Assembly (NCBI GenBank): GCA_021815405.1
Contig: JAKAGV010000014.1
Span: 1 to 64,000 of the forward strand
Direction: 5' to 3'
From: Bacteroidota bacterium
GTDB taxonomy: Bacteria; Bacteroidota; Ignavibacteria; Ignavibacteriales; Ignavibacteriaceae
Length of the DNA: 64,000 nt
Shown: positions 1 through 64,000 of the stretch, piece by piece
Numbering within the stretch: the first letter of the stretch is position 1
Layout: each line of letters begins with the position of its first letter
Made by a program: the position numbers and the translations under genes
The notes under the pieces: model-generated
The model's input: the letters and a program-made list of their open reading frames with translations, nothing else
Databases searched by the model: none
What the model was told of the DNA's origin: nothing

Positions 1-85
1 ATTCTTCGACCAGAGCTGAATTTAACAGTTTTTTATTTCAAATCGATTATGACTATTTTTTCTTATAATTATCTATATTTTATAA

Positions 86-460
86 CCTTACCGGTTTTCA
101 ATATATTCTAAACCGGACAGTAGTGATGAAAACATAGAAATCATAAATGGTGATAGTGGTAAGGTATTGAAGAGTCTAGTTAATTATTTTGAGAAACAAT
201 GCTTGTTTTGGCTTGATGGTCATTATTCTGCCGGCTTTACAGCAAAAGGAGAATTGGAGACTCCAATTTTAGCAGAGTTAGAAACAATTCTGCAAAATAA
301 CTTGAACCATATAATATTGATTGACGATGCAAGATGTTTTACCGGCAACAATGATTATCCAACAAAAGAGTATTTAAAAACCTACGTTCTGGGAAAACAG
401 AAAAATTACAAGATGGATGTCATCGATGATATTATTCGCTTTTATCCGGATGAAAAATAA
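86..460 (+). pseudogene. 5'-truncated remnant of a conserved protein (methyltransferase-like C-terminal part)
   Basis: The reading frame is open from a stop at 83-85 to the stop at 458-460. The first usable start is a TTG at 167, but plausible protein continues upstream of it, including IINGDSGKVL just before the TTG. Together with FWLDGHYSAG and TPILAELETIL this resembles the C-terminal half of small SAM-dependent methyltransferase-like proteins, in which a short strand, a GDS turn and a W-L-D-G-H-Y-S motif follow one another. No N-terminal Rossmann half is found in the 85 bases before it in any frame, so I read it as the tail of a broken gene rather than a complete 97-aa protein. The family assignment is from memory of the motif and is tentative. 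Confidence 0.5.
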
Positions 461-466
461 ATAATA

Positions 467-590
467 ACTGAAGTTACGCAATTGTCATGCTGAACTTGTT
501 TCAGCATCAAAAAACAGCTTAAAAATAAAGATTCCGAAACAAGTTAGGAATGACAAATGGATCATTTTATTCATTTTGCGTAACTTCAGT
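467..590. repeat. Palindromic intergenic repeat with 15-bp perfect inverted ends (MITE-like)
   Basis: The ends are ACTGAAGTTACGCAA (467-481) and its exact reverse complement (576-590). Just inside lies a second, imperfect inverted pair: TGTCATGCTGAACTTGTTTC (483-502) against GAAACAAGTTAGGAATGACA (536-555). The inner sequence resembles a dispersed intergenic repeat that I recall from many Bacteroidetes/Chlorobi-group genomes. There is no coding capacity. It sits between the truncated gene and the 3' end of the BNR protein gene, so the RNA hairpin could also act as a terminator for either side. Confidence 0.8.
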
Positions 591-610
591 AATAAGTTAG
601 CTTAATATTT

Positions 611-3553
611 CTACGGTGTAAGCTCTTTCTTTTCTCTTTGGCTCTTTCTTGGCGGCGTTACTTCGAAATTCCGGACCTCTTTTGCTCCGTCAATTTCTAT
701 TTCAATTTTATATTTGCCCGGACGAAGATATGTATTTCCGTTATCCGTCTTCTCAAAGCTGATTTTTGATTTTGTTAAATCATTTTCTTTGAGTTTTACT
801 TCAAGAAATTTTTTATAATGTTCAACATTATTTGAATCGATTGAAAGATCGTAATGGTAGAAATTCAATCCATGGTTGCAAGTATCGGAGATTTGCTTCA
901 GCAGATCTCCGCCTTCAGTAAGAATATTTATTTTTGCAATATTGTTGGAACCGCTGTAAAATACTAACTTCATCTTAGGCTCAATGGGTTTACCCCATGT
1001 ATAATCTTTCTTTCCCCACGAAGAATTATAAGGAAGATTATTCAGAGCGAATAGATAAACTTTCTTTGACATCAAGGTATCGGTTAGCTGTTCAATATAT
1101 TTTACATTTCCAATATAAATTGAACGACCGTGTGTACCTACCACAATCTTTTTATCTCTGGGCTGGATTGCAACATCATGCACCGGAACTTGAGGCAGAC
1201 CGTTAAAGAATGGCATAAATGTTTTACCAGCATCGAGTGAAACATAAAGCCCATTATCTGTTCCAACGTATAAAACATTTTTATTAACAGGATCTTCTTT
1301 AACAACATTAATTGATTCTTCGGGAAGGTTTGTTCCTATTTTCTGCCAATCGTTTCCGTAATCGGTTGATCGGTATAAATAGGAATTAAAATCATCCCAC
1401 CGGTATCCATTAAGAGAAACATAAACAGTCCCGGTATCAAAAGCTGAAGAAGTTACTCTGCTTACCCATAAATTCTGCGGAAGTTTGTCTGAAATTCTTT
1501 TCCAGTTAACTCCACCGTCTCTGGTAACATAAACCAATCCATCATCGCTGCCGGTATAGATCAATCCAAACTTAAGCGGCGATTCGTCAATCGTGGTTAA
1601 CGTGCCATAAGGAACGTTACCGCTTCTTCCGCCTTTTGTTAAGTCTCCGGAAATCGGAATCAGATGTTTACCTTGATCTAGAGAGCGGTATAGAATGTTT
1701 GAGCCAATGTAAAAAACATCATGGTTGTGGCTGGAGAGTTTAATCGGTGATTCCCAATTAAACCTGAGATTAGGTGTGCCGATATTGTTTATCGGCATTA
1801 CAGATTTATCGTTTCCGGTTTTTGTATTCACTTGATAATAATATCCGAATTGAAATCCTGTATAAACAAGATTGTTGTTGGTAGTGTCAACTGCAACCTG
1901 CATTCCATCTCCGCCCATTATAGATTTGAAAGGATACTGACCTGTTGCATACCACTCGTAATTCGGAGTATAATTACTGGGACCATACCAAACGCCGTTA
2001 TCCTGCAAACCGCCGTAAACATTGAATGGTTCATTCATGTCGTAGGCAACGCTGTAGAATTGTCCGACTGCCGGAGTATTTGCTTTGAACCAAGTTTTGC
2101 CTTTATCGTAAGTAATGTTCAAGCCACCATCGTTTCCAATAATTAAATGTGCTGGTTTGTTTGTATCGATCCACAATGCATGGAAATCTCCGTGAACATT
2201 ATCGCCGTCAACAAGTGAAAAAGTCTTCCCGCCGTTTTCAGACCGTAGTGTTGGAACACCTAATATATAAATTTCATTATCGTTGATTGGATTAACGCGA
2301 ATTTGTCCGAAGTAATATCCATAAGTATAAAACATGTCATCGATATATTTCTCGTTTGCCTTTTTCCATGTCTTCCCACCGTTTTCGGAGCGATAGACTT
2401 CTGTACCGATTATTGGTGTTGAATAAAGCTGCTCTTCCGCATCTTCAAGATAAACCGCAACATCTTTAACCGAAATCTTTCCTGACTTCACCATCTCTTT
2501 AACGTTCTTGGCGGTATATTTTTCGGGAAAGCCATTCTCATCAAAAAATTTGTTTAATTCGTCATCATTTAATTTTAGAAAATCTTCATTTGACATTTTC
2601 AGAAGCTTTTCGCGAGTTATAACCGGCTGTTTTTTTCCTTCTTCTTTCTTGCGATGAAATTGATTATCAAGGACTGCATAAACTATCTGCGGATTCTTGG
2701 GATAAACCGCAAGTCCAATTCTTCCAACACCTTCACCATCTGGAAAGCCGCTGCCAGAGCCAGAAATTAAATTCCATGTATCACCGCCGTCAGTACTTTT
2801 ATAAATTCCTGAAGTTTTTCCTGCGCCGACAAAGTTCCATGGATTTCTTATTCGATGCCACATTGCCGCATAAAGAATTTTAGGATTAGATGGATCGATT
2901 GCAAGATCAATCGCTCCGGTTGTGTCATCTACGAATAAAGTTTTCTTCCAGGTTTTTCCTCCGTCTATAGTCTTAAAAACCCCGCGTTCCGGATTTGCAG
3001 AATAAAGATGACCAACCGCCGCAACCCAAACAGTATTTGGATTATCTGGATCGATCACTATTCTTCCAATATGCTGAGTTTCACCAAGCCCCATCCACTG
3101 CCATGTTTTTCCTTTATCCGTACTTTTATAGATCCCGGTACCGGCATAAGATGAACGGCTGGAATTACTTTCACCTGTTCCAACCCAAATTGTTTCACCA
3201 CGCTTCCAGTCTACTGCAATTGCCCCGATTGTCATCGAGGCTTCCTCATCAAACAAAGGAGTGAAAGAAATTCCGTTGTCATTTGTTTTCCATAATCCAC
3301 CGGTAGCATATGCGACATAAAAATGTGTTGGATCATCAGGATTGGCTGAAATATCATCAACACGTCCGCTCATTATAGTGGGACCAATTGATTTCAGCTT
3401 AACATTTTTCACCAATGAATTTTTTCTCATCTCCATTCTCTGGTTATATGCATCAATTCTTTTTTGTATTGAAGTTGCCAGATAAGGATTATTGGATTGA
3501 GAGTATGAAAGAGTTGTAATTAATAAAAACGCGGCAAGTAGAAATTTTTTCAT
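611..3553 (-). CDS. Exported BNR/VPS10-type beta-propeller protein ('glycosyl hydrolase' family)
   Basis: A 980-aa protein with a clear N-terminal signal peptide (hydrophobic stretch ending around SYSQS). Many Asp-box/BNR repeats with the pattern S-x-D-x-G-x-T-W run along it, for example STDKGKTW, TIDGGKTW, STDGGDTW, ENGGKTW and TRDGGVNW, as in sortilin/VPS10-type propellers. A charged insert of roughly 90 residues (EEGKKQPVITREKLL and following) interrupts the propeller near residues 300-390. No T9SS C-terminal domain is seen; the end is a short beta-rich region with a basic tail. Such proteins are usually annotated as glycosyl hydrolases, but no glycosidase residues can be assigned, and binding or a structural role is equally possible. 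Its start codon overlaps the stop of the cyclodeaminase-like gene upstream by 4 nt (ATGA), so the two are probably translationally coupled. Confidence 0.85.
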   Translation of the reverse strand: MKKFLLAAFLLITTLSYSQSNNPYLATSIQKRIDAYNQRMEMRKNSLVKNVKLKSIGPTIMSGRVDDISANPDDPTHFYVAYATGGLWKTNDNGISFTPLFDEEASMTIGAIAVDWKRGETIWVGTGESNSSRSSYAGTGIYKSTDKGKTWQWMGLGETQHIGRIVIDPDNPNTVWVAAVGHLYSANPERGVFKTIDGGKTWKKTLFVDDTTGAIDLAIDPSNPKILYAAMWHRIRNPWNFVGAGKTSGIYKSTDGGDTWNLISGSGSGFPDGEGVGRIGLAVYPKNPQIVYAVLDNQFHRKKEEGKKQPVITREKLLKMSNEDFLKLNDDELNKFFDENGFPEKYTAKNVKEMVKSGKISVKDVAVYLEDAEEQLYSTPIIGTEVYRSENGGKTWKKANEKYIDDMFYTYGYYFGQIRVNPINDNEIYILGVPTLRSENGGKTFSLVDGDNVHGDFHALWIDTNKPAHLIIGNDGGLNITYDKGKTWFKANTPAVGQFYSVAYDMNEPFNVYGGLQDNGVWYGPSNYTPNYEWYATGQYPFKSIMGGDGMQVAVDTTNNNLVYTGFQFGYYYQVNTKTGNDKSVMPINNIGTPNLRFNWESPIKLSSHNHDVFYIGSNILYRSLDQGKHLIPISGDLTKGGRSGNVPYGTLTTIDESPLKFGLIYTGSDDGLVYVTRDGGVNWKRISDKLPQNLWVSRVTSSAFDTGTVYVSLNGYRWDDFNSYLYRSTDYGNDWQKIGTNLPEESINVVKEDPVNKNVLYVGTDNGLYVSLDAGKTFMPFFNGLPQVPVHDVAIQPRDKKIVVGTHGRSIYIGNVKYIEQLTDTLMSKKVYLFALNNLPYNSSWGKKDYTWGKPIEPKMKLVFYSGSNNIAKINILTEGGDLLKQISDTCNHGLNFYHYDLSIDSNNVEHYKKFLEVKLKENDLTKSKISFEKTDNGNTYLRPGKYKIEIEIDGAKEVRNFEVTPPRKSQREKKELTP

Positions 3554-4182
3554 TTGGATGTCATTCTCTTGATAATTTGTGAAGTTAACGCTGAAGATTT
3601 TTCTTTCACTTCAAAATAATTCAATTCGGATTTCTTTAATAATTCTTCTGCAATCTTATGGTTTGCGAGTCCCGAACAATTTATAGCTACATTAAGAAAA
3701 GCCCCTTCTGCAGCGGCTGCGGTAAGAGATATCGCAACACCGGCATCAGAGACTGAGTTTTGATTTCCCTTCTCAGCGATGGTCTCAAGAAATGGAAGAA
3801 GTTCTTTACATTTTAAAATGACTTCTTCTGGAACATAAGCAGCTTCAACTGTTGCGTGGTCAATTGCAGAACTGCGGAAAGCTTTTTCTGCTTCTGTCTC
3901 TTTCGACAGCTTGAATGCATCCATCACTCTATCAAATGCTTCGTTGTCTCTTTCTGCTAATGTAAGAAATTCTTTTTTGAATGATTCGAATTTAATCCTC
4001 AGTTCTTTTGCCTGAGATTCAAATTCCAAATATTTCTTTTTGCCAATGGTAAGGTTGCACACCATTTCACCAAGCGATGATGCGAGCACTCCGCATAAAG
4101 CAGCTACATTCCCCCCGCCGGGTGTTGGCGAATTAGACGATAATTCATTCAGATAGTGTTCCAATGTTTTTCGTAAATCCAT
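3550..4182 (-). CDS. Cyclodeaminase/cyclohydrolase family protein (FTCD C-domain or FchA type)
   Basis: A 210-aa helical protein with the family hallmark SPTPGGGNVAALCGVLASSL near the N-terminus. It matches in length and pattern the formimidoyltetrahydrofolate cyclodeaminase domain, which is also found as stand-alone methenyl-THF cyclohydrolase. Known members turn 5-formimino-THF into 5,10-methenyl-THF and ammonia, or interconvert methenyl- and formyl-THF. The glutamate formimidoyltransferase gene lies 62 nt upstream on the same strand, so together they supply both halves of the bifunctional animal FTCD enzyme and the formimino-glutamate step of histidine breakdown. Deaminase and cyclohydrolase activity cannot be told apart from sequence alone. 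Confidence 0.88.
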   Translation of the reverse strand: MDLRKTLEHYLNELSSNSPTPGGGNVAALCGVLASSLGEMVCNLTIGKKKYLEFESQAKELRIKFESFKKEFLTLAERDNEAFDRVMDAFKLSKETEAEKAFRSSAIDHATVEAAYVPEEVILKCKELLPFLETIAEKGNQNSVSDAGVAISLTAAAAEGAFLNVAINCSGLANHKIAEELLKKSELNYFEVKEKSSALTSQIIKRMTSK

Positions 4183-4244
4183 AAAGACATCCTAAATATT
4201 TTAAAAATTGAATTCTTAATTGATGAGCCAATGACAAAGAATAA

Positions 4245-5261
4245 TTAAATCATATAATCGATGATCTTCTCATTCTTGTGGAATGGATTCAACTCATTCA
4301 GACCAAGTTTTTCAATAGCTAAGTCTACCAAAGATTTCTCATCATAATTTTTTCCGTCGGCATAAAAATTACCGGCAAGAATCAAAGCTTCAAGCGGTAC
4401 TAAGCCAACTATTTCGCTGCCCGAAACTTCTATACCTAATTTGTTTGCTTCTTTTTTTACTTCTTCAAATGCTACATGAATTGGAGTAACGTGATAATTT
4501 GTCAAGTTCATAGACACCTGAGTAATCTTATACTTTTCAAGTGAAACTCCCATACCCTTTACACATTTTAATCTACCCGGCTCACGGACAGTTTCGCCAT
4601 TAACCTTCACTATTTTACCGGCAGCATCTCTTTTGGGTCTTCCGGATTCGCGTAAGATTTCTCCTATCTCTTTTGAATATCTTACATCTTCATTTTTTAG
4701 ATTGACGTTGTATGCGATTAGAAAAAATCTAGCGCCGGTAACAATTGCTCCTAACTTTGGATTAAAGATTGCCGGACCAAAATCTGGTTTCCAATTCGGG
4801 TCCTTCAATTTTTCTTCCAGCCCTTCATACTCACCTTTGCGGATGTCTGAAAGATTTTTTCGTGCGGGATATTTTGCAGAGTTTTCATAGAGATAAACCG
4901 GTACTTCTAATTTTTCTGCAATGCTTTCAGCATATACTTCGGATATTTTAATGCAATCTTCCATAGTTGCATTTTTGACCGGTACGAATGGAACGACATC
5001 TATAGCGCCGATTCTCGGATGTTCGCCTTTGTGTGTACGCATATCAATATTTTCTGCAGCAGCCTTGCTGACCGCCAATGCACCTTCGATAATTCCATTC
5101 TCGCTTCCTGCCAGGGTAACAACCACCCGGTTATAATCGGCATCAGGTTCTATATTTAATAGTTTGCATTCTCTTACTTTATTCAACGAATCTTTTAAAA
5201 TATGGAATATTTCTTCTTTTTTCCCTTCACTGAAGTTGGGTACACACTCGATAATTTTCAT
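4245..5261 (-). CDS. ftcD: Glutamate formimidoyltransferase (EC 2.1.2.5)
   Basis: A 338-aa protein beginning with the characteristic IIECVPNFSEGKK. Other family motifs are TLAGSENGIIEGA, HKGEHPRIGAIDVVPFVP and VTGARFFLIAYNVNL. The length suits the stand-alone formiminotransferase domain (N- plus C-subdomain) without a fused cyclodeaminase. It transfers the formimino group from formimino-glutamate to tetrahydrofolate in the cytosol, linking histidine catabolism to one-carbon metabolism. The next gene downstream supplies the cyclodeaminase domain, supporting a functional pair. No other hut gene is in the window. The ATG start is followed directly by the conserved N-terminus. Confidence 0.93.
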   Translation of the reverse strand: MKIIECVPNFSEGKKEEIFHILKDSLNKVRECKLLNIEPDADYNRVVVTLAGSENGIIEGALAVSKAAAENIDMRTHKGEHPRIGAIDVVPFVPVKNATMEDCIKISEVYAESIAEKLEVPVYLYENSAKYPARKNLSDIRKGEYEGLEEKLKDPNWKPDFGPAIFNPKLGAIVTGARFFLIAYNVNLKNEDVRYSKEIGEILRESGRPKRDAAGKIVKVNGETVREPGRLKCVKGMGVSLEKYKITQVSMNLTNYHVTPIHVAFEEVKKEANKLGIEVSGSEIVGLVPLEALILAGNFYADGKNYDEKSLVDLAIEKLGLNELNPFHKNEKIIDYMI

Positions 5262-5338
5262 TAAATGTCCATAACTTTCTTTTAACAGAACAATTATAAA
5301 TTAAAAATTCAAAATTAAAAATTAAAATATTTTGAATA

Positions 5339-6106
5339 TCACATCTCAATTTCAAAATTGAACTCATTAAGTTTCCATTCATTTGTCTCTCTATTTAATG
5401 ATTTCTCAATAAACAAAGCATGATTATCCCGGTCAATCAAAATTACAGTTGAAGATCTTGTACCGTAGAGCGGTGTGGCAACAAAAACAGGCGAGACTGC
5501 TCTTTCGATGTCGAGCGTTAAACCAGTGTCCGGAAGCAGCTCATCAGGCGGTATGGAAGTATCTGAAAGAATTTTAAAAAGATCATCAGCAGTAACATCC
5601 TCCTTACTTAAAATATTCTTAAAAGATGTTTTACTTTTTTCAACTTTGTGCCAAGGTGTATCAAGCAGGTGGTTGCTTAACCCGTAAATTCCGGAAGCTA
5701 GATCAATTGATTTTTCAGTTTGATTAGAAAAATAGAGAAACTTTTTCATATCACTAAAAAGAAGATTGTAGCCGTTATATTTATTTGCAGAAGTTAAAAG
5801 CTTATCTGCAAAATTTTTTGGCGAATCGTCTCCTGTTAAAAATGTGGTAACCAATTCTCCGCGTGAGGGAGCGTCATTCTTCAAATTCCTCATATCTCTA
5901 TAATTTGTAATTGCAGCAAATCTGCCATTCTTTGTAATTCCAAGCCAGGTACCTCCGGCTTGTAAATCTTTTCCGGCAAGTAATGTAGTATGATCGTTCC
6001 AGAACTTTGCCGGTAAAGTAGGGCGGTTGTAAAACTCATCTCGGTTAGCAGCAATTATCAGCATATATTTTGGATGCGATTCAAATGAAACAAGAAGGAG
6101 GCACAT
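5339..6106 (-). CDS. NRDE family protein (TANGO2-like)
   Basis: A 255-aa protein starting MCLLLVSF with the signature AANRDEFYNRPT and AGGTWLGITKNGRFAAITNYR, diagnostic of the NRDE/TANGO2 family. A cysteine at position 2 is conserved in the family and could act as an N-terminal nucleophile after removal of Met, as in Ntn hydrolases. The biochemical role of bacterial members is not settled; animal TANGO2 has been linked to haem and lipid handling. The ATG is preceded by GGAG about six bases upstream, which supports the start. It is the most upstream gene of the minus-strand block and is followed after 77 nt, including an A/T-only stretch, by the formimidoyltransferase gene. Confidence 0.9.
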   Translation of the reverse strand: MCLLLVSFESHPKYMLIIAANRDEFYNRPTLPAKFWNDHTTLLAGKDLQAGGTWLGITKNGRFAAITNYRDMRNLKNDAPSRGELVTTFLTGDDSPKNFADKLLTSANKYNGYNLLFSDMKKFLYFSNQTEKSIDLASGIYGLSNHLLDTPWHKVEKSKTSFKNILSKEDVTADDLFKILSDTSIPPDELLPDTGLTLDIERAVSPVFVATPLYGTRSSTVILIDRDNHALFIEKSLNRETNEWKLNEFNFEIEM

Positions 6107-6247
6107 AGAAACTCCGGAATAATAATTTCAAAAATAAAAATAAATTAAGCATAAAATTTTATAAAAATATTACGATTATCAATTAGGGGAATAATGGTCT
6201 ACAAAATAGTATTGAAATTCTAAATGAGATAATTATTTTAGCATCCT

Positions 6248-7159
6248 GTGTTTTCTAAGTTAGGTGAAGTATTGTTAAAAAAGATTGTATTAAAAGTTAA
6301 AGAAAGGGAGCTAAGTCAAGTAAAAAATATTCTTCGATTATATAAAGAATCAAAGCCAGATGTTTCTTTCAGTGCACCAAGGCATGGAAGTTTGGGAGAC
6401 GACGAGTTGATCAGCTTTAATGTAGAGGAAAAGCATTACAATCCTTTGGTTGAAAAACTAACATTATATGGCTTTAAATTATTATTACCAATCAATATAT
6501 CCGAAAAAGAAAAAGTTCAAGCAGTTATAAAACAAAGTCCCGGTATATCAAACACAGTTCAAAAAGAAATTAAAAAAAATACCATTGGATCTGTGGATTC
6601 AATATTGGATGGTTCAATTGAGAGGGGAGACTATGAGAAAGTAATTCAAATTTCAAAAGATTTTAGAAGCGGACACGAATTAATAAAAAAAGCCAAAGAT
6701 AATATCGAAAGCACGGTTAATTTAGCTATAAATTTGGCTTTCGAAAAAGGGATGAAAAGCAAGTACGAGATAAATACCAGCTTTAACATGTTAATTAAAA
6801 TTGCTTCTGATAAAAATCTTAAAGCAATGCATTTTATCAATCAACAAAAAACTGCCGGACTTTATGCTATTGAATTATGTATTGCCCATAGGGAGTTTTT
6901 GAATCTATTAATTCAAATATGTAATAATAATTCCATTCCGCATGTAATTTGTATTAAAGCTGCTGTAGAACTTACGGATATCGTATTTGATGAGCAGAAT
7001 GGAAACGAAGATATGGAATACGCAGTCAGGTACCTTAATATAAAATGGCTGCAAATTGCATTCGATATAGCCGGTGTTGAGATTAACGAGGCAGAAAAGG
7101 ATTCTGTGAAGCACTTAATTTCCGAAGTTAGAAAAATTCGGAATGATAGAAACCAATAA
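6248..7159 (+). CDS. Hypothetical protein, mostly helical, family not recognised
   Basis: The 303-aa frame opens with a GTG; no ATG start lies in frame nearby. An alternative TTG start at 6272 has a better ribosome site (AGGTGA at 6262-6267), which would give a protein 8 residues shorter. The N-terminal third is basic with beta/alpha character, and the C-terminal two thirds are predicted helical by eye, ending in a charged tail (EVRKIRNDRNQ). No signal peptide, membrane span or catalytic motif is visible. It stands alone between the divergent NRDE gene and the sensor kinase. Codon use looks like its neighbours. Function unknown. Confidence 0.65.
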   Translation: MFSKLGEVLLKKIVLKVKERELSQVKNILRLYKESKPDVSFSAPRHGSLGDDELISFNVEEKHYNPLVEKLTLYGFKLLLPINISEKEKVQAVIKQSPGISNTVQKEIKKNTIGSVDSILDGSIERGDYEKVIQISKDFRSGHELIKKAKDNIESTVNLAINLAFEKGMKSKYEINTSFNMLIKIASDKNLKAMHFINQQKTAGLYAIELCIAHREFLNLLIQICNNNSIPHVICIKAAVELTDIVFDEQNGNEDMEYAVRYLNIKWLQIAFDIAGVEINEAEKDSVKHLISEVRKIRNDRNQ

Positions 7160-7272
7160 CTTTAGATTGAATAAATATTTTTTTTAGTTGCAAATTCAAA
7201 ATAATATTCGCAGTTTTTCTTATCTAAATTTAAGTTTTATTAAACTTGAAGTTTTTATTTAATATTATTTTG

Positions 7273-10200
7273 ATGAAACAACACTTCTTCATTCTTAAAG
7301 TTTTGAAAAACCAGGGGAAGAGAAAGTTTCTCATTCTATTTTTCTGTCTCTTACTTGCCTTTTACGCAAAAGCTCAAGAAATGGATATGAATTTTGAACA
7401 TATCCTGAGTGACAAAGGACTATCTCAAAATACAATACATTGCATACTTCAAGATAGTAAGGGATTTCTCTGGTTTGCGACTGAAGACGGACTTGATAGG
7501 TACGATGGGTATAAGTTTACAGTTTATAAAAACAATCCGCAGGATAAAAATTCTATTGCGGATAATTTTATCTGGACGATGTACGAAGATAGAAGCGGCA
7601 ATCTCTGGATAGGAACTAATAGCGGCGGGCTTAGCAAATTTAATAGGGAGACAGAAAAATTTACTAATTATAAATTTGATCCGGCTAATCCAAATAGTTT
7701 AAGTAACAATAATGTAAGGGCTATTTTTGAAGATAGTCATGGAATTCTTTGGATTGGTACAGAAGGCGGCGGGTTAAATGAGTTTGACCGCAAAGATGAT
7801 AAATTTATTCATTTCACCAATTCACCAAATGATCCTCATAGCTTAAGTAATAATGTAGTGCTTTCTATTTTTGAAGATAACAATGGAACGCTCTGGATCG
7901 GTGGAGACGGCGGACTTGATAAATTTAATAGAGATAAAGGAAATTTTACCAACTATAAATACAATCCTAAAAATCCAAATAGCTTAAGCAATAATGTTGT
8001 GCTTTCCATGTACCAGGATAAAGAAGGAAACTTTTGGATTGGCACATTAAGCGGTCTAAATCTTTTTGATAAACAAAAGAAAAGCTTTGAGAGATTTTTT
8101 TGTAATACTGACATCTTCAGTAATCTTGACAACAACAGAATCAATCAGATACTCGAAGATAATTACAGAACACTTTGGGTAGCCACCGGCGGCGGATTAT
8201 ATCAATTTAACAGAAAGAGCAAAAAGTTTGTCAGTTTAAGTAAAACCACATTGCACCCGACAAGCATTAGCAACAAAAATATTCTTGCAATCTATCAAGA
8301 TAATTCAAACATCATTTGGATCGGAACCGGTGAGGGAGGGATAATAAAATTTGATAGGGAAAGAATGAAGTTTCAGCACTTCATGAATGATCCTTCTAAT
8401 CCGAACAGTCTAAGTTATAATACAGTGAGGGCACTATACCAGGATAAATCGGGAATTTTATGGATTGGTACTTTAGGCGGCGGTCTAAACCGTTACGATC
8501 CAAAAACAAATAAATTTACTCACTACATCTTCGAGGCTAAAAATCCAAACAGTTTAAGCAATAACTCTGTAATTTCTATTTACCGCGATAGAGAAGGTAC
8601 GCTCTGGGTAGGCACTTGGGGCGGAGGTTTAGATAAAGTAATTGAAGAAGGAAAATCCGGTTTGTTGAAATTTAAATGCTACAGGCATGATCTTTCAAAT
8701 CCATTCAGCATAAGTGACGATATTGTTCAATCAATCCTTGAAGACAACAAAGGAAGATTTTGGATCGGTACCGGAGTCGGGCTAGATTTATTTGATCGAA
8801 AGTCCGGTAAGTTTTATACATTCACGAATAATCCCCTGGATTCTGAAAGTATAAGTGAAAATCAAATTCAATCCTGCATATTGGAAGACAAGAATAGAAA
8901 TTTGTGGATAGGAACCTGGAATGGATTAAATAAGCTAAACTTAAATAAAGTTCCAATATCACCTCCTTTCGGGAAGCTATCTTTTGTTCATTATGTTCAC
9001 ATTGCTGATGATCCGAACAGTCTTAGCGATAACAGAGTTATTTCCGTTAATCAAGATAAGTATGGAGATCTTTGGCTTGGAACTTACGGCGGGGGGCTGA
9101 ACGAATTGACTGTCGATCAGCAAAAAAATACTGAAAACAGAAAAGCCGAGTTTATTCATTACTCAATTAAAGACGGATTAACTAGCAATATAATTTACAG
9201 CATACTCGAAGATAAAGAAGGCGACTTGTGGCTGAGTACTGATAACGGTTTGTCCAGGTTCAATCCTAAAGCTAGAGTTTTTAGAAACTATTATCAAAGT
9301 GACGGGCTGCAGGGTAATCAATTTTTCTGGGGTGCAAGTTTTAAAGGAATAAATGATGAATTATTTTTTGGCGGAACAAATGGTGTGAATGCTTTTTATC
9401 CTGCGAGTTTAAGAGATAATTTGCATGTACCGCCTATTGTTATTACCGACTTCCAAATTTTCAATAAACCTGTTCAGATTGCTGTAAAAGGTTCCCCACT
9501 CCATCAATCAATTGAAACGACAAAAGAAATCGAATTGTCATACAGCCAGAATGTCTTTTCGTTTGAATTTGCCGCGCTGGATTATACATCGCCGGGTAAA
9601 AACCAGTATGCGTATATGATGGAAGGTTTTGATAAAGATTGGATAAAATCAGGAAACCGCAGATTTGTTACTTATACCAATCTTGATCCGGGTGAATATG
9701 TTTTCAAAGTGATTGGTTCTAACAACGACGGCATCTGGAATAGAACAGGTGCCTCAATTAGAATTATTATTCTTCCACCTTTCTGGCGGACATGGTGGTT
9801 TATTCTAATTTCCATCCTTCTTATCGGCGGTTTTATTGCATTTATCATAATTTATAGAGTGAAAAACCTTCTTGCTATTGAAAGATTCAGAACTAAACTT
9901 GCTGCAGACCTTCACGATAACATCGGATCTAGCTTAACTGAAATTTCTATTCTAAGCGAAGTGATTTCCAAAAAGCTCGATTCGGTAGGAGATGAAGTAC
10001 AGAAACATTTAAAGATGATTAGCGATAATTCCAGAAATCTAATCGATAGTATGAGCGATATTGTTTGGCTTGTAAATCCAAACAGAGACTCTCTCTATGA
10101 TTTGATTTTAAGACTGAGAGACACTTACACTGAATTGTCTTCTTACACCAGTATTTCATTTAGATCCGAAAATTTAAAATCACTTGAGAAAGTTTCTCTG

Positions 10201-10485
10201 TCGATGGAACACCGTCAGCATTTGTATCTCATATTTAAAGAAGGAATAAACAACTGCATTACTCATAGCTGCTGTACGGAAATTTCACTCGATGCATTTG
10301 TAAGGGGAAAACATCTGGAAATGGTATTGAAGGATAATGGTAAAGGCTTCAACACAAGTGACAAATCAGGCGGCAATGGTTTAGAAAATATTAAGAGAAG
10401 AGCGGAAGCAATCGGAGGGACAATAAATATTTCTTCAAAAGAGGGTGAAGGAACAGTAATGCAATTTGTGGGAAATATTTTATAA
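7273..10485 (+). CDS. Two-component sensor histidine kinase with double seven-bladed propeller sensor
   Basis: A 1070-aa protein from the ATG at 7273; an in-frame TTG 27 nt upstream is possible but less likely. After an N-terminal signal/anchor come 14 two-component-regulator propeller repeats (pattern E-D-x-x-G-x-L-W-I-G-T), enough for two seven-bladed propellers. A Y_Y_Y domain follows (about residues 759-824), then one membrane span (about 839-861), a HisKA_3-type dimerisation helix with DLHDNIGSSL (phosphoacceptor His881) and an HATPase domain with DNGKGF and GGNGLENIKRRA. The periplasmic half matches glycan sensors of Bacteroidetes hybrid two-component systems, but there is no receiver or HTH domain here. 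The HisKA_3 type pairs with NarL/LuxR regulators, two of which follow directly. The ligand is probably an oligosaccharide, by inference from the downstream amylases. Confidence 0.93.
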   Translation: MKQHFFILKVLKNQGKRKFLILFFCLLLAFYAKAQEMDMNFEHILSDKGLSQNTIHCILQDSKGFLWFATEDGLDRYDGYKFTVYKNNPQDKNSIADNFIWTMYEDRSGNLWIGTNSGGLSKFNRETEKFTNYKFDPANPNSLSNNNVRAIFEDSHGILWIGTEGGGLNEFDRKDDKFIHFTNSPNDPHSLSNNVVLSIFEDNNGTLWIGGDGGLDKFNRDKGNFTNYKYNPKNPNSLSNNVVLSMYQDKEGNFWIGTLSGLNLFDKQKKSFERFFCNTDIFSNLDNNRINQILEDNYRTLWVATGGGLYQFNRKSKKFVSLSKTTLHPTSISNKNILAIYQDNSNIIWIGTGEGGIIKFDRERMKFQHFMNDPSNPNSLSYNTVRALYQDKSGILWIGTLGGGLNRYDPKTNKFTHYIFEAKNPNSLSNNSVISIYRDREGTLWVGTWGGGLDKVIEEGKSGLLKFKCYRHDLSNPFSISDDIVQSILEDNKGRFWIGTGVGLDLFDRKSGKFYTFTNNPLDSESISENQIQSCILEDKNRNLWIGTWNGLNKLNLNKVPISPPFGKLSFVHYVHIADDPNSLSDNRVISVNQDKYGDLWLGTYGGGLNELTVDQQKNTENRKAEFIHYSIKDGLTSNIIYSILEDKEGDLWLSTDNGLSRFNPKARVFRNYYQSDGLQGNQFFWGASFKGINDELFFGGTNGVNAFYPASLRDNLHVPPIVITDFQIFNKPVQIAVKGSPLHQSIETTKEIELSYSQNVFSFEFAALDYTSPGKNQYAYMMEGFDKDWIKSGNRRFVTYTNLDPGEYVFKVIGSNNDGIWNRTGASIRIIILPPFWRTWWFILISILLIGGFIAFIIIYRVKNLLAIERFRTKLAADLHDNIGSSLTEISILSEVISKKLDSVGDEVQKHLKMISDNSRNLIDSMSDIVWLVNPNRDSLYDLILRLRDTYTELSSYTSISFRSENLKSLEKVSLSMEHRQHLYLIFKEGINNCITHSCCTEISLDAFVRGKHLEMVLKDNGKGFNTSDKSGGNGLENIKRRAEAIGGTINISSKEGEGTVMQFVGNIL

Positions 10486-10617
10486 TCTAATTTCCCCCTT
10501 AATTAGTCGAGATTAAATTGGAATTTTTATTCTTGTAAAAGAATTATGATGTCTTCTGATAAACGCTGAAATTGAATAAATATATTTCTATCTTTCGAGA
10601 AGAAACTTGAGGATAAA

Positions 10618-11256
10618 ATGATAAGTGTACTTGTTGTAGAAGATAACGATTCGATAAGGGAAGGATTAAAATTATTAATTGACGGCACCAATGGTTACTC
10701 CTGTATAGGTGCATTTTCCAGATGTGATTTTATGCTGAGGGAATTGGCAAAGCTAAATCCTGATGTGTTGCTTATGGACATCGGTTTACCGGGCATGAAT
10801 GGTATTGAAGGAATAAAGAAAGCCAAAGCAATTTTGCCGGAGCTTACAATTTTAGTCCTCACGGTTTATGAAGAAAACGAATTAGTCTTTGATGCGCTTT
10901 GCGCAGGAGCTTGCGGTTATCTTGTAAAAAAAACACCGCCGTCAAAATTGTTGGAAGCTATTCAGGAAGCTTACCAGGGTGGTGCACCGATGAGCGCTAA
11001 CATTGCAAGAAAGGTAATTGACTTCTTTCAAAACAAAAAAACTGTTGCGCCTCAAAAGCCGCAGAGTATTTTAACTCCGAGAGAAAAAGAAATTTTAACA
11101 GGTTTAGTTGAAGGAAATAGTTTTAAAGCGATTGCAGACTCTTTATTTATCAGCGTAGAAACTGTTCGATTTCACTTCAGGAATATTTATAAGAAACTTC
11201 ATGTCCATTCTCAATCCGAAGCCGTTGCCAAAGCGATAAAAGAGGGCATCGTATAA
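10618..11256 (+). CDS. NarL/LuxR-family response regulator (copy 1)
   Basis: A 212-aa protein. The receiver domain has the acidic pair ED at residues 8-9, phosphoacceptor D54 in LLMDIGLPGMNG, and the conserved K in LVKKTPP. The C-terminal LuxR-type HTH runs from about residue 149 (LTPREKEIL) to 207 and includes the recognition helix region ISVETVRFHFRNIYKKL. It lies 132 nt after the sensor kinase gene, is preceded by a GAGGA ribosome site, and is the obvious phosphotransfer partner. It is a near duplicate of the next gene. Confidence 0.95.
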   Translation: MISVLVVEDNDSIREGLKLLIDGTNGYSCIGAFSRCDFMLRELAKLNPDVLLMDIGLPGMNGIEGIKKAKAILPELTILVLTVYEENELVFDALCAGACGYLVKKTPPSKLLEAIQEAYQGGAPMSANIARKVIDFFQNKKTVAPQKPQSILTPREKEILTGLVEGNSFKAIADSLFISVETVRFHFRNIYKKLHVHSQSEAVAKAIKEGIV

Positions 11257-11376
11257 TTGTTTTATCGTACCATCCTGAATTTCAATAATTGGTTTTGAAT
11301 ATTCTTTCACTTCTTAACAAGCATAGAGCAATATTCAATTCTGAATTCTCTACTTTCAATCTTTAATATGATCTCT

Positions 11377-11450
11377 CTACCCATTTGGGTAGTAATATCT
11401 GATAAAACTATCATATTAAATACAAAATACCTTCGAATATGTAGTGGTTT
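11377..11450 (+). promoter_or_regulatory. Bipartite inverted-repeat element upstream of second response regulator
   Basis: The perfect palindrome CTACCCATTTGGGTAG (11377-11392) is followed after exactly 31 nt by a second conserved block beginning AAAATACCTTCG (11424-11450). The same two blocks recur with the same 31-nt gap at 12238-12311. The half-site TACCCAT resembles the heptamer known for NarL-type regulators, so the adjacent regulators are the natural candidates for binding. The conserved second block, ending TAGTGGTTT, may contain core promoter sequence. Basis: the repetition is directly visible; the binding protein is inferred. Confidence 0.7.
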
Positions 11451-11509
11451 TGAATTTGAACGGATAATAGATTTGAGGTTGGAATTTGGAATCTGGTAAT
11501 TGTAATCTA

Positions 11510-12148
11510 ATGATTAAAGTAGTTGTAGTTGAAGATAACGATACAATTCGCGAAGGACTGAAAGTATTAATTGATGGGACAGCAGGATATAACTGTATAG
11601 CCTCATTTCCAAAATGCGAAACGATGTTGAAGAGTTTGGAAAAACTGAATCCTGATGTTTTGTTAATGGATATTGGATTGCCTGGTATGAATGGTATCGA
11701 AGGAATAAAGCAGGCAAAAAAAATTTTACCTGAACTTACAATTTTAGTTCTTACAGTTTACGAAGAAAATGATTTAATATTTGAAGCACTTTGTGCGGGT
11801 GCATGCGGATATCTGGTAAAGAAAACACCGCCTTCGAAATTATTAGAAGCAATTAATGAGGCTTATAATGGCGGTGCCCCGATGAGTTCGCATATTGCAA
11901 GAAAGGTTATTGATTTTTTCCAGCAAAAAAAACAAACTTCCCCGGCGGGCTCACAAAATATTTTAACTCCGCGCGAACGTGAAATATTAAGCGGTTTAGT
12001 GGAAGGCAACAGTTTTAAAGCCATCGCCGATTCTTCATTTATAAGCATAGAAACGGTCAGGTTCCATTTCAGAAATATTTATAAAAAGCTTCACGTCCAT
12101 TCACAGTCTGAAGCAGTTGCCAAAGCAATTAAGGAAGGCTTGGTTTGA
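11510..12148 (+). CDS. NarL/LuxR-family response regulator (copy 2)
   Basis: I place the start at the ATG at 11510, giving 212 aa that align residue for residue with copy 1. A longer form from a TTG at 11486 adds eight residues with no counterpart in copy 1. It has phosphoacceptor D54 in LLMDIGLPGMNG and an HTH with ISIETVRFHFRN. The C-terminal 40 residues are almost identical to copy 1, so the two probably recognise the same DNA. It arose by tandem duplication. The bipartite repeat element lies just upstream (11377-11450), suggesting that this copy, unlike copy 1, is under auto- or cross-control. Confidence 0.94.
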   Translation: MIKVVVVEDNDTIREGLKVLIDGTAGYNCIASFPKCETMLKSLEKLNPDVLLMDIGLPGMNGIEGIKQAKKILPELTILVLTVYEENDLIFEALCAGACGYLVKKTPPSKLLEAINEAYNGGAPMSSHIARKVIDFFQQKKQTSPAGSQNILTPREREILSGLVEGNSFKAIADSSFISIETVRFHFRNIYKKLHVHSQSEAVAKAIKEGLV

Positions 12149-12237
12149 TTATTGAATAGATTGATTAACTCTTTGTTAACCGACAATCTAACAGTAAAAC
12201 AATATAGCAAATAATAATTATTATGCTTTGATAAGTT

Positions 12238-12311
12238 CTACCTATTTGGGTAGTATAGATTTAAAAAACCAACAAAATGTTAACAAAATACCTTCGTTTA
12301 GGTAGTGGTTT
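12238..12311 (+). promoter_or_regulatory. Second copy of the bipartite inverted-repeat element, before the glucan-uptake operon
   Basis: CTACCTATTTGGGTAG (12238-12253) matches the first copy except for one base. After the same 31 nt comes AAAATACCTTCGTTTAGG (from 12285), ending TAGTGGTTT at 12311; here the block itself contains TACC-N8-GGTA. The element sits 260 nt before the TonB receptor and directly before a very strong ribosome site (AAGGAGGTG, 12312-12320). The long leader between 12312 and 12570 otherwise shows only the two small reading frames listed separately. Confidence 0.7.
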
Positions 12312-12323
12312 AAGGAGGTGTAA

Positions 12324-12386
12324 ATGAGTAGCTTTTACGAGTTAAAAGTCTTTATACCGAAATTTTTACACCAGAATTTAAATTAA
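12324..12386 (+). CDS. Possible 20-aa leader peptide
   Basis: ATG at 12324 follows AAGGAGGTG (12312-12320), the strongest Shine-Dalgarno-like sequence seen in the window, at suitable spacing. The frame encodes 20 residues beginning MSSFYELKVF and ends TAA at 12384-12386. It lies just past the second operator copy and about 190 nt before the TonB receptor. No homology can be judged at this length. A leader peptide, a translation standby site, or chance are all open; I rate it above chance only because of the ribosome site. Confidence 0.35.
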   Translation: MSSFYELKVFIPKFLHQNLN

Positions 12387-12538
12387 CAAATAATAGTTTC
12401 TTTTTTTTCAAATGGCAGTTAGTTGGTAATATCTATCTTAAAATTTGAGGATTGTTTGTTAAATCCGATTTCATATTTTCGCCATTTAAAATTTTTGATA
12501 ATTAAGTCTAGAATCATTTAGCCCAGGAGTTGCATTTT

Positions 12539-12574
12539 ATGATCGATAATTTTATATCCCGGAGGGATGCATGA
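12539..12574 (+). CDS. Possible 11-aa upstream reading frame coupled to the TonB receptor
   Basis: ATG at 12539, nine bases after AGGAG, starts an 11-codon frame (MIDNFISRRDA) whose TGA stop overlaps the receptor's ATG as ATGA at 12571-12574. The receptor's own ribosome site (CCGGAGGG) lies inside this frame. The arrangement would allow translational coupling, but at this size it could be accidental. Confidence 0.3.
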   Translation: MIDNFISRRDA

Positions 12575-15387
12575 AATTTTTTCTACGGTTATTATTATTT
12601 TCATTCATATCGCTCTTATTATTTTCATCATATTCATATTCTCAAACCGGTAAGATTGCCGGTAGAGTTCTCGATACAAACAAACAGCCGATTGTTGGAG
12701 CTAACGTAGTTATTCTTGGTTCATCAATGGGTGCTGCAACTGATCTGGATGGCAATTATACCATATTGGATATTGCCCCGGGCGTTTACAATGTTAGAGT
12801 TTCTGCGGTAGGCTACGGCTCTGAAGAAGTAAAAGGAGCTCGTGTTTCGATTGACCTTACTACCAGACTCGACTTTGCACTTAAAGAAACGGCAGTTCAG
12901 GTTGAAACGGTTGTTGTTACTGCCCAGAAGCCGCTGGTGCAGAAAGATCTTACCTCTACAACTTCAATAGTCAATAGCAATGAAATTCAGCAGATGCCTG
13001 TAACAAGTGTTCAGGATGTTTTGGAACTTCAGGCGGGAATCGTAAAAGATCAGAACGGCAATCTGCATTTTAGAGGAAGCCGAGCTGGTGAAGTCTCATA
13101 CTGGATAGATGGTATACCTGTTACAAATTCTTATGATGGCTCAACAGTAGTTGATGTTAATAAGAATTCAATTCAAGAAATGCAAGTGGTTACCGGAACA
13201 TTTAATGCTGAATATGGTCAGGCAATGAGCGGTATTGTTAATATAGCTACCAAAACAGGTGGTAATGAATTGCACGGAAATATTACTGCTTACGGCGGAG
13301 GTTATGTAACGCAAAATTCAAATATTTTTACCGGACTTCAAACAATTAATCCGCTATCATCTCAATGGCTCGAAGGTTCATTGAATGGTCCTATAGTTAA
13401 AGATAAACTTTTCTTTTATGCAGATGCACGTTATTATTACAACCGAGGATATTTACAAGGCGTTAGAAAATTCAATACCTGGGATATAACCAACGCACAG
13501 GCTGCTAATGAAAACGACTGGATTATTCAGCAAACCGGAGATGGTAAGACTGTTCCGATGAATCCATTTCTGGAAGCTTATTTACAAGGCAAAGTTACTT
13601 ACAAGTTTTCTCCTTCTTTCCGCGTTTCGTATGATTATATATTAGATAACAGCCGCGGCAAAAATTATGATTTTTCTTATAAATATAATCCCGACGGAAT
13701 TTTAAGCAATTTCAAAAAAGGCTATTTAAATTCTTTAACAATTACTCAGACACTAAGTGCTAATACCTATTATAACCTTGGTGTATCTGATTATTTCACA
13801 GATTATAGAGAATATTTAGATACCGCAGCTTTTAGTCTTGGCGACCTCTTCACCAGGAAAGATCCATTTAATCAAGATTATGTTCATACAGCTCTGTTAA
13901 ATGCACCGGAAGGCACGTTCTATACAGGTGGAACGAATATGGCTCACAATGTTCGTAATAATAATACATTTGTAGTCAAATTTGATTTAACAAGTCAGGT
14001 AACTCCACACCACGAAATAAAGACAGGTGTCTTATTCAATCAATATCAATTATTCCTGCACAACATCAATCTGCATATGTCTTCGGTTGACAATAACAGA
14101 GATCCGGTTACAGATGGATATCCTTTCTTAAGAGATCCGGTAGTTATTCCTTCTTTTGAAAGTCAGGACAACCAGGAATATCTGCACAGACCTTGGCAGT
14201 TCTCCTATTATGTCCAGGATAAAATGGAATACAGCTCATTGATTATAAACCTTGGATTGCGTTTCGATTATTTCCATCCTGACGGACAAGTTTTAGCCGA
14301 TCCTTCTGATCCAAATATTTATCTACCGGTAAAACCGCAAAACCAGGATAGCGTAGTTGCCCCAGGCGGAACGCATGCACAAGCTGTTGCACAAAGAATG
14401 ACGTACTGGTATAAGAATGCTTCAAATAAATGGCAGCTTAGTCCAAGGTTAGGAGTTGCATTCCCGATTACTGATCGCGGCATCGTTCATTTTTCTTATG
14501 GATTGTTTTTCCAGATACCGGACTTCCAGAGACTTTATGAAAATCCGATGTACAAATTGCCTGTTACCGGTGGAAGCACAAACTTAGGTATTATTGGTAA
14601 TCCTGATTTACAACCGGAAGAAACAACAAGCGGCGAGCTTGGCTTGCAGCAGCAACTAACCGATGATATTGCAATCGATGTTACAGGTTATTTTAGAGAT
14701 ATTAGAAATCTTGCCGGTACTTTAAACGAAATTCAATACGTTTACGGCGGGACAAAAGTATACAGCCAATATGTTAACTCAGATTTTGGTTTCGTAAGAG
14801 GAATTGTCGTTTCATTAGATAAAAGATTCAGCGGAGGTCTTTCTGCTTCATTCGATTATACATTCCAGATTGCAAAAAGTGATGCATCAGATCCTACTAC
14901 AGCATATAATTTAAGAAACAGCGGAACTCAGCCAATGGCACAGCTTATTCCGACTGATTGGGATCAGACGCATACAGTTAATCTATCTATAAACTATGCT
15001 AATCCGAATGACTGGGGCGGAAGCTTAATCTGCCAGTATGGAAGCGGTACTCCTTACACACCACTTATGACAGTTAATGTCGGGGAACTGATTACTAATT
15101 CTCAATACAAGCCTTCTACTTTTAATATTGATCTACGGGCTTATAAAGATTTCAGAATCGGATCAAGTACTTTGTCAGTGTTCCTACGGGTATTCAACTT
15201 GCTTGATACTAAGAATGCTATTCAAGTTTATAATGATACCGGGCAGCCTGATTGGTCGCTTACCGAGCAAAGGCAAATCGAGATCAATCCGCCTCAGCGG
15301 GTATCTACCGTTCAGGATTGGTATACGCGAGGTTACTATTATTCTGAGCCAAGAAGAATAGAATTCGGCTCTTCAATATCATTTTAA
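12571..15387 (+). CDS. TonB-dependent outer-membrane receptor with carboxypeptidase-like regulatory domain
   Basis: A 938-aa protein with a signal peptide (ending near SYSYSQ) and an N-terminal carboxypeptidase-regulatory-like beta-sandwich (about residues 25-100: KIAGRVLDTNKQPIVGANVV). A plug domain follows (TTSIVNSNEIQQMPV, then FRGSRAGEVSYWIDGIPV and AEYGQAMSGIVNIATKTGG), then a 22-strand-type barrel ending in aromatic FGSSISF. It is the first gene of a five-gene operon with secreted amylase and starch-binding-type genes, so import of malto-oligosaccharides or another alpha-glucan is the likely role. Unlike classic Sus loci, no SusD-type lipoprotein gene accompanies it. CGGAGGG precedes the ATG. 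Expression is probably driven from the repeat element at 12238-12311. Confidence 0.92.
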   Translation: MKFFLRLLLFSFISLLLFSSYSYSQTGKIAGRVLDTNKQPIVGANVVILGSSMGAATDLDGNYTILDIAPGVYNVRVSAVGYGSEEVKGARVSIDLTTRLDFALKETAVQVETVVVTAQKPLVQKDLTSTTSIVNSNEIQQMPVTSVQDVLELQAGIVKDQNGNLHFRGSRAGEVSYWIDGIPVTNSYDGSTVVDVNKNSIQEMQVVTGTFNAEYGQAMSGIVNIATKTGGNELHGNITAYGGGYVTQNSNIFTGLQTINPLSSQWLEGSLNGPIVKDKLFFYADARYYYNRGYLQGVRKFNTWDITNAQAANENDWIIQQTGDGKTVPMNPFLEAYLQGKVTYKFSPSFRVSYDYILDNSRGKNYDFSYKYNPDGILSNFKKGYLNSLTITQTLSANTYYNLGVSDYFTDYREYLDTAAFSLGDLFTRKDPFNQDYVHTALLNAPEGTFYTGGTNMAHNVRNNNTFVVKFDLTSQVTPHHEIKTGVLFNQYQLFLHNINLHMSSVDNNRDPVTDGYPFLRDPVVIPSFESQDNQEYLHRPWQFSYYVQDKMEYSSLIINLGLRFDYFHPDGQVLADPSDPNIYLPVKPQNQDSVVAPGGTHAQAVAQRMTYWYKNASNKWQLSPRLGVAFPITDRGIVHFSYGLFFQIPDFQRLYENPMYKLPVTGGSTNLGIIGNPDLQPEETTSGELGLQQQLTDDIAIDVTGYFRDIRNLAGTLNEIQYVYGGTKVYSQYVNSDFGFVRGIVVSLDKRFSGGLSASFDYTFQIAKSDASDPTTAYNLRNSGTQPMAQLIPTDWDQTHTVNLSINYANPNDWGGSLICQYGSGTPYTPLMTVNVGELITNSQYKPSTFNIDLRAYKDFRIGSSTLSVFLRVFNLLDTKNAIQVYNDTGQPDWSLTEQRQIEINPPQRVSTVQDWYTRGYYYSEPRRIEFGSSISF

Positions 15388-15404
15388 TTTTGCAGGTTAA
15401 TATT

Positions 15405-18400
15405 ATGCGTAAATTGTTAATAATAAGTTTGATTTTTATAGCAGCTGATATATCCTTCGGTCAAGTCGATTATTTTATACAATGGGCTAAAACTCACCGG
15501 GGCAATGCATTGTATACTCGCTTCGGAGTTCATAACGGCAATCGAATTGCAATCTCCTTTCGAAGTGATGGTTCAATTTCCGGAACAAATCCTAATGATA
15601 TTAGAGGATACTGGCCTTATCCAATGACTCAAGACGGATATATCGGAGACGTTACTCCACTTGTCGGTATACAAATTCCTATCAGGGATTATAATGGAGA
15701 CGGAAAACCGGATACACTTCATAACGTAACTATTTCACCGGGTCCTAGAAACGGACAGGCTGCAAAAGTTGATCCGAATGATGGGCACTTTCAAGGTTTT
15801 GAACCAGAACCAGGTTATGTTAATTTAAGTCAAGACACCGTGGCAATGAGCCATATACCTTCAACATGGCCTTCATTTTGGCCTGATAATCCGAGTTGGC
15901 TTGATTCTACAGGGAAACCTCAGTGGGATGGATATTTCGGCAGAGGTGTAATTAGAGCTGATCAGGAAAGTTATTTTGTTATGGATGACGCGCAGGATAA
16001 TAATCCCCAGATGAGGACAAATTATCTCTTTCACCCGGATTCTACCGATACAACAAGAAACGGGATGGGACTAGTTGTTCGAGTAAGAGGAATGCAATGG
16101 TCTCAAGTTCAAGCTCAAGATGTTTTATTCTGGTTGTACGATATTACAAATATAGGAACGACAAATTATCAGGAAGTAGTTTTTGGTGAAGTTGTAGGAG
16201 GATGCGTCGGTGATGTCGGACAGAATTATATTGATTGCAGCGACGACCTTGGTTACTTCGATGTAAACAATAATTTAACTTATACATGGGATAGTGATGA
16301 CCACACTGCTGATCCTCTATGGCTGCCGATAAATCAATTCCTTCCCGGGGTTCGTACAAATATTGGCTATGCCGGTTATGCATACCTAGAAAGCCCCGGT
16401 AACGGATATGATGGAATTGACAACGACAATGATGCCGTCGATCCTAACAGCCCGGTTTTTCAGAATAAAGATTTTACTTTTAATTCTCAAATGAACGCTT
16501 ATACAGCTACAAGAACCTTGCACAGAAGCGATCCCGGTACTGATCCAAGTTGGCCGTCAAATGAGATCGTTTTAATTAATCCTAGCACATATGCAAGAAC
16601 CATTGTCCAGCTTGATACTTTACTTAAGAGTAACACTGATACTGTTATTGTTTACTCATTAGGTCATCCCTATAAAATATATGATGGCGAAGTTCTTAGT
16701 GAAATTCCGAATAACGGACTAGACGATAACCTTAACGGAATTATTGATGAAAACCATGATATACATTATGAAAAAGTATTTAAAGATAGAAATGGTGTTA
16801 TTCTTAAAGTGGAAAACAGACCATTAGCCTACAGGGATTATTTCACAGGCGGCGGAATGAATAATACCCTTATAGATGAATCAAGAGATAGTGGTCCTGG
16901 GCAGATTGTTACCGGCTGGGTCCCGGATTACAGTGCACAGCCCGACCCAATTACAGGTAAATATCCAGGTAAAGTAGAGACGCATTGGTCTGGCGATGAA
17001 AACGGCGACTGGAATAGAGCAAAAGATGATGTAGGTGCAGATGGATTGCCAGGCACGCATGATCTTGGTGAAGGAGATGGAATTCCGACCGAAGGTGAGC
17101 CGCACTTCGATAAAACTGACGTTGTTGAATCTGATCAAATTGGTTTAACAAGTTTCAACTTTTTTAATCAAACTCAATCACCACCAATGAACAATAACGA
17201 AATCCTTTGGAATAGAATGATACCCGGATATTTTGATGTTATTCCTTTGTTGCCGCAGGATGGTGATTTTATTTATGCATCAGGATATTTTCCGTTATTA
17301 CCACTTAAGTCTGAGAGATTTTCATTAGCATTGGTTTTCGGTGCTGATAGTGCACATATTTTTAAGAATAAACAAATTGCTCAAAAGATTTATAACGCTA
17401 ATTATGATTTCTTGAAACCACCACCAAAGCCTCACCTCACTGTAGTTCCCGGTGATAAACAAGTAACATTGATTTGGGATGATAAAGCTGAAAGTTATAC
17501 TTCATTTGAAGGTTATAAGATTTATCGTTCTACAGATCCTGGTTTTACGGAAGGCGGTGGAGAGCCGATTGCTACGTTCGACCTTCAAGACAGCGTGTGG
17601 GGATACTTTGTTCCTGCAACTGAAGATCTGGCCGAACTTCCAAGATTTTATTTGGGAAGCAATACCGGATTAGTTCATAGTTATGTGGATAGAAATCTCC
17701 AGAATGGGCAAGGATATTATTACGCAGTTACTGCATATACTTCTGGCGATGCACAAAGTAATATTTACCCTGCGGAAGATCCCAAGTTCATTACGGTAAA
17801 TGCAGATGGCAGTGTAAGGCAGGATGTTAACACTGCTTTTGTTACTCCAAGAACTTCCGTAGCAGGATATGTCGGACCAAACGCACCTAGTTTGGTTGGA
17901 GCTGCCCCGGGAACATCACTATCTGGAACCGGCAAAGTATATTTGCATGTTGTAAATCCAGATGCAGTGGCAGATAAAACATATCGCATATCATTTAATT
18001 CGCAGGTTCAGAACTATATACCGGTTACTTCCGGATATAATGTTATAGATTATACAAATCCAAATCTCCCGGACACAGTGTTAACTGCTTCTATATTCCC
18101 TAACATGCAGTTGGGTGATCAAGATAAGTATGTATTTGATGGAGTTTATCTCGAAGTAGATAACGATTGGAATGTAGCTTATGATACGGCAACATCAGGA
18201 TGGAATGCGCCACATTCAAGCCCTAATTATAAAATATCTTTTAATGCTTTTTCATTAGGCGGTGTTAAACAGACAGGAGTTGCCTATCCAAGTGATTATA
18301 ATGTTGTTTTCGATGCAAGTCATACTACAGCAGATACTTCGTCTCAATTAACAATCACTTATAACAATAGTCTGTTCCAGATTCCGGCTGTAAATTCTAA

Positions 18401-19028
18401 TTTCAGAATTTATAATGCAGTTACAGGAGCACCGGTTTCTTATGCTTATCTAGATGCAGGAATAAAGAATACATTTTCGTATCTCGATAGAATTATCCTT
18501 CTTCAAAATACAACTACCGCAAGTGGAAAAGATACTACTATTATAACTTGGCTGCTGCAAGTTTTCGGAAATGATACAACCAATTATCATCCTACCACTG
18601 GTGATACTTTGAAGTTAAGGGTAACCAAGCCATTCTCTAGTTCTGATCTTATGCAGATTACCACACAGAGTGCTTCTGTAGATAACAAGCTTGCATCTTC
18701 TCAACTAGATAGGATTAGAGTTGTTCCTAATCCTTATATTGCAGCAACAAGCCAGGAGCAGCCGCTTCCACCTACAATTACAAGCGGCAGAGGCACAAGG
18801 AAAATTACTTTCTATCATTTACCTAAAGGATCTACTATTTATATTTATACCTCAAGAGGTGAGCTGGTTAGGAAATTGCAAATGACTGATTCGAATATAA
18901 ATGATGGAAGCTTAAACTGGGATTTAACTTCCTCCGCAAACCTCGAGGTAGCGTACGGCGTTTATTTCTATCTTGTAGATGCGCCTGGTGTTGGACAGAA
19001 GTATGGAAAAATCGCCATTATCAAGTAA
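15405..19028 (+). CDS. Large secreted protein with FN3-like module and T9SS-type C-terminus
   Basis: 1207 aa from the ATG at 15405; the frame extends upstream to a TTG at 15390, which lacks a signal-peptide rationale. A signal peptide ends near ISFG. Acidic Asn/Asp-rich loops such as DYNGDGKPDTL, DNDNDAVDPN and NGLDDNLNGIIDE look like calcium-binding repeats. A fibronectin-III-like module begins around residue 680 (VVPGDKQVTLIWDD, GYKIYRSTDPGF). The C-terminus (VVPNPYI, then GVYFYLVDAPG and GKIAIIK) fits a T9SS sorting domain. It lies 17 nt after the TonB receptor. No catalytic motif is recognised; it may be a surface-anchored partner of the receptor. The specific role is unknown. Confidence 0.8.
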   Translation: MRKLLIISLIFIAADISFGQVDYFIQWAKTHRGNALYTRFGVHNGNRIAISFRSDGSISGTNPNDIRGYWPYPMTQDGYIGDVTPLVGIQIPIRDYNGDGKPDTLHNVTISPGPRNGQAAKVDPNDGHFQGFEPEPGYVNLSQDTVAMSHIPSTWPSFWPDNPSWLDSTGKPQWDGYFGRGVIRADQESYFVMDDAQDNNPQMRTNYLFHPDSTDTTRNGMGLVVRVRGMQWSQVQAQDVLFWLYDITNIGTTNYQEVVFGEVVGGCVGDVGQNYIDCSDDLGYFDVNNNLTYTWDSDDHTADPLWLPINQFLPGVRTNIGYAGYAYLESPGNGYDGIDNDNDAVDPNSPVFQNKDFTFNSQMNAYTATRTLHRSDPGTDPSWPSNEIVLINPSTYARTIVQLDTLLKSNTDTVIVYSLGHPYKIYDGEVLSEIPNNGLDDNLNGIIDENHDIHYEKVFKDRNGVILKVENRPLAYRDYFTGGGMNNTLIDESRDSGPGQIVTGWVPDYSAQPDPITGKYPGKVETHWSGDENGDWNRAKDDVGADGLPGTHDLGEGDGIPTEGEPHFDKTDVVESDQIGLTSFNFFNQTQSPPMNNNEILWNRMIPGYFDVIPLLPQDGDFIYASGYFPLLPLKSERFSLALVFGADSAHIFKNKQIAQKIYNANYDFLKPPPKPHLTVVPGDKQVTLIWDDKAESYTSFEGYKIYRSTDPGFTEGGGEPIATFDLQDSVWGYFVPATEDLAELPRFYLGSNTGLVHSYVDRNLQNGQGYYYAVTAYTSGDAQSNIYPAEDPKFITVNADGSVRQDVNTAFVTPRTSVAGYVGPNAPSLVGAAPGTSLSGTGKVYLHVVNPDAVADKTYRISFNSQVQNYIPVTSGYNVIDYTNPNLPDTVLTASIFPNMQLGDQDKYVFDGVYLEVDNDWNVAYDTATSGWNAPHSSPNYKISFNAFSLGGVKQTGVAYPSDYNVVFDASHTTADTSSQLTITYNNSLFQIPAVNSNFRIYNAVTGAPVSYAYLDAGIKNTFSYLDRIILLQNTTTASGKDTTIITWLLQVFGNDTTNYHPTTGDTLKLRVTKPFSSSDLMQITTQSASVDNKLASSQLDRIRVVPNPYIAATSQEQPLPPTITSGRGTRKITFYHLPKGSTIYIYTSRGELVRKLQMTDSNINDGSLNWDLTSSANLEVAYGVYFYLVDAPGVGQKYGKIAIIK

Positions 19029-19037
19029 GAGGATTTT

Positions 19038-20045
19038 ATGAAGAAATTTTTATTGTTTTTAATTTGTTCATTTTTAATCGGAAATATTTACGGTCAGAAT
19101 AAGGTTGGCACTACTGCTGCCCCTTTCCTCGGAATTGGAGCCGGACCGCAAGCAATCGGTATGGGCGGTGCTTATACTGCAGTTGCAACAGATGGCTCTG
19201 CGCTGTATTGGAATCCGGCAGGTGCATCTCGAGTTGGACAAACACAGGTTTTAATTGAACATACTAGTTACCTGTTAGGTACTAGCTATGATTATTTTGC
19301 CGGTATTGTTGCTCTGGATGAGAATAATGTTATCGGATTCAGCGTAACCGATCTCAATTATGGCTCTGAAGATGTAACTACGGTTCAAAATCCCGATGGA
19401 ACCGGTGAAAAGTGGAGCGCTATGGATTTGGCTGTCGGCTTATCTTACGCAAGAAATTTGACAGATAGATTTTCCATTGGCGGTACAGCTAAAATGATTA
19501 GGCAAACTATCTGGCGTGAATCTGCAACCGGTTGGGCATTAGATGCCGGTCTGCTTTACATTACTCCTTTTAATGATTTAAAAATCGGAATGGAAATAGC
19601 TAACTTCGGTACTGATATGCAGATGACGGGTCAGGATCTTTACGTTACTTATGACCCGGCAAAGTCTTTAGCAGGTAATAACAAATCTATCCCTGCCGAA
19701 TATTATACTGCTAGTTATCCATTGCCTTTGCTATTCAGAGTTGGTTTGGCAATGGATGTACTTCATACTGAAGATAATGTAATTACTGTTGCAGTAGATG
19801 CATTGCATCCAAGCGACAATAATCAGAGCGTTAATGTTGGCGCTCAGTATGCATGGAATAAAATGGTATATGCAAGAATAGGTTATAAATCTCTGGGGGT
19901 ACCGAATAGCCAGGAAGGATTGACTTTTGGCTTCGGTCTCGGGTATGAGTTAACCTATAATTTGAATTTGAGAGTTGATTATGCATACGAAGCATACGGA
20001 TTACTTCAAAATATTCAGAAATTTTCTTTGGCGCTTAGCTTCTAG
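19038..20045 (+). CDS. PorV/PorQ-family outer-membrane beta-barrel protein
   Basis: A 335-aa protein with a signal peptide ending near IYGQ. The N-terminal hallmark of the PorV/UPF0164 family follows: FLGIGAGPQAIGMGGAYTA, ATDGSALYWNPAG. The remainder is alternating beta structure ending in FSLALSF. Family members are FadL-like barrels; PorV shuttles T9SS cargo to the surface attachment complex. Lying inside an operon that encodes several proteins with T9SS tails (9 nt after one and 2 nt before an amylase), it may be a dedicated cargo or surface-attachment factor. Another outer-membrane transport role cannot be excluded. Confidence 0.88.
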   Translation: MKKFLLFLICSFLIGNIYGQNKVGTTAAPFLGIGAGPQAIGMGGAYTAVATDGSALYWNPAGASRVGQTQVLIEHTSYLLGTSYDYFAGIVALDENNVIGFSVTDLNYGSEDVTTVQNPDGTGEKWSAMDLAVGLSYARNLTDRFSIGGTAKMIRQTIWRESATGWALDAGLLYITPFNDLKIGMEIANFGTDMQMTGQDLYVTYDPAKSLAGNNKSIPAEYYTASYPLPLLFRVGLAMDVLHTEDNVITVAVDALHPSDNNQSVNVGAQYAWNKMVYARIGYKSLGVPNSQEGLTFGFGLGYELTYNLNLRVDYAYEAYGLLQNIQKFSLALSF

Positions 20046-20047
20046 TT

Positions 20048-23000
20048 ATGTCGAAAATAGCTAAATATTTTCTGCTGGTTGCTGCTATTCCTTATGTGGT
20101 TTATTCTCAGACGGATTCTGCTGTAGTACCGGTTGAATTTCAATTCTACAAAGTTCTTCAACCGAATGAAACCGGTGCGGGGATAAACGGATCATTCAAC
20201 AATTGGGGGAATAATTCGGATGGGAGCGGCAACAATGCACACTTAATTCCGATGAAGAATGTAGGAAATAATCTTTGGGATGTTACGGTTCCAATTCCCG
20301 TGGGAAAATACGAATATAAATTTGTTACTTACCAGATCGGTGCCAATGGTGATACAATTGTTTCTTCATGGACTACCGACCCGCTCAATTCGGATTACGG
20401 CGGACCATACAACAACAGCAGAATAAATGTTGCGGATCCGATGATTTATTATCTGCAGCCGATGAACAATACATCTATCAATGTTAAGGAACCAGAAATA
20501 TCGGCAAAGATATCCTGGGCTTACGCATCCTCCATTAACTTGTCTTCGCTAAAGCTTATAATTGATAATGTGCCAGTTCCAAATGCTCAGCAATATTTCG
20601 ATACAACCACAAGAACTTTTTCTTACAAGCCGTCTTCTCCATATACACCTGCTGCACATTCGGTAGAGATATCGGTTAAAAACAATGCTGGCGTTACGGC
20701 GGACTTGGTTACAAATTTTACTGTAGTTAATGCAATTCTGACCGCACCTTACACTTTCGTATTCGATCCTCTTTCTCCAAACGTAAATATTATAGGAAAG
20801 ATTAACAAAGTTGAAATAAAAGGTACGTTCAACAATTTAGGTTCAGATCCAATGTCCGGTCCCGACAGCGACGGAGTTTATAAATATACCGTGCCGCTAA
20901 ATATCGGCGTTCCGAATTTTTATCAATTCATAATAAACGGCGGGCAGTATATTGATGATCCGGATAATCCTTTAATGCAAAAAGATTTTGGTACGATTGC
21001 CGTTAAGCATGTAAATCCGAATCCAAGTTTCCAGATAATCTCACCGAGGCAAGGACAGCTTTTCACACCAGGTCAAAGTCTAACAGTTTCTGCCAATTTA
21101 ATTCAAAGCGATTCGGGATATGCGATAAATAATAACTCTATAAAAATTTATCTTGATGGAAATCCGATTTCTATAGCATCGATCGATTCAATATCTAACG
21201 GAGTGCAGATTACAGCCGCACCATTTAATGTTACTGCCGGTAGACACGAATTGGAATTTGTCGGGGCAGATACAATTAACGCAAAGACTCAATCTTTAAT
21301 TACATTTGGAAGCTTCTACAGCAACACCGGTTTCCATTATGTCGATGCCGATAGCGACGACAACGGTCCTGGTAGTTATACTTATCCGACTTTCAGTGCT
21401 AAAGGATCGGCTGATATTAGAGAAATAGATATCAATGCTAATGCAACAAACGACTCTCTTTTATTTACTGTCTCGATGGGATTAATAAGTGATTACACAA
21501 GAGTCGGCTTCGAAATTGTTAACTCAACTGCAGGTCCTCTTATCAATGCGCCAGACAATGCTGCAATTCAATTGCCGGATCCGGCTAACAAAGGCGTATT
21601 CTTTATTGTAACTTCACCAAACTCAGCGCAGAATTCTTCATATGTTGATAGAATTTATAGCTCTGCAAATTTGACCTCAGCTTCCATTGATACAATTGTT
21701 GTCAACTCCGATGCTGAGAGCTCAGGAATTTTTAAATTTGCAATTCCGATAAGTACAATTGAAAATGTTGCAGGAAGTTTTTCATACGGCTGGTACTTTG
21801 CAGCTTATTCTTACCTCGGAAATTCTGGCGGCGGCTGGAAGGTTGCAAATAGTAACGGAGGTTCTTTCTTCCCCGAGCAGCCTAATATTTACGATGCAGC
21901 TTTCTTTTATAATAATTATCTTAAGAAGAGAAATCTTGCCGATTATAATTATTCTTTCAATTACGGCGGCTCGCGTTACGTAAAGCTTTCATCAAATATG
22001 CGCGGAATGCAGTTCATACGCCCTCAAGATATTTCTGCTACTCTGGCTTCAAAACCATTTGTTAAAATTCTTACCGATGGAGGAAATATAAGATGGAGCG
22101 ATACTGTTAGAGTTTATGTCGCCGAAAGTGATCCTTCGGTAACCAGCGGAATTTTGATGTCAAATACAAATTCATACAGTTTGACATTTGTTAATGACAC
22201 AGCCTATGCAGATGTTATTTTATCCGAAGGTGAAAATGAGCTTCAAGCAAATGTTCCTTACGGTTCCGGCTTTAAGAGCTACAGTGCAAAAGTTTTTTTC
22301 AACAGGATTGTAGACCACAAACCTAATATTTCAATTACAAAAAATACCAGCGGAAGTACAGTAACTTTGAATGCGAGCGGTACTACTAATGTTGATAATC
22401 TTCCTCAATTATTTAATTGGTCGCAGGATACGGCTAATCCTCAGCAAGTATCTTTAAGCGGAAGTAATTCATCATCAGTTTCATTTGCAACACCGAAAAT
22501 TTTTGGGCAATATTTTTATACCGTTACGGCTTCTACTTCTAAAGATACTTCTTTTGAAAGAGTAGCTTTGGTTGTTGATTCTACCGGTGCCTATTTCCCG
22601 GATTTAACAACTTGGCATGCCGGCTGGATTGATTCTGCAATAATCTACGAAGTTTATGTAAAGACTTTTACTCTCGATGGAAATCTTCAAGCATTAACAA
22701 GAAGAATTCCTTATATCAAATCGCTTGGATTTAATACAATTTGGCTGATGCCGATTTATCCCGGACCGGCAATTTCTCCAAGTCAGCCTGGATATGCGAT
22801 TACAAATTATTTCAACGTAAATCCATCTTATGGAACTCTAAATGATTTTAAGGCATTTGTGGATGCTGCTCATGCAAACGGACTTAGAGTCGTTCTTGAT
22901 TACGTTGTTGATCATACTCATAATACTCATCCATTCATGCTTGATGCATTTAAGTATGGACCAAAATCTCCATACTATAATTTTTATGGATGGAACCCTG

Positions 23001-24250
23001 ACGGCACTTATAAATATTTATATACCTGGACTGATTTCCCATTTATAAATTTTGTTCCTCAAAGAAATAAAGATTATTTACTTGATGTTGCAAAGTTCTG
23101 GCTGGAGAATTATAACATAGATGGATTTAGATGCGATGCCGCCGCTGAGGTGAATGACCAACATCCTGGCGGAAGCGATTTCTGGCAGCAATTTAGAAGC
23201 ACTTTAAAAACGATAAAGCCAGACATCTGGCTGCTCGGCGAGATGAGCGCTCGCAATCTTTCTTACTTCGATAAGAAATTTGATTCGGGTTATGATTATG
23301 ATTTCTTCAACTCTATTAGAAATGCAATTTCAAACTACAATTTATTATCACAGCTCGATACTTCTGTTGCATTTTACAGCTCAAGCAGTTATCCTTCTTA
23401 CTTGAGACCGTTTAGATTTTTGGAGAATCATGACCAGTCGAGATTTATTTCCGAATATACGGTTGATCAAACAAAACTTGCTGCTTCGGTACTTTTAACT
23501 CTACCTGATGTCCCGATGATTTATGCTGGACAGGAAGTTGGAGAAACATCTTACCGCGGCTTAATTGATTGGAGCGATCCTAATAATCTTGAACCTTACT
23601 ATCAAAAGCTGGTTTGGCTTAAAAGAAATTATAACGCGCTTTCCATAGGTGCATTTAAAGACGTTTTCAATTCGTCTCCGGATTCTATCTACTCATATGC
23701 TCGAATGACGGACTCCCTGCCTGCTGTTGTTGTTTCAAATTTTACCAACAATACTATTAGTTTTTATTTAAATGTTGATTCACTTCATTTGAAAATGCAG
23801 CAGAACAAACCGTATTATTTCAACGATGTTCTGAATGATACTGTATATTCTATTACAAGCACGAGTCATTTTAATATGAGTTTACCGGCTTATGGTTCTG
23901 AAATATTAATTTTTTCTGACAAAGCTTTAATTACAACGGTAGAAAATAATTACTCGAATCATGTATCTACTTATTCACTTGAGCAGAACTATCCAAATCC
24001 GTTTAATCCAACAACAACAATAAGATATTCTGTAGGTGGATTTGGAGCTTCACCGGTTAATATTTCTATTTATAACATACTTGGACAAAGGATCAAAACG
24101 CTTGTAAATAGTGTTGAAATCCCCGGTTATTACAATGTACAATGGGATAGCCGGAATGATTACGGCAACATTGTCTCAAGCGGAATTTATTTTTATGTTC
24201 TTAGAGTGAATAATTTTATTCAAACTAAAAAAATGATTCTCCTGAAGTGA
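20048..24250 (+). CDS. Secreted multidomain GH13 alpha-amylase (paralog 1) with T9SS tail
   Basis: A 1400-aa protein. After the signal peptide come two AMPK-beta/CBM48-like glycogen-binding modules (INGSFNNWGN near residue 45 and IKGTFNNLGSD near 260). A module resembling the glucodextranase C-terminal binding domain follows (DADSDDNGPGSYTYP, about 435-600), then the GH13 barrel from about residue 860. All four GH13 signature regions are present: DYVVDHTH, FRCDAA (nucleophile D1030), LLGEMSA (acid/base E1065) and ENHDQSRF (D1129). The end is a T9SS type A domain (NYPNPFNPTTTI, then KKMILLK). It should hydrolyse alpha-1,4-glucans at the cell surface. It starts 2 nt after the PorV-like gene. 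Linkage preference cannot be judged. Confidence 0.92.
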   Translation: MSKIAKYFLLVAAIPYVVYSQTDSAVVPVEFQFYKVLQPNETGAGINGSFNNWGNNSDGSGNNAHLIPMKNVGNNLWDVTVPIPVGKYEYKFVTYQIGANGDTIVSSWTTDPLNSDYGGPYNNSRINVADPMIYYLQPMNNTSINVKEPEISAKISWAYASSINLSSLKLIIDNVPVPNAQQYFDTTTRTFSYKPSSPYTPAAHSVEISVKNNAGVTADLVTNFTVVNAILTAPYTFVFDPLSPNVNIIGKINKVEIKGTFNNLGSDPMSGPDSDGVYKYTVPLNIGVPNFYQFIINGGQYIDDPDNPLMQKDFGTIAVKHVNPNPSFQIISPRQGQLFTPGQSLTVSANLIQSDSGYAINNNSIKIYLDGNPISIASIDSISNGVQITAAPFNVTAGRHELEFVGADTINAKTQSLITFGSFYSNTGFHYVDADSDDNGPGSYTYPTFSAKGSADIREIDINANATNDSLLFTVSMGLISDYTRVGFEIVNSTAGPLINAPDNAAIQLPDPANKGVFFIVTSPNSAQNSSYVDRIYSSANLTSASIDTIVVNSDAESSGIFKFAIPISTIENVAGSFSYGWYFAAYSYLGNSGGGWKVANSNGGSFFPEQPNIYDAAFFYNNYLKKRNLADYNYSFNYGGSRYVKLSSNMRGMQFIRPQDISATLASKPFVKILTDGGNIRWSDTVRVYVAESDPSVTSGILMSNTNSYSLTFVNDTAYADVILSEGENELQANVPYGSGFKSYSAKVFFNRIVDHKPNISITKNTSGSTVTLNASGTTNVDNLPQLFNWSQDTANPQQVSLSGSNSSSVSFATPKIFGQYFYTVTASTSKDTSFERVALVVDSTGAYFPDLTTWHAGWIDSAIIYEVYVKTFTLDGNLQALTRRIPYIKSLGFNTIWLMPIYPGPAISPSQPGYAITNYFNVNPSYGTLNDFKAFVDAAHANGLRVVLDYVVDHTHNTHPFMLDAFKYGPKSPYYNFYGWNPDGTYKYLYTWTDFPFINFVPQRNKDYLLDVAKFWLENYNIDGFRCDAAAEVNDQHPGGSDFWQQFRSTLKTIKPDIWLLGEMSARNLSYFDKKFDSGYDYDFFNSIRNAISNYNLLSQLDTSVAFYSSSSYPSYLRPFRFLENHDQSRFISEYTVDQTKLAASVLLTLPDVPMIYAGQEVGETSYRGLIDWSDPNNLEPYYQKLVWLKRNYNALSIGAFKDVFNSSPDSIYSYARMTDSLPAVVVSNFTNNTISFYLNVDSLHLKMQQNKPYYFNDVLNDTVYSITSTSHFNMSLPAYGSEILIFSDKALITTVENNYSNHVSTYSLEQNYPNPFNPTTTIRYSVGGFGASPVNISIYNILGQRIKTLVNSVEIPGYYNVQWDSRNDYGNIVSSGIYFYVLRVNNFIQTKKMILLK

Positions 24251-24329
24251 GGAGGTGAAGGAATGGGAGTATGAAAAGTTTTTTTATTATCTTAATTAAC
24301 TTATTAATAAACAAAAAAGGAGCAATACT

Positions 24330-25823
24330 ATGTTAAGAAGAATTACAGCATTAGCTGTCATTATACTTTTGGCAGTCTCTTTCAGCAAGTTATATGCACA
24401 GGCTAATGTAACGTTTCAAGTAGACATGGGTGTCTACATGCAGCTAACTACCGGTGGATTCAATCCGGCGACAGATAGCGTTGTTATCAGAGGCGATTTC
24501 GAACACTATGTCGGAGCTACAGATTGGGCAGGCTATGATTTCTTGATGACCAAAAGTGCTACGAACGATTCTATTTATACTTTAACAGTGCCTTTCCCGG
24601 ATTCAGTTAAAGGCAAAGTGATAAATTATAAGTACGTTCTTGTTCACGCCGGAACCGATACTTGGGAAAGTGTCAGCAACCGCGTTGATACTGTATCTTC
24701 AGATGCTAATCAACAGATTCCATTAGTATATTTTAATGACAGAATTTCAGTCGGTACTACTGTTAACATTACCTTCCAAGCAGACATGACTGCTTTGCTT
24801 AATGAAGGCTTCAATCCGGCTACAGATTCTATTGAAGTTAGAGGAGATACAAGCCCTTTAAACTGGGGACCTGGTGTCCTTTTACAGCAGGATTTAATCA
24901 GTCCTACTTTATTTAAGGTAACACTTCAATTTACAGGAGTAGTTGGTACCCCGATTCAATGGAAGTTTCATTGCGATCCGCAATCCAAATTTGCAAACAC
25001 TGGTTGGGATAATATTGCCAATAACCGTATTGTTTATTTCCCCGCTGCTGATACTTCTGTTGGACCAATAGTGCCTGCAATTCAGGTCGGTGGACAAACC
25101 ACAGCTGTTGATTCTGTTACTTTCTATGTAAATATGAACGGAGCTCATGAAAGATATCATAATTCATTAATTACCGGATTGAAAAGTGTTTGGATAGCTG
25201 GCAGCGTTCCTCCACTTCAATGGCCATCTAACTGGCTATTCACTGATACAGTTTCAACCGGTGCTTTAATTAAGATGTATGATGACGGTACTCATGGCGA
25301 TGTAACTGCTAATGACGGAATTTATTCCAACATACTTGTATTCCCATCAGGATCAACAAGCCCAGTATTCTATAAATATGGCGCTGTTTTCTCTGGTGTT
25401 GATACTATTAACGGCGGTGCGAGCTATCTTGATAACGAAGCAGGCTTCGGCTTAAACCATACTTTAGCTCTTGTTCTAACTGGTGGCTCTCAGACAGTAA
25501 CCAATATGTTTGGTGATCAGGCTACTGCTATAATTGAAGTAAAGACAGGAAATGTCCCAACTCAATTTACACTTAGCCAGAATTATCCGAATCCGTTTAA
25601 CCCGACTACAATGATTGATTATACTGTTCCAAAGAGTAGCTTTGTTACTTTGAAGATTTACAATATTCTCGGACAGGAAGTATCCACTTTATATTCGGGT
25701 TTCCAGAAAGCTGGAACCTATAAGGCAAGTTTCGATGCATCTAGATTAGCAAGCGGTATTTATTTGTATCGTTTAGAATCTAATGGCACATCTTTAACTA
25801 AAAAAATGATCTTAATGAAGTAA
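24330..25823 (+). CDS. Secreted starch-binding-type repeat protein with T9SS tail
   Basis: A 497-aa protein with a signal peptide (ending LYAQ), two clear tandem beta-sandwich repeats (VTFQVDMGVYMQ... and ITFQADMTALLN..., each containing GFNPATDSxxxRGD) and a third, more divergent one (VTFYVNMNGAHE). A T9SS type A domain ends it (NYPNPFNPTTMIDY, then KKMILMK). The repeats recall SusE/SusF-like or other carbohydrate-binding modules, and no catalytic residues are seen. It is the last gene of the receptor operon, 79 nt after the amylase, with an AAAGGAG ribosome site. A terminator follows 30 nt later. Its probable job is glucan capture at the surface. Confidence 0.8.
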   Translation: MLRRITALAVIILLAVSFSKLYAQANVTFQVDMGVYMQLTTGGFNPATDSVVIRGDFEHYVGATDWAGYDFLMTKSATNDSIYTLTVPFPDSVKGKVINYKYVLVHAGTDTWESVSNRVDTVSSDANQQIPLVYFNDRISVGTTVNITFQADMTALLNEGFNPATDSIEVRGDTSPLNWGPGVLLQQDLISPTLFKVTLQFTGVVGTPIQWKFHCDPQSKFANTGWDNIANNRIVYFPAADTSVGPIVPAIQVGGQTTAVDSVTFYVNMNGAHERYHNSLITGLKSVWIAGSVPPLQWPSNWLFTDTVSTGALIKMYDDGTHGDVTANDGIYSNILVFPSGSTSPVFYKYGAVFSGVDTINGGASYLDNEAGFGLNHTLALVLTGGSQTVTNMFGDQATAIIEVKTGNVPTQFTLSQNYPNPFNPTTMIDYTVPKSSFVTLKIYNILGQEVSTLYSGFQKAGTYKASFDASRLASGIYLYRLESNGTSLTKKMILMK

Positions 25824-25852
25824 ATCCTCCTAGGAACATTTGCCTACAGAAG

Positions 25853-25879
25853 GGGTCGTTTGAAAAGACGACCCTTTTT
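25853..25879 (+). terminator. Rho-independent terminator of the receptor/amylase operon
   Basis: The stem GGGTCGT (25853-25859) pairs with ACGACCC (25868-25874) around an 8-nt loop, followed directly by TTTTT. It separates the operon from the second amylase gene, implying that the latter has its own promoter in 25880-25946. Confidence 0.9.
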
Positions 25880-25961
25880 GTTTTGCTGCCAAAAATTTTT
25901 CAGCTGGTATTCTTGTTTTTCTGTATTCCATTTTGAAAAATAATTTTTGGAGATTAAATCA

Positions 25962-28900
25962 ATGATTAACCATGCTTATAGAATACAGTTTAAGATAATA
26001 TTTCAATTGTTCTTTTTGAACCTTCTACTGATATTATTGCTTCCGTTTCAAAAAAATCAGGCTCAGGTTGACAGTACATACGGTCTACCGGTAGAATTTA
26101 TGATTCAGCGTGTTCTACAGCCCGGTGAATCTGGTGTCGGAGTTAACGGTACATTTAATAATTGGGGCGATAATTATAATCGTCACCCATATCAAATGAA
26201 AAACATTGGCAATAATACCTGGGTAATTACTGTTCCGCTGCTGCCGGACTCTGCGCGCAATCAGGTTTATAAAGGCGCCGGCTTCTACGAATATAAGTTT
26301 GTTACCTATAGTATTTCGGGCGGTGACACCACAATTGACTCTTGGATTCCTGATCCTCTAAATCCGCAGACTGATCCTAAAGACAATAACAATTCCATTT
26401 TATATATTACCGATCCGCTGATATACAGATTGCAGCCGCTGGATGGATTAGTAACAAAAGAAAAAACTCCGGTCATTTCAGCAAAGATTGCTACCAGTCC
26501 ACAGAATAAAATAGTTGTTTCCAGCATTCAACTTTATATAGACGGAACTTTAATTCCGAACAGCCCGAGTTATTATGATTCAACAATGCATCTTTTCAAC
26601 TATCAAGTGATAAATCAATTTTCACTTGGGACTCATACAATTAAATTGTCGGTGAAAAATGATAAAGGATTTACCGGCGCTGATTCATCTACATTTACAA
26701 TTTCGAATCTGATTACCAACGCACCTTACCAATTTATTTTTGATCCGCTAAGTCCTAATTTGAAGCTATTAGGAGATAGCGTTACTGCGGTTGCTATCCA
26801 GGGAGTATTTAATAATTACGGTTCTGATCCTTTAACCGGTCCGGATTCAGATGGTCTTTATAAGATAAATGAAACACTTCCCCTAAACGTAAAAACAGAA
26901 TACCAGTTCATCGTAAAAAGTGCAAGTGCATCCACTGCTTACTTTTATGACCCGGATAATCCTCATTTAAATAATGATTTTAATCCATATGTAATTAAAC
27001 AAGTAAATACCATACCTTTCATTCAACCGACTCTGCCGCATCAAGGAACTATTTTGCCGTATGCATCCGGAAATATAAATATTCAGGCTGTAATTACTCC
27101 GAACGACAGCAACACTGTAATAGATACAAATTCAATTAAAGTTTATCTGGATGGAAATTTGATATCTTCCTATTCCGATTCTACCAGCGGTGGTTTATTA
27201 ATTCATTCATCCTCAAATAATCTTTCCTTAGGAAGGCATATTGTTAAATTTACCGGCGCGGATATTCATGGCAACATTGCCGTCGATAAATACCTGACTT
27301 TTGGTGTTTATCAAACTAATACCGGTTACCATTATGTAGATGGTGAGAACGATGATGTTGGTCCCGGCGCGTATGCTTATCCATCAGGCACCACTCCGCA
27401 TTCTGCAGACATAAAAGAAGTTGATATTAATTCGAACGCTTCAGGCGATTCATTAATATTTACAATTAACATGGGTGCGGTAGATGATTATTCAAGAGTT
27501 GCGTTTGAAATAACAAGCATGCTTGATGGAAATTTTGTTGAAGCTCCTGAGAATGCGACAATTAAAATTCCGGAATGGAATAACCACGGAGTCTTCATGT
27601 TAATTGCTGCGCCTAATTCGGCTCAGCTAAACGGAAGCGAAAACGTTTTATACATTTCTGATAACCCGCTTCAAAAAGGCTCTCTAATTGCCGTGAATAC
27701 AGATGCAAAAACTACCAGTCAGTTTAGATTCACACTTCCACTTTCTGCATTAGAAAATATAATGGGAACTTACACCGGCAAATGGTATTATCTTGCTTAT
27801 TCATTTTTTGCGAATAGCAGTGGCACAATTAAAGTCGATGGTTCTCATGGCGGAGGCGGCTTAACTGGCAATCCAAATATATATGATGTTGCATTTATTA
27901 ACAGCGGTATGATTAAGCAGCGACTACTTTCAAATTACATTCTGCCATACTTTGTCGGAGGTCCTAAGCTATCTGTAATCGGTTCTGAATTCCGCGGTGC
28001 AATTGGAGTTACTCCTGCTCAAATTAGTTCAATATTAGCGAACAGACCGGTAGTGAGTTTACTTACCGACGGCGGCGATTGGTATAATGATACCGTTCGC
28101 GTGTACGGTCACGTTGATGATCCTGCAATTACTTCAGCAATATTAACTGTAAAAAATGGTTCTTTAACTTTTGATACTACTGTTTCTGTTGTCAATAATA
28201 TTTTCGTCGGACTTCTTCCATTAACCGATGGAGAAAATCTTATTAGCGCTTCGGTTACTAAAAATTCTTTGACAACCATAAGCAAGGGAGTTTATTTCCA
28301 TTACCATGCTGATCATAGTACCAACATAGTAATTAAATACAGCATAAGTCAAAACAATGTTACTCTAGATGCAAGTGCATCCACTAATCCCGATGGTTTA
28401 CCGGTCTCATATCAATGGCAGGCAGATGCAGCTAATCCTGCCCCGGTTTCTCTTACGAGTGCAAACTCATCGATTGCAAGTTATGTTTCTCCCTCAATTG
28501 ATGGAGAATATTATTTTACGGTTACTGCAACAACAAGCTTCGATACAACATGGGCACGTGCAGTAGTTGTCGTTGATTCCGGAATTGCACACACAGTTGA
28601 TTTAACTACTTGGCACGCAGACTGGGTAGACAAGGCTGTCATCTACGAAATTTACCCGCGTTCGTTTAGTTTCTTTGGAAACTTCTCGGGAATTGTTTCA
28701 GCATTGACGAGACTTAAAAAGCTCGGAATTACTTGCATCTGGCTGATGCCGATTATGCCCGCTGCTTCTCCGCATGGCTACAATATTACTGATTATTACA
28801 GCGTTAATCCTGATTATGGAACCGCGCAAGACTTCCATAATTTTATTACTGCTGCTCATCAAAACGGGATTAGAGTTTTGATGGATCTGGTAATAAACCA

Positions 28901-30230
28901 TACAAGTGCAGTACATCCGTTTATGGAAGATGCGTTTAAGTTTAAATCGTATTCTCCTTACTATAATTTTTATCAATGGGACTCCAAAGGAAATTACGAA
29001 TATCTTTCTAATTGGTGGGACCTTCCAAATATCAATTACGAGGAACCTTGGGTTAGAGATTATCTAATCAGGATGATTAAATATTGGATTGAGAAATTTC
29101 ATATTGATGGTTATAGGTGCGACGTTGCCTGGGGCGTAAATGATACACGTCCATCTGGTCCGGCTTTCTGGCAGAGATTTAGAAACACTATAAAAGCAAT
29201 TGAGCCGGATGCATTTTTATTGGGCGAAGCTCAATCCGATCAATTAAGATATTTCGATGATAAATTCGATAGCGGTTATGACTGGCCGTTCTTAACAATG
29301 CTTAAATCAGTGATGAGTAATAATGCAAGCATACATTCGCTGGACAGCCTTGTTTCATGGTATCAAAGTCCGGCTTATTTATCTTACATCCGCCCGTTCC
29401 GGTTCCTTGAAAACCATGATGAAGATAGATTCATTGCAGATTATAGTGTTGACCAGACTAAGCTTGGTGCAGCGATATACCTAACACTTCCTGGTGTACC
29501 TTTAATTTATGCCGGACAAGAAACCGGCGAAACTACACAGCGGAATATGATCAGCTGGAATGATATCTATGGTCTTCAGGTTTATTATCAGAATTTAATT
29601 TTAACGCGCGATGCTAATCCCGCACTGCAGCAAGGCAGTTACATTAGTTTAACAAATTCTTCACCCGATTCATTGTACACATATTTGCGATTATCGAACG
29701 GCGATAGGGCAATTATGATAAATAACTTTTATGGAAATACTGTAAATGCAACAGTAAATATTCCTGTTGATACTCTGCATCTTGATGTAACTAAGACGTG
29801 GTATGCGAGCGATATTATCAGCCAGTCTTCGCAGCAAATAATTCCATCATCTTTAACCGATTATAAAGTTAGCCTGCAGCCGTATCAGTCGCAGATTATA
29901 TTACTGGGAAATTCTCCCTTGACGGATATAGAACATAACCCACAGCAGCCGCTTACTTTTCAGTTAATGCAGAATTATCCGAATCCGTTTAATCCGTCGA
30001 CAACCATTTCTTATGAACTGCCTAAAACCGAAAAGATAACAATAACTGTTTATGATATTCTTGGCAGGCAGATTAAAACTTTGGTAAACCAGACTCAATT
30101 ACCTGGATTTTACAAAGTAGTTTGGAACGGCAGAAATAATTTTGGTGAATCTGTTGCCAGCGGTGTTTATTTTTACCAGTTAAGAAGCGGTGATTTTATG
30201 AATGTTAAAAAGATGCTTCTCTTGAAGTAA
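25962..30230 (+). CDS. Secreted multidomain GH13 alpha-amylase (paralog 2) with T9SS tail
   Basis: 1422 aa from the ATG at 25962, with TTGGAG as ribosome site; an in-frame TTG at 25947 would consume that site. The architecture is the same as the preceding amylase: glycogen-binding-type modules (VNGTFNNWGD, IQGVFNNYGSD), a glucodextranase-C-like module (DGENDDVGPGAYAYP), then a GH13 barrel with DLVINHT, YRCDVA (D1054), LLGEAQS (E1089) and ENHDEDRF (D1153). The T9SS domain begins NYPNPFNPSTTI. The pair clearly arose by duplication, but the barrel loops differ, suggesting divided substrate use. It is flanked by terminators on both sides, so it is probably monocistronic. Confidence 0.92.
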   Translation: MINHAYRIQFKIIFQLFFLNLLLILLLPFQKNQAQVDSTYGLPVEFMIQRVLQPGESGVGVNGTFNNWGDNYNRHPYQMKNIGNNTWVITVPLLPDSARNQVYKGAGFYEYKFVTYSISGGDTTIDSWIPDPLNPQTDPKDNNNSILYITDPLIYRLQPLDGLVTKEKTPVISAKIATSPQNKIVVSSIQLYIDGTLIPNSPSYYDSTMHLFNYQVINQFSLGTHTIKLSVKNDKGFTGADSSTFTISNLITNAPYQFIFDPLSPNLKLLGDSVTAVAIQGVFNNYGSDPLTGPDSDGLYKINETLPLNVKTEYQFIVKSASASTAYFYDPDNPHLNNDFNPYVIKQVNTIPFIQPTLPHQGTILPYASGNINIQAVITPNDSNTVIDTNSIKVYLDGNLISSYSDSTSGGLLIHSSSNNLSLGRHIVKFTGADIHGNIAVDKYLTFGVYQTNTGYHYVDGENDDVGPGAYAYPSGTTPHSADIKEVDINSNASGDSLIFTINMGAVDDYSRVAFEITSMLDGNFVEAPENATIKIPEWNNHGVFMLIAAPNSAQLNGSENVLYISDNPLQKGSLIAVNTDAKTTSQFRFTLPLSALENIMGTYTGKWYYLAYSFFANSSGTIKVDGSHGGGGLTGNPNIYDVAFINSGMIKQRLLSNYILPYFVGGPKLSVIGSEFRGAIGVTPAQISSILANRPVVSLLTDGGDWYNDTVRVYGHVDDPAITSAILTVKNGSLTFDTTVSVVNNIFVGLLPLTDGENLISASVTKNSLTTISKGVYFHYHADHSTNIVIKYSISQNNVTLDASASTNPDGLPVSYQWQADAANPAPVSLTSANSSIASYVSPSIDGEYYFTVTATTSFDTTWARAVVVVDSGIAHTVDLTTWHADWVDKAVIYEIYPRSFSFFGNFSGIVSALTRLKKLGITCIWLMPIMPAASPHGYNITDYYSVNPDYGTAQDFHNFITAAHQNGIRVLMDLVINHTSAVHPFMEDAFKFKSYSPYYNFYQWDSKGNYEYLSNWWDLPNINYEEPWVRDYLIRMIKYWIEKFHIDGYRCDVAWGVNDTRPSGPAFWQRFRNTIKAIEPDAFLLGEAQSDQLRYFDDKFDSGYDWPFLTMLKSVMSNNASIHSLDSLVSWYQSPAYLSYIRPFRFLENHDEDRFIADYSVDQTKLGAAIYLTLPGVPLIYAGQETGETTQRNMISWNDIYGLQVYYQNLILTRDANPALQQGSYISLTNSSPDSLYTYLRLSNGDRAIMINNFYGNTVNATVNIPVDTLHLDVTKTWYASDIISQSSQQIIPSSLTDYKVSLQPYQSQIILLGNSPLTDIEHNPQQPLTFQLMQNYPNPFNPSTTISYELPKTEKITITVYDILGRQIKTLVNQTQLPGFYKVVWNGRNNFGESVASGVYFYQLRSGDFMNVKKMLLLK

Positions 30231-30248
30231 TTTAGCAGGATTCAATAG

Positions 30249-30268
30249 CCCCGGCATTCAAGCCGGGG
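30249..30268 (+). terminator. GC-rich hairpin after the second amylase
   Basis: CCCCGGC (30249-30255) pairs with GCCGGGG (30262-30268) around a 6-nt loop. No strong T-run follows (ATTAATTATATC), so it is a weaker terminator candidate or an mRNA 3'-end stabiliser. Confidence 0.6.
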
Positions 30269-30333
30269 ATTAATTATATCTGAGAGTTTAATATTAATCA
30301 AATAATAGAATATTCTAAAAGGAAGAAATATAA

Positions 30334-32127
30334 ATGAGATTTAGCGTTCGTGTGTTCATTTCAACTGTAATAATTTTTTTATGCGCTTTCATCAATAAAG
30401 AAATTTTAGCTTCTCCCAAACCGGATACATTGGCTATCGTCGGCGGTCAGCCGATTACAACGGCGGATTTTCAGAACAGGTTCGAGCTTTCAGTCTATCC
30501 TGGAAAAGATGAGTATGATAATCTTTACCAGGTTAAACGAGGATTTCTTGAATCCATGGTTGCGGAAAGGCTGCTAGCTGACGCTGAATCAATGCAGCCT
30601 GCTGATAGCAGCCAGCAGCTTTTAAAAAATAATATTGAGCAAATGTTCTTAAGAGATGCTTTGTACAGAACAGAAGTTCTTCCTAAAACAAAAGTGACTA
30701 AAGCGGAAATCGAAAAAGGAATTAAACTTTCAAGCTACTATTACATAGTGGATGCATTCTACATGCCGGATAGCGTTGCAGCCTTGATATTCTATAATAA
30801 GGTAACCGGTAAGAATGCTATAAACATTTATGAAGTAACCGACAGTCTCCACGTAAGCCACGATACCTTGCAAATCGGTTACGGTGAGTCAACTCCGGAA
30901 ATTGAGAACGCATTTTTCGGTTTTAATGTAGGATATATTTCTAAGCCCGCTCTTACCGAAGACGGCTGGGTAATATTCAGAATTATTTCAAAAGAAGTGA
31001 ATAAGAAATTTACTTCACCAACACCCCAGGACAGATGGGAAATGGTAAGAAAAATTATAAAAAGCAGAAAAGAAGACAAGATCGGTTATCAATATCTGCT
31101 TTCAGTAATGAAAAATCAGAAAGTAAATGTGAATTACAGGCTTTTCAGACCAATAATTTATGATATTCAGAAGATGTTAGTAACACATAAGCCCCAAAGC
31201 TTTGACAAAGGATATTATTTAAGTTATCCGGAAATTATAAAGCTGAAGGAAATGGATGAAGCCAAGCTGAATATTCCGATGCTTCAGTATAAAGGTGGGA
31301 CTCTTTCTCTTGATTATGTTTTAGACCAGCTGCCTTATGCAGGATTTAATCCCAAGAATACAACTATCGGTGAGATAACGGCATCTTTCCATGCTGCATT
31401 AAAGTTTATAATTCAAAATTATTTTCTTGCTCTGCGTGCTAAGAAGCTTGGCTTGGAAAACTCATCTGAAGTTAAATATAATGTGAGCATGTTTCTAAAT
31501 GCTTATCGCTCAGAAAAACTCGCGAATGAAATAGTAGATACAGTAAAAGTTACACCTGAGCAGGTGGGACAATACTTATCGACCCATCAAGATGAAGTTT
31601 TAAATACGGTAAAACTTCGTGTGCAGATATTTAAGGTTGAAAACATAGATGCCGCTGCCGATGTGTTAAACCGGCTAAACAAAATTAGAAAAGGTGAAGT
31701 TGATACTGCCGGTGCAATATGGGTTCGTGCGTCAGAGTTTGGTGACCTGGGTGCAGTACTGGCTCAACTTAAAAACGGAAAAATATTTGGTCCGGTATTC
31801 TTAAAGGATAAATATACCATAATCAGGGTGCTTGATAAAAAATCAACAGTATCTCCCGGTGTAGTTGAAAACAGTTTGCAGGTAGCGCATGAAATGTTAG
31901 TTGCACAGCGCAGGAAAGAAGTACTGGACAAATATCTTGCACATCTTGCCGATGAACAAAATGTGAAGATTTATTTGAACAAACTTGGAAGCTTAAGTGT
32001 TACACCGATAGAAATGCTGACATTTAGGTATATTGGTTTCGGAGGTAAAATATTAGCTGTACCTTCTCTTTATCCCCATGAGAACTGGACAAAATATTAT
32101 AAAAAGCCTGGAAATGTAATTCCGTAA
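30334..32127 (+). CDS. SurA/PpiC-like periplasmic foldase (peptidyl-prolyl isomerase family)
   Basis: A 597-aa protein with a signal peptide, followed by the SurA_N-type opening DTLAIVGGQPITTADFQNRF and a helical region with FLESMVAERLLADAE. Two parvulin-like segments can be suspected (around residues 130-210, with IENAFFGFNVGYISKPALTEDGWVIFRI, and 410-500, with GAVLAQLKNGKIFGPVFLKD). The usual parvulin catalytic residues cannot be confirmed by eye, so it may act mainly as a chaperone. Such a foldase would fit an envelope full of outer-membrane barrels. An AAAGGAAG ribosome site precedes the ATG. Confidence 0.75.
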   Translation: MRFSVRVFISTVIIFLCAFINKEILASPKPDTLAIVGGQPITTADFQNRFELSVYPGKDEYDNLYQVKRGFLESMVAERLLADAESMQPADSSQQLLKNNIEQMFLRDALYRTEVLPKTKVTKAEIEKGIKLSSYYYIVDAFYMPDSVAALIFYNKVTGKNAINIYEVTDSLHVSHDTLQIGYGESTPEIENAFFGFNVGYISKPALTEDGWVIFRIISKEVNKKFTSPTPQDRWEMVRKIIKSRKEDKIGYQYLLSVMKNQKVNVNYRLFRPIIYDIQKMLVTHKPQSFDKGYYLSYPEIIKLKEMDEAKLNIPMLQYKGGTLSLDYVLDQLPYAGFNPKNTTIGEITASFHAALKFIIQNYFLALRAKKLGLENSSEVKYNVSMFLNAYRSEKLANEIVDTVKVTPEQVGQYLSTHQDEVLNTVKLRVQIFKVENIDAAADVLNRLNKIRKGEVDTAGAIWVRASEFGDLGAVLAQLKNGKIFGPVFLKDKYTIIRVLDKKSTVSPGVVENSLQVAHEMLVAQRRKEVLDKYLAHLADEQNVKIYLNKLGSLSVTPIEMLTFRYIGFGGKILAVPSLYPHENWTKYYKKPGNVIP

Positions 32128-32165
32128 GAATTATCTTTAAAGGAAAATTTTCAGTATTTTTTATT

Positions 32166-32312
32166 ATGCCGGTAAAGCAAAAAATAAAAATCAAATTGAA
32201 GAAGAAGCGGATTTCTTTGCCGAAGAAGCCGCCTAAGGTAGAGCCGGATAAGAATGCTTACTTCCGGGAGAAGGAAAAGGACAAGCTTAGAAAAAGCAGG
32301 GAAGAGGAATAA
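32166..32312 (+). CDS. Small, very basic 48-aa protein of unknown function
   Basis: ATG at 32166 to TAA at 32310-32312. The product is about half Lys/Arg, starts MPVKQKIKIKLKKKR, has a Pro-Lys centre (LPKKPPKVEP) and ends in a charged KLRKSREEE tail. It ends 7 nt before the glycosyltransferase ATG, overlapping any upstream extension of that gene in another frame. Codon use looks coding, and the spacing suggests co-translation with the glycosyltransferase. The composition suggests nucleic-acid or ribosome binding. The weak point is the ribosome site: AAAGGA lies about 18 nt upstream, further than usual. No homolog is recognised. Confidence 0.5.
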   Translation: MPVKQKIKIKLKKKRISLPKKPPKVEPDKNAYFREKEKDKLRKSREEE

Positions 32313-32319
32313 CCTTAGA

Positions 32320-33126
32320 ATGATTAAGGCTTCCGTTGTCCTTGCTTTTTTTAACCGCGTTGATTATTTGAAATTAGTTCTCGCCGGTTTTGAAAGACAA
32401 TCATTTAAAAACTTTGAAATTATAATAGCCGATGATGGTTCTTCACCAAAAGTTGTAAATGAGGTGGAGAAACTATCCGCGTCATCTCCTTATCCTGTTA
32501 CCCATTTATGGCAGGAAGACAAAGGATTCCGCAAGAACAAAATTCTAAACAGAGCTATTACTGCTGCTAAATCTGATTATCTTTTATTTGTTGATGCCGA
32601 CTGCATACCTCATTCCGAGTTTGTAAATGAACATTTTAATTACAAGCAAAAAGGGAAATGCTTAACCGGTAGAAGAGTAAATCTTTCCGAAAAAATAACC
32701 AGCATCTTTACACCGCAGAATATTAGAGAAGGATATTTAGAAAAGAAAAATTTTTTGTTGGTCAGCGACGGCATATTCGGAAAATCATTCGACGTAGAAA
32801 AAGGATTTTATTTCAGAAATGATTTTCTAAGAAAATTCTTTAATAAGAAAAAGCGCGGACTCCTTGGCTGCAACTTCTCAATCCACAAAGAAGACTTCAT
32901 TAAGATTAACGGTTTCGACGAAAGATACGAGGCTCCGTCAATCGGCGAAGACTCCGACGTTGAATACCGGCTTTCATTATGCGGCATTGAAGTAAAATCA
33001 CTTAACAACATTGCGGTTCAATATCATCTTTATCATAAGCTGCAGGCACGACCGGAAGAGAATTTAAAATTGTTTGAGGAAGTGAAGAGAAATAAGATTT
33101 TTTATACACCATATGGGATCGGTTAA
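32320..33126 (+). CDS. Family 2 glycosyltransferase
   Basis: 268 aa from the ATG at 32320; the frame is open 22 codons further up to 32254, but that part overlaps the small basic gene and lacks family similarity. It has the GT-A start ASVVLAFFNRVDYLKLVLAGFERQ, a nucleotide-sugar site IIADDGSS, the metal-binding DVDADC-like motif LFVDADCIPH, and the C-terminal catalytic-type IGEDSDVEYRL. It resembles GT2/GT27-like enzymes with a C-terminal extension that act on cell-surface polysaccharides. There is no membrane span. The acceptor is unknown. Confidence 0.88.
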   Translation: MIKASVVLAFFNRVDYLKLVLAGFERQSFKNFEIIIADDGSSPKVVNEVEKLSASSPYPVTHLWQEDKGFRKNKILNRAITAAKSDYLLFVDADCIPHSEFVNEHFNYKQKGKCLTGRRVNLSEKITSIFTPQNIREGYLEKKNFLLVSDGIFGKSFDVEKGFYFRNDFLRKFFNKKKRGLLGCNFSIHKEDFIKINGFDERYEAPSIGEDSDVEYRLSLCGIEVKSLNNIAVQYHLYHKLQARPEENLKLFEEVKRNKIFYTPYGIG

Positions 33127-33155
33127 TTAATATTTACATCAGACATTAAATAAAG

Positions 33156-33178
33156 AGGTCGGAGTTGTGCCCCGACCT
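33156..33178. terminator. Bidirectional hairpin between convergent genes
   Basis: AGGTCGG (33156-33162) pairs with CCGACCT (33172-33178). It lies between the 3' ends of the glycosyltransferase (+) and the acetate-transporter-type gene (-), with T-rich sequence on both exits, so it could terminate both transcripts. Confidence 0.7.
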
Positions 33179-33223
33179 AATTATTTAAAACTCCATTTCA
33201 TATTTTTGGGTTTGAGTATACTT

Positions 33224-33796
33224 TTATCCTAGGGGCATTACAACCTTTCCATAGGTTTCATTTAATACTTGTGCCAGCCCTGTATATATTGCAGAGAGTC
33301 CGCATATAATTCCATCCCAGCCTGCAATTACTCCAATTGAAGAACTGTCTGTTAATTCTTTTAATGCAAGCAGCCAAAACAAAATGAATAATGTAAAGAA
33401 CACAACTTGAAGCGCTCTATTATGTTTCAGTGTCGCGATCCAAAAAACAAAAGTGAATAAGCCCCAAATAAATAGATATGCTGCCATTCCGCCGGCATCT
33501 GCCGCACCTATTACGCCCCACTTAGGCATAACTATTAGAAAAACAAGAGTAAGCCAGAAAAGTCCATACGAAGTGAATGCAGTGGTGCCGAATGTATTTC
33601 CTTTTTTCCATTCCATCCAGCCTGCAAATATTTGAGCAATGCCGCCATAAAAAATCCCCATTGCAAGTATCATGCTTGTTAATCCGATTAAACCGGCATT
33701 AGCAAGGTTTAGAAGAACCGTAGTCATGCCGAAAGCAATTAAACCTAACGGAGCTGGGTTAGCTGTAGTATCAACAAGCTTGGTACCCTCTGACAT
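33224..33796 (-). CDS. Acetate uptake transporter family protein (GPR1/FUN34/YaaH, SatP type)
   Basis: 190 aa from the ATG at 33794-33796, which has GGAGGT five bases upstream; the frame extends 34 codons further but that part is unlike the family. The family signature [18 protein letters not shown] occurs near the N-terminus, followed by six hydrophobic helices (for example [15 protein letters not shown] and [16 protein letters not shown]). Family members carry acetate and other short monocarboxylates across the inner membrane, driven by protons. It is divergent from the Lrp/AsnC-glnA pair with about 256 nt between, which may hold a shared control region. Confidence 0.92.
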
Positions 33797-34052
33797 AGAA
33801 CCTCCATATAAATGATGAGTGTGAAGTGAATTCGGGGGTTTAAAATGGAAATTAAAATTCAACTTTGCAAATTTTATTGATACTGATAAGCCCTCCAATT
33901 ACAAAAGTCAACATGGCGTAGTTTGTCATATGTTAAAAAGTAATCCATTTGACATAGATTATGATTTTTAAGATTTATATTTGCATTACTTACTTGCTTA
34001 CCTTATATTTGTTAAAATAAAATTATAAAATCCTAAATAAATAAGGGAATAA

Positions 34053-34499
34053 ATGTTAGACGACTTAGATATTAAAATATTAAACATCCTGCAGAAGAAT
34101 GGAAGAACCAAGCGGAATGTAATTGCAGAATCGATCGGTTTATCGATTCCATCCGTTAGTGAAAGGCTCCACAAGCTGGAAGAAAAAGGAATTATTGGAG
34201 GATATTTTACCAAGCTTAATCGTAAATCTTTCGGTTACGATATTATGGCTTATGTTCTGGTAACAATGGAATCATCAAAATATTATAAATCGTTTTCAGC
34301 AAAAGTTGAGAAGGTTCCGCAAATACTTGAATGCCATTCTGTTTTAGGTGAAGGCTCTCATTTACTTAAAGCAATAGTAAAGAACACAGAAGCGCTTGAA
34401 AAGCTGTTGGGAGAAATTCAAACCTGGCAGGGTGTAGCGGCTACAAAAACTACCTTCGTGTTGTCTACAATTAAGGAAACTACTGAAATAGAAATTTAA
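34053..34499 (+). CDS. Lrp/AsnC-family transcriptional regulator
   Basis: A 148-aa protein with an N-terminal winged HTH (LDDLDIKILNILQKNGRTKRNVIAE..., SIPSVSERLHKLEEKGIIGGY) and a C-terminal RAM/ligand-binding domain (about residues 65-140). The length is typical. It lies 33 nt before glnA on the same strand, so it is probably cotranscribed with and controls glutamine synthetase; members often sense amino acids. It may also control the divergent acetate-transporter gene. The effector is not deducible. Confidence 0.93.
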   Translation: MLDDLDIKILNILQKNGRTKRNVIAESIGLSIPSVSERLHKLEEKGIIGGYFTKLNRKSFGYDIMAYVLVTMESSKYYKSFSAKVEKVPQILECHSVLGEGSHLLKAIVKNTEALEKLLGEIQTWQGVAATKTTFVLSTIKETTEIEI

Positions 34500-34532
34500 A
34501 AATTAATCATTAATTAATTAGAAGGATAAAAT

Positions 34533-35960
34533 ATGGCAAAAGCTAATTCACCAATTGATCAAGTCTTTAGTTTCATTAAAGCAAATGGAATTAAATTTAT
34601 CGACTTAAAATTTATGGATTTCCCGGGTCAATGGCAGCATTTCACCGTCCCGGTTTCGCAGTTGAAGGAAAGTTCTTTCGAAGATGGCTTCGGCTTCGAC
34701 GGCTCTTCCATCAGGGGCTGGAAAGCTATTAATGAAAGCGATATGTTGATTATTCCCGATCCGGAAACATTGTTTCTCGATCCGTTTATTGAGATACCAA
34801 CCTTAAGCTTAATATGCGATGTGTATGAACCATCTACTAAAGAACAATATACAAGATGCCCAAGGAATATTGCTCAGAAAGCTTCTAAATATCTTATATC
34901 TACCGGTATTGCTGATACTGTTTATTTCGGACCCGAAGCAGAGTTCTTTATTTTTGATGATGTAAGATTCGATTCAAAACCGAACGGAAGTTTCTATGTA
35001 GTTGATTCAGTTGAAGGTAAATGGAATAGCGGTCGTGAAGAGAATCCAAACCTCGGTTACAAGCCTCGCTATAAGGAAGGATACTTCCCGGTTCCTCCAA
35101 CCGATTCTTTGGTTGACTTGAGAAATGAAATGGTAGTTAATCTTATTAACAGCGGTATTGATGTAGAAGCCCAGCATCATGAAGTAGCAAGCGGCGGTCA
35201 GTGCGAAATCGATTTAAGATTTGAACCGCTGGTTAGAGCTGCCGATCAGCTTTTAATGTTTAAGTATATCGTAAAGAATACTGCAAAGAAGCATAACAAG
35301 ACTGTTACTTACATGCCGAAGCCGATCTTCGGCGATAACGGAAGCGGAATGCACGTACATTCCAGCTTGTGGAAAAAAGGCAAACCTCTTTTTGCAGGCT
35401 CAGGTTATGCAGGTTTTAGTGAATTGGGTCTTTATTTCATAGGCGGGTTATTGAAGCATGCTCCTTCTCTTCTCGCTTTCACTAATCCGACAACAAATTC
35501 TTATAAGAGATTAGTGCCTGGATTTGAAGCACCGGTAAACCTAGCGTATTCACAAAGAAACAGAAGCGCAGCTTGTAGAATTCCGATGTATTCTCCAAAT
35601 CCGAAAGCGAAGCGCGTGGAGTTCAGATGCCCTGATGGATCAAGCAATCCTTATTTAGCTTTCTCTGCAATATTGATGGCAGGTCTTGATGGAGTAATCA
35701 ACCGCATCGATCCCGGCGAACCTCTTGATAAGGATATTTATGATATGTCGCCCGAAGAGTTGAAAGATGTTCCATCAACACCTGGAAGCTTAGGAGAAGC
35801 TTTGAAAGCTCTTTCCGAAGATCATGAATACTTGTTGAAAGGCGATGTATTTACGGAAGATGTTATCGATACCTGGATTTCTTACAAGATAGATAAGGAA
35901 ATCAAGCCGATGGCGCTTCAGCCGCATCCTTACGAATTCAATTTGTATTACGATGTTTAA
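34533..35960 (+). CDS. glnA: Glutamine synthetase, type I
   Basis: A 475-aa protein, usual length for GSI. It has the N-terminal beta-grasp with [19 protein letters not shown], the Mg/ATP motifs [10 protein letters not shown] and [11 protein letters not shown], the glutamate-binding [17 protein letters not shown], and the Arg-rich loop [13 protein letters not shown]. The sequence DIYDMSPEE near residue 400 matches the tyrosine loop that is adenylylated in GSI-beta enzymes, so control by an adenylyltransferase is possible. Cytosolic ammonia assimilation: glutamate + NH3 + ATP to glutamine. It follows an Lrp/AsnC gene by 33 nt and ends at a strong terminator. Confidence 0.97.
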
Positions 35961-35985
35961 TAATCAATCCTCTCTTTGATTGAGG

Positions 35986-36013
35986 CGGGCGGGTATTTTA
36001 TCCGCCCGTTTTT
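35986..36013 (+). terminator. Rho-independent terminator after glnA
   Basis: CGGGCGG (35986-35992) pairs with CCGCCCG (36002-36008) around a 9-nt loop, followed by TTTTT. It lies between convergent genes and may also serve the minus-strand synthetase-GNAT gene. Confidence 0.92.
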
Positions 36014-36025
36014 ATTTTAAATATT

Positions 36026-39000
36026 TTATTTAAGGAATCTAACTAAACCGCCGTATCTCTTATCCATTTTAAAATTGAATCTCTCGAAAAACGATTTTAG
36101 ATAAAAATGAGTTGTTACGGTTTTAATTCCGTCGGCGCTTAATCTTTTACAGAAGTCTTCTATCAGTTTTGCAGCCAAGCCCCGACCTCTGAATGACTTT
36201 GATATTTCTATCCCCTCAATATTTGCAATTTTTGGAAACAAAAGTCTGTAGCAGATTCCTCCAATTGCAGATTCTTCCTCGTCATCTAAAATTAATAAAT
36301 ACTTTAGCTCATTATTTATTTTAACCGGATAGTTGTCCAGTATAAACAGTCTGTGCAGAGCCCCGATTTCCGAAGGTAAAACAGGCTTACGGATAGAATA
36401 AGATTTTCCAAATGAATCGGTTACTTTCGTCTTAAGAAGTACATCGCTTCCGGATTCTTCGCCTGCAGAGACTTCAATTTTAGAATTTGACAATGCCATC
36501 TTGGGGAAGACCAGCTTGTTTAATACCTCTTTATCGGTTTTATCAGTTAGTAATTCCTGAAGCTCAGCCAATTCAATTCTTTTTATGGAAGAAATCTTAG
36601 GAAATCTGAAAAGTGAGTCAATCAATTTTTTGAAGAGAGAAGTAACCTCTTCACGGAAGTCACAAAAATAAGTGCTGCTGTAAAAAATATACCTGATGAT
36701 TTCCGGATAATTTTCCATCCGGTACATTGAGTAAAGATTATGAACGAAATCAGATTTTGCTTTTTTAGTAGAGCGGAGATTCTCTTCAATCCAATCGTTA
36801 TAATTCTTAACTGCGCTTTTTATGTAGGAATCAACGAATGGTTCTGTTTTTATTTTCTCCAGATAATTTATCAGCTTAGTTTTTATTTCATATTCGGCGG
36901 CAATTTCAGGATGATCATTCAATTCATTTTTAAGCAGAAGAAGGAACCAGTTACCATCGTCCAATCCTAAGCCTTCAATGCATGCATCAAATATCCATTC
37001 TATTTTAAGATGTTCCCGGCACCACGGATAGTGCGATGATGTTTGGGTGAAAAAATTATTTATGATCGGACAAATTAAGTCCCGCGAATTAAAAAATTCT
37101 TTCCAACCTGTAATTGATATTACTTTAGTACCTTCCTTAAAGTATGGTTCAGGAACAACTACATTTGCAGGCGATATATTGCCGGGGATAACACGATAAT
37201 CGCTGTTCTTCAGCAGAGTAAAGTAAGCAGATATTCCGCGGCGGAAAAGTATTTCCCACTCTATCTCATATTCTTTTTTGTTGAGCGAAGATTGCGCAGA
37301 TGTAAGCTGCCGAACTTTTTCCCATACAGTAAGATCATTTATAAAATCAAAAGAAATAATTCCTTGCTTGGAGCGGAAGTTTCCAAGTTGTGGAAGTATA
37401 GATGATCCGGAAGGGCTGTGTGCAATCTTTATCGTAAGATAAATTGTGTCTAAAACTTTTTTTCTGGTCATGAACGGAGTAATCAGAATAACAAGATCGT
37501 AATGCTTAAAGTTTTTGGTGTTGATGCTTAGCCTGTAAAGTAGTCTTTTTCGGGATGCGCTAAGCTGAGAGATGTAAATCCCTTTGTCGTTAACTTCTTC
37601 GAGATCGAATTTATCAAGTTCATAAATCAGCATGAAAGCTTCTTTAAGAAAAGTTGAGCAGAATAAAATATCTTCGATTCTATTTTTCTCATTCTGCGTG
37701 ATAATATCCTGATAGACGATTTTCTTGTACCAATTTTCTTTCACCGTTTCAAAAGACGAAAGCCTAAAGTTTGATTCAAACCATTTTGCAATTTTCTTAA
37801 ATTGTAGTTTTGCATAATGCGCGAGTTGTTTATCCTTCTCATGAAGTATCCATTTGATCAGTTCAGCGCGAATAAGCGGATATGTCGTTGGATTGCTATA
37901 AACAAATCTTACAAACATGTCTAGAATTCTTTTAAACTGTCGCAGCTCATTTTCATGAAGAGGAAATGATAAACCTTTTCTGTATGCTTCCATTCTAATG
38001 CTAAGTGCTATAAACCTGAATCCCTCTATTTGGCTGTAGCTTATTTCTTCAATTACTTTTTTATTAAGGAATATTTTTTTACTATTGATGAATGAAGGAA
38101 GATAGCGGTTATAATCTATCTCAGGCTGATTAACTAGTAAGACTTTATAAGCAAGGCTTCTTACCGCAAAAGAAGGATGGGCAGATAAAACTTCAAGTCT
38201 TCTGCTTATTAGATTCTCAACTTTTACTTCTGGAATTTTTAATCGATTTTCAAGATCATGAATTGCTGATAATTGACTGCTGCCTTTGCCAAAAAGTGCT
38301 ACAGTAATTTCGCTGTTAAGCTTTACAAGGCTTGAATCAAAGTGCGAAGTATTTGAAATATTTTTTATCCCAGTAAATTTTTTCTTTCTTGAAAAATCAA
38401 TTTCTATCTGCGAAGAGATATTTGTAAAACTAAATTCCCAATCATTCTTGCATACCGCAAAATCAATCAGATTTATATTTCCCATCCAGAGTATCGGTTG
38501 GCGGACAAAAATTCCAAGATCAATAACATCAGCAATAACTTTATATTCAAAATCTCCAATTTGAACGTGACTGTTTTTCTTTCGGATTGTTAAAAGTTTC
38601 TGATGCTGCTTATCGTATATTCCTTCAGGAGCCGGTTCAAAATCATCTTCAGTCAATCCTAGGTCTTTTAAGATCCAGAAGGGGATGATTATCTTTAATC
38701 CGTCAATCTGGTAATCCAATCTTGATCTTTGATAAAGAGAATCGATCTCTTCCTTAAAATTAGATTCTATTACTTTTCGTTTAAAAGTTCCCTTAGCCGT
38801 AAGTTCCCCCTTCTCTTCAGAAAAATTTCTGTTGAGTATGGTAAACTTTATTATTCTTTCATACGGATTTAGGTTTAAATTAACGGACGCGACAATAGTT
38901 CCAAAATACTCTTTAAGCTTATGTTGTGAGTCGGCCCTTTGGATAAAGGAATCTTCGTAATCAGGTACAATGAGAAGTGTATTATTTGGTTTCATATCGC

Positions 39001-40612
39001 CCACGAGAAATGCGCGCTTGAGACCCGGGATATTTTCAAATTTCTTTTCGATGTAGGCAGGTGCGAGAGTCTGACCTTTGCTGTTCTTATAAATGTCTTT
39101 TACTCTATCGATTATGTAAAGAGCACCATTTTCATCCTGCTTAAATAAGTCGCCGGTAGAAAGCCATTGTTCTTTATCTAAAAATTTCTTTTCATCATCC
39201 AGATATTTTGCAACGTAATGCCCCGCAATTTGAAGCTCGCCTTCATTTGAAAATTTAATTTTCATGCCCGGAAGTGGAATGCCGACTGAATCCTTAATAT
39301 ATTCTCCCGGCAATGTCATGCTTATGCCGCCGGTAGCTTCAGTCATTCCGAAGCCGCTGCAAAGCTCAACGCTGTGCTTGTTAAAAAACTTAAAGACTTT
39401 TGGCTCAAGGTAACCTGCTGCGGAAAGACCCCATCGTAAATTATTTCCAACAAGATGTCGAAAAACATTTTCAGGATTTAAATCACTTCCTTCTCTTTCA
39501 AGAATTTCCTGGAACTTTTCGGAAATCTGTTTCCACCTTAACGGAATGCCTACAAGACCTGTCGGCTGAAACATCTTCATCAAATTCAAAATTGAATCGA
39601 CATCATTCCTTCCGGCAAATACATAAGTGCCGCCCCAAAAGATCATGCCTAACATTTCCAAATATCTTCCGAAAGTGTGGTAAAGCGGAAGATAACTCAC
39701 AAGAAGCTCGTTAACTCCAACCTTTGGAAGTACAGCCGCACGGGCAAATCTTTTAGAGATCAAATTGTAAGTTGAAAACTGCACTCCCTTTGGCATGCCA
39801 GTGCTGCCGGATGTGAACATTATGGTAGCAATATCATCAAGCTTTAGTTTTTTCCTTTTGTTAAGAATGCCCGGTATATCTTTGCTGCTGATAAGTGAAA
39901 GTATTTGATCAAGCTGAATAACATCTTCGCCGGCATTTTCAGTTAAGCCGGTAAAGAAGATCTCAAATTTTTTGTCCGATTTATCTCGAAGCGTACGTAA
40001 GATTTCCAGCCGTTGGTAAGAATCCGTAACGACGATGTTGAAATTAATTTTAGTAAAAATAAATTCAAGCGTCTCCAGTCCGAACTGTGGATGAAGCGGC
40101 GAATCGGGAATATCATAGGCAAGGCAGGCAAGGTCGCAGCATGCGCTGTCAATAGTGTTATCGCTGTATATTGCTACTGCCGGCTTAAAGTTGGAAACGT
40201 AAAGAAAAGCAGTAGCAATTTTCTTTATCCGATTCTCAATAAGTTTGTAACTATATTCATTTTTCAGATTTTCGATGATTGTTGTAAAAAGAATTTTTTC
40301 TGGATGTCTTGTAGTACGCTGCTCAATTAAATTCCTGATAGAAAAATCTGACGCTCTGATTGCCTTAAAAACTGTTTCTGCCCAGCGGTATCTTTCATCC
40401 AGATTCATGCTTTGAAGAAAAACCGGGAAACGTGTTAAGTCTAAATATCGATGCCAGATTTTGTTATCAATTTTATTTTGAAGACCGGAAGAAAAAACAT
40501 CTTCCGCGGATTTTAACAAGCGGATTGGAAGCTTTTGAACGGATTTGTCTTCTAAAGTGTTTTCGAGAAAATCTAAATCGTTTATAAAAAGTTTGGTTAA
40601 TTCATTTTTCAT
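36026..40612 (-). CDS. Giant fusion: AMP-forming acyl-CoA-synthetase-like domain + long middle region + C-terminal GNAT acetyltransferase
   Basis: A 1528-aa cytosolic protein. Residues about 90-620 form an ANL-superfamily adenylating domain with the P-loop IMFTSGSTGMPKGV (about 267), CSGFGMTEATGG (about 420) and LSTGDLFKQDENG followed by IDRVKDIYKNSKGQ (about 487); it looks active and most resembles long-chain acyl-CoA synthetases. Residues about 650-1350 are not recognised; they include HEAT-like helices and a stretch with PGNISPANVVV (about 1150) faintly like a phosphotransferase loop. The last 150 residues are a GNAT domain with acetyl-CoA motif RGRGLAAKL and YLKSFFERFNF. No carrier-protein domain is seen. 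It is last in a tight run headed by bshA. GGGAG precedes the ATG. The substrate is unknown; activation of an acid followed by acyl transfer is an inference. Confidence 0.85.
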   Translation of the reverse strand: MKNELTKLFINDLDFLENTLEDKSVQKLPIRLLKSAEDVFSSGLQNKIDNKIWHRYLDLTRFPVFLQSMNLDERYRWAETVFKAIRASDFSIRNLIEQRTTRHPEKILFTTIIENLKNEYSYKLIENRIKKIATAFLYVSNFKPAVAIYSDNTIDSACCDLACLAYDIPDSPLHPQFGLETLEFIFTKINFNIVVTDSYQRLEILRTLRDKSDKKFEIFFTGLTENAGEDVIQLDQILSLISSKDIPGILNKRKKLKLDDIATIMFTSGSTGMPKGVQFSTYNLISKRFARAAVLPKVGVNELLVSYLPLYHTFGRYLEMLGMIFWGGTYVFAGRNDVDSILNLMKMFQPTGLVGIPLRWKQISEKFQEILEREGSDLNPENVFRHLVGNNLRWGLSAAGYLEPKVFKFFNKHSVELCSGFGMTEATGGISMTLPGEYIKDSVGIPLPGMKIKFSNEGELQIAGHYVAKYLDDEKKFLDKEQWLSTGDLFKQDENGALYIIDRVKDIYKNSKGQTLAPAYIEKKFENIPGLKRAFLVGDMKPNNTLLIVPDYEDSFIQRADSQHKLKEYFGTIVASVNLNLNPYERIIKFTILNRNFSEEKGELTAKGTFKRKVIESNFKEEIDSLYQRSRLDYQIDGLKIIIPFWILKDLGLTEDDFEPAPEGIYDKQHQKLLTIRKKNSHVQIGDFEYKVIADVIDLGIFVRQPILWMGNINLIDFAVCKNDWEFSFTNISSQIEIDFSRKKKFTGIKNISNTSHFDSSLVKLNSEITVALFGKGSSQLSAIHDLENRLKIPEVKVENLISRRLEVLSAHPSFAVRSLAYKVLLVNQPEIDYNRYLPSFINSKKIFLNKKVIEEISYSQIEGFRFIALSIRMEAYRKGLSFPLHENELRQFKRILDMFVRFVYSNPTTYPLIRAELIKWILHEKDKQLAHYAKLQFKKIAKWFESNFRLSSFETVKENWYKKIVYQDIITQNEKNRIEDILFCSTFLKEAFMLIYELDKFDLEEVNDKGIYISQLSASRKRLLYRLSINTKNFKHYDLVILITPFMTRKKVLDTIYLTIKIAHSPSGSSILPQLGNFRSKQGIISFDFINDLTVWEKVRQLTSAQSSLNKKEYEIEWEILFRRGISAYFTLLKNSDYRVIPGNISPANVVVPEPYFKEGTKVISITGWKEFFNSRDLICPIINNFFTQTSSHYPWCREHLKIEWIFDACIEGLGLDDGNWFLLLLKNELNDHPEIAAEYEIKTKLINYLEKIKTEPFVDSYIKSAVKNYNDWIEENLRSTKKAKSDFVHNLYSMYRMENYPEIIRYIFYSSTYFCDFREEVTSLFKKLIDSLFRFPKISSIKRIELAELQELLTDKTDKEVLNKLVFPKMALSNSKIEVSAGEESGSDVLLKTKVTDSFGKSYSIRKPVLPSEIGALHRLFILDNYPVKINNELKYLLILDDEEESAIGGICYRLLFPKIANIEGIEISKSFRGRGLAAKLIEDFCKRLSADGIKTVTTHFYLKSFFERFNFKMDKRYGGLVRFLK

Positions 40613-40653
40613 TTTAATCTCCCTTGTAAAAATAGAAAAAAGAAATGAAGCAA

Positions 40654-42087
40654 TTAAGACAGAGAAATATTCTGAGTCCTTTTAGCCCGGGGAAACCTGC
40701 TCTTTATTCCACTTGCTGTAACTACAGCGGTTCCGAGTACTGCACCTTCATATTTTATAACGCATTGACCGGTTAGATTACTTTTGGTTTTAAAAATTCC
40801 GCCGTCAAGATATTTTTTAAGATCTGAAAAATTATCAATCTCGAATATTTTTGCGCGAATTTCTTTTTGAAGTACCTGCGCTGCTTGTGTGTGTAAAATA
40901 ATATCGCCGTTCTTATCAATTGTCCCGAACTTTGTTCCGATCCTCTCAAACAATCCGGGATAATTATCTTCCCAATTTTTATTGAAGAAGAAGATGTCGT
41001 TGTTCTTCAAAATAAAATTGAATTGTTCAGCAATCTCTTCATTGATTTCGAATTCGGAAAAAACTTTTTTTAACGGGTTTCTAATTTCACGGCTGCTGGA
41101 GTTTAAAATTTTTATATTATGGACTTTAGGAATTTCAATTTCCGGCGAAATGGTGCTTCCGGTCTTTCGTAATTTTACGATAAAAAATCCGTCGGAATCA
41201 ATTTCCCACGGAAGTATTCTTCTTGATTTGGCAATTGATGGATCAAGATTTTGGTCATTATATCTTGTGAAGCCCTCATGGCTTTTAACAGGCAAATCAA
41301 TATCTACAATTTCAACCGGATATTTTTTCAGAACTTTGTCAATTATAAATTCATTCTCTTCCGGCGTTAAAGTGCAAGTAGAATAAACAACTTCACCGTC
41401 GGTCTTCACCATTTTTATTGCGGCAATAAGCAAACGAAGCTGGACATCACCTATTCTTTCCGCACGTTCTTTCGACCACCAGTTATTTACTTCGCCTTTT
41501 TTCTGAACAATTCCCAGACCGCTGCACGGCGCATCGACAAGAATTTTATCAAAGTGCTCACTGTAAATTTTGCTAAGCCATTCACCTTTGTAATGAACGA
41601 CTCCGGCATTTATCAAGTTCATTCTGTCAAGATTATAAATCAGCATTTTCACTCTGTCGAGAGCAATTTCATTCGCGATTAAAGTACCGTCGTTGTTCAT
41701 CATTTCGCCAAGTTCCGTTGTCTTTGAGCCGGGAGCCGCGCATAAATCCAGTATTTTTTCACCTGGCTGAGGAGATAAAACTAAAGGAGGAATCATTGAG
41801 GAAAGGCTTTGGATATAATAATCTCCGATGATGTGCTGAATTGTTTTGCCAACAGCTTCTGAATTTCCTTTTATTTTTAATACAAACGGGACGGATGAAA
41901 TTTCTTCTGTGCTGATTGAATAAATTTCATTTAGCTTTTTTACCAGTTTGAATTTATCAGTCTTTAACCGGTTAATCCTGATATAAAGCGAATATTCTTT
42001 TTTTATAAAATCAGAAAATTCTTTTGCGGCGGCATCACCGTAAAGAGAGCTTATATAGCTAAAAATATTTTCACTGACGCCGGACAA
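40654..42087 (-). CDS. rsmF: RsmF-like rRNA (cytosine-C5) methyltransferase
   Basis: A 477-aa protein, close in length to RsmF/YebU. The SAM-binding LDLCAAPGSKTTELGEMM, the first catalytic cysteine motif VDAPCSGLG, and the second YSTCTLTPEENEF are all present. The C-terminal 180 residues match the RsmF extension (PUA-like, ending with FPRAKRTQNISLS). It methylates cytosine in 16S rRNA (position 1407 in E. coli RsmF); RNA position here is inferred. Translation begins at a TTG only 3 nt after the stop of the previous gene, with AAGGT upstream. Confidence 0.9.
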   Translation of the reverse strand: MSGVSENIFSYISSLYGDAAAKEFSDFIKKEYSLYIRINRLKTDKFKLVKKLNEIYSISTEEISSVPFVLKIKGNSEAVGKTIQHIIGDYYIQSLSSMIPPLVLSPQPGEKILDLCAAPGSKTTELGEMMNNDGTLIANEIALDRVKMLIYNLDRMNLINAGVVHYKGEWLSKIYSEHFDKILVDAPCSGLGIVQKKGEVNNWWSKERAERIGDVQLRLLIAAIKMVKTDGEVVYSTCTLTPEENEFIIDKVLKKYPVEIVDIDLPVKSHEGFTRYNDQNLDPSIAKSRRILPWEIDSDGFFIVKLRKTGSTISPEIEIPKVHNIKILNSSSREIRNPLKKVFSEFEINEEIAEQFNFILKNNDIFFFNKNWEDNYPGLFERIGTKFGTIDKNGDIILHTQAAQVLQKEIRAKIFEIDNFSDLKKYLDGGIFKTKSNLTGQCVIKYEGAVLGTAVVTASGIKSRFPRAKRTQNISLS

Positions 42088-42090
42088 AGA

Positions 42091-42519
42091 CTAGTACCTT
42101 GTTAGATTCAGCATTCTTAAAATGTTATTAGTAATATCGCCATAAGTCTTGCTTCCTGGAAAATTCTTTTTATAGTCGGTTTCAATCTTTTTAATAATAC
42201 CGTCAAGATATTCTTCATACCATAGTACAGAATCTTTTACAACTTTTTCATGCTTTGGAATTTTAATCTTAACCGGCTTTTGTCTGTTTGAATAGATAAT
42301 GAATTTTGCCTTGGAGTGATTTTCGGCTTGTAAGATAAGGCTGCCGTCGACGGTCAATATTTCATAGCTTCCGAAAAATTCCTGTCCAATAACAAGTACC
42401 TTTCCCGGTAAGAAAACTTCATCAAATTCATTTAATTGAACAAAATCATCCGGAAAGTTTTTTATTCCTTCGGAATTAATTTTTGTCGTCCAGGAAGAAA
42501 TGAATTCTTTCTCGTTCAA
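42091..42519 (-). CDS. Hypothetical protein in bshA-rsmF operon
   Basis: A 142-aa protein not recognised. The N-terminal half is beta-rich with FLPGKVLVIGQEFFGSYEIL and VDGSLILQAENHSKAKFIIYS; the C-terminal half is basic and helical (IPKHEKVVKDS, then KKIETDYKKNFP). No signal peptide or membrane span is visible. It starts at a TTG that overlaps the previous stop as TTGA, with GGAG six bases upstream, and ends 3 nt before the rsmF-like gene, so it is firmly inside the operon. A role in RNA or nucleotide metabolism is possible by context only. Confidence 0.75.
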   Translation of the reverse strand: MNEKEFISSWTTKINSEGIKNFPDDFVQLNEFDEVFLPGKVLVIGQEFFGSYEILTVDGSLILQAENHSKAKFIIYSNRQKPVKIKIPKHEKVVKDSVLWYEEYLDGIIKKIETDYKKNFPGSKTYGDITNNILRMLNLTRY

Positions 42520-42941
42520 ATATTCTCCTGAATTTTTTTCAAGAAGGAAGAGACTATTTCCTCCATATCAGGATTATCTGAATATTCCTTCACGGTTAAT
42601 CGTTTTGAATCGCAGCCTGTAATCATTGCTGAAACTCTTTCAGCTTTAGAACTGAACAAAGCCAGCACCGGAATTTTCAACTCATAAAGCGCATACGAAA
42701 TTTCAAAACCAACGCCGAGACTTGCACCAGAAATTTCTGCAACGACTGCATTGCTTTGTTCAAGCCATTTAATATCTCTCTTAAATATTTGTCTTTCGGT
42801 TAACGGGATTGAAGTCTTAAAATTTTCATTCATCTCCGAAAGCGGAGTATGCCCCTGAGACGAAATGAACTGTATTATTTCCTTAAAATTACTCTGGAAC
42901 CTCGTATCTCCTTTGATGGCTCCGGCACAATAGATAACCAT
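42516..42941 (-). CDS. DNPH1/nucleoside 2-deoxyribosyltransferase-like hydrolase
   Basis: A 141-aa protein of the 2-deoxyribosyltransferase fold. IYCAGAIKGD at the N-terminus and VVAEISGASLGVGFEISYAL are close to 2'-deoxynucleoside 5'-monophosphate N-glycosidase (DNPH1/Rcl). Asp56 and Glu80 have the 24-residue spacing I recall for the catalytic D69/E93 of rat Rcl, and SAMITG matches the phosphate-contact SAMI motif. It probably cleaves the N-glycosidic bond of unusual deoxynucleotides (pool sanitising). It starts 1 nt after the bshA stop. Confidence 0.85.
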   Translation of the reverse strand: MVIYCAGAIKGDTRFQSNFKEIIQFISSQGHTPLSEMNENFKTSIPLTERQIFKRDIKWLEQSNAVVAEISGASLGVGFEISYALYELKIPVLALFSSKAERVSAMITGCDSKRLTVKEYSDNPDMEEIVSSFLKKIQENI

Positions 42942-42942
42942 T

Positions 42943-44067
42943 TTACATTTCTACAATCTTTTTATAATAATCTTCGTACATTGGAACAACGATGGATTTA
43001 TCAAAATTTTCTACTGCTCTCTTTCTGGAATTATCTGCAAATAATTTATGCTTCTTTTCATTCGAAAGTAAATCGACAATATATTTTGCCATCCTGCTTA
43101 TGTCGCCAATCTCGGCGATATAACCGGTTTCATTGTGGCGGACAAGTTCGGGCAGCCCGCCGACACTTGAACTGACAACCGGCACTCCGCACGCCATTGC
43201 CTCTAATGCCGCAAGCCCGAAGCTTTCCGATTGTGAAGGAATTAAAAATACATCAGCGGCATTTAAGATTTCTACCAATGCATCCTGCTTTCCTAAAAAT
43301 TTAATATGATCGCAAAGATGAAGATCGCGGCAAAGTCTTTCACACTCGGATCTATCCGGACCATCACCTACTAAAATTAATTTTGAAGGAATTTCCTTGA
43401 CAACTTGCTCAAAAACTTTAATAGTATCTGGCACTCTTTTTACCTGCCTAAAGTTTGAAGTGTGCACAATAATCTTCTCGCCTTTCGGTGCAATATGTTC
43501 TCGGAATATGCAATCCTTTTTAGGTTTGAAAATTTCTGTATCGACAAAGTTCGGAATTATTTCAATTTCTTTTTCTACAGAATAGGTAATTAAAGTTTTT
43601 TCTTTTAAGAATCTGGAAACAGCAGTAACGCCGTCGCTTTGTTCGGTACTGAATTTTACAAGCGGAAGAAATGAAGGTTCAAGTCCGGCAAGAGTTATAT
43701 CTGTGCCGTGTAAGGTTGTAATTACCTTTACCTTATTTTTATCTGTTAAAATTTGTTTTGCAAGATATGCGCTGGTTGCATGGGGAATTGCATAATGAAC
43801 ATGGAACAGATCTAGCTTTTCGTAAGTTGCTACTTCAACCATTTTGCTTGCAAGCGCTAAACTGTATAATGGAAATTCAAACAGCGGATAATTACTCAGC
43901 TCAACTTCATGAAATACAACATTTTCAATATAATCTGTCAGTCTAAAAGGCAGTGCATAGCTGATAAAATGAATTTGATGTCCTCGTTTTGCAAGAGCTT
44001 TTCCTAATTCCGTAGCAATAACTCCGCTGCCGCCGTAAGTGGGATAACACGTGATTCCTATTTTCAT
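42943..44067 (-). CDS. bshA: N-acetyl-alpha-D-glucosaminyl L-malate synthase (bacillithiol biosynthesis)
   Basis: 374 aa from the ATG at 44065-44067; a TTG 51 nt upstream would add a basic extension not found in the family. The N-terminus MKIGITCYPTYGGSGVIATELG, then FISYALPFRL and DLFHVHYAIPHA, are typical of BshA. The GT4 C-terminal motif ESFGLAALEAMACGVPVV has the conserved glutamates that bind UDP-GlcNAc. It joins GlcNAc from UDP-GlcNAc to L-malate, the first step of bacillithiol synthesis. bshB and bshC are not in the window. It heads a five-gene run with gaps of 1, -4, 3 and 41 nt. Confidence 0.92.
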   Translation of the reverse strand: MKIGITCYPTYGGSGVIATELGKALAKRGHQIHFISYALPFRLTDYIENVVFHEVELSNYPLFEFPLYSLALASKMVEVATYEKLDLFHVHYAIPHATSAYLAKQILTDKNKVKVITTLHGTDITLAGLEPSFLPLVKFSTEQSDGVTAVSRFLKEKTLITYSVEKEIEIIPNFVDTEIFKPKKDCIFREHIAPKGEKIIVHTSNFRQVKRVPDTIKVFEQVVKEIPSKLILVGDGPDRSECERLCRDLHLCDHIKFLGKQDALVEILNAADVFLIPSQSESFGLAALEAMACGVPVVSSSVGGLPELVRHNETGYIAEIGDISRMAKYIVDLLSNEKKHKLFADNSRKRAVENFDKSIVVPMYEDYYKKIVEM

Positions 44068-44315
44068 AAATTTTCTGCGTCTACTCGAATTGAATTTATT
44101 TTCCTTTTTCAAGGACAAATATAATTTAAATTGTACTCAATATTCAGTGTTCAAGATTTGATCGCCAATCCTTTGCCGATTATCACCTTAGCGTCATATC
44201 ACTTTTGAAGAAAATTTTTTTAACCGGATGGAAGGCAGTAAATTTGAAACGATAAATTTAATAGTGATAACTGAGGTTATTCTTACTTAGAGATGAAAAC
44301 TTTCTATAAACTTTT

Positions 44316-45203
44316 ATGAAGCTTCTGGTAATCGGGCATTCGGTTGAAGACCATATAAGTATTGACGGCATTGACCATGTGAAGCCGGGCGGAATTTTCT
44401 ATGCTGCACTGGCACTGAAAAACTTTGTTGAAAATAGTGATAAAATTTTTCTAAACACTTACGTCCAAAAAGAAAATTATCACTTATTTGAAAAAGCCTT
44501 CGAAAGATTTGATAAATCAAATTTGAAGTTTGTGGATAGGATTCCAAAAGTCTACCTAACTCTCCACAATTTTAAAGAAAGAGGCGAGACATACGAAAGC
44601 ATGTCTCAAAGCCTTGAAGTTAATACCGGTAATCTAAATTTGTATGACGGCATTCTCATTAACATGATTACCGGGTTTGATATTTCACTTAATCAGTTAA
44701 AAGAAATTCGGAAATTTTACAGCGGATTAATATTTATGGATGTCCATACACTCTGCCGCGGTCTTGATGAAAATCTGAAAAGAGAATTCAGATTGATCCC
44801 GAATTTCGACGAGTGGGCGTCGTCAGTCGATATTCTCCAGGCAAATGATAATGAGATTCGAAGTTTAAGTATACAAAGTGAGGAATTTGAAATAGCAAAA
44901 GAAATTCTAAGTTATGGTGTAAAAATTTTTGTTGTAACAAAAGGAAATCTTGGTGCAAGAATTTATACGTTAAAGAATAATGAAATTATTTCGATATTTA
45001 AATCGGCATTAAAGATTGAAAGTAAAAATATGGTTGGTACCGGCGATGTTTTTGGCGCTGTCTTTTTTTATAATTATATTAAAAGTAAAGATGTCGTATA
45101 CTCACTTGATCTGGCAAATATAGCTGCAGGCTGTGCAGCTTCATATAATGATTTTAAGAACTTTGATAATTTGAAAAAAGATGTTTTCTCACGATATAAT
45201 TAA
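44316..45203 (+). CDS. PfkB/ribokinase-family sugar or nucleoside kinase
   Basis: A 295-aa protein with the family layout: N-terminal GHSVEDHISI and KPGGIFYAALAL (PfkB signature 1 region), and C-terminal MVGTGDVFGAVFF (signature 2, with catalytic Asp in GTGD instead of the more common GAGD). It phosphorylates a sugar or related alcohol with ATP; the substrate is not deducible. Its 3' end overlaps the RmlD-like gene by 23 nt, and that gene overlaps the amylase gene, so the three form one translationally linked unit. About 250 nt of non-coding sequence separate it from the divergent bshA operon and should contain both promoters. Confidence 0.85.
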   Translation: MKLLVIGHSVEDHISIDGIDHVKPGGIFYAALALKNFVENSDKIFLNTYVQKENYHLFEKAFERFDKSNLKFVDRIPKVYLTLHNFKERGETYESMSQSLEVNTGNLNLYDGILINMITGFDISLNQLKEIRKFYSGLIFMDVHTLCRGLDENLKREFRLIPNFDEWASSVDILQANDNEIRSLSIQSEEFEIAKEILSYGVKIFVVTKGNLGARIYTLKNNEIISIFKSALKIESKNMVGTGDVFGAVFFYNYIKSKDVVYSLDLANIAAGCAASYNDFKNFDNLKKDVFSRYN

Positions 45204-46092
45204 AAAAAGAATTTTGGTTGTTGGCGCTAACGGAATGCTTGGTCAGAGAGTCGTCAAATTTTACTCAGAACAGGATAATGCTGAACTGCTCGGCTGCTCA
45301 ATTGAACCCGAGGCTGTTTATAAAAATGCCGATTATGTCTGCTGCGATCTTTCAAAAAGAGAAAGTATAAAAAAAATTGTTTATGATTTTTATCCCGACT
45401 TTATCATAAATGCTGCTGCTTATACTAACGTTGACAAAAGCGAAACTGAAAGAGAACTCGCCTGGAAAATTAATGTTAAGGGAGTTGAATATCTTGCGGA
45501 AATGTGCAGAGTTCTTGATGCTCATCTAATTCATATTTCTACCGACTATATCTTCGACGGAACAAAAGGTCCTTACAGTGAAAATGCAACGCCAAATCCG
45601 CTTGGTTATTACGGCAGGACAAAGCTTGCCAGCGAAAATGCCTTAAAAATAAGCGGTGCACTGAATACTATTTTAAGAACGAATGTTCTTTACGGCGTTG
45701 CAGACAGCCGCCCGGACTTTGTTCGCTGGGTTGTCAATTCAATCCGCAGTGGTAAACAGATTAGAATTGTAATCGATCAAATTAATAATCCTACTTTTAT
45801 TGATGATCTTGTTCAAGCGATCAGCAAAGTAATTGAATTCGGCAAGCAGGGAATTTATAACATCGGCGGGAAAGAATTTCTTTCCAGGTTTGATTTTACA
45901 TTACGCATTGCGGAGTTCTTCAATCTTGATAAAAAATTAATATTACCGATTAATACTCCGGAATTGAACCAGCCGGCGCCTCGACCGTTGAAATCAGGCT
46001 TGTTAATTTTAAAAGCCGAAACTGAGCTAAGTTACTGCCCTCATTCGATAAACGAATCTCTTGCTATTATGAAAAAAGAACTTTCCTTATGA
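45181..46092 (+). CDS. rfbD: dTDP-4-dehydrorhamnose reductase-like protein (RmlD/RfbD family)
   Basis: A 303-aa extended-SDR protein with nucleotide-binding VVGANGMLGQRVVKF, INAAAYTNVDKSE, the STDYIFDG motif and the catalytic YYGRTK (Tyr-x-x-x-Lys). It reduces dTDP-4-keto-L-rhamnose to dTDP-L-rhamnose in the canonical case. No rmlA, rmlB or rmlC is nearby, and the gene is sandwiched between a PfkB kinase and a GH13 amylase, so a different sugar-nucleotide substrate is possible. It overlaps both neighbours (23 nt and 4 nt). Confidence 0.85.
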   Translation: MFSHDIIKKRILVVGANGMLGQRVVKFYSEQDNAELLGCSIEPEAVYKNADYVCCDLSKRESIKKIVYDFYPDFIINAAAYTNVDKSETERELAWKINVKGVEYLAEMCRVLDAHLIHISTDYIFDGTKGPYSENATPNPLGYYGRTKLASENALKISGALNTILRTNVLYGVADSRPDFVRWVVNSIRSGKQIRIVIDQINNPTFIDDLVQAISKVIEFGKQGIYNIGGKEFLSRFDFTLRIAEFFNLDKKLILPINTPELNQPAPRPLKSGLLILKAETELSYCPHSINESLAIMKKELSL

Positions 46093-47900
46093 AAAAATTT
46101 TACGGACTTATCTTCTCAGCACTCTTAATGCTTTCAACACAATCTTCACTTCATGCACAAAACAATTTTCCTAATTGGGCAAAAGGAATTGTATGGTATC
46201 AAATTTTCCCGGAGCGTTTTGCCGACGGCGATACAAAGAACGATTCTTCTTTAGTTGATAAAGTTGATGCGGAATACGGTAAGAAAATTCCCAGCTGGCA
46301 TACATCAAAATGGACAAGCGATTGGTTTGCTCAATCTTCATGGGAGAAAAATCTTGGCGGAAATTTTAATCGCCATCTTACACAAAGAAGATACGGCGGA
46401 GATATTCAGGGGATCATTGACCATCTTGATTATCTTAAAAGCTTGGGAGTCGGTGCTATTTATCTTAATCCGATGTTCGATGCAGTTTCACTCCATAAAT
46501 ATGATGCTTCAACTTATCATCATATCGATGTTAATTTTGGACCGGATCCTGAAGGTGATAAAAAAATTATTGCTTCCGAAAATCCGGATGACCCTTCTAC
46601 CTGGAAGTGGACTTCGGCGGATAAATTATTTCTGAAGCTGATTAGAGAAGTCCATCAGCGCGGGATGAAAATTATTATCGACGGCGTTTTTAATCATACC
46701 GGCACGCATTTCTGGGCATTCCAGGATATTCTTAAGAACAGAGAAAAATCAAAATATAAAAACTGGTATGAAATAACCAGCTTCAGTGATTCTGTCGGTA
46801 ACCTCGATTACCACGGCTGGTGGGGAACAAAAACATTACCGGTATTCAACAGAACTAAAAACGATCTTGCTGCCGGACCGAAAAAATATATCTTTGAGAT
46901 TACTAAGCGATGGATGGAACCCAACGGTCTAACTGAAGATGGGGTTGACGGCTGGCGGCTTGATGTTGCTAATGAAATTCCAATGGGCTTTTGGTATGAT
47001 TGGAGAAAATTGGTTAAATCAATAAATCCAAAAGCAATAATTATCGGCGAACTCTGGAACTTGTCTCCGCAATATGTTTCAATCAACGGACCTTTCGATG
47101 CGCTGATGAATTACAACTTTGCATTTGCAGTTAACAAATTCTTTGTTGCACAAAAGAAAAAAATTTCAGTTTCGGATTTCATAAAAGAACTTCATTTAAT
47201 TGATGAAACATATCCTGAAGAGAATTTAGATATTCTTCAAAATCTTGTTGACAGCCATGATACCGAGAGAATCTCTTCGATGATAAAAAATCCTGATAGG
47301 AAATTTGATTACGACGGCGGTCCGAATAATCCGGATTATGATCCGTCAAAGCCTACTTCGGAAGATTATCAAATTCAGAAATTGATTGCTGTATTTCAGA
47401 TGACATACCGCGGAGCGCCAATGATTTATTACGGCGATGAAGTCGGTATGTGGGGCGCAGACGATCCATACGACAGACAGCCAATGGTTTGGAGTAATCT
47501 CAAGTACGATGATCAGGTAATTACTCCAGCATCCGGATTTAAGAAAGGCTTTGGAACTTATAAGGTTGAACAGAATACCGACTTATTAAATTATTATCAG
47601 AAGATTATCGCAATCCGGAATGATAATTCTGCACTTAAGTTTGGAGACGTTTCATTTATTTACTCAAATGATAAGAATGAATCGTTCGCTTTCGAAAGAG
47701 AATTCCGAAACGAAAAGATAGTTGCCGTTTTTAACAATGGAGACTCTGTTACAAGAGTTGAAATACCGGTTGAAAGCAAACACAGTTCTTATACTGAATT
47801 ACTCAGCGGACAAAATGGTGTGCTTGCCGATGCAGATACAAGCGGGGGTATTTTAATTACACAGCTTACGCCAAAGTCTGTTAAGATATTTAAATTTTAG
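46089..47900 (+). CDS. Exported GH13 alpha-amylase/neopullulanase-like enzyme
   Basis: A 603-aa protein with a signal peptide (ending SLHAQ), then directly the GH13 barrel (WAKGIVWYQIFPERFADGD). All GH13 regions are present: DGVFNHTG, WRLDVANE (nucleophile D292), IIGELWN (E321) and VDSHDTERI (D391). The layout and the YQIFPERFANGD-like start suit cyclomaltodextrinase, neopullulanase or maltogenic amylase types, acting on short malto-oligosaccharides. It has no T9SS tail, unlike the two giant amylases, so it is likely periplasmic. It overlaps the RmlD-like gene by ATGA. Confidence 0.92.
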   Translation: MKKFYGLIFSALLMLSTQSSLHAQNNFPNWAKGIVWYQIFPERFADGDTKNDSSLVDKVDAEYGKKIPSWHTSKWTSDWFAQSSWEKNLGGNFNRHLTQRRYGGDIQGIIDHLDYLKSLGVGAIYLNPMFDAVSLHKYDASTYHHIDVNFGPDPEGDKKIIASENPDDPSTWKWTSADKLFLKLIREVHQRGMKIIIDGVFNHTGTHFWAFQDILKNREKSKYKNWYEITSFSDSVGNLDYHGWWGTKTLPVFNRTKNDLAAGPKKYIFEITKRWMEPNGLTEDGVDGWRLDVANEIPMGFWYDWRKLVKSINPKAIIIGELWNLSPQYVSINGPFDALMNYNFAFAVNKFFVAQKKKISVSDFIKELHLIDETYPEENLDILQNLVDSHDTERISSMIKNPDRKFDYDGGPNNPDYDPSKPTSEDYQIQKLIAVFQMTYRGAPMIYYGDEVGMWGADDPYDRQPMVWSNLKYDDQVITPASGFKKGFGTYKVEQNTDLLNYYQKIIAIRNDNSALKFGDVSFIYSNDKNESFAFEREFRNEKIVAVFNNGDSVTRVEIPVESKHSSYTELLSGQNGVLADADTSGGILITQLTPKSVKIFKF

Positions 47901-47942
47901 AATGATAGGACATAAATGTTTTTAATCATTAAGTGTATTCAA

Positions 47943-48866
47943 TTAAAGAAAACCCATCACTTTCATCCATGCCTTGCACAGTAAAGACCAGTTTGATTGC
48001 GTCGTACCTTTCTTTCCTAATCCAAAGCCATGACCGCCTTGATTAAAGATGTGAAGCTCACCAGGTATCTTATATTTTTTTAATGCTAAAAAATAGTCTA
48101 TGCTGTTTTGAATCGGAACGACATTGTCATCGCCGGCTAAAGCAAGAAATGCAGGTGGTGTATTTTTATTTACTTGAAGCTCATTTGAAAACCAATCTAT
48201 TTTTTCTTTGGTAGGATTTTTCCCCAATAAACTTTCCATCGAGCCATAATGAGTAATGCCGGGCTTCATAGAAATTACAGGATAAAGCAGAATTGAAAAA
48301 TCCGGCTTAGCGCTTGTTGTATCGGAGTCATAAACTTTAGCGTTGTAATGAGTGCAGAGAGTTGCCGCCAAATGTCCGCCTGCTGAAAATCCCATAATTC
48401 CGATTTTGTTTGGATCGATATTCCATTCCTTTGCTTTTCTTCTAACAATCCTCATTGCTTCCTGAGCGTCTTGCAGCGGTCCGATAGTTTTGTCTTTCAT
48501 AATTTGATCGCTTGGGAGTCTATACTTTAAAACGAATGCAGCAACGCCGATAGAGTTCAGCCATTTCGCAACTTCAATTCCTTCTTTTGTAAAAGCTAAA
48601 TGCATATAACCGCCGCCGGGACAAATAACAACTGCGGTTCCATCAGAATTTTCTTTTGGACGCAGGAAAATTGAAAGCGTCGGTACCTTCACTCGGCGTA
48701 TCTGATAAATGCCTTCCGCGTTGGAGAGATCCTCCTCTTTATAATTTTTATTTTCAATTGAATCAGGAATTTTTCCTTTCCAGATATTAATTACTTCCTT
48801 TTGTGCATTTGAAATTGAAGCTAAAATTAAAACGTACATACAAGTAACAGCAATCAGATTTCTCAT
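47943..48866 (-). CDS. Exported alpha/beta-hydrolase esterase (BD-FAE/acetyl-xylan-esterase-like)
   Basis: 307 aa from the ATG at 48864-48866, with AGGAAA upstream; the longer frame adds 11 residues before the signal peptide. The signal peptide ends ISNAQ. VVICPGGGYMHLAFTKEG supplies the oxyanion loop, GFSAGGHLAATLC the nucleophile elbow, LALAGDDNVVP the acid region, and GGHGFGLG the catalytic His. This resembles carbohydrate esterases that deacetylate plant or microbial polysaccharides. It is convergent with the amylase gene and divergent from the DUF5916 gene. Confidence 0.88.
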   Translation of the reverse strand: MRNLIAVTCMYVLILASISNAQKEVINIWKGKIPDSIENKNYKEEDLSNAEGIYQIRRVKVPTLSIFLRPKENSDGTAVVICPGGGYMHLAFTKEGIEVAKWLNSIGVAAFVLKYRLPSDQIMKDKTIGPLQDAQEAMRIVRRKAKEWNIDPNKIGIMGFSAGGHLAATLCTHYNAKVYDSDTTSAKPDFSILLYPVISMKPGITHYGSMESLLGKNPTKEKIDWFSNELQVNKNTPPAFLALAGDDNVVPIQNSIDYFLALKKYKIPGELHIFNQGGHGFGLGKKGTTQSNWSLLCKAWMKVMGFL

Positions 48867-49061
48867 TACTTTTCCTATGTTTCTATTTTTGTCAAACAAA
48901 AATATTCCTTCAGAATTATTTAATCCATTAAAATTATTGATTATGTTCTTATCCGTGATAACAGCCTTCTATCAAGTATATTCTCTGTTTATCCGATATA
49001 AAATATTTTTTACCAACCTTTCTAACTAATTCCGGTCTAATCTAAAAAGAGCGAGACGATT

Positions 49062-51710
49062 ATGAGGTATCATTTACTTCTTCCGGTTTTTGTTTTTATG
49101 TCTGCATCAAATTTTGCTTACGAATCTGATGCATCAGACAGCAGCAAGACAATAGTAGTAAAAGCAGAACGGACAAACGAGCCGATTAAAATTGATGGTA
49201 TATTAAGTGAGAAAATCTGGCATAACTCATTTACCGTAACCGATCTCATTCAAAAAGATCCGCTTGAAGGGATGCCAGCAACCGAAAAAACTGAAATCAG
49301 AGTTGCTTATGACGATGATGCGCTTTACATCGGTGCAAGAATGTATGATACATCTCCGGATTCTATTATTGAAAATTTAGCCCGGCGAGATGTATCAGTA
49401 AATTCTGATTTGTTTCAAGTTTATCTTGATCCTTATTTTGATAAGAGAAGCGGATTTTATTTCGGTATTAATGCATCGGGTACTCTTTACGACGGCACGC
49501 TCTACAACGATACTTGGAACGATAATTCGTGGGATGGTGTTTGGGAAGGCAAAGCTCATATAGATGAAAAAAGCTGGACTGTAGAAATGCGGATTCCCTT
49601 TTCACAGCTAAGATATAAATTGAAAAAAGTAAATCTTTGGGGAATTGATTTTGAACGGGAAATTGCGAGAAAACATGAAACTGATTTTTTAGTTTATATT
49701 CCTAAAAACAGCAACGGATTTGTTTCCAGGTTCGCAGAGCTTGAAGGAATAAAAGATATAAATCCTCCGCGAAACTTTGAACTGCTTTCATATATTACTA
49801 CCAAAGCAGAATATGCTCCTTATGTTCCCGGAGACCCATTCAATAGGGGTTCTGCTTATACGCCTAATTTCGGAGCCGATATGAAATTTGGAATCGGGAC
49901 TAACCTTACACTTAATGCTACAATAAATCCTGATTTCGGACAGGTAGAGATTGATCCGGCAGTAATTAATTTAAGCGATGTTGAAACTTACTTTAACGAG
50001 AAGAGACCTTTTTTTATTGAAGGATCTTCTATCTTTGATTTTGGGAATGGCGGCGTAACCAACTATTGGAGTTTTAATTGGTGGAATCCGGCTTTCTTTT
50101 ACAGCAGAAGGATTGGAAGAATGCCGCAAGGTTCAATTCCACCATCAGACTTTGTTAACGAACCTTCGGGTACGCATATTCTTGGAGCCGCAAAATTAAC
50201 AGGCAAGTTTGACGGCGGCTGGAACATGGGGACAATCCAAGTTTTAACGTCAAGGGAATATGCAGATTACCAACTGAACAAACAAAAATATTCAGTTCAA
50301 GTTGAGCCATTAACTTATTACGGAATTTTTCGTGCACAAAAGGAAATAAATTCTGGACATCAAGGTGTTGGAATAATTTCAACTTATACAAACCGGTTTT
50401 TCAACGAGAGCGGGATGACGGATCAATTGAACCATGATGCATTTTTAGGCGGAGTTGATGGATGGACTTATTTGGATAACTCAGGCACGTGGGTAACTAA
50501 CGGCTGGTTTACCTCTAGTTACGTTACCGGAAATAAAACTGATTTAATTAATTTGCAGACAAGTTCCCGCCATTATTTCCAGCGTCCCGATTCAAAGATT
50601 GTTAGCGTTGACAGCAATGCAACTTCACTTTCAGGTTATGCCGGCAGAGTTGTTCTAAGCAAGCAGAAAGGAAATTGGGGTGTTAATTCTGCCTTTGGTA
50701 TTGTTAGTCCCGGCTATGAAATAAATGATCTCGGCTTTTTGCCGATTACCGATGTTATCAATATGCATTTTGCAAGTTATTACAACTGGACGGAACCAAC
50801 CAGTTTATTCCGCAGTGCGATGGTTGGCGGGGCTATTTTTAGGACTTATGATTTTGATGGCGATATAACCTGGGAAGGAGTTTTTCAAAACGGTAATATT
50901 CAATTCTTGAATTACTATAGTATAAATTGGGATTTGGCATACAATCCTCAAACCATAAACAATCGTGCTACAAGAGGCGGACCTGTGGTAATAAATCCTC
51001 AGGGTTATCAGGTCGATTTAAATTTCAGTTCAGATTCAAGAAAGAATTTGGTTTTGAGTCTTAGCAGCGGATCTTATTGGACGAAATATTCAAACCAATG
51101 GTATTTGAATTCTGAGCTTGATTTTAATCCTTCTTCAAGCATCTCTGTCAGCTTCATACCCGAGATTAATATTTATTATGACAACACACAGTGGGTCGAT
51201 TCTTATACCGATCCTTATGATGTTGCAACGTTTGGAAAAAGATATGTCTTTGCAACTTTTAATCAATTAACTCTTTCTGCCGGCATTAGACTGAACTGGA
51301 CATTTACTCCTAAACTCAGTCTTCAGATTTATGCTCAACCTTTAATTTCTGCCGGCGATTATAGAAATTTTAAAGAGCTTGCGAAACCTCGAACATATTC
51401 ATTTAATCAATATGGACAAGGCGGTTCAACTTTTAATAAGCAAACTTATCAGGTTGATCCGGACGGAACGGGACCTGCCCAACCGTTTACAATTGAAAAC
51501 CCTGACTTTAATATCGTTTCATTACGGGGGAATGCTGTTCTGCGATGGGAATATATGCCGGGATCGGTTTTATATTTGGTTTGGACTCAATCAAGATCCG
51601 ATGAGCAAACTATCGGTGAATTCCAGTTCAATAATTCCTTGAACAGGATGTGGACAATTCATCCCGACAACATTTTCATTTTAAAATTTACATATTGGCT
51701 AAATATGTAA
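49062..51710 (+). CDS. DUF5916 outer-membrane protein with N-terminal CBM9-like domain
   Basis: An 882-aa protein with a signal peptide. Residues about 30-220 form a CBM9-like beta-sandwich (IKIDGILSEKIWHNS, VAYDDDALYIGARMYD, WGIDFEREIARK), and the rest is the DUF5916 beta-barrel-like region with NPDFGQVEIDPAVINLSDVE and EKRPFFIEGSSIF; it ends in ILKFTYWLNM. These proteins are common in Bacteroidetes and relatives, and their function is not established. It lies directly upstream of the tRNA and the glycosidase run, so a role in glycan handling at the outer membrane is plausible. Confidence 0.88.
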   Translation: MRYHLLLPVFVFMSASNFAYESDASDSSKTIVVKAERTNEPIKIDGILSEKIWHNSFTVTDLIQKDPLEGMPATEKTEIRVAYDDDALYIGARMYDTSPDSIIENLARRDVSVNSDLFQVYLDPYFDKRSGFYFGINASGTLYDGTLYNDTWNDNSWDGVWEGKAHIDEKSWTVEMRIPFSQLRYKLKKVNLWGIDFEREIARKHETDFLVYIPKNSNGFVSRFAELEGIKDINPPRNFELLSYITTKAEYAPYVPGDPFNRGSAYTPNFGADMKFGIGTNLTLNATINPDFGQVEIDPAVINLSDVETYFNEKRPFFIEGSSIFDFGNGGVTNYWSFNWWNPAFFYSRRIGRMPQGSIPPSDFVNEPSGTHILGAAKLTGKFDGGWNMGTIQVLTSREYADYQLNKQKYSVQVEPLTYYGIFRAQKEINSGHQGVGIISTYTNRFFNESGMTDQLNHDAFLGGVDGWTYLDNSGTWVTNGWFTSSYVTGNKTDLINLQTSSRHYFQRPDSKIVSVDSNATSLSGYAGRVVLSKQKGNWGVNSAFGIVSPGYEINDLGFLPITDVINMHFASYYNWTEPTSLFRSAMVGGAIFRTYDFDGDITWEGVFQNGNIQFLNYYSINWDLAYNPQTINNRATRGGPVVINPQGYQVDLNFSSDSRKNLVLSLSSGSYWTKYSNQWYLNSELDFNPSSSISVSFIPEINIYYDNTQWVDSYTDPYDVATFGKRYVFATFNQLTLSAGIRLNWTFTPKLSLQIYAQPLISAGDYRNFKELAKPRTYSFNQYGQGGSTFNKQTYQVDPDGTGPAQPFTIENPDFNIVSLRGNAVLRWEYMPGSVLYLVWTQSRSDEQTIGEFQFNNSLNRMWTIHPDNIFILKFTYWLNM

Positions 51711-51804
51711 ACGATATTTTCAGATGAATTCAAACTTACCTATTTTTGCATTTGCAATTTCTTCTGATGCAGATTAGAAATTTTGCAATTTTGAAATTAA
51801 ATTT

Positions 51805-51879
<75 letters not shown>

Positions 51880-51930
51880 CAAAAGTTAATTTTTCCGCTG
51901 TTTGATATGCTCGCCAAATTTCAGCGCAAT

Positions 51931-51947
51931 AACTCCGGAACGGAGTT
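51931..51947. repeat. Small perfect hairpin repeat downstream of the tRNA
   Basis: AACTCCG-GAA-CGGAGTT: 7-bp perfect arms around 3 nt. It lies 30 nt before the next gene's start and may be part of a dispersed repeat or a transcript-end structure. Confidence 0.55.
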
Positions 51948-51976
51948 GAAAGACAAAAAGTGACTGGTGAAAATTC

Positions 51977-54900
51977 GTGATAAAAAATATACCGAATGAA
52001 GTATTAATTTTCTTTTTTATATCATTGATGATTGCCGGTTCGGCTTTTGGCGGTCAAAATGAAAAAATCAAAATTGGATTCCTTACCAAAGCAAATAATA
52101 TAAAGGATGATTCTGAGTTACTTGCTGCTTATAATTTTCTGAAGTCAAATAAAAATTTTGATCTCACGCAGATCTCCTTCCAACAAATTAAGAATCATCC
52201 TATAATTCTAAATGGAATCAACCTCCTCTGGCTCCATAAGCCGGACACGGCAAATTTTTCAGCTAATGAAATAAATCCGGAAGTCGTTTCATCAATTAAA
52301 AAATTTATTAACTCTGGCGGCGGACTCTTTCTTACACTCGACGCTTTCCGTTATATCAACACGCTTGGATTAGAAACAGAAATTCCCCAAGTGAAATACG
52401 AAGAAGCTAAAGACGAAGGCTACGGGAGAAAACTTGGGCTCCACGCATTGCGCTCGCACCCAATATTTACAGGCTTGCACGGCGGCGCTTACATTTGGGA
52501 TGCTCATAAAGATAATGTCGCGCGTCAAGTAGGTTTCTTTGGCGGCTCTGTTCCGAAGAACGGAAAAGTTGTGGCGGTGAATTGGGCGTACATAACTTTG
52601 AAGGACGACGAGAAGCTTGCAGTAGAATATGAATACGGAAAAGGCAAAGTGCTTGCTGTTGGAGCTTACACCTACTTTGCACCGAAAAATTTCACGCGGC
52701 TAAATCTTGAAAAGTTTACTGAGAATTGTTTGCTTTATCTTGCAGGAAAATTGAAATCAAATGAGAAACCGCGATACTGGAACTACTCGCCGCTAAAAGT
52801 TGAGCAATTCAACGAAACATCCCCGGCAATCGAATTACCGAAAGCAAAAGATTGGAATGAATCGACAAATGAAATGACACTTACATCGCAGTTTGCCGCC
52901 AGTAATAATTGGGATTTAGGTCAGCAGAGAATTTTATTGATGGGAAAAGAAAAAGGCGGCATCGATGAAATTTGGATTCATCCTTTCATGGCTTTGAGAG
53001 ATTACGAAGTAGGGATTCAATTTTCTTACAAAGATTCTATATACTGGTTTAATGATCAGCGACCTGAAATCGAAGTTCGACCGGAATCTTTCACTCGCAC
53101 TTACCGGTTCGCCAGAGCATTCGTTAAAGAAATAATTTCAGGCAGCATCGACAAGCCTGAAGCGGTAATTCACTACGAGTACCGCGGGCTTTATCCAGCA
53201 AGACTTGTTGTGAAATTTAAAAGCAACTTGCGATTTATGTGGCCCTACAACAGCGATGCACTGGGCTCAATTTTTTATTCATGGGACGACGGCTTGAATG
53301 CGTTCCACATAAAAAATCAATCCGAAGAATTTAACGTTCTTGTCGGATCAAATCGGAAACCGGTAGAAAAACTTATCGGACAGTTTGACGGCTTCACCAA
53401 AGCCGATTCCGTTTTCAAAGGAATTCCTACAGATAAATTCCAGACTGCTGCGCTGGAAGAGTTTGATTTAGGCATGAACGATAATCTTGATGTCGTTATC
53501 ACCGGAACCGACGAAGGCAAGGAAACCGCGATTAAAAATTATGAAGATGCGATGCATGATCCGGAAAAAGTTTTGATAAAAACAGCGGAGTATTATCAGA
53601 ATTTTCTTAACAGCAAATTAATGATAACCACTCCGGATAAAGATTTTAATACCGGCTACCGCTGGGCTTTGGTTGGAACAGATAAATTTTTTGTTAAGAC
53701 TCCGGGCGTTGGAAGTTCTTTAGTTGCCGGTTACGCTACGACAGCACGCGGATGGGACGGCGCGCAGAAAGTAAGCGGAAGACCCGGCTACGCTTGGTAC
53801 TTCGGACGCGATGGCGAGTGGAGCGGAATGGCGCTTTTGGATTACGGCGATTTTGAAAAAGTAAAATCCGAACTGGAAGTCTACCAAAAATATCAAGCGT
53901 TGTCGGGAAAGATTTATCACGAACTTACAACGAGTGGTGTGGTTCATTACGATGCCGCAGATGCAACTCCGCTTTATATTATTCTTGCCGGAAAATATCT
54001 GGAAAGGTCCGGTGATACAAATTTCATTCGTCAAAGCTGGGAACACATAAAGAAAGCGATCGATTTTTGTTTCTCCACTGATTTCAATCATGATCATCTT
54101 ATCGAGAATATTAACGTCGGTCATGGCTGGGTAGAAGGCGGCGCGCTTTACGGTGGACGCACGACTCTTTACCTTGCTGGATGTTGGGCTGAAGCATTGA
54201 AAGAAGCCGCTTATATGGCTGGTAATCTTAATCTTCATAAAGAAGAAAAATTTTATGAGAATGAATTTGATACCGTGAAGAAAATCATCAACAAAGATTT
54301 TTGGAACGCGAAAGAAAATTTTTTCTATGACAGCCAGATGCCCGACGGCAGCTACAGCAAAGAAAAAACAATCCAGGTTTCCGTGCCGATTTATTTCGGA
54401 GTGATTGATAAAGATAAAACTTATCCTGTACTCGATGCGTATTCCGGAAATAATTTTTCATCGGATTGGGGAACGAGAATTATCGGCGAAGATAATCCGG
54501 CGTTCAGCCCGAACGGTTATCATCTTGGAAGCGTTTGGCCTTTGTTTACGGGCTGGACTTCACTCGCTGAATACAAATACGGTCAATACATTCAAGGCTA
54601 TTCGCACATCATGAACAACTTGCTCATTTACAAAAACTGGGCACGCGGTTATGTTGAAGAAGTTCTTAACGGCGAAGTTTATCAGCCTTCCGGCGTTTGC
54701 GATCATCAATGCTGGTCAGAGACGATGGTGCTGCAGCCAAGTCTGGAAGGAATGCTTGGACTTAAATCCGATGCGATGAAAAATGAATTTACTATATCGC
54801 CGCGTCTTCCTTTCGACTGGAATTTTATTAATGTTGAAAGAATAAAAACCGGCGGGCACTCGGTGAATTTCAGTATGAAGAGAGACGGTGAAAAGACAGT

Positions 54901-55387
54901 TTATTCTTTCACTCAAGCAAATGGAAAGACTTTGAGTTTAAATTTCATCCCGGCATTCCCGCCCGGCACTTCTGTAAGCAGAGTTTTAATTAACGGCAGA
55001 GAAGTTAAATTCAATGTTCAAGATGAGCGGCAGTCGGAATCGGTCAAACTGAATTTTAAATTGAATGACAAGGCAGAAGTCGAAGTATTTCATGCCGGCG
55101 GAATCGGTGTTCTTCCTGCTGTCGCTCATCCGGTTCCAAACGATTCATCAGAAGGATTCAGAATTTTGTCCTCTCACTTAAGCGGCAATGAATACTCTGT
55201 TGAAGTCCAGGGCAAAGCCGGGCATGATGAAATCTTAAAAATTTATTCCCCGTCGGATCAACTTAAATCAATCAGCGGCGGAGAAAAGTTGAGTTATGAA
55301 AATCAGATTTACTCGATCAAGGTAATCTTCCCGGAGAACAAAGAAAAGTACTTAAATAAAAAAATTATTTTGGATTTAAAACAATAG
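51977..55387 (+). CDS. Exported debranching-enzyme-like glycosidase, (alpha/alpha)6 barrel (copy 1)
   Basis: 1136 aa from a GTG start with GGTGA six bases upstream. A signal peptide ends near FGGQ. Residues about 25-260 look like a class-I glutamine-amidotransferase/ThuA-like domain (FINSGGGLFLTLDAFRYI, GKVLAVGAYTYF). A beta-sandwich region follows, then an (alpha/alpha)6 domain (about 540-960) of amylo-alpha-1,6-glucosidase type with YAWYFGRDGEWSGMALLDYG, DHQCWSETMVLQP and SVWPLFTGW; a beta domain closes the protein. FGRD-E and the late glutamate are candidate catalytic acids. It shares the domain order of its catalytic half with the gene at 59918. The substrate is uncertain (alpha-glucan, mannoside or other). 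Confidence 0.8.
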   Translation: MIKNIPNEVLIFFFISLMIAGSAFGGQNEKIKIGFLTKANNIKDDSELLAAYNFLKSNKNFDLTQISFQQIKNHPIILNGINLLWLHKPDTANFSANEINPEVVSSIKKFINSGGGLFLTLDAFRYINTLGLETEIPQVKYEEAKDEGYGRKLGLHALRSHPIFTGLHGGAYIWDAHKDNVARQVGFFGGSVPKNGKVVAVNWAYITLKDDEKLAVEYEYGKGKVLAVGAYTYFAPKNFTRLNLEKFTENCLLYLAGKLKSNEKPRYWNYSPLKVEQFNETSPAIELPKAKDWNESTNEMTLTSQFAASNNWDLGQQRILLMGKEKGGIDEIWIHPFMALRDYEVGIQFSYKDSIYWFNDQRPEIEVRPESFTRTYRFARAFVKEIISGSIDKPEAVIHYEYRGLYPARLVVKFKSNLRFMWPYNSDALGSIFYSWDDGLNAFHIKNQSEEFNVLVGSNRKPVEKLIGQFDGFTKADSVFKGIPTDKFQTAALEEFDLGMNDNLDVVITGTDEGKETAIKNYEDAMHDPEKVLIKTAEYYQNFLNSKLMITTPDKDFNTGYRWALVGTDKFFVKTPGVGSSLVAGYATTARGWDGAQKVSGRPGYAWYFGRDGEWSGMALLDYGDFEKVKSELEVYQKYQALSGKIYHELTTSGVVHYDAADATPLYIILAGKYLERSGDTNFIRQSWEHIKKAIDFCFSTDFNHDHLIENINVGHGWVEGGALYGGRTTLYLAGCWAEALKEAAYMAGNLNLHKEEKFYENEFDTVKKIINKDFWNAKENFFYDSQMPDGSYSKEKTIQVSVPIYFGVIDKDKTYPVLDAYSGNNFSSDWGTRIIGEDNPAFSPNGYHLGSVWPLFTGWTSLAEYKYGQYIQGYSHIMNNLLIYKNWARGYVEEVLNGEVYQPSGVCDHQCWSETMVLQPSLEGMLGLKSDAMKNEFTISPRLPFDWNFINVERIKTGGHSVNFSMKRDGEKTVYSFTQANGKTLSLNFIPAFPPGTSVSRVLINGREVKFNVQDERQSESVKLNFKLNDKAEVEVFHAGGIGVLPAVAHPVPNDSSEGFRILSSHLSGNEYSVEVQGKAGHDEILKIYSPSDQLKSISGGEKLSYENQIYSIKVIFPENKEKYLNKKIILDLKQ

Positions 55388-55460
55388 AACGCGGATTACG
55401 CTGATTAGGCGGATTTTCACTGATCTGCGTGAATCCGTTCAATCCGCTAAATCCGTGTTC
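55388..55460. repeat. Intergenic palindromic repeat (ACGCGGATT/AATCCGTGTT type)
   Basis: The gap between two glycosidase genes holds repeated GGATT/AATCC units in inverted orientation: GCGGATT and GGCGGATT on the left, AATCCG three times on the right. It ends ATCCGTGTTC at 55460. I recall this type as a dispersed intergenic repeat in environmental FCB genomes. It can form a long imperfect hairpin. Confidence 0.65.
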
Positions 55461-55474
55461 CATCAAGTGATTGC

Positions 55475-57568
55475 ATGACTAAAAAATTAATTATATCAAC
55501 TTTCCTCCTCTTTACACTAACTTCGATTTCAAGCGCGCAAAATTATCTTTCTAATCTGCACGCAACGCAGAATGATCCGGTATTTACAACTTACGCCGCG
55601 GCGATGAGCAGATCTCAGTTCACGATAAATGAAGGCTATCAATTTGTTTGGTACGATCCGCAGAGTGGTTTGGACTTTGTAAACGAACGCGCGGGAAGTA
55701 TCGGACTGATTTTTAAGATGGGCAACCAAACAATTTACCGGCTGGATCAGTATTACAAAAAGCCAGTCATTACGGCTTCTTACAGCGACCTGGTGAAGTT
55801 TTATTATTATCCATTTAAAGATATCCGGATTGAAGAAACGTTTCTTGTATACAGTTCAAAAATTGCAGTGAGAGGAATAAAGATCATCAACGAATCACCA
55901 TTCGAAAAAAATATTTCTGTATATCCGTTTGTTCAAAGCAGTATCCGCAGTTATTCAAACATAAAAATTCTGCCGGATAAAAATGGATTTACTTTTCATC
56001 ATCAAGAATTTCCTGACGGATGGATGAAAGACCACAACATTCCTTTCGTTGAAAATCTTAAAGATGTTTTTATGTTTAGTCAGCCGGTTAAAAGCTGGGG
56101 AACATCAAATCAAATTGAAAAAGATAGGGATACCAGCCAATATGTTTTTATCAACCAGATTAAAAATGGAAATTTGTTTCCGGTTGATGAGAACGAGGCA
56201 AAGATCATTTCTGCTCAAGAAGATTTTTCTTTAGCCGGCGGGAAATCTTCGGAATTAAAAATCATTAAAGGTACGGAAGCAGACACTGTTAAAAATTTTG
56301 ATGAGTTCAATTATCAATGCAATGAAGTTTCAAAATTAGATTTGAATAAATTTCTAACTGAAGATGAAGCTGCTTACAGCAAAATTCCGGAATTTAAAAT
56401 CAATAACAGCGATTACCAGGCGCTTTACTGGAACGCTTTCTCACTTCTCCGCCAGTGCATGATGTCGCCGGAAGGAAAGTGTCATTACAACTATTATATT
56501 TTTTCGCGTGAGCCGAAATGGGGCTGGGGTTATGGCGGGCAGGTTTTTCACGAAAGCCTTTCGATGCTCGCATACGTTTATATGAATCCCTTAAGCGCGG
56601 AAAATTCCCAAAGAGTTTTTATCGAACGGCAGCATCCGGACGGATATATAAATTACCGCACCGGTCCTTATCTCGATGAAACAATTCCAACAAACGGACA
56701 GTTGACAACTTCGGCACCGTGGTTTAACTGGGAGAACTGGGAAATTTATAAAGTCTCTCACGATAAAAAATTCTTAGCGGATGCTTATGTGTCAGGTAAA
56801 AAGTTTTATGATTTTTGGCTGAAGGAAAGAGACAGCAACCACGACGGACTTTGTGAATGGGGCGGCAACGCTGTGCTTGAGTGCGTCCGGGATGCTTACG
56901 TAGCGCTTTGGGATGAGGTCGGCGATCCGGAAAATTTTGATGCGGTAGATTTAAATATGATGCTTGTTAAAGAAGCGAAATCTCTCTCAAAGATGGCGAA
57001 GGTATTAGGGCACGACAACGAAAGTAAATTTTATCTAGAAGACGCACAGAAGCGAACCGAGCTGATCAACAAATATATGTGGGATCCGGAAACAAAATTT
57101 TATTACCAGATAAATAAGAACGACCACAGCTTCACATTCAAAAAGAAAAATGATTTGAAGCGGAAAGAAATTATAGGGTTCCTCGCGCTGTGGTCCGGTG
57201 TTGCAAGCAAAGAGCAGGCAGCGGCGCTGGTAAAGCATCTTACTGATCCGAAAGAATTCTGGAGAAAGTATGGTGTGCCGTCGCTTTCCGCCGCCGATCC
57301 GTATTATAATCCGATCGGTTACTGGAATGGTCCCGTTTGGGTGCCGTGGAATTATCTTGTCTTCCGCGGGTTGATTGATTACGGATATAAAAAAGTAGCG
57401 AAAGAATTAGCAGAAAAAGTTTTAGACAACGTAGACTACCAGTTGAAGACTAACCACTGGTTCTGGGAATTTTACAGTGCGGATAATCATCAAGCCGGCT
57501 GGCACAAAACGTATATTTGGACCGGTATAATTGCCAGGATGCTGATTGATCTTGAAAAAATTAATTAA
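55475..57568 (+). CDS. Exported GH63/MGH1-like glycoside hydrolase (copy 1)
   Basis: A 697-aa protein with a signal peptide (ending SSAQ). After an N-terminal beta-sandwich (about 25-290) lies an (alpha/alpha)6 barrel with SREPKWGWGYGGQVFHESLSM, RDSNHDGLCEWGG, EIIGFLALWSGVAS, EFWRKYGVPSLSA and YWNGPVWVPWNYLVFRGL. These are typical of the MGH1-like/GH63 clan (processing alpha-glucosidase, mannosylglycerate hydrolase and relatives). Inverting enzymes of this clan use Asp/Glu in the HDGLxEWG and late motifs. It is a paralog of the next gene. There is no T9SS tail, so it is periplasmic or released by another route. Confidence 0.85.
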   Translation: MTKKLIISTFLLFTLTSISSAQNYLSNLHATQNDPVFTTYAAAMSRSQFTINEGYQFVWYDPQSGLDFVNERAGSIGLIFKMGNQTIYRLDQYYKKPVITASYSDLVKFYYYPFKDIRIEETFLVYSSKIAVRGIKIINESPFEKNISVYPFVQSSIRSYSNIKILPDKNGFTFHHQEFPDGWMKDHNIPFVENLKDVFMFSQPVKSWGTSNQIEKDRDTSQYVFINQIKNGNLFPVDENEAKIISAQEDFSLAGGKSSELKIIKGTEADTVKNFDEFNYQCNEVSKLDLNKFLTEDEAAYSKIPEFKINNSDYQALYWNAFSLLRQCMMSPEGKCHYNYYIFSREPKWGWGYGGQVFHESLSMLAYVYMNPLSAENSQRVFIERQHPDGYINYRTGPYLDETIPTNGQLTTSAPWFNWENWEIYKVSHDKKFLADAYVSGKKFYDFWLKERDSNHDGLCEWGGNAVLECVRDAYVALWDEVGDPENFDAVDLNMMLVKEAKSLSKMAKVLGHDNESKFYLEDAQKRTELINKYMWDPETKFYYQINKNDHSFTFKKKNDLKRKEIIGFLALWSGVASKEQAAALVKHLTDPKEFWRKYGVPSLSAADPYYNPIGYWNGPVWVPWNYLVFRGLIDYGYKKVAKELAEKVLDNVDYQLKTNHWFWEFYSADNHQAGWHKTYIWTGIIARMLIDLEKIN

Positions 57569-57572
57569 TATT

Positions 57573-57632
57573 CTTTGCGACTCTGCGTCTTCGCGGTAAA
57601 TTTCTTCACCTCAATGACGCTAAAACGCAAAG
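57573..57632. repeat. Intergenic repeat with CTTTGCG/CGCAAAG ends
   Basis: CTTTGCG (57573-57579) and CGCAAAG (57626-57632) bracket a sequence containing CTCTGCGTCTTCGCGGTAAA, a widespread-looking intergenic repeat type. It occupies nearly all of the 83-nt gap between the two GH63-like genes. Confidence 0.65.
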
Positions 57633-57651
57633 TAAAAACAAAGACTAATTT

Positions 57652-59787
57652 ATGAAGTACAAAATTTACCTTACATCTGTTTTATTAATTCTGTTATCCG
57701 CTATTTGCCCGGCACAAAATTATAAAGTGAATGATCCGTACTTAATTATCGATGCATCTGCGAGCGACCCTCTTTATACTACGTATGCCGCGGCGATGCA
57801 GCGGTCTCGGCTATATGGAGATAAAGCATACAAGATGGATTATTATCCCGGCTGCCTGCCAATTAATTACTCAAGCGATCATGCCGGAAGCATTTTCAGC
57901 ATCTGGAAAGTAAATAAAGTTGTCGTTGATAAAATGAGTGAGTACCATCAGAAGCCGGTGGTTACTGCATCATTTCCGGATCTCGTTCTTCTAAAGTATC
58001 AACCGTTCCAGGGTATCGAGGTGAATGAGACTTTTCTTGTCTACAGCTCGAAGGTTGCGGTCGTCGATATGCAGATAAAAAACATCTGTACGGACACGAT
58101 GAACCTTGAAGTTTATCCGATTCTAAAAATTCCGGATGACTCTCTTAGAATTGAAAGCTACGATTCTAAATCAAACGGCTATGTTCTTTATCATTACGAA
58201 ACGAAGAAGAGATTAATCAGCGATCTGTATAAAGATTATCCATACCCGACAAACATTACCGATTTCTTCACAGGTAATTTTTCTCCATATTCTTTCGGAG
58301 GATATACCGGAGACATCGCTTCTTTTTATGATCAAATAAAGATGAACGATTCACTGAATGTTTTAACTTCCGGCAAAGTTGATTTCGTTTCTCTTCATGC
58401 AAAGTTTGTTTTGGCGCCGGGCGAAGAGAAAGATATCCGTTACATCAGAGGCGAGCAAGGTGTGGACGAAAATCTTCCGGAGATGATAAATGAAATTGAC
58501 AAACTCAAAACTGAAAATCTTCAAAAGTTTATTGACGCCGATGTAAAGCTGTTTTCATCAATACCGAGAATAAAATTTAAAACGAAGGCGGAGAAGATAG
58601 TTTACCTTGGCGCTTTCAATCTTGTCCGCGGCTGTATGCTGCCACCGTTTGAAAAAGCCAAATACAATTACTACATCTTCTCGCGCAACCCAATCTGGGG
58701 CTGGGGAAACGGACATCAGGTACTGCACGAATCTTTGAGCATGATTCCTTATGCATACCTCGATGCAAAGTCCGCCGAGAACTCGCAACGAATTTATATG
58801 TCACAGCAGGGCAAGGATGGTTTGATTGCGTACAGACACGGTCCGCGCGGACCGCAGACTTATCCGCACGAAGGCAAGCCGACAACATCGGCACCGTTTT
58901 TCTCATGGGAGAATTGGGAAATTTATAAAGTAAGTCACGACAAAGAATTTTTAAAGGAAGCTTACCAGTCCGGTTCAAAATATGTTGACTGGCTTGAGAA
59001 GAACCGCGACACAGACCATGACGGTTTGTTCGAGTGGGGACCGTACGGCTTAATTGAAAATGTCCGCGACTGGTTCAACGTAATTTTTCAGGTTCATAAA
59101 AAAAGATATCTTGATATTCCGAGCGAAGACATCAGCAGCCAGCTTGAAGACCTTGATCTTTCGCTGATGGTTGTGAATGAGATGAAATCTCTTGCAAAGA
59201 TGGCTGAGGTACTAGGCAAAGAAAATGAGAAGAATGAGTGGCTGAAGAAAGCAAACCATATTTCCGATTTGATAAACAAAATCATGTGGGACCCAAAGAC
59301 AGGATTTTATTTCCACGTAGATAAAGTCCATCATTCGTTTGAGTATAATGGAAAGAGCTTGAAGCGGCAGGAGATAATCGGCTTCCTTGCGCTGTGGGCT
59401 GGTGTAGCGCCGAAAGATCGCGCGGAAATTTTGATTAAAAAACTTCTCGATCCTAAAAAGTTTTGGAGGAAGTACGGCATTCCAACTTTAGCCGCAGACG
59501 ATCCGTGGTACAGTCCGTTTGTCGATCAGTGCTGCAAATGGAACGGACCAGTCTGGCTGCTTTGGGATTACATGGTCGTCAGAGGTCTGCGCGAGTACGG
59601 CTACAATAAAATTGCGGATGAAATTTCGGATAAGATGATGCTGGCTGTTACGACGCAGCTTTCGAAGAACCATAATTTCTGGGAGTCTTACAGTCCTGAC
59701 AACGATATACTGAACTCCCCGCCGAATTATATCTGGGATTCAATAATGGCAAAGGTGCTGATTGATAAATATCAAGACTTGAAATGA
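57652..59787 (+). CDS. Exported GH63/MGH1-like glycoside hydrolase (copy 2)
   Basis: A 711-aa protein with a signal peptide (ending CPAQ). It has the same architecture as the preceding gene, with matching landmarks: DPLYTTYAAAMQRSR, SRNPIWGWGNGHQVLHESLSM, RDTDHDGLFEWGP, EIIGFLALWAGVAP, KFWRKYGIPTLAA, WNGPVWLLWDYMVVRGL. An insertion of about 10 residues before NGPVWLL carries two cysteines (DQCCKWNGP), absent in copy 1. It results from tandem duplication with divergence, suggesting two related linkages or chain positions. Confidence 0.85.
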   Translation: MKYKIYLTSVLLILLSAICPAQNYKVNDPYLIIDASASDPLYTTYAAAMQRSRLYGDKAYKMDYYPGCLPINYSSDHAGSIFSIWKVNKVVVDKMSEYHQKPVVTASFPDLVLLKYQPFQGIEVNETFLVYSSKVAVVDMQIKNICTDTMNLEVYPILKIPDDSLRIESYDSKSNGYVLYHYETKKRLISDLYKDYPYPTNITDFFTGNFSPYSFGGYTGDIASFYDQIKMNDSLNVLTSGKVDFVSLHAKFVLAPGEEKDIRYIRGEQGVDENLPEMINEIDKLKTENLQKFIDADVKLFSSIPRIKFKTKAEKIVYLGAFNLVRGCMLPPFEKAKYNYYIFSRNPIWGWGNGHQVLHESLSMIPYAYLDAKSAENSQRIYMSQQGKDGLIAYRHGPRGPQTYPHEGKPTTSAPFFSWENWEIYKVSHDKEFLKEAYQSGSKYVDWLEKNRDTDHDGLFEWGPYGLIENVRDWFNVIFQVHKKRYLDIPSEDISSQLEDLDLSLMVVNEMKSLAKMAEVLGKENEKNEWLKKANHISDLINKIMWDPKTGFYFHVDKVHHSFEYNGKSLKRQEIIGFLALWAGVAPKDRAEILIKKLLDPKKFWRKYGIPTLAADDPWYSPFVDQCCKWNGPVWLLWDYMVVRGLREYGYNKIADEISDKMMLAVTTQLSKNHNFWESYSPDNDILNSPPNYIWDSIMAKVLIDKYQDLK

Positions 59788-59795
59788 AATATTTC

Positions 59796-59863
59796 TAATC
59801 GTAATCGGATTAAAAAAAACGAGTAAGATTACGATTAAGAGCCTGCCCCATCGTTAGGCAGGC
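59796..59863. repeat. Two nested palindromic repeats in one intergenic gap
   Basis: An 11-bp perfect inverted pair, TAATCGTAATC (59796-59806) and GATTACGATTA (59827-59837), is followed by a perfect 7-bp hairpin, GCCTGCC (59841-59847) with GGCAGGC (59857-59863). Neither is followed by a T-run. Both look like dispersed repeat units rather than a terminator. Confidence 0.75.
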
Positions 59864-59917
59864 AAGGGTAAGAATTATTAACAATTGGAATTAATCTAAA
59901 ATTTATCGAAAGAAAAA

Positions 59918-62557
59918 ATGAAAAAACTACTTACACTACTTCTTATCATCGTTCCTTCAATTTTATTCTGCCAGACGAAAGTTACAACCGTCGGACTTAT
60001 TCCGAAGTTCCAGTTAAAGCAAAATAATATTGAACTGACAAGGCTGGCACAGGCGAATGAGTACTTCGATAAGATCGGCAGGAAAGCCGCATTGATGGGA
60101 CATCAGGACGGTTCGTTCGAAATGTGGGTATGGCCCTGGAAGCCGCTGAGGAATTTTAATCTCCAGTTTTTCCTCGGCTCATCAACTTCGCCGATAAATA
60201 CATCGGATATTCTAAGAACTATTTCCGTTGCACCCGAAGCGACGACAATAACATTTTCTTACCAGTCGTTTACCGTGAAAGAAATTATTATGGTGCCGGT
60301 AGATAAGCCCGGCGCAATAATCCTTCTTGATGTAAATACAGTTGAGCCGCTGAAAATCATTCCTGGATTTCTTCCGGTTATGCAGCCTGAGTGGCCTGCC
60401 GGCGTAGGCGGACAATACAGCTACTGGGATGATGATGTTAAAGCTTACATCGTTTCCGAATCGCAGCAGCGTGCATTGTTTCTTGTCGGATCGCCTGCCG
60501 GAGAGCAAATGACAGCGCCACCTGCGCACATGTTCGCAGATAATCCGCTTCAATTTAAAATTGAAATGAAGCCAGGAGAAACAAAAGATAAATTTATTCC
60601 GATTGTTATTGCCGGCGGAATCGGCGATCCGGTTACGCATCAGATTGTGCATTACAACGACGTGAAAAAACTTTATGCCGATCTTTGGCAGAACGCCGAA
60701 AAGTATTATCAAGAAAATTATGAATACTATCAGAAGCTTGTCAATTCGACTGTTCAAGTTATTACTCCGGTAAAGAAAATTAATCTTGCTTACCAGTGGG
60801 GAAAAGTTGCGCTTCATAATCTGCTGGTAAAAAATCCTACGCTCGGCGAAGGATTGGTTGCGGGCTACGGTTTATCTGGCGCAGGCGCGCGTCCGGGCTT
60901 TGCGTGGTTCTTTGGCGGAGATGCATTTATAAACAGCATCGCTTTAAACAGCATTCAGGATTTTTCAACGGTTAAAGATGCATTGGCATTTGCACAGAAA
61001 TGGCAGCGTGAAGAAAATTTTCCAATCAGAAAAAAATCTCCGAACGAAGTTAACAATGATATCGGCAAGATGGCGCATGAGCTTTCACAGAGCGACGGGC
61101 TTATCGATTGGTGGAACGATTACCACTATGGCTACAACCACGCCGATACAACACCGTGGTATTTAAAAGCAATCGGAGATTATTATCATCAAACCGGAGA
61201 TATAGATTTTATCAGGAAGAGCTGGAAGTCAATTAAGCAGGCATATCAGTGGTGCTTGAACAAAGACAGCGACCACGACGGTTTGATGGATTTGAAAGGC
61301 GCAGGACTTGGCGCGCTTGAGTTCGGAAAGTACGTTCACATTTACGCCGACGCTTATACTTCCGTTATTTGGGTTGCCGGAATAAAGGAAGTAATCGAGA
61401 TGGCTGACGCGATGAAGGATGAACAATTAAAGAAGCATGCTGAAGAACAATTAATAAAAGCTGAGAAAGCGCTTGAAGAAAAATTCTGGGTACCCGGTCT
61501 CGGCTATTATTGCTACGGCGCTACAGAAGAAGGAAAACAGGTAGACGAAAAAACTCCGTGGCCTGAGCTTGGTATGGCGTTCGGAGTTTTGAACGATGCT
61601 CATTCTGTTGAGTGTTTGAAAAACCTGAACGACGCCGACCTCTGCACCGATTGGGGAATCCGCTCGCTTTCGGTTAAGTCTGAAAATTTTGATCCACTGA
61701 ATTACAATTACGGCGCTGTGTGGCCATTCATAGCTTCTTTCTTTAATACCGCACAGTTTAAATATCATTTCATACCGGCTGGATACCAGATTCTGCAATC
61801 AACCGTAAACCATGTTTTTGAATATGATCCAGGCGCGGTGCCGGAAGTTTTTTCAGGATTGACAAATCAAAAATTATCCGAAGGCTACCAGGACCAGGGA
61901 TTCTCAACAACCGGATTCATGGAGCCGTTGACCCGCGGACTTCTGAATCTGGATATTGATGCAGTCTATCATAAAATAAATTTCGCGCCGAACATTCCGG
62001 CTGACTGGGACAGCTTGAGCGTGAATAATATAAAAGTTGGTGAAGATATTGTTGATTTGAAAATCCTCCGCTCAAAAGGTACGCTGGTTTTGACAGCTAA
62101 AAACAATGGCGGAAACGATGTTGAAATCAATTTTGAGCCGGCACTTGGTTTAGGAACCAAAGCTGAGTCAGTAAAGCTTGATAGCAGCCCGTATCATTTT
62201 GAAGAAGCGAATGAATCTCAGGCAGTAATTGTAAAAACTAATTTCAAAGTGAAGAACAATTCATCGCTTGAAATAAATTATAAACCGGTTCCGGAAATTT
62301 ATATCCTGCCGTTAAAGACTTATCGCGGCGAAAATAATCAATCATTAAAAATAATATCGGAAAGGTTTGCCGATGGAAAGCTTCACATTCAGGTTGAAGG
62401 ATTGAGCGGAAGAGATTATCAGATCGGAATTACCAATCCGGATAAAATCTCTTCGATTGAAGGCGCGAAAATTATGGGAGATAGACTTAAAATTCAATTT
62501 CAATCTGGTATGAAGAATAATTATGTTAAACAAGAAATTGTAATAGCAATAAAATAA
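59918..62557 (+). CDS. Exported debranching-enzyme-like glycosidase, (alpha/alpha)6 barrel (copy 2)
   Basis: An 879-aa protein with a signal peptide (ending FCQ). It has an N-terminal beta-sandwich with FEMWVWPWKPLRNF (as in MGH1/amylo-1,6-glucosidase relatives), then a barrel with GARPGFAWFFGGDAFINS, HELSQSDGLIDW, DKDSDHDGLMDLKGAG and YNYGAVWPFIASFF, and a C-terminal beta domain. Where copy 1 (51977-55387) has FGRDGEW this protein has FGGDAFI, so one of the candidate catalytic surroundings differs. It lacks the ThuA-like N-terminal domain of copy 1. Probably exo-acting on oligosaccharides; the exact family is uncertain. Confidence 0.8.
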   Translation: MKKLLTLLLIIVPSILFCQTKVTTVGLIPKFQLKQNNIELTRLAQANEYFDKIGRKAALMGHQDGSFEMWVWPWKPLRNFNLQFFLGSSTSPINTSDILRTISVAPEATTITFSYQSFTVKEIIMVPVDKPGAIILLDVNTVEPLKIIPGFLPVMQPEWPAGVGGQYSYWDDDVKAYIVSESQQRALFLVGSPAGEQMTAPPAHMFADNPLQFKIEMKPGETKDKFIPIVIAGGIGDPVTHQIVHYNDVKKLYADLWQNAEKYYQENYEYYQKLVNSTVQVITPVKKINLAYQWGKVALHNLLVKNPTLGEGLVAGYGLSGAGARPGFAWFFGGDAFINSIALNSIQDFSTVKDALAFAQKWQREENFPIRKKSPNEVNNDIGKMAHELSQSDGLIDWWNDYHYGYNHADTTPWYLKAIGDYYHQTGDIDFIRKSWKSIKQAYQWCLNKDSDHDGLMDLKGAGLGALEFGKYVHIYADAYTSVIWVAGIKEVIEMADAMKDEQLKKHAEEQLIKAEKALEEKFWVPGLGYYCYGATEEGKQVDEKTPWPELGMAFGVLNDAHSVECLKNLNDADLCTDWGIRSLSVKSENFDPLNYNYGAVWPFIASFFNTAQFKYHFIPAGYQILQSTVNHVFEYDPGAVPEVFSGLTNQKLSEGYQDQGFSTTGFMEPLTRGLLNLDIDAVYHKINFAPNIPADWDSLSVNNIKVGEDIVDLKILRSKGTLVLTAKNNGGNDVEINFEPALGLGTKAESVKLDSSPYHFEEANESQAVIVKTNFKVKNNSSLEINYKPVPEIYILPLKTYRGENNQSLKIISERFADGKLHIQVEGLSGRDYQIGITNPDKISSIEGAKIMGDRLKIQFQSGMKNNYVKQEIVIAIK

Positions 62558-62665
62558 TTATAGTTCATTTTAAATTCGCTAGATTGAAGGGAGGAATGAT
62601 GATAATTGTAGGATAAATATTTATTTTGAAAAGTAGAAAAATTAGAGCTTTTGGGGTGACTTGGC

Positions 62666-62851
62666 ATGGATGAAATAAAGAAAATATAGGGATTGTTTTG
62701 CCAATATCTTAATGGTTATCCAATATTATTCCGATTACCTGGTAGTGAAAGTTTATTCGATGAACATCCCGAATACAATAAAATAATTTTTCTTCCAGCA
62801 GCTATTGATACACATATTAACTTTGAGGCTGACTCTTATTTTTTTAAATGA
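62666..62851 (+). pseudogene. Probable small gene remnant with an in-frame stop
   Basis: ATG at 62666 reads seven codons to TAG (62687-62689); the same frame then stays open for 53 codons to TGA (62849-62851), giving a plausible globular stretch (LFCQYLNGYPILFRLPG..., NKIIFLPAAIDTHINFE). The family is not recognised. The rest of the 394-nt gap between the debranching-type gene and the alpha-mannosidase shows nothing else except a ribosome site (GAGGTA) before 62951. It may be a decayed gene or coincidence. Confidence 0.3.
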
Positions 62852-62950
62852 ATGATGCAGCTTTCTTTAAAATAAAAAATCAGGGTATATTCTGAATCGA
62901 TTTGTAGAAATTTACTAACCATATTATCTCTTAAAATTATTGAGGTACAA

Positions 62951-64000
62951 ATGAAATTTTTGATTACCATTTTTTTAATTTTCTTTTTTCATCTATTAGT
63001 ATTGGCACAAACGAATACATCAGAAAAACAAACGCCGGTGGATAAGCTTGCAATTCAGCTTGAATACTTAAGCAGCTTTTCTTTTGACAACTGGAAGATA
63101 AGTCCGAACCTGACTAAGAACGTTGTGTTCAAAGGAAATCCTTACGACATAAATTTTGATGATTTCGCCTGGGGTACTTTGAAGATCGGAGAAAACAATT
63201 ATGATGATTCTTGCTGGCTAAGGAAAGAAATTATTCTACCGGATAAAATTCTCGGCGAACCTGTAAAAGGTAAAATTATGCTCCTACTTAGCGTTGATGA
63301 TTACGGCTATCTTTGGATCAACGGCGAGAGCAAAGGCTATTTTCCGTGGGACGGTGATTTCGTTTTAACTGAAGATGCGAAGCCCGGCGAAAAATTTTCA
63401 ATCGCAATTAAAGCGATCAACACAGGTGGACCGCTGCGGCTGCTGCGCGCGGAAATTCAGTCTGAGAATTCCGCACCGGTGCAGCAAAAGATAAAAGATT
63501 TTGCCCTGAGTATGAGAGTCGGACAAAAGCTGTTGTCATTCGATACTTATCAAACAAACTCTCACGTTAAGTACGATCCGCATATTGATAAATCAACAAT
63601 CAACAAAGAAGAAAAAGTTAAACTGAATGACCTTCTTCAAAAGCTTGCTGGAGAAGTTGATGTGGATGCTCTGAAAGCAGGCGACATGACAAAATTTGAT
63701 CGCTCACTTGAAGCCGTTCGATCTCAGCTTACGCCGATTAAAGAATTCGCAAAAAAATTTACTTTATACTTCGATTCGAACGCGCACATCGATGCGGCGT
63801 GGCTGTGGCGTTCCAAGGAAACGAAATTAGTCTGCCGGAATACTTTTGCTTCGGTTCTTCACATAATGGATGAACGACCGGAATTTACTTACACGCAAAG
63901 CGCAGCGCAGTATTTTCAGTGGATGCAGGATTTGTATCCGGAAGTTTACAAAGGAATAAAAGAAAGAATTAAAGACGGACGATGGGAATGCGTCGGCGGA
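62951..64000 (+). CDS. Exported GH38 alpha-mannosidase (partial, runs off the window end)
   Basis: ATG at 62951, preceded by GAGGTA, opens a frame that stays open for all 350 codons to the end of the window. A signal peptide ends near VLAQ. A beta-sandwich N-terminal domain (about 30-180; LLSVDDYGYLWINGES) is followed by the start of the GH38 domain: SNAHIDAAWLWRSKET, with His279 and Asp281 as the zinc-binding H-x-D, then FTYTQSAAQYFQWMQDLYPE and GRWECVGG. The nucleophile Asp lies beyond the window. GH38 enzymes release alpha-mannose from mannans or N-glycans using a zinc ion. Its company of GH63-like enzymes supports complex-glycan breakdown. Confidence 0.9.
   Translation, partial: MKFLITIFLIFFFHLLVLAQTNTSEKQTPVDKLAIQLEYLSSFSFDNWKISPNLTKNVVFKGNPYDINFDDFAWGTLKIGENNYDDSCWLRKEIILPDKILGEPVKGKIMLLLSVDDYGYLWINGESKGYFPWDGDFVLTEDAKPGEKFSIAIKAINTGGPLRLLRAEIQSENSAPVQQKIKDFALSMRVGQKLLSFDTYQTNSHVKYDPHIDKSTINKEEKVKLNDLLQKLAGEVDVDALKAGDMTKFDRSLEAVRSQLTPIKEFAKKFTLYFDSNAHIDAAWLWRSKETKLVCRNTFASVLHIMDERPEFTYTQSAAQYFQWMQDLYPEVYKGIKERIKDGRWECVGG

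Follow-up and report, generated by a model that had tools for sequence, protein, structure and literature searches.

The locus studied here poses the question why one composite DNA element occurs twice among the genes of a two-component system and of glucan uptake, and which protein reads it. In the window (the whole stretch of DNA that was analysed, 64,000 nt long), copy 1 of the element covers 11377-11450 and precedes the gene of a response regulator (RR2, ATG 11510), and copy 2 covers 12238-12311 and precedes the gene of a TonB-dependent receptor (ATG 12571). A sequence-only reading had described the element as bipartite with identical internal spacing, and direct reading at both places bears this out, with 31 nt between the blocks each time. 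Judged by comparison with relatives, the element is real and under selection, and we regard it as quite probable that each copy constitutes a phase-locked pair of sites through which a NarL/LiaR-like regulator activates a promoter, serving both feedback on RR2 and the control of alpha-glucan use.

The genes from the sensor kinase to the second alpha-amylase lie on the + strand. A sensor kinase (7246..10485) with Reg_prop propeller, Y_Y_Y, HisKA_3 and HATPase_c domains is followed by the response regulators RR1 (10618..11256) and RR2 (11510..12148; the ORF list begins it at TTG 11486), which are 83% identical and have the recognition helix RFHFRN in common. Both contain a receiver and a GerE (NarL/LuxR-type) domain, with PF00072 and PF00196 above cut-off, and are therefore of the NarL/FixJ type, so that the two NarL-type regulators that had been read next door are indeed present. 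RR2 aligns along the NarL structure 1a04; the closest solved structure to the whole regulator is VraR (5hev, E 2e-27), and those closest to the DNA-binding domain are VraR, GerE, ComA and related proteins. The first gene past element 2 encodes the TonB-dependent receptor (12571..15387), after which come a 1212-aa protein without Pfam match that is kept behind the TonB gene in several relatives (15390..19028), a PorV-like outer-membrane protein (19038..20045), an alpha-amylase (20048..24250; PF00128, secretion-tail matches under cut-off), a starch-binding CBM_20 protein with a T9SS tail (24330..25823), and a second alpha-amylase (25947..30230), possibly on a separate transcript. A hairpin followed by a T run is visible by eye at 25850-25882, past the CBM_20 gene, so this last amylase may own a promoter. 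On the other side, a 303-aa protein without Pfam match (6248-7159) lies 5' of the kinase and has a counterpart at the corresponding position in five relatives (41-60% identity), and a TANGO2-family protein (5339-6106) adjoins the locus.

Comparison resolves three blocks in the element, rather than two. In element 1, block 1 (11377..11392, CTACCCATTTGGGTAG) is a distal palindrome of 7-2-7 form, CTACCCA TT TGGGTAG, followed by a mostly unconserved linker of 31 nt (11393..11423) and by block 2 (11424..11447), a proximal site whose centre at 11435.5 lies 51 bp from that of block 1; the letters at 11424-11450 are AAAATACCTTCGAATATGTAGTGGTTT. Element 2 repeats this layout with block 1 at 12238..12253 (CTACCTATTTGGGTAG), a 31-nt linker at 12254..12284, and block 2 at 12285..12308, centred at 12296.5 and again 51 bp from its partner (AAAATACCTTCGTTTAGGTAGTGGTTT at 12285-12311). 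Block 3, which was absent from the earlier reading, is a promoter-like box exactly 20 nt past GTAGTGG, TAGATTTG at 11468..11475 and TAGCTTTT at 12329..12336. In the shared form, 31 nt separate CTACCYATTTGGGTAG as block 1 from AAAATACCTTCGNNTANGTAGTGG as block 2, and block 3 follows. The two copies agree at 17/18 positions of block 1 plus two bases and at 24/27 of block 2, and the earlier statement that the intervening letters are unconserved holds as well, as the remaining linker is identical at 14/29 positions versus 10.7 in shuffles, 12% of which reach 14. Palindrome symmetry extends to 7 and 6 of 8 positions in the two copies of block 1 and to 4 and 5 of 8 in block 2, a poor palindrome, whose mode of binding could differ from that of block 1.

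Within the window, block 1 is matched five times with at most three mismatches (0.51 expected), four of these matches being the two palindromic sites counted once per strand, and block 2 has two exact matches, with 0.00 expected at up to three mismatches. Across the 4.97-Mb genome, the genome-wide search that the sequence-only reading had proposed returned the strict two-block pattern at the two window sites alone and nowhere in the reversed control. A profile of the element, derived from sequence alone with 21 copies as input, scores 78 and 63 bits at the two copies and at most 13.8 bits elsewhere in the same genome; since both copies were training rows, it is the gap to the next match that counts and not the scores themselves.

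Conservation follows the regulators. We aligned 21 copies from 11 genomes (G000, G001, G003, G004, G007-G010 and G012 of the genus, plus G025 and G027), leaving out G006, element 1 of G025 and the rows of family f2 (G041, G047, G048, G053, G054, G057), and all invariant columns of this alignment fall within the three blocks. The order kinase, RR1, element, RR2, element is kept in relatives, which answers the earlier question of site conservation where gene order persists. The kinase-RR-RR arrangement recurs in the genus, in G025 and G027 of the same family, and in six loci of f2, a family that includes an isolate of Melioribacter roseus and two records under the name Melioribacteraceae; in G061, from the same family as G025 and G027, the regulator pair was seen. 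Outside the training rows, two elements each were found in G006 (57.9 and 51.6 bits) and G061 (56.6 and 47.6 bits), and among 46 loci scanned (65 found) 25 carry a match with E<1e-3, 15 of them from non-training genomes. Ten of the 13 genus genomes encode an orthologue of RR1/RR2 (best E 1e-70 or better), and each of these ten has the element; in G002 and G011 neither an RR orthologue nor a full element was found, and in G005 (79% complete) the element is present and an RR orthologue was not detected.

Furthermore, the 13 genus genomes hold nine further copies with E<1e-3, five of which stand upstream of alpha-amylase genes of about 1410 aa, identified by Pfam in G003, G008 and G009 and by sequence likeness in G005 and G006: G003:C4 (43.8 bits; it shares contig and strand with element 2 and lies about 17 kb beyond it), G005 (51.4 bits, at a contig end), G006 (39.8), G008:C99 (44.9) and G009 (27.3). 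Two more, G012:C115 (42.0 bits) and G003:C27 (35.4), have no same-strand gene downstream, and two weak copies in G008 (26.3 and 24.1 bits) precede other genes, whose N-termini look lipoprotein-like by eye. A spread over many unrelated genes, which would have spoken against a glycan role, is therefore not what the genus displays. At the two geneless copies (L194 2096-2187, L195 7828-7925) relatives have an amylase gene, and these copies are possibly fossils of a lost gene; at the two weak G008 sites (L197, L198) block 1 reads CATGATTAGA. Among 41 family genomes we treat weak profile matches, those named here excepted, as noise. Of those looked at, L133, L134, L135 and L136 lie in or across coding sequence, G025:C58 (22 bits, upstream of an amylase) is no better than shuffles, and the G030 match is a class B element (see below).

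Single sites resembling block 1 were met elsewhere. One upstream of a glucan phosphorylase gene of the window's genome (C14:119765; one mismatch, 0.06 expected per genome) was dropped from the regulon, because it is absent upstream of the orthologue in all 8 genus genomes readable there and has no clear block 2. In 7 of 9 genomes examined (fragments of G006 left out), a nuclease-amylase operon (C12 in the window's genome) is preceded by a single block-1-like site with at most three mismatches and no block 2; in G009 that site precedes another amylase gene, in G003 it has 4 mismatches, and in G001 the contig begins near the gene. Such single sites (L080 6446; L203, L205, L200, L206, L207, L199) mostly lie past an A run upstream of the nuclease-amylase or amylase operon. 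Their signal is suggestive only, as about 1.5 chance matches per genome are expected at up to two mismatches and G011 has such a site without an RR orthologue.

A spacing rule emerges from the same comparison. A row counted as clear when its score exceeded that of the best shuffle by 3 or more (10 shuffles in the first class A tally, 20 in the second and for class B). With the distance left free in the first tally, the block centres lie 50-52 bp apart in 23 of 25 clear rows and 41 bp apart in 2; the 9 of 34 rows that failed the rule all belong to f2 (9 of 12 f2 rows below threshold). In the second tally, which leans towards 50-52 bp as its rows were found with a profile built at that spacing, 13 of 20 clear rows lie at 50-52 bp, 6 at 40-41, and one (L223) is a 44/40 tie; here 4 of 24 non-duplicate rows failed (G008:C81, G008:C20, G025:C58 and the phosphorylase site), and 5 rows duplicating first-tally genomes were set aside (L228 twice, L229, L235 twice). 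For G012:C115, G003:C27, L225 and L222 another distance scored only one point lower. Combined, 36 of 45 clear class A rows are found at 50-52 bp, 8 at 40-41 and one at the 44/40 tie, counts that ignore the kinship of rows related by descent. The step between the two distances equals one helical turn, and no clear row peaks at a half turn.

A natural control is offered by class B, 12 related kinase-regulator pairs whose regulator is about 60% identical and which are set apart by a branch supported at 100/99; these loci were chosen by eye among 21 single-regulator loci, and their consensus was drawn from the same rows. Their palindromes, CYRCAYANNTRTGYRG, differ from those of class A, and yet with the distance left free 10 of 12 are clear, at 51 bp in 8, 52 in 1 and 50 in 1. 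By eye, a small gene follows in 11 of 12 class B loci (the two whose length was measured have 83 and 87 aa), and in L065-L077 the CYRCAYANNTRTGYRG palindromes lie past the regulator, upstream of that small conserved gene. The recognition helix reads VRHHIRN or VRHHIKN in class B, versus VRFHFRN in RR1 and intact RR2 (VRYHFRN in RR1 of G025). These residues align to the VKVHVKH stretch of NarL (1a04), which we take to include the exact residues by which NarL contacts DNA. Helix alpha-9 is the NarL recognition helix according to PMC4549865. Both blocks differ together with the regulator while the geometry is unchanged, which argues that one regulator would bind both blocks. In the window's own genome, the regulator loci L137-L139 have no convincing paired palindromes.

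The class B comparison also bears on the proposal that selection acts on two separated blocks, either an operator plus a promoter or two regulator sites. The latter fits better, since both palindromes differ between the classes along with the recognition helix; the former suffers from the promoter-like box being a separate third block. Block 3 reads TAGnTTW exactly 20 nt past GTAGTRG in 20 of 21 aligned copies, with TA and TT in 21/21 and G at position 3 in 20/21; in 29 further profile-found rows TAnnTT follows block 2 at +20 in 24, at +19 in 1 and at +21 in 2, and is absent in 2. Activated promoters usually have a weak -33 element, and no common TTTG, the -33 element of the Bacteroidota sigma-A promoter, was found there in the 21 aligned rows, GTAGTRG ending at about -33 in all of them. 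According to PMC6847099 and PMC9723704, the Bacteroidota -7 box is TAnnTTTG, to which the fit of block 3 is partial, since position 8 is G in only 1 of 21 aligned copies; PMC6847099 further places the first T of this box at -12 and reports that Flavobacterium avoids G at position 3. Counting the first T of block 3 as -12 would put the centre of block 2 at -44.5 and that of block 1 at -95.5, with transcription starts expected near 11480 and 12341. A sigma-70 promoter scan called no promoter at block 3 (10 found in all versus 6.1 +/- 2.2 in shuffles). A start-like signal after copy 2, AAGGAGGTGTAAATG, is not kept in the relatives read.

It could still be argued that block 1 alone is the operator and that block 2 is a core or extended promoter element read by RNA polymerase, as block 2 keeps a fixed distance to block 3, is conserved above block 1, and in the forms TACCTTCG/TACCTTTG is similar to TAnnTTTG. 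We consider this improbable, for a separate TAnnTT box lies 20 nt downstream, several block 2 copies read AACCTCTG and show no TAnnTTTG fit, and the class B counterpart of block 2 is clearly palindromic, resembles the block 1 it is paired with and differs with the regulator. No better odds are given to the view that an unlinked regulator binds the element and that RR1 and RR2 are mere neighbours. Response regulators are numerous in these genomes, with as many as 52 scored matches in one, and G011, which lacks an RR orthologue, retains a block-1-like site upstream of its nuclease-amylase operon; against this, the full element and the RR1 orthologue are present or absent together in 12 of 13 genus genomes, and the two motif types pair with the two recognition helices.

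Less probable again, and clearly so, is that the blocks act as RNA hairpins, in leader control or as the terminator of the upstream gene. Block 1 can form a 6-bp hairpin (-8.8 and -6.4 kcal/mol), and its arms pair at 88.9% versus 31-52% when the partner columns are slid by 1-3, as is expected of any palindrome; however, shuffles pair at 87.5% (88.9% being reached by 91/500) and 133/500 of them reach the covariation, the left arm drifts whereas the right one hardly varies, no terminator was called on the + strand, and Rfam gave one chance match far below its gathering score. In addition, the promoter-like box downstream would leave the blocks outside a transcript begun there. That the second copy is a passive relic of a tandem duplication of regulator plus element, or a small mobile repeat, we hardly credit at all: the RR-element-RR-element order and the 83% identity of RR1 and RR2 are as duplication gives, but across genera both copies retain their blocks and their spacing despite decay of the linkers, and a mobile repeat would sit oddly with just two copies in the genome, so that duplication may explain the origin of the second copy, not its conservation.

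How does the regulator site pair relate to known systems? Resemblance of the half-site to the NarL heptamer had been noted from the start, and it stands for geometry (CTACCCA-TT-TGGGTAG) and protein family, not for register. The NarL heptamer consensus is TACYYMT; block 1 consists of inverted heptamers with a 2-bp gap, but these, CTACCCA / CTACCTA, stand one position off the consensus register, and block 2 is an imperfect palindrome. As in the E. coli NarL sites of napF, where PMC4549865 puts a 7-2-7 site at -40 to -49, a NarL-type regulator is combined with inverted heptamers that a 2-bp gap separates, a site placed near -44.5 and the letters ACC...GGT; unlike there, heptamer register and inner letters are changed, two phase-locked sites lie about 51 bp apart, and the matter is starch, not nitrate. 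LiaR, VraR and ComA-type regulators are the best sequence relatives with solved structures, compared here by protein sequence. In layout and function taken together, the nearest parallel is with the SusR sites predicted in Bacteroides, where according to PMC3878776 two boxes stand 67 or 77 bp (six or seven turns) apart: a starch regulator, two conserved sites, a long unconserved spacer and whole-turn spacing are found in both. SusR boxes are direct repeats at those distances, in contrast to the inverted repeats at about 41 or 51 bp here, and SusR itself is a one-piece membrane regulator with another DNA-binding domain. The locus is also reminiscent of Bacteroides HTCS systems, in which a periplasmic glycan sensor is encoded beside uptake genes (PMC3878776). 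It differs in having a separate kinase and regulators, and GerE instead of AraC, where HTCS join kinase, receiver and AraC in one chain. The HTCS sensor carries Reg_prop/Y_Y_Y domains. Among the titles and abstracts searched, mostly of open journals and exclusive of preprints, no description of the element or of an Ignavibacteria starch regulon was found.

On the site-pair reading, each element would be the control region of an activator-dependent promoter, with activation rather than repression as the likely outcome of binding. A phosphorylated dimer of RR1, and in this genus probably of RR2 too, would occupy block 2 at about -44.5, reaching to about -33, and a second dimer would sit on block 1 at about -95.5, some five helical turns upstream and on the same face, both recruiting RNA polymerase to the promoter with block 3 as its -7/-10 box. 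The propeller/Y_Y_Y sensor of the kinase would report alpha-glucan as the presumed ligand. The promoters so controlled would be those of RR2 itself (feedback) and of the glucan-uptake operon, joined in relatives by those of additional amylase genes.

The genes served by element 2 are exchangeable. In G003, G004, G008 and G010 it is followed by a homologue of the window's TonB gene (77 to 47% identity) and then by the 1212-aa protein, whereas in G007 and G012 another TonB receptor with SusD-family and SusE-family proteins (a SusC/SusD/SusE set) takes this place, and in G001 a receptor of the same kind as in G007 and G012 extends up to the contig end. Between element 2 and the new genes, G012 keeps a 49-aa remnant of the window-type TonB gene, and G007 and G001 have a short frame resembling such a remnant; the TonB set in some relatives and the Sus set with TonB remnants in others indicate that the control region stayed while genes were exchanged within glucan uptake. 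The contigs of G006 and G009 end too early to show the operon, and in G025, G027 and f2 the TonB homologue is more distantly related and lies as far as about 4 kb downstream. The exchanged-operon loci are L041 (5148-352, - strand), L042 (5640-3, - strand) and L046 (2231-4087).

RR2 has had a history of its own. In all six f2 loci its full frame has 192-205 codons, ends soon past the recognition helix and has the helix letters scattered; in four of the six (G041, G047, G048, G057) Pfam finds no GerE domain or scores it under cut-off, in G053 and G054 the match is partial, and the receiver domain is intact in 6/6. Element 1 upstream of these decayed genes is clear in G041 and G048 only. In G061, too, RR2 has diverged and matches GerE in part, and in G025 the helix of RR2 is altered. 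The RR-element-RR-element layout is the one that tandem duplication of regulator plus element would yield, but one single duplication is unsupported, as the trees leave RR1 and RR2 unseparated; repeated duplication or gene conversion may have been at work. In G008 (L048), RR1 and RR2 show zero distance on the receiver tree and identical C-termini, with an N run near the RR2 start, owing to either gene conversion or an assembly effect.

More tentatively, and with a little less than even confidence, we propose from these sequence patterns that phase-locked double operators have co-evolved with NarL-type regulators across Ignavibacteriales, with whole-turn spacing (about 41 or 51 bp), a specificity switch between RFHFR with GGTAG-type and RHHIR with CYRCAYA-type sites that leaves the architecture untouched, and a control region that outlives the genes it serves (TonB/PorV to SusC/D/E). 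In f2, on the Melioribacteraceae side, an RR2 with decayed DNA-binding domain may serve as a phosphate sink or a partner damping the circuit, while RR2 of the window's genus still looks able to bind. The site-pair reading itself would allow a starch regulon to be predicted for a group that is widespread and mostly uncultured, and nature would offer an experiment in the recognition of paired sites by NarL-family regulators, with two motif types, two recognition helices and one geometry. Given the repeatedly decayed second regulator and the operon swap, the way in which feedback and regulon content evolve would, moreover, become directly testable.
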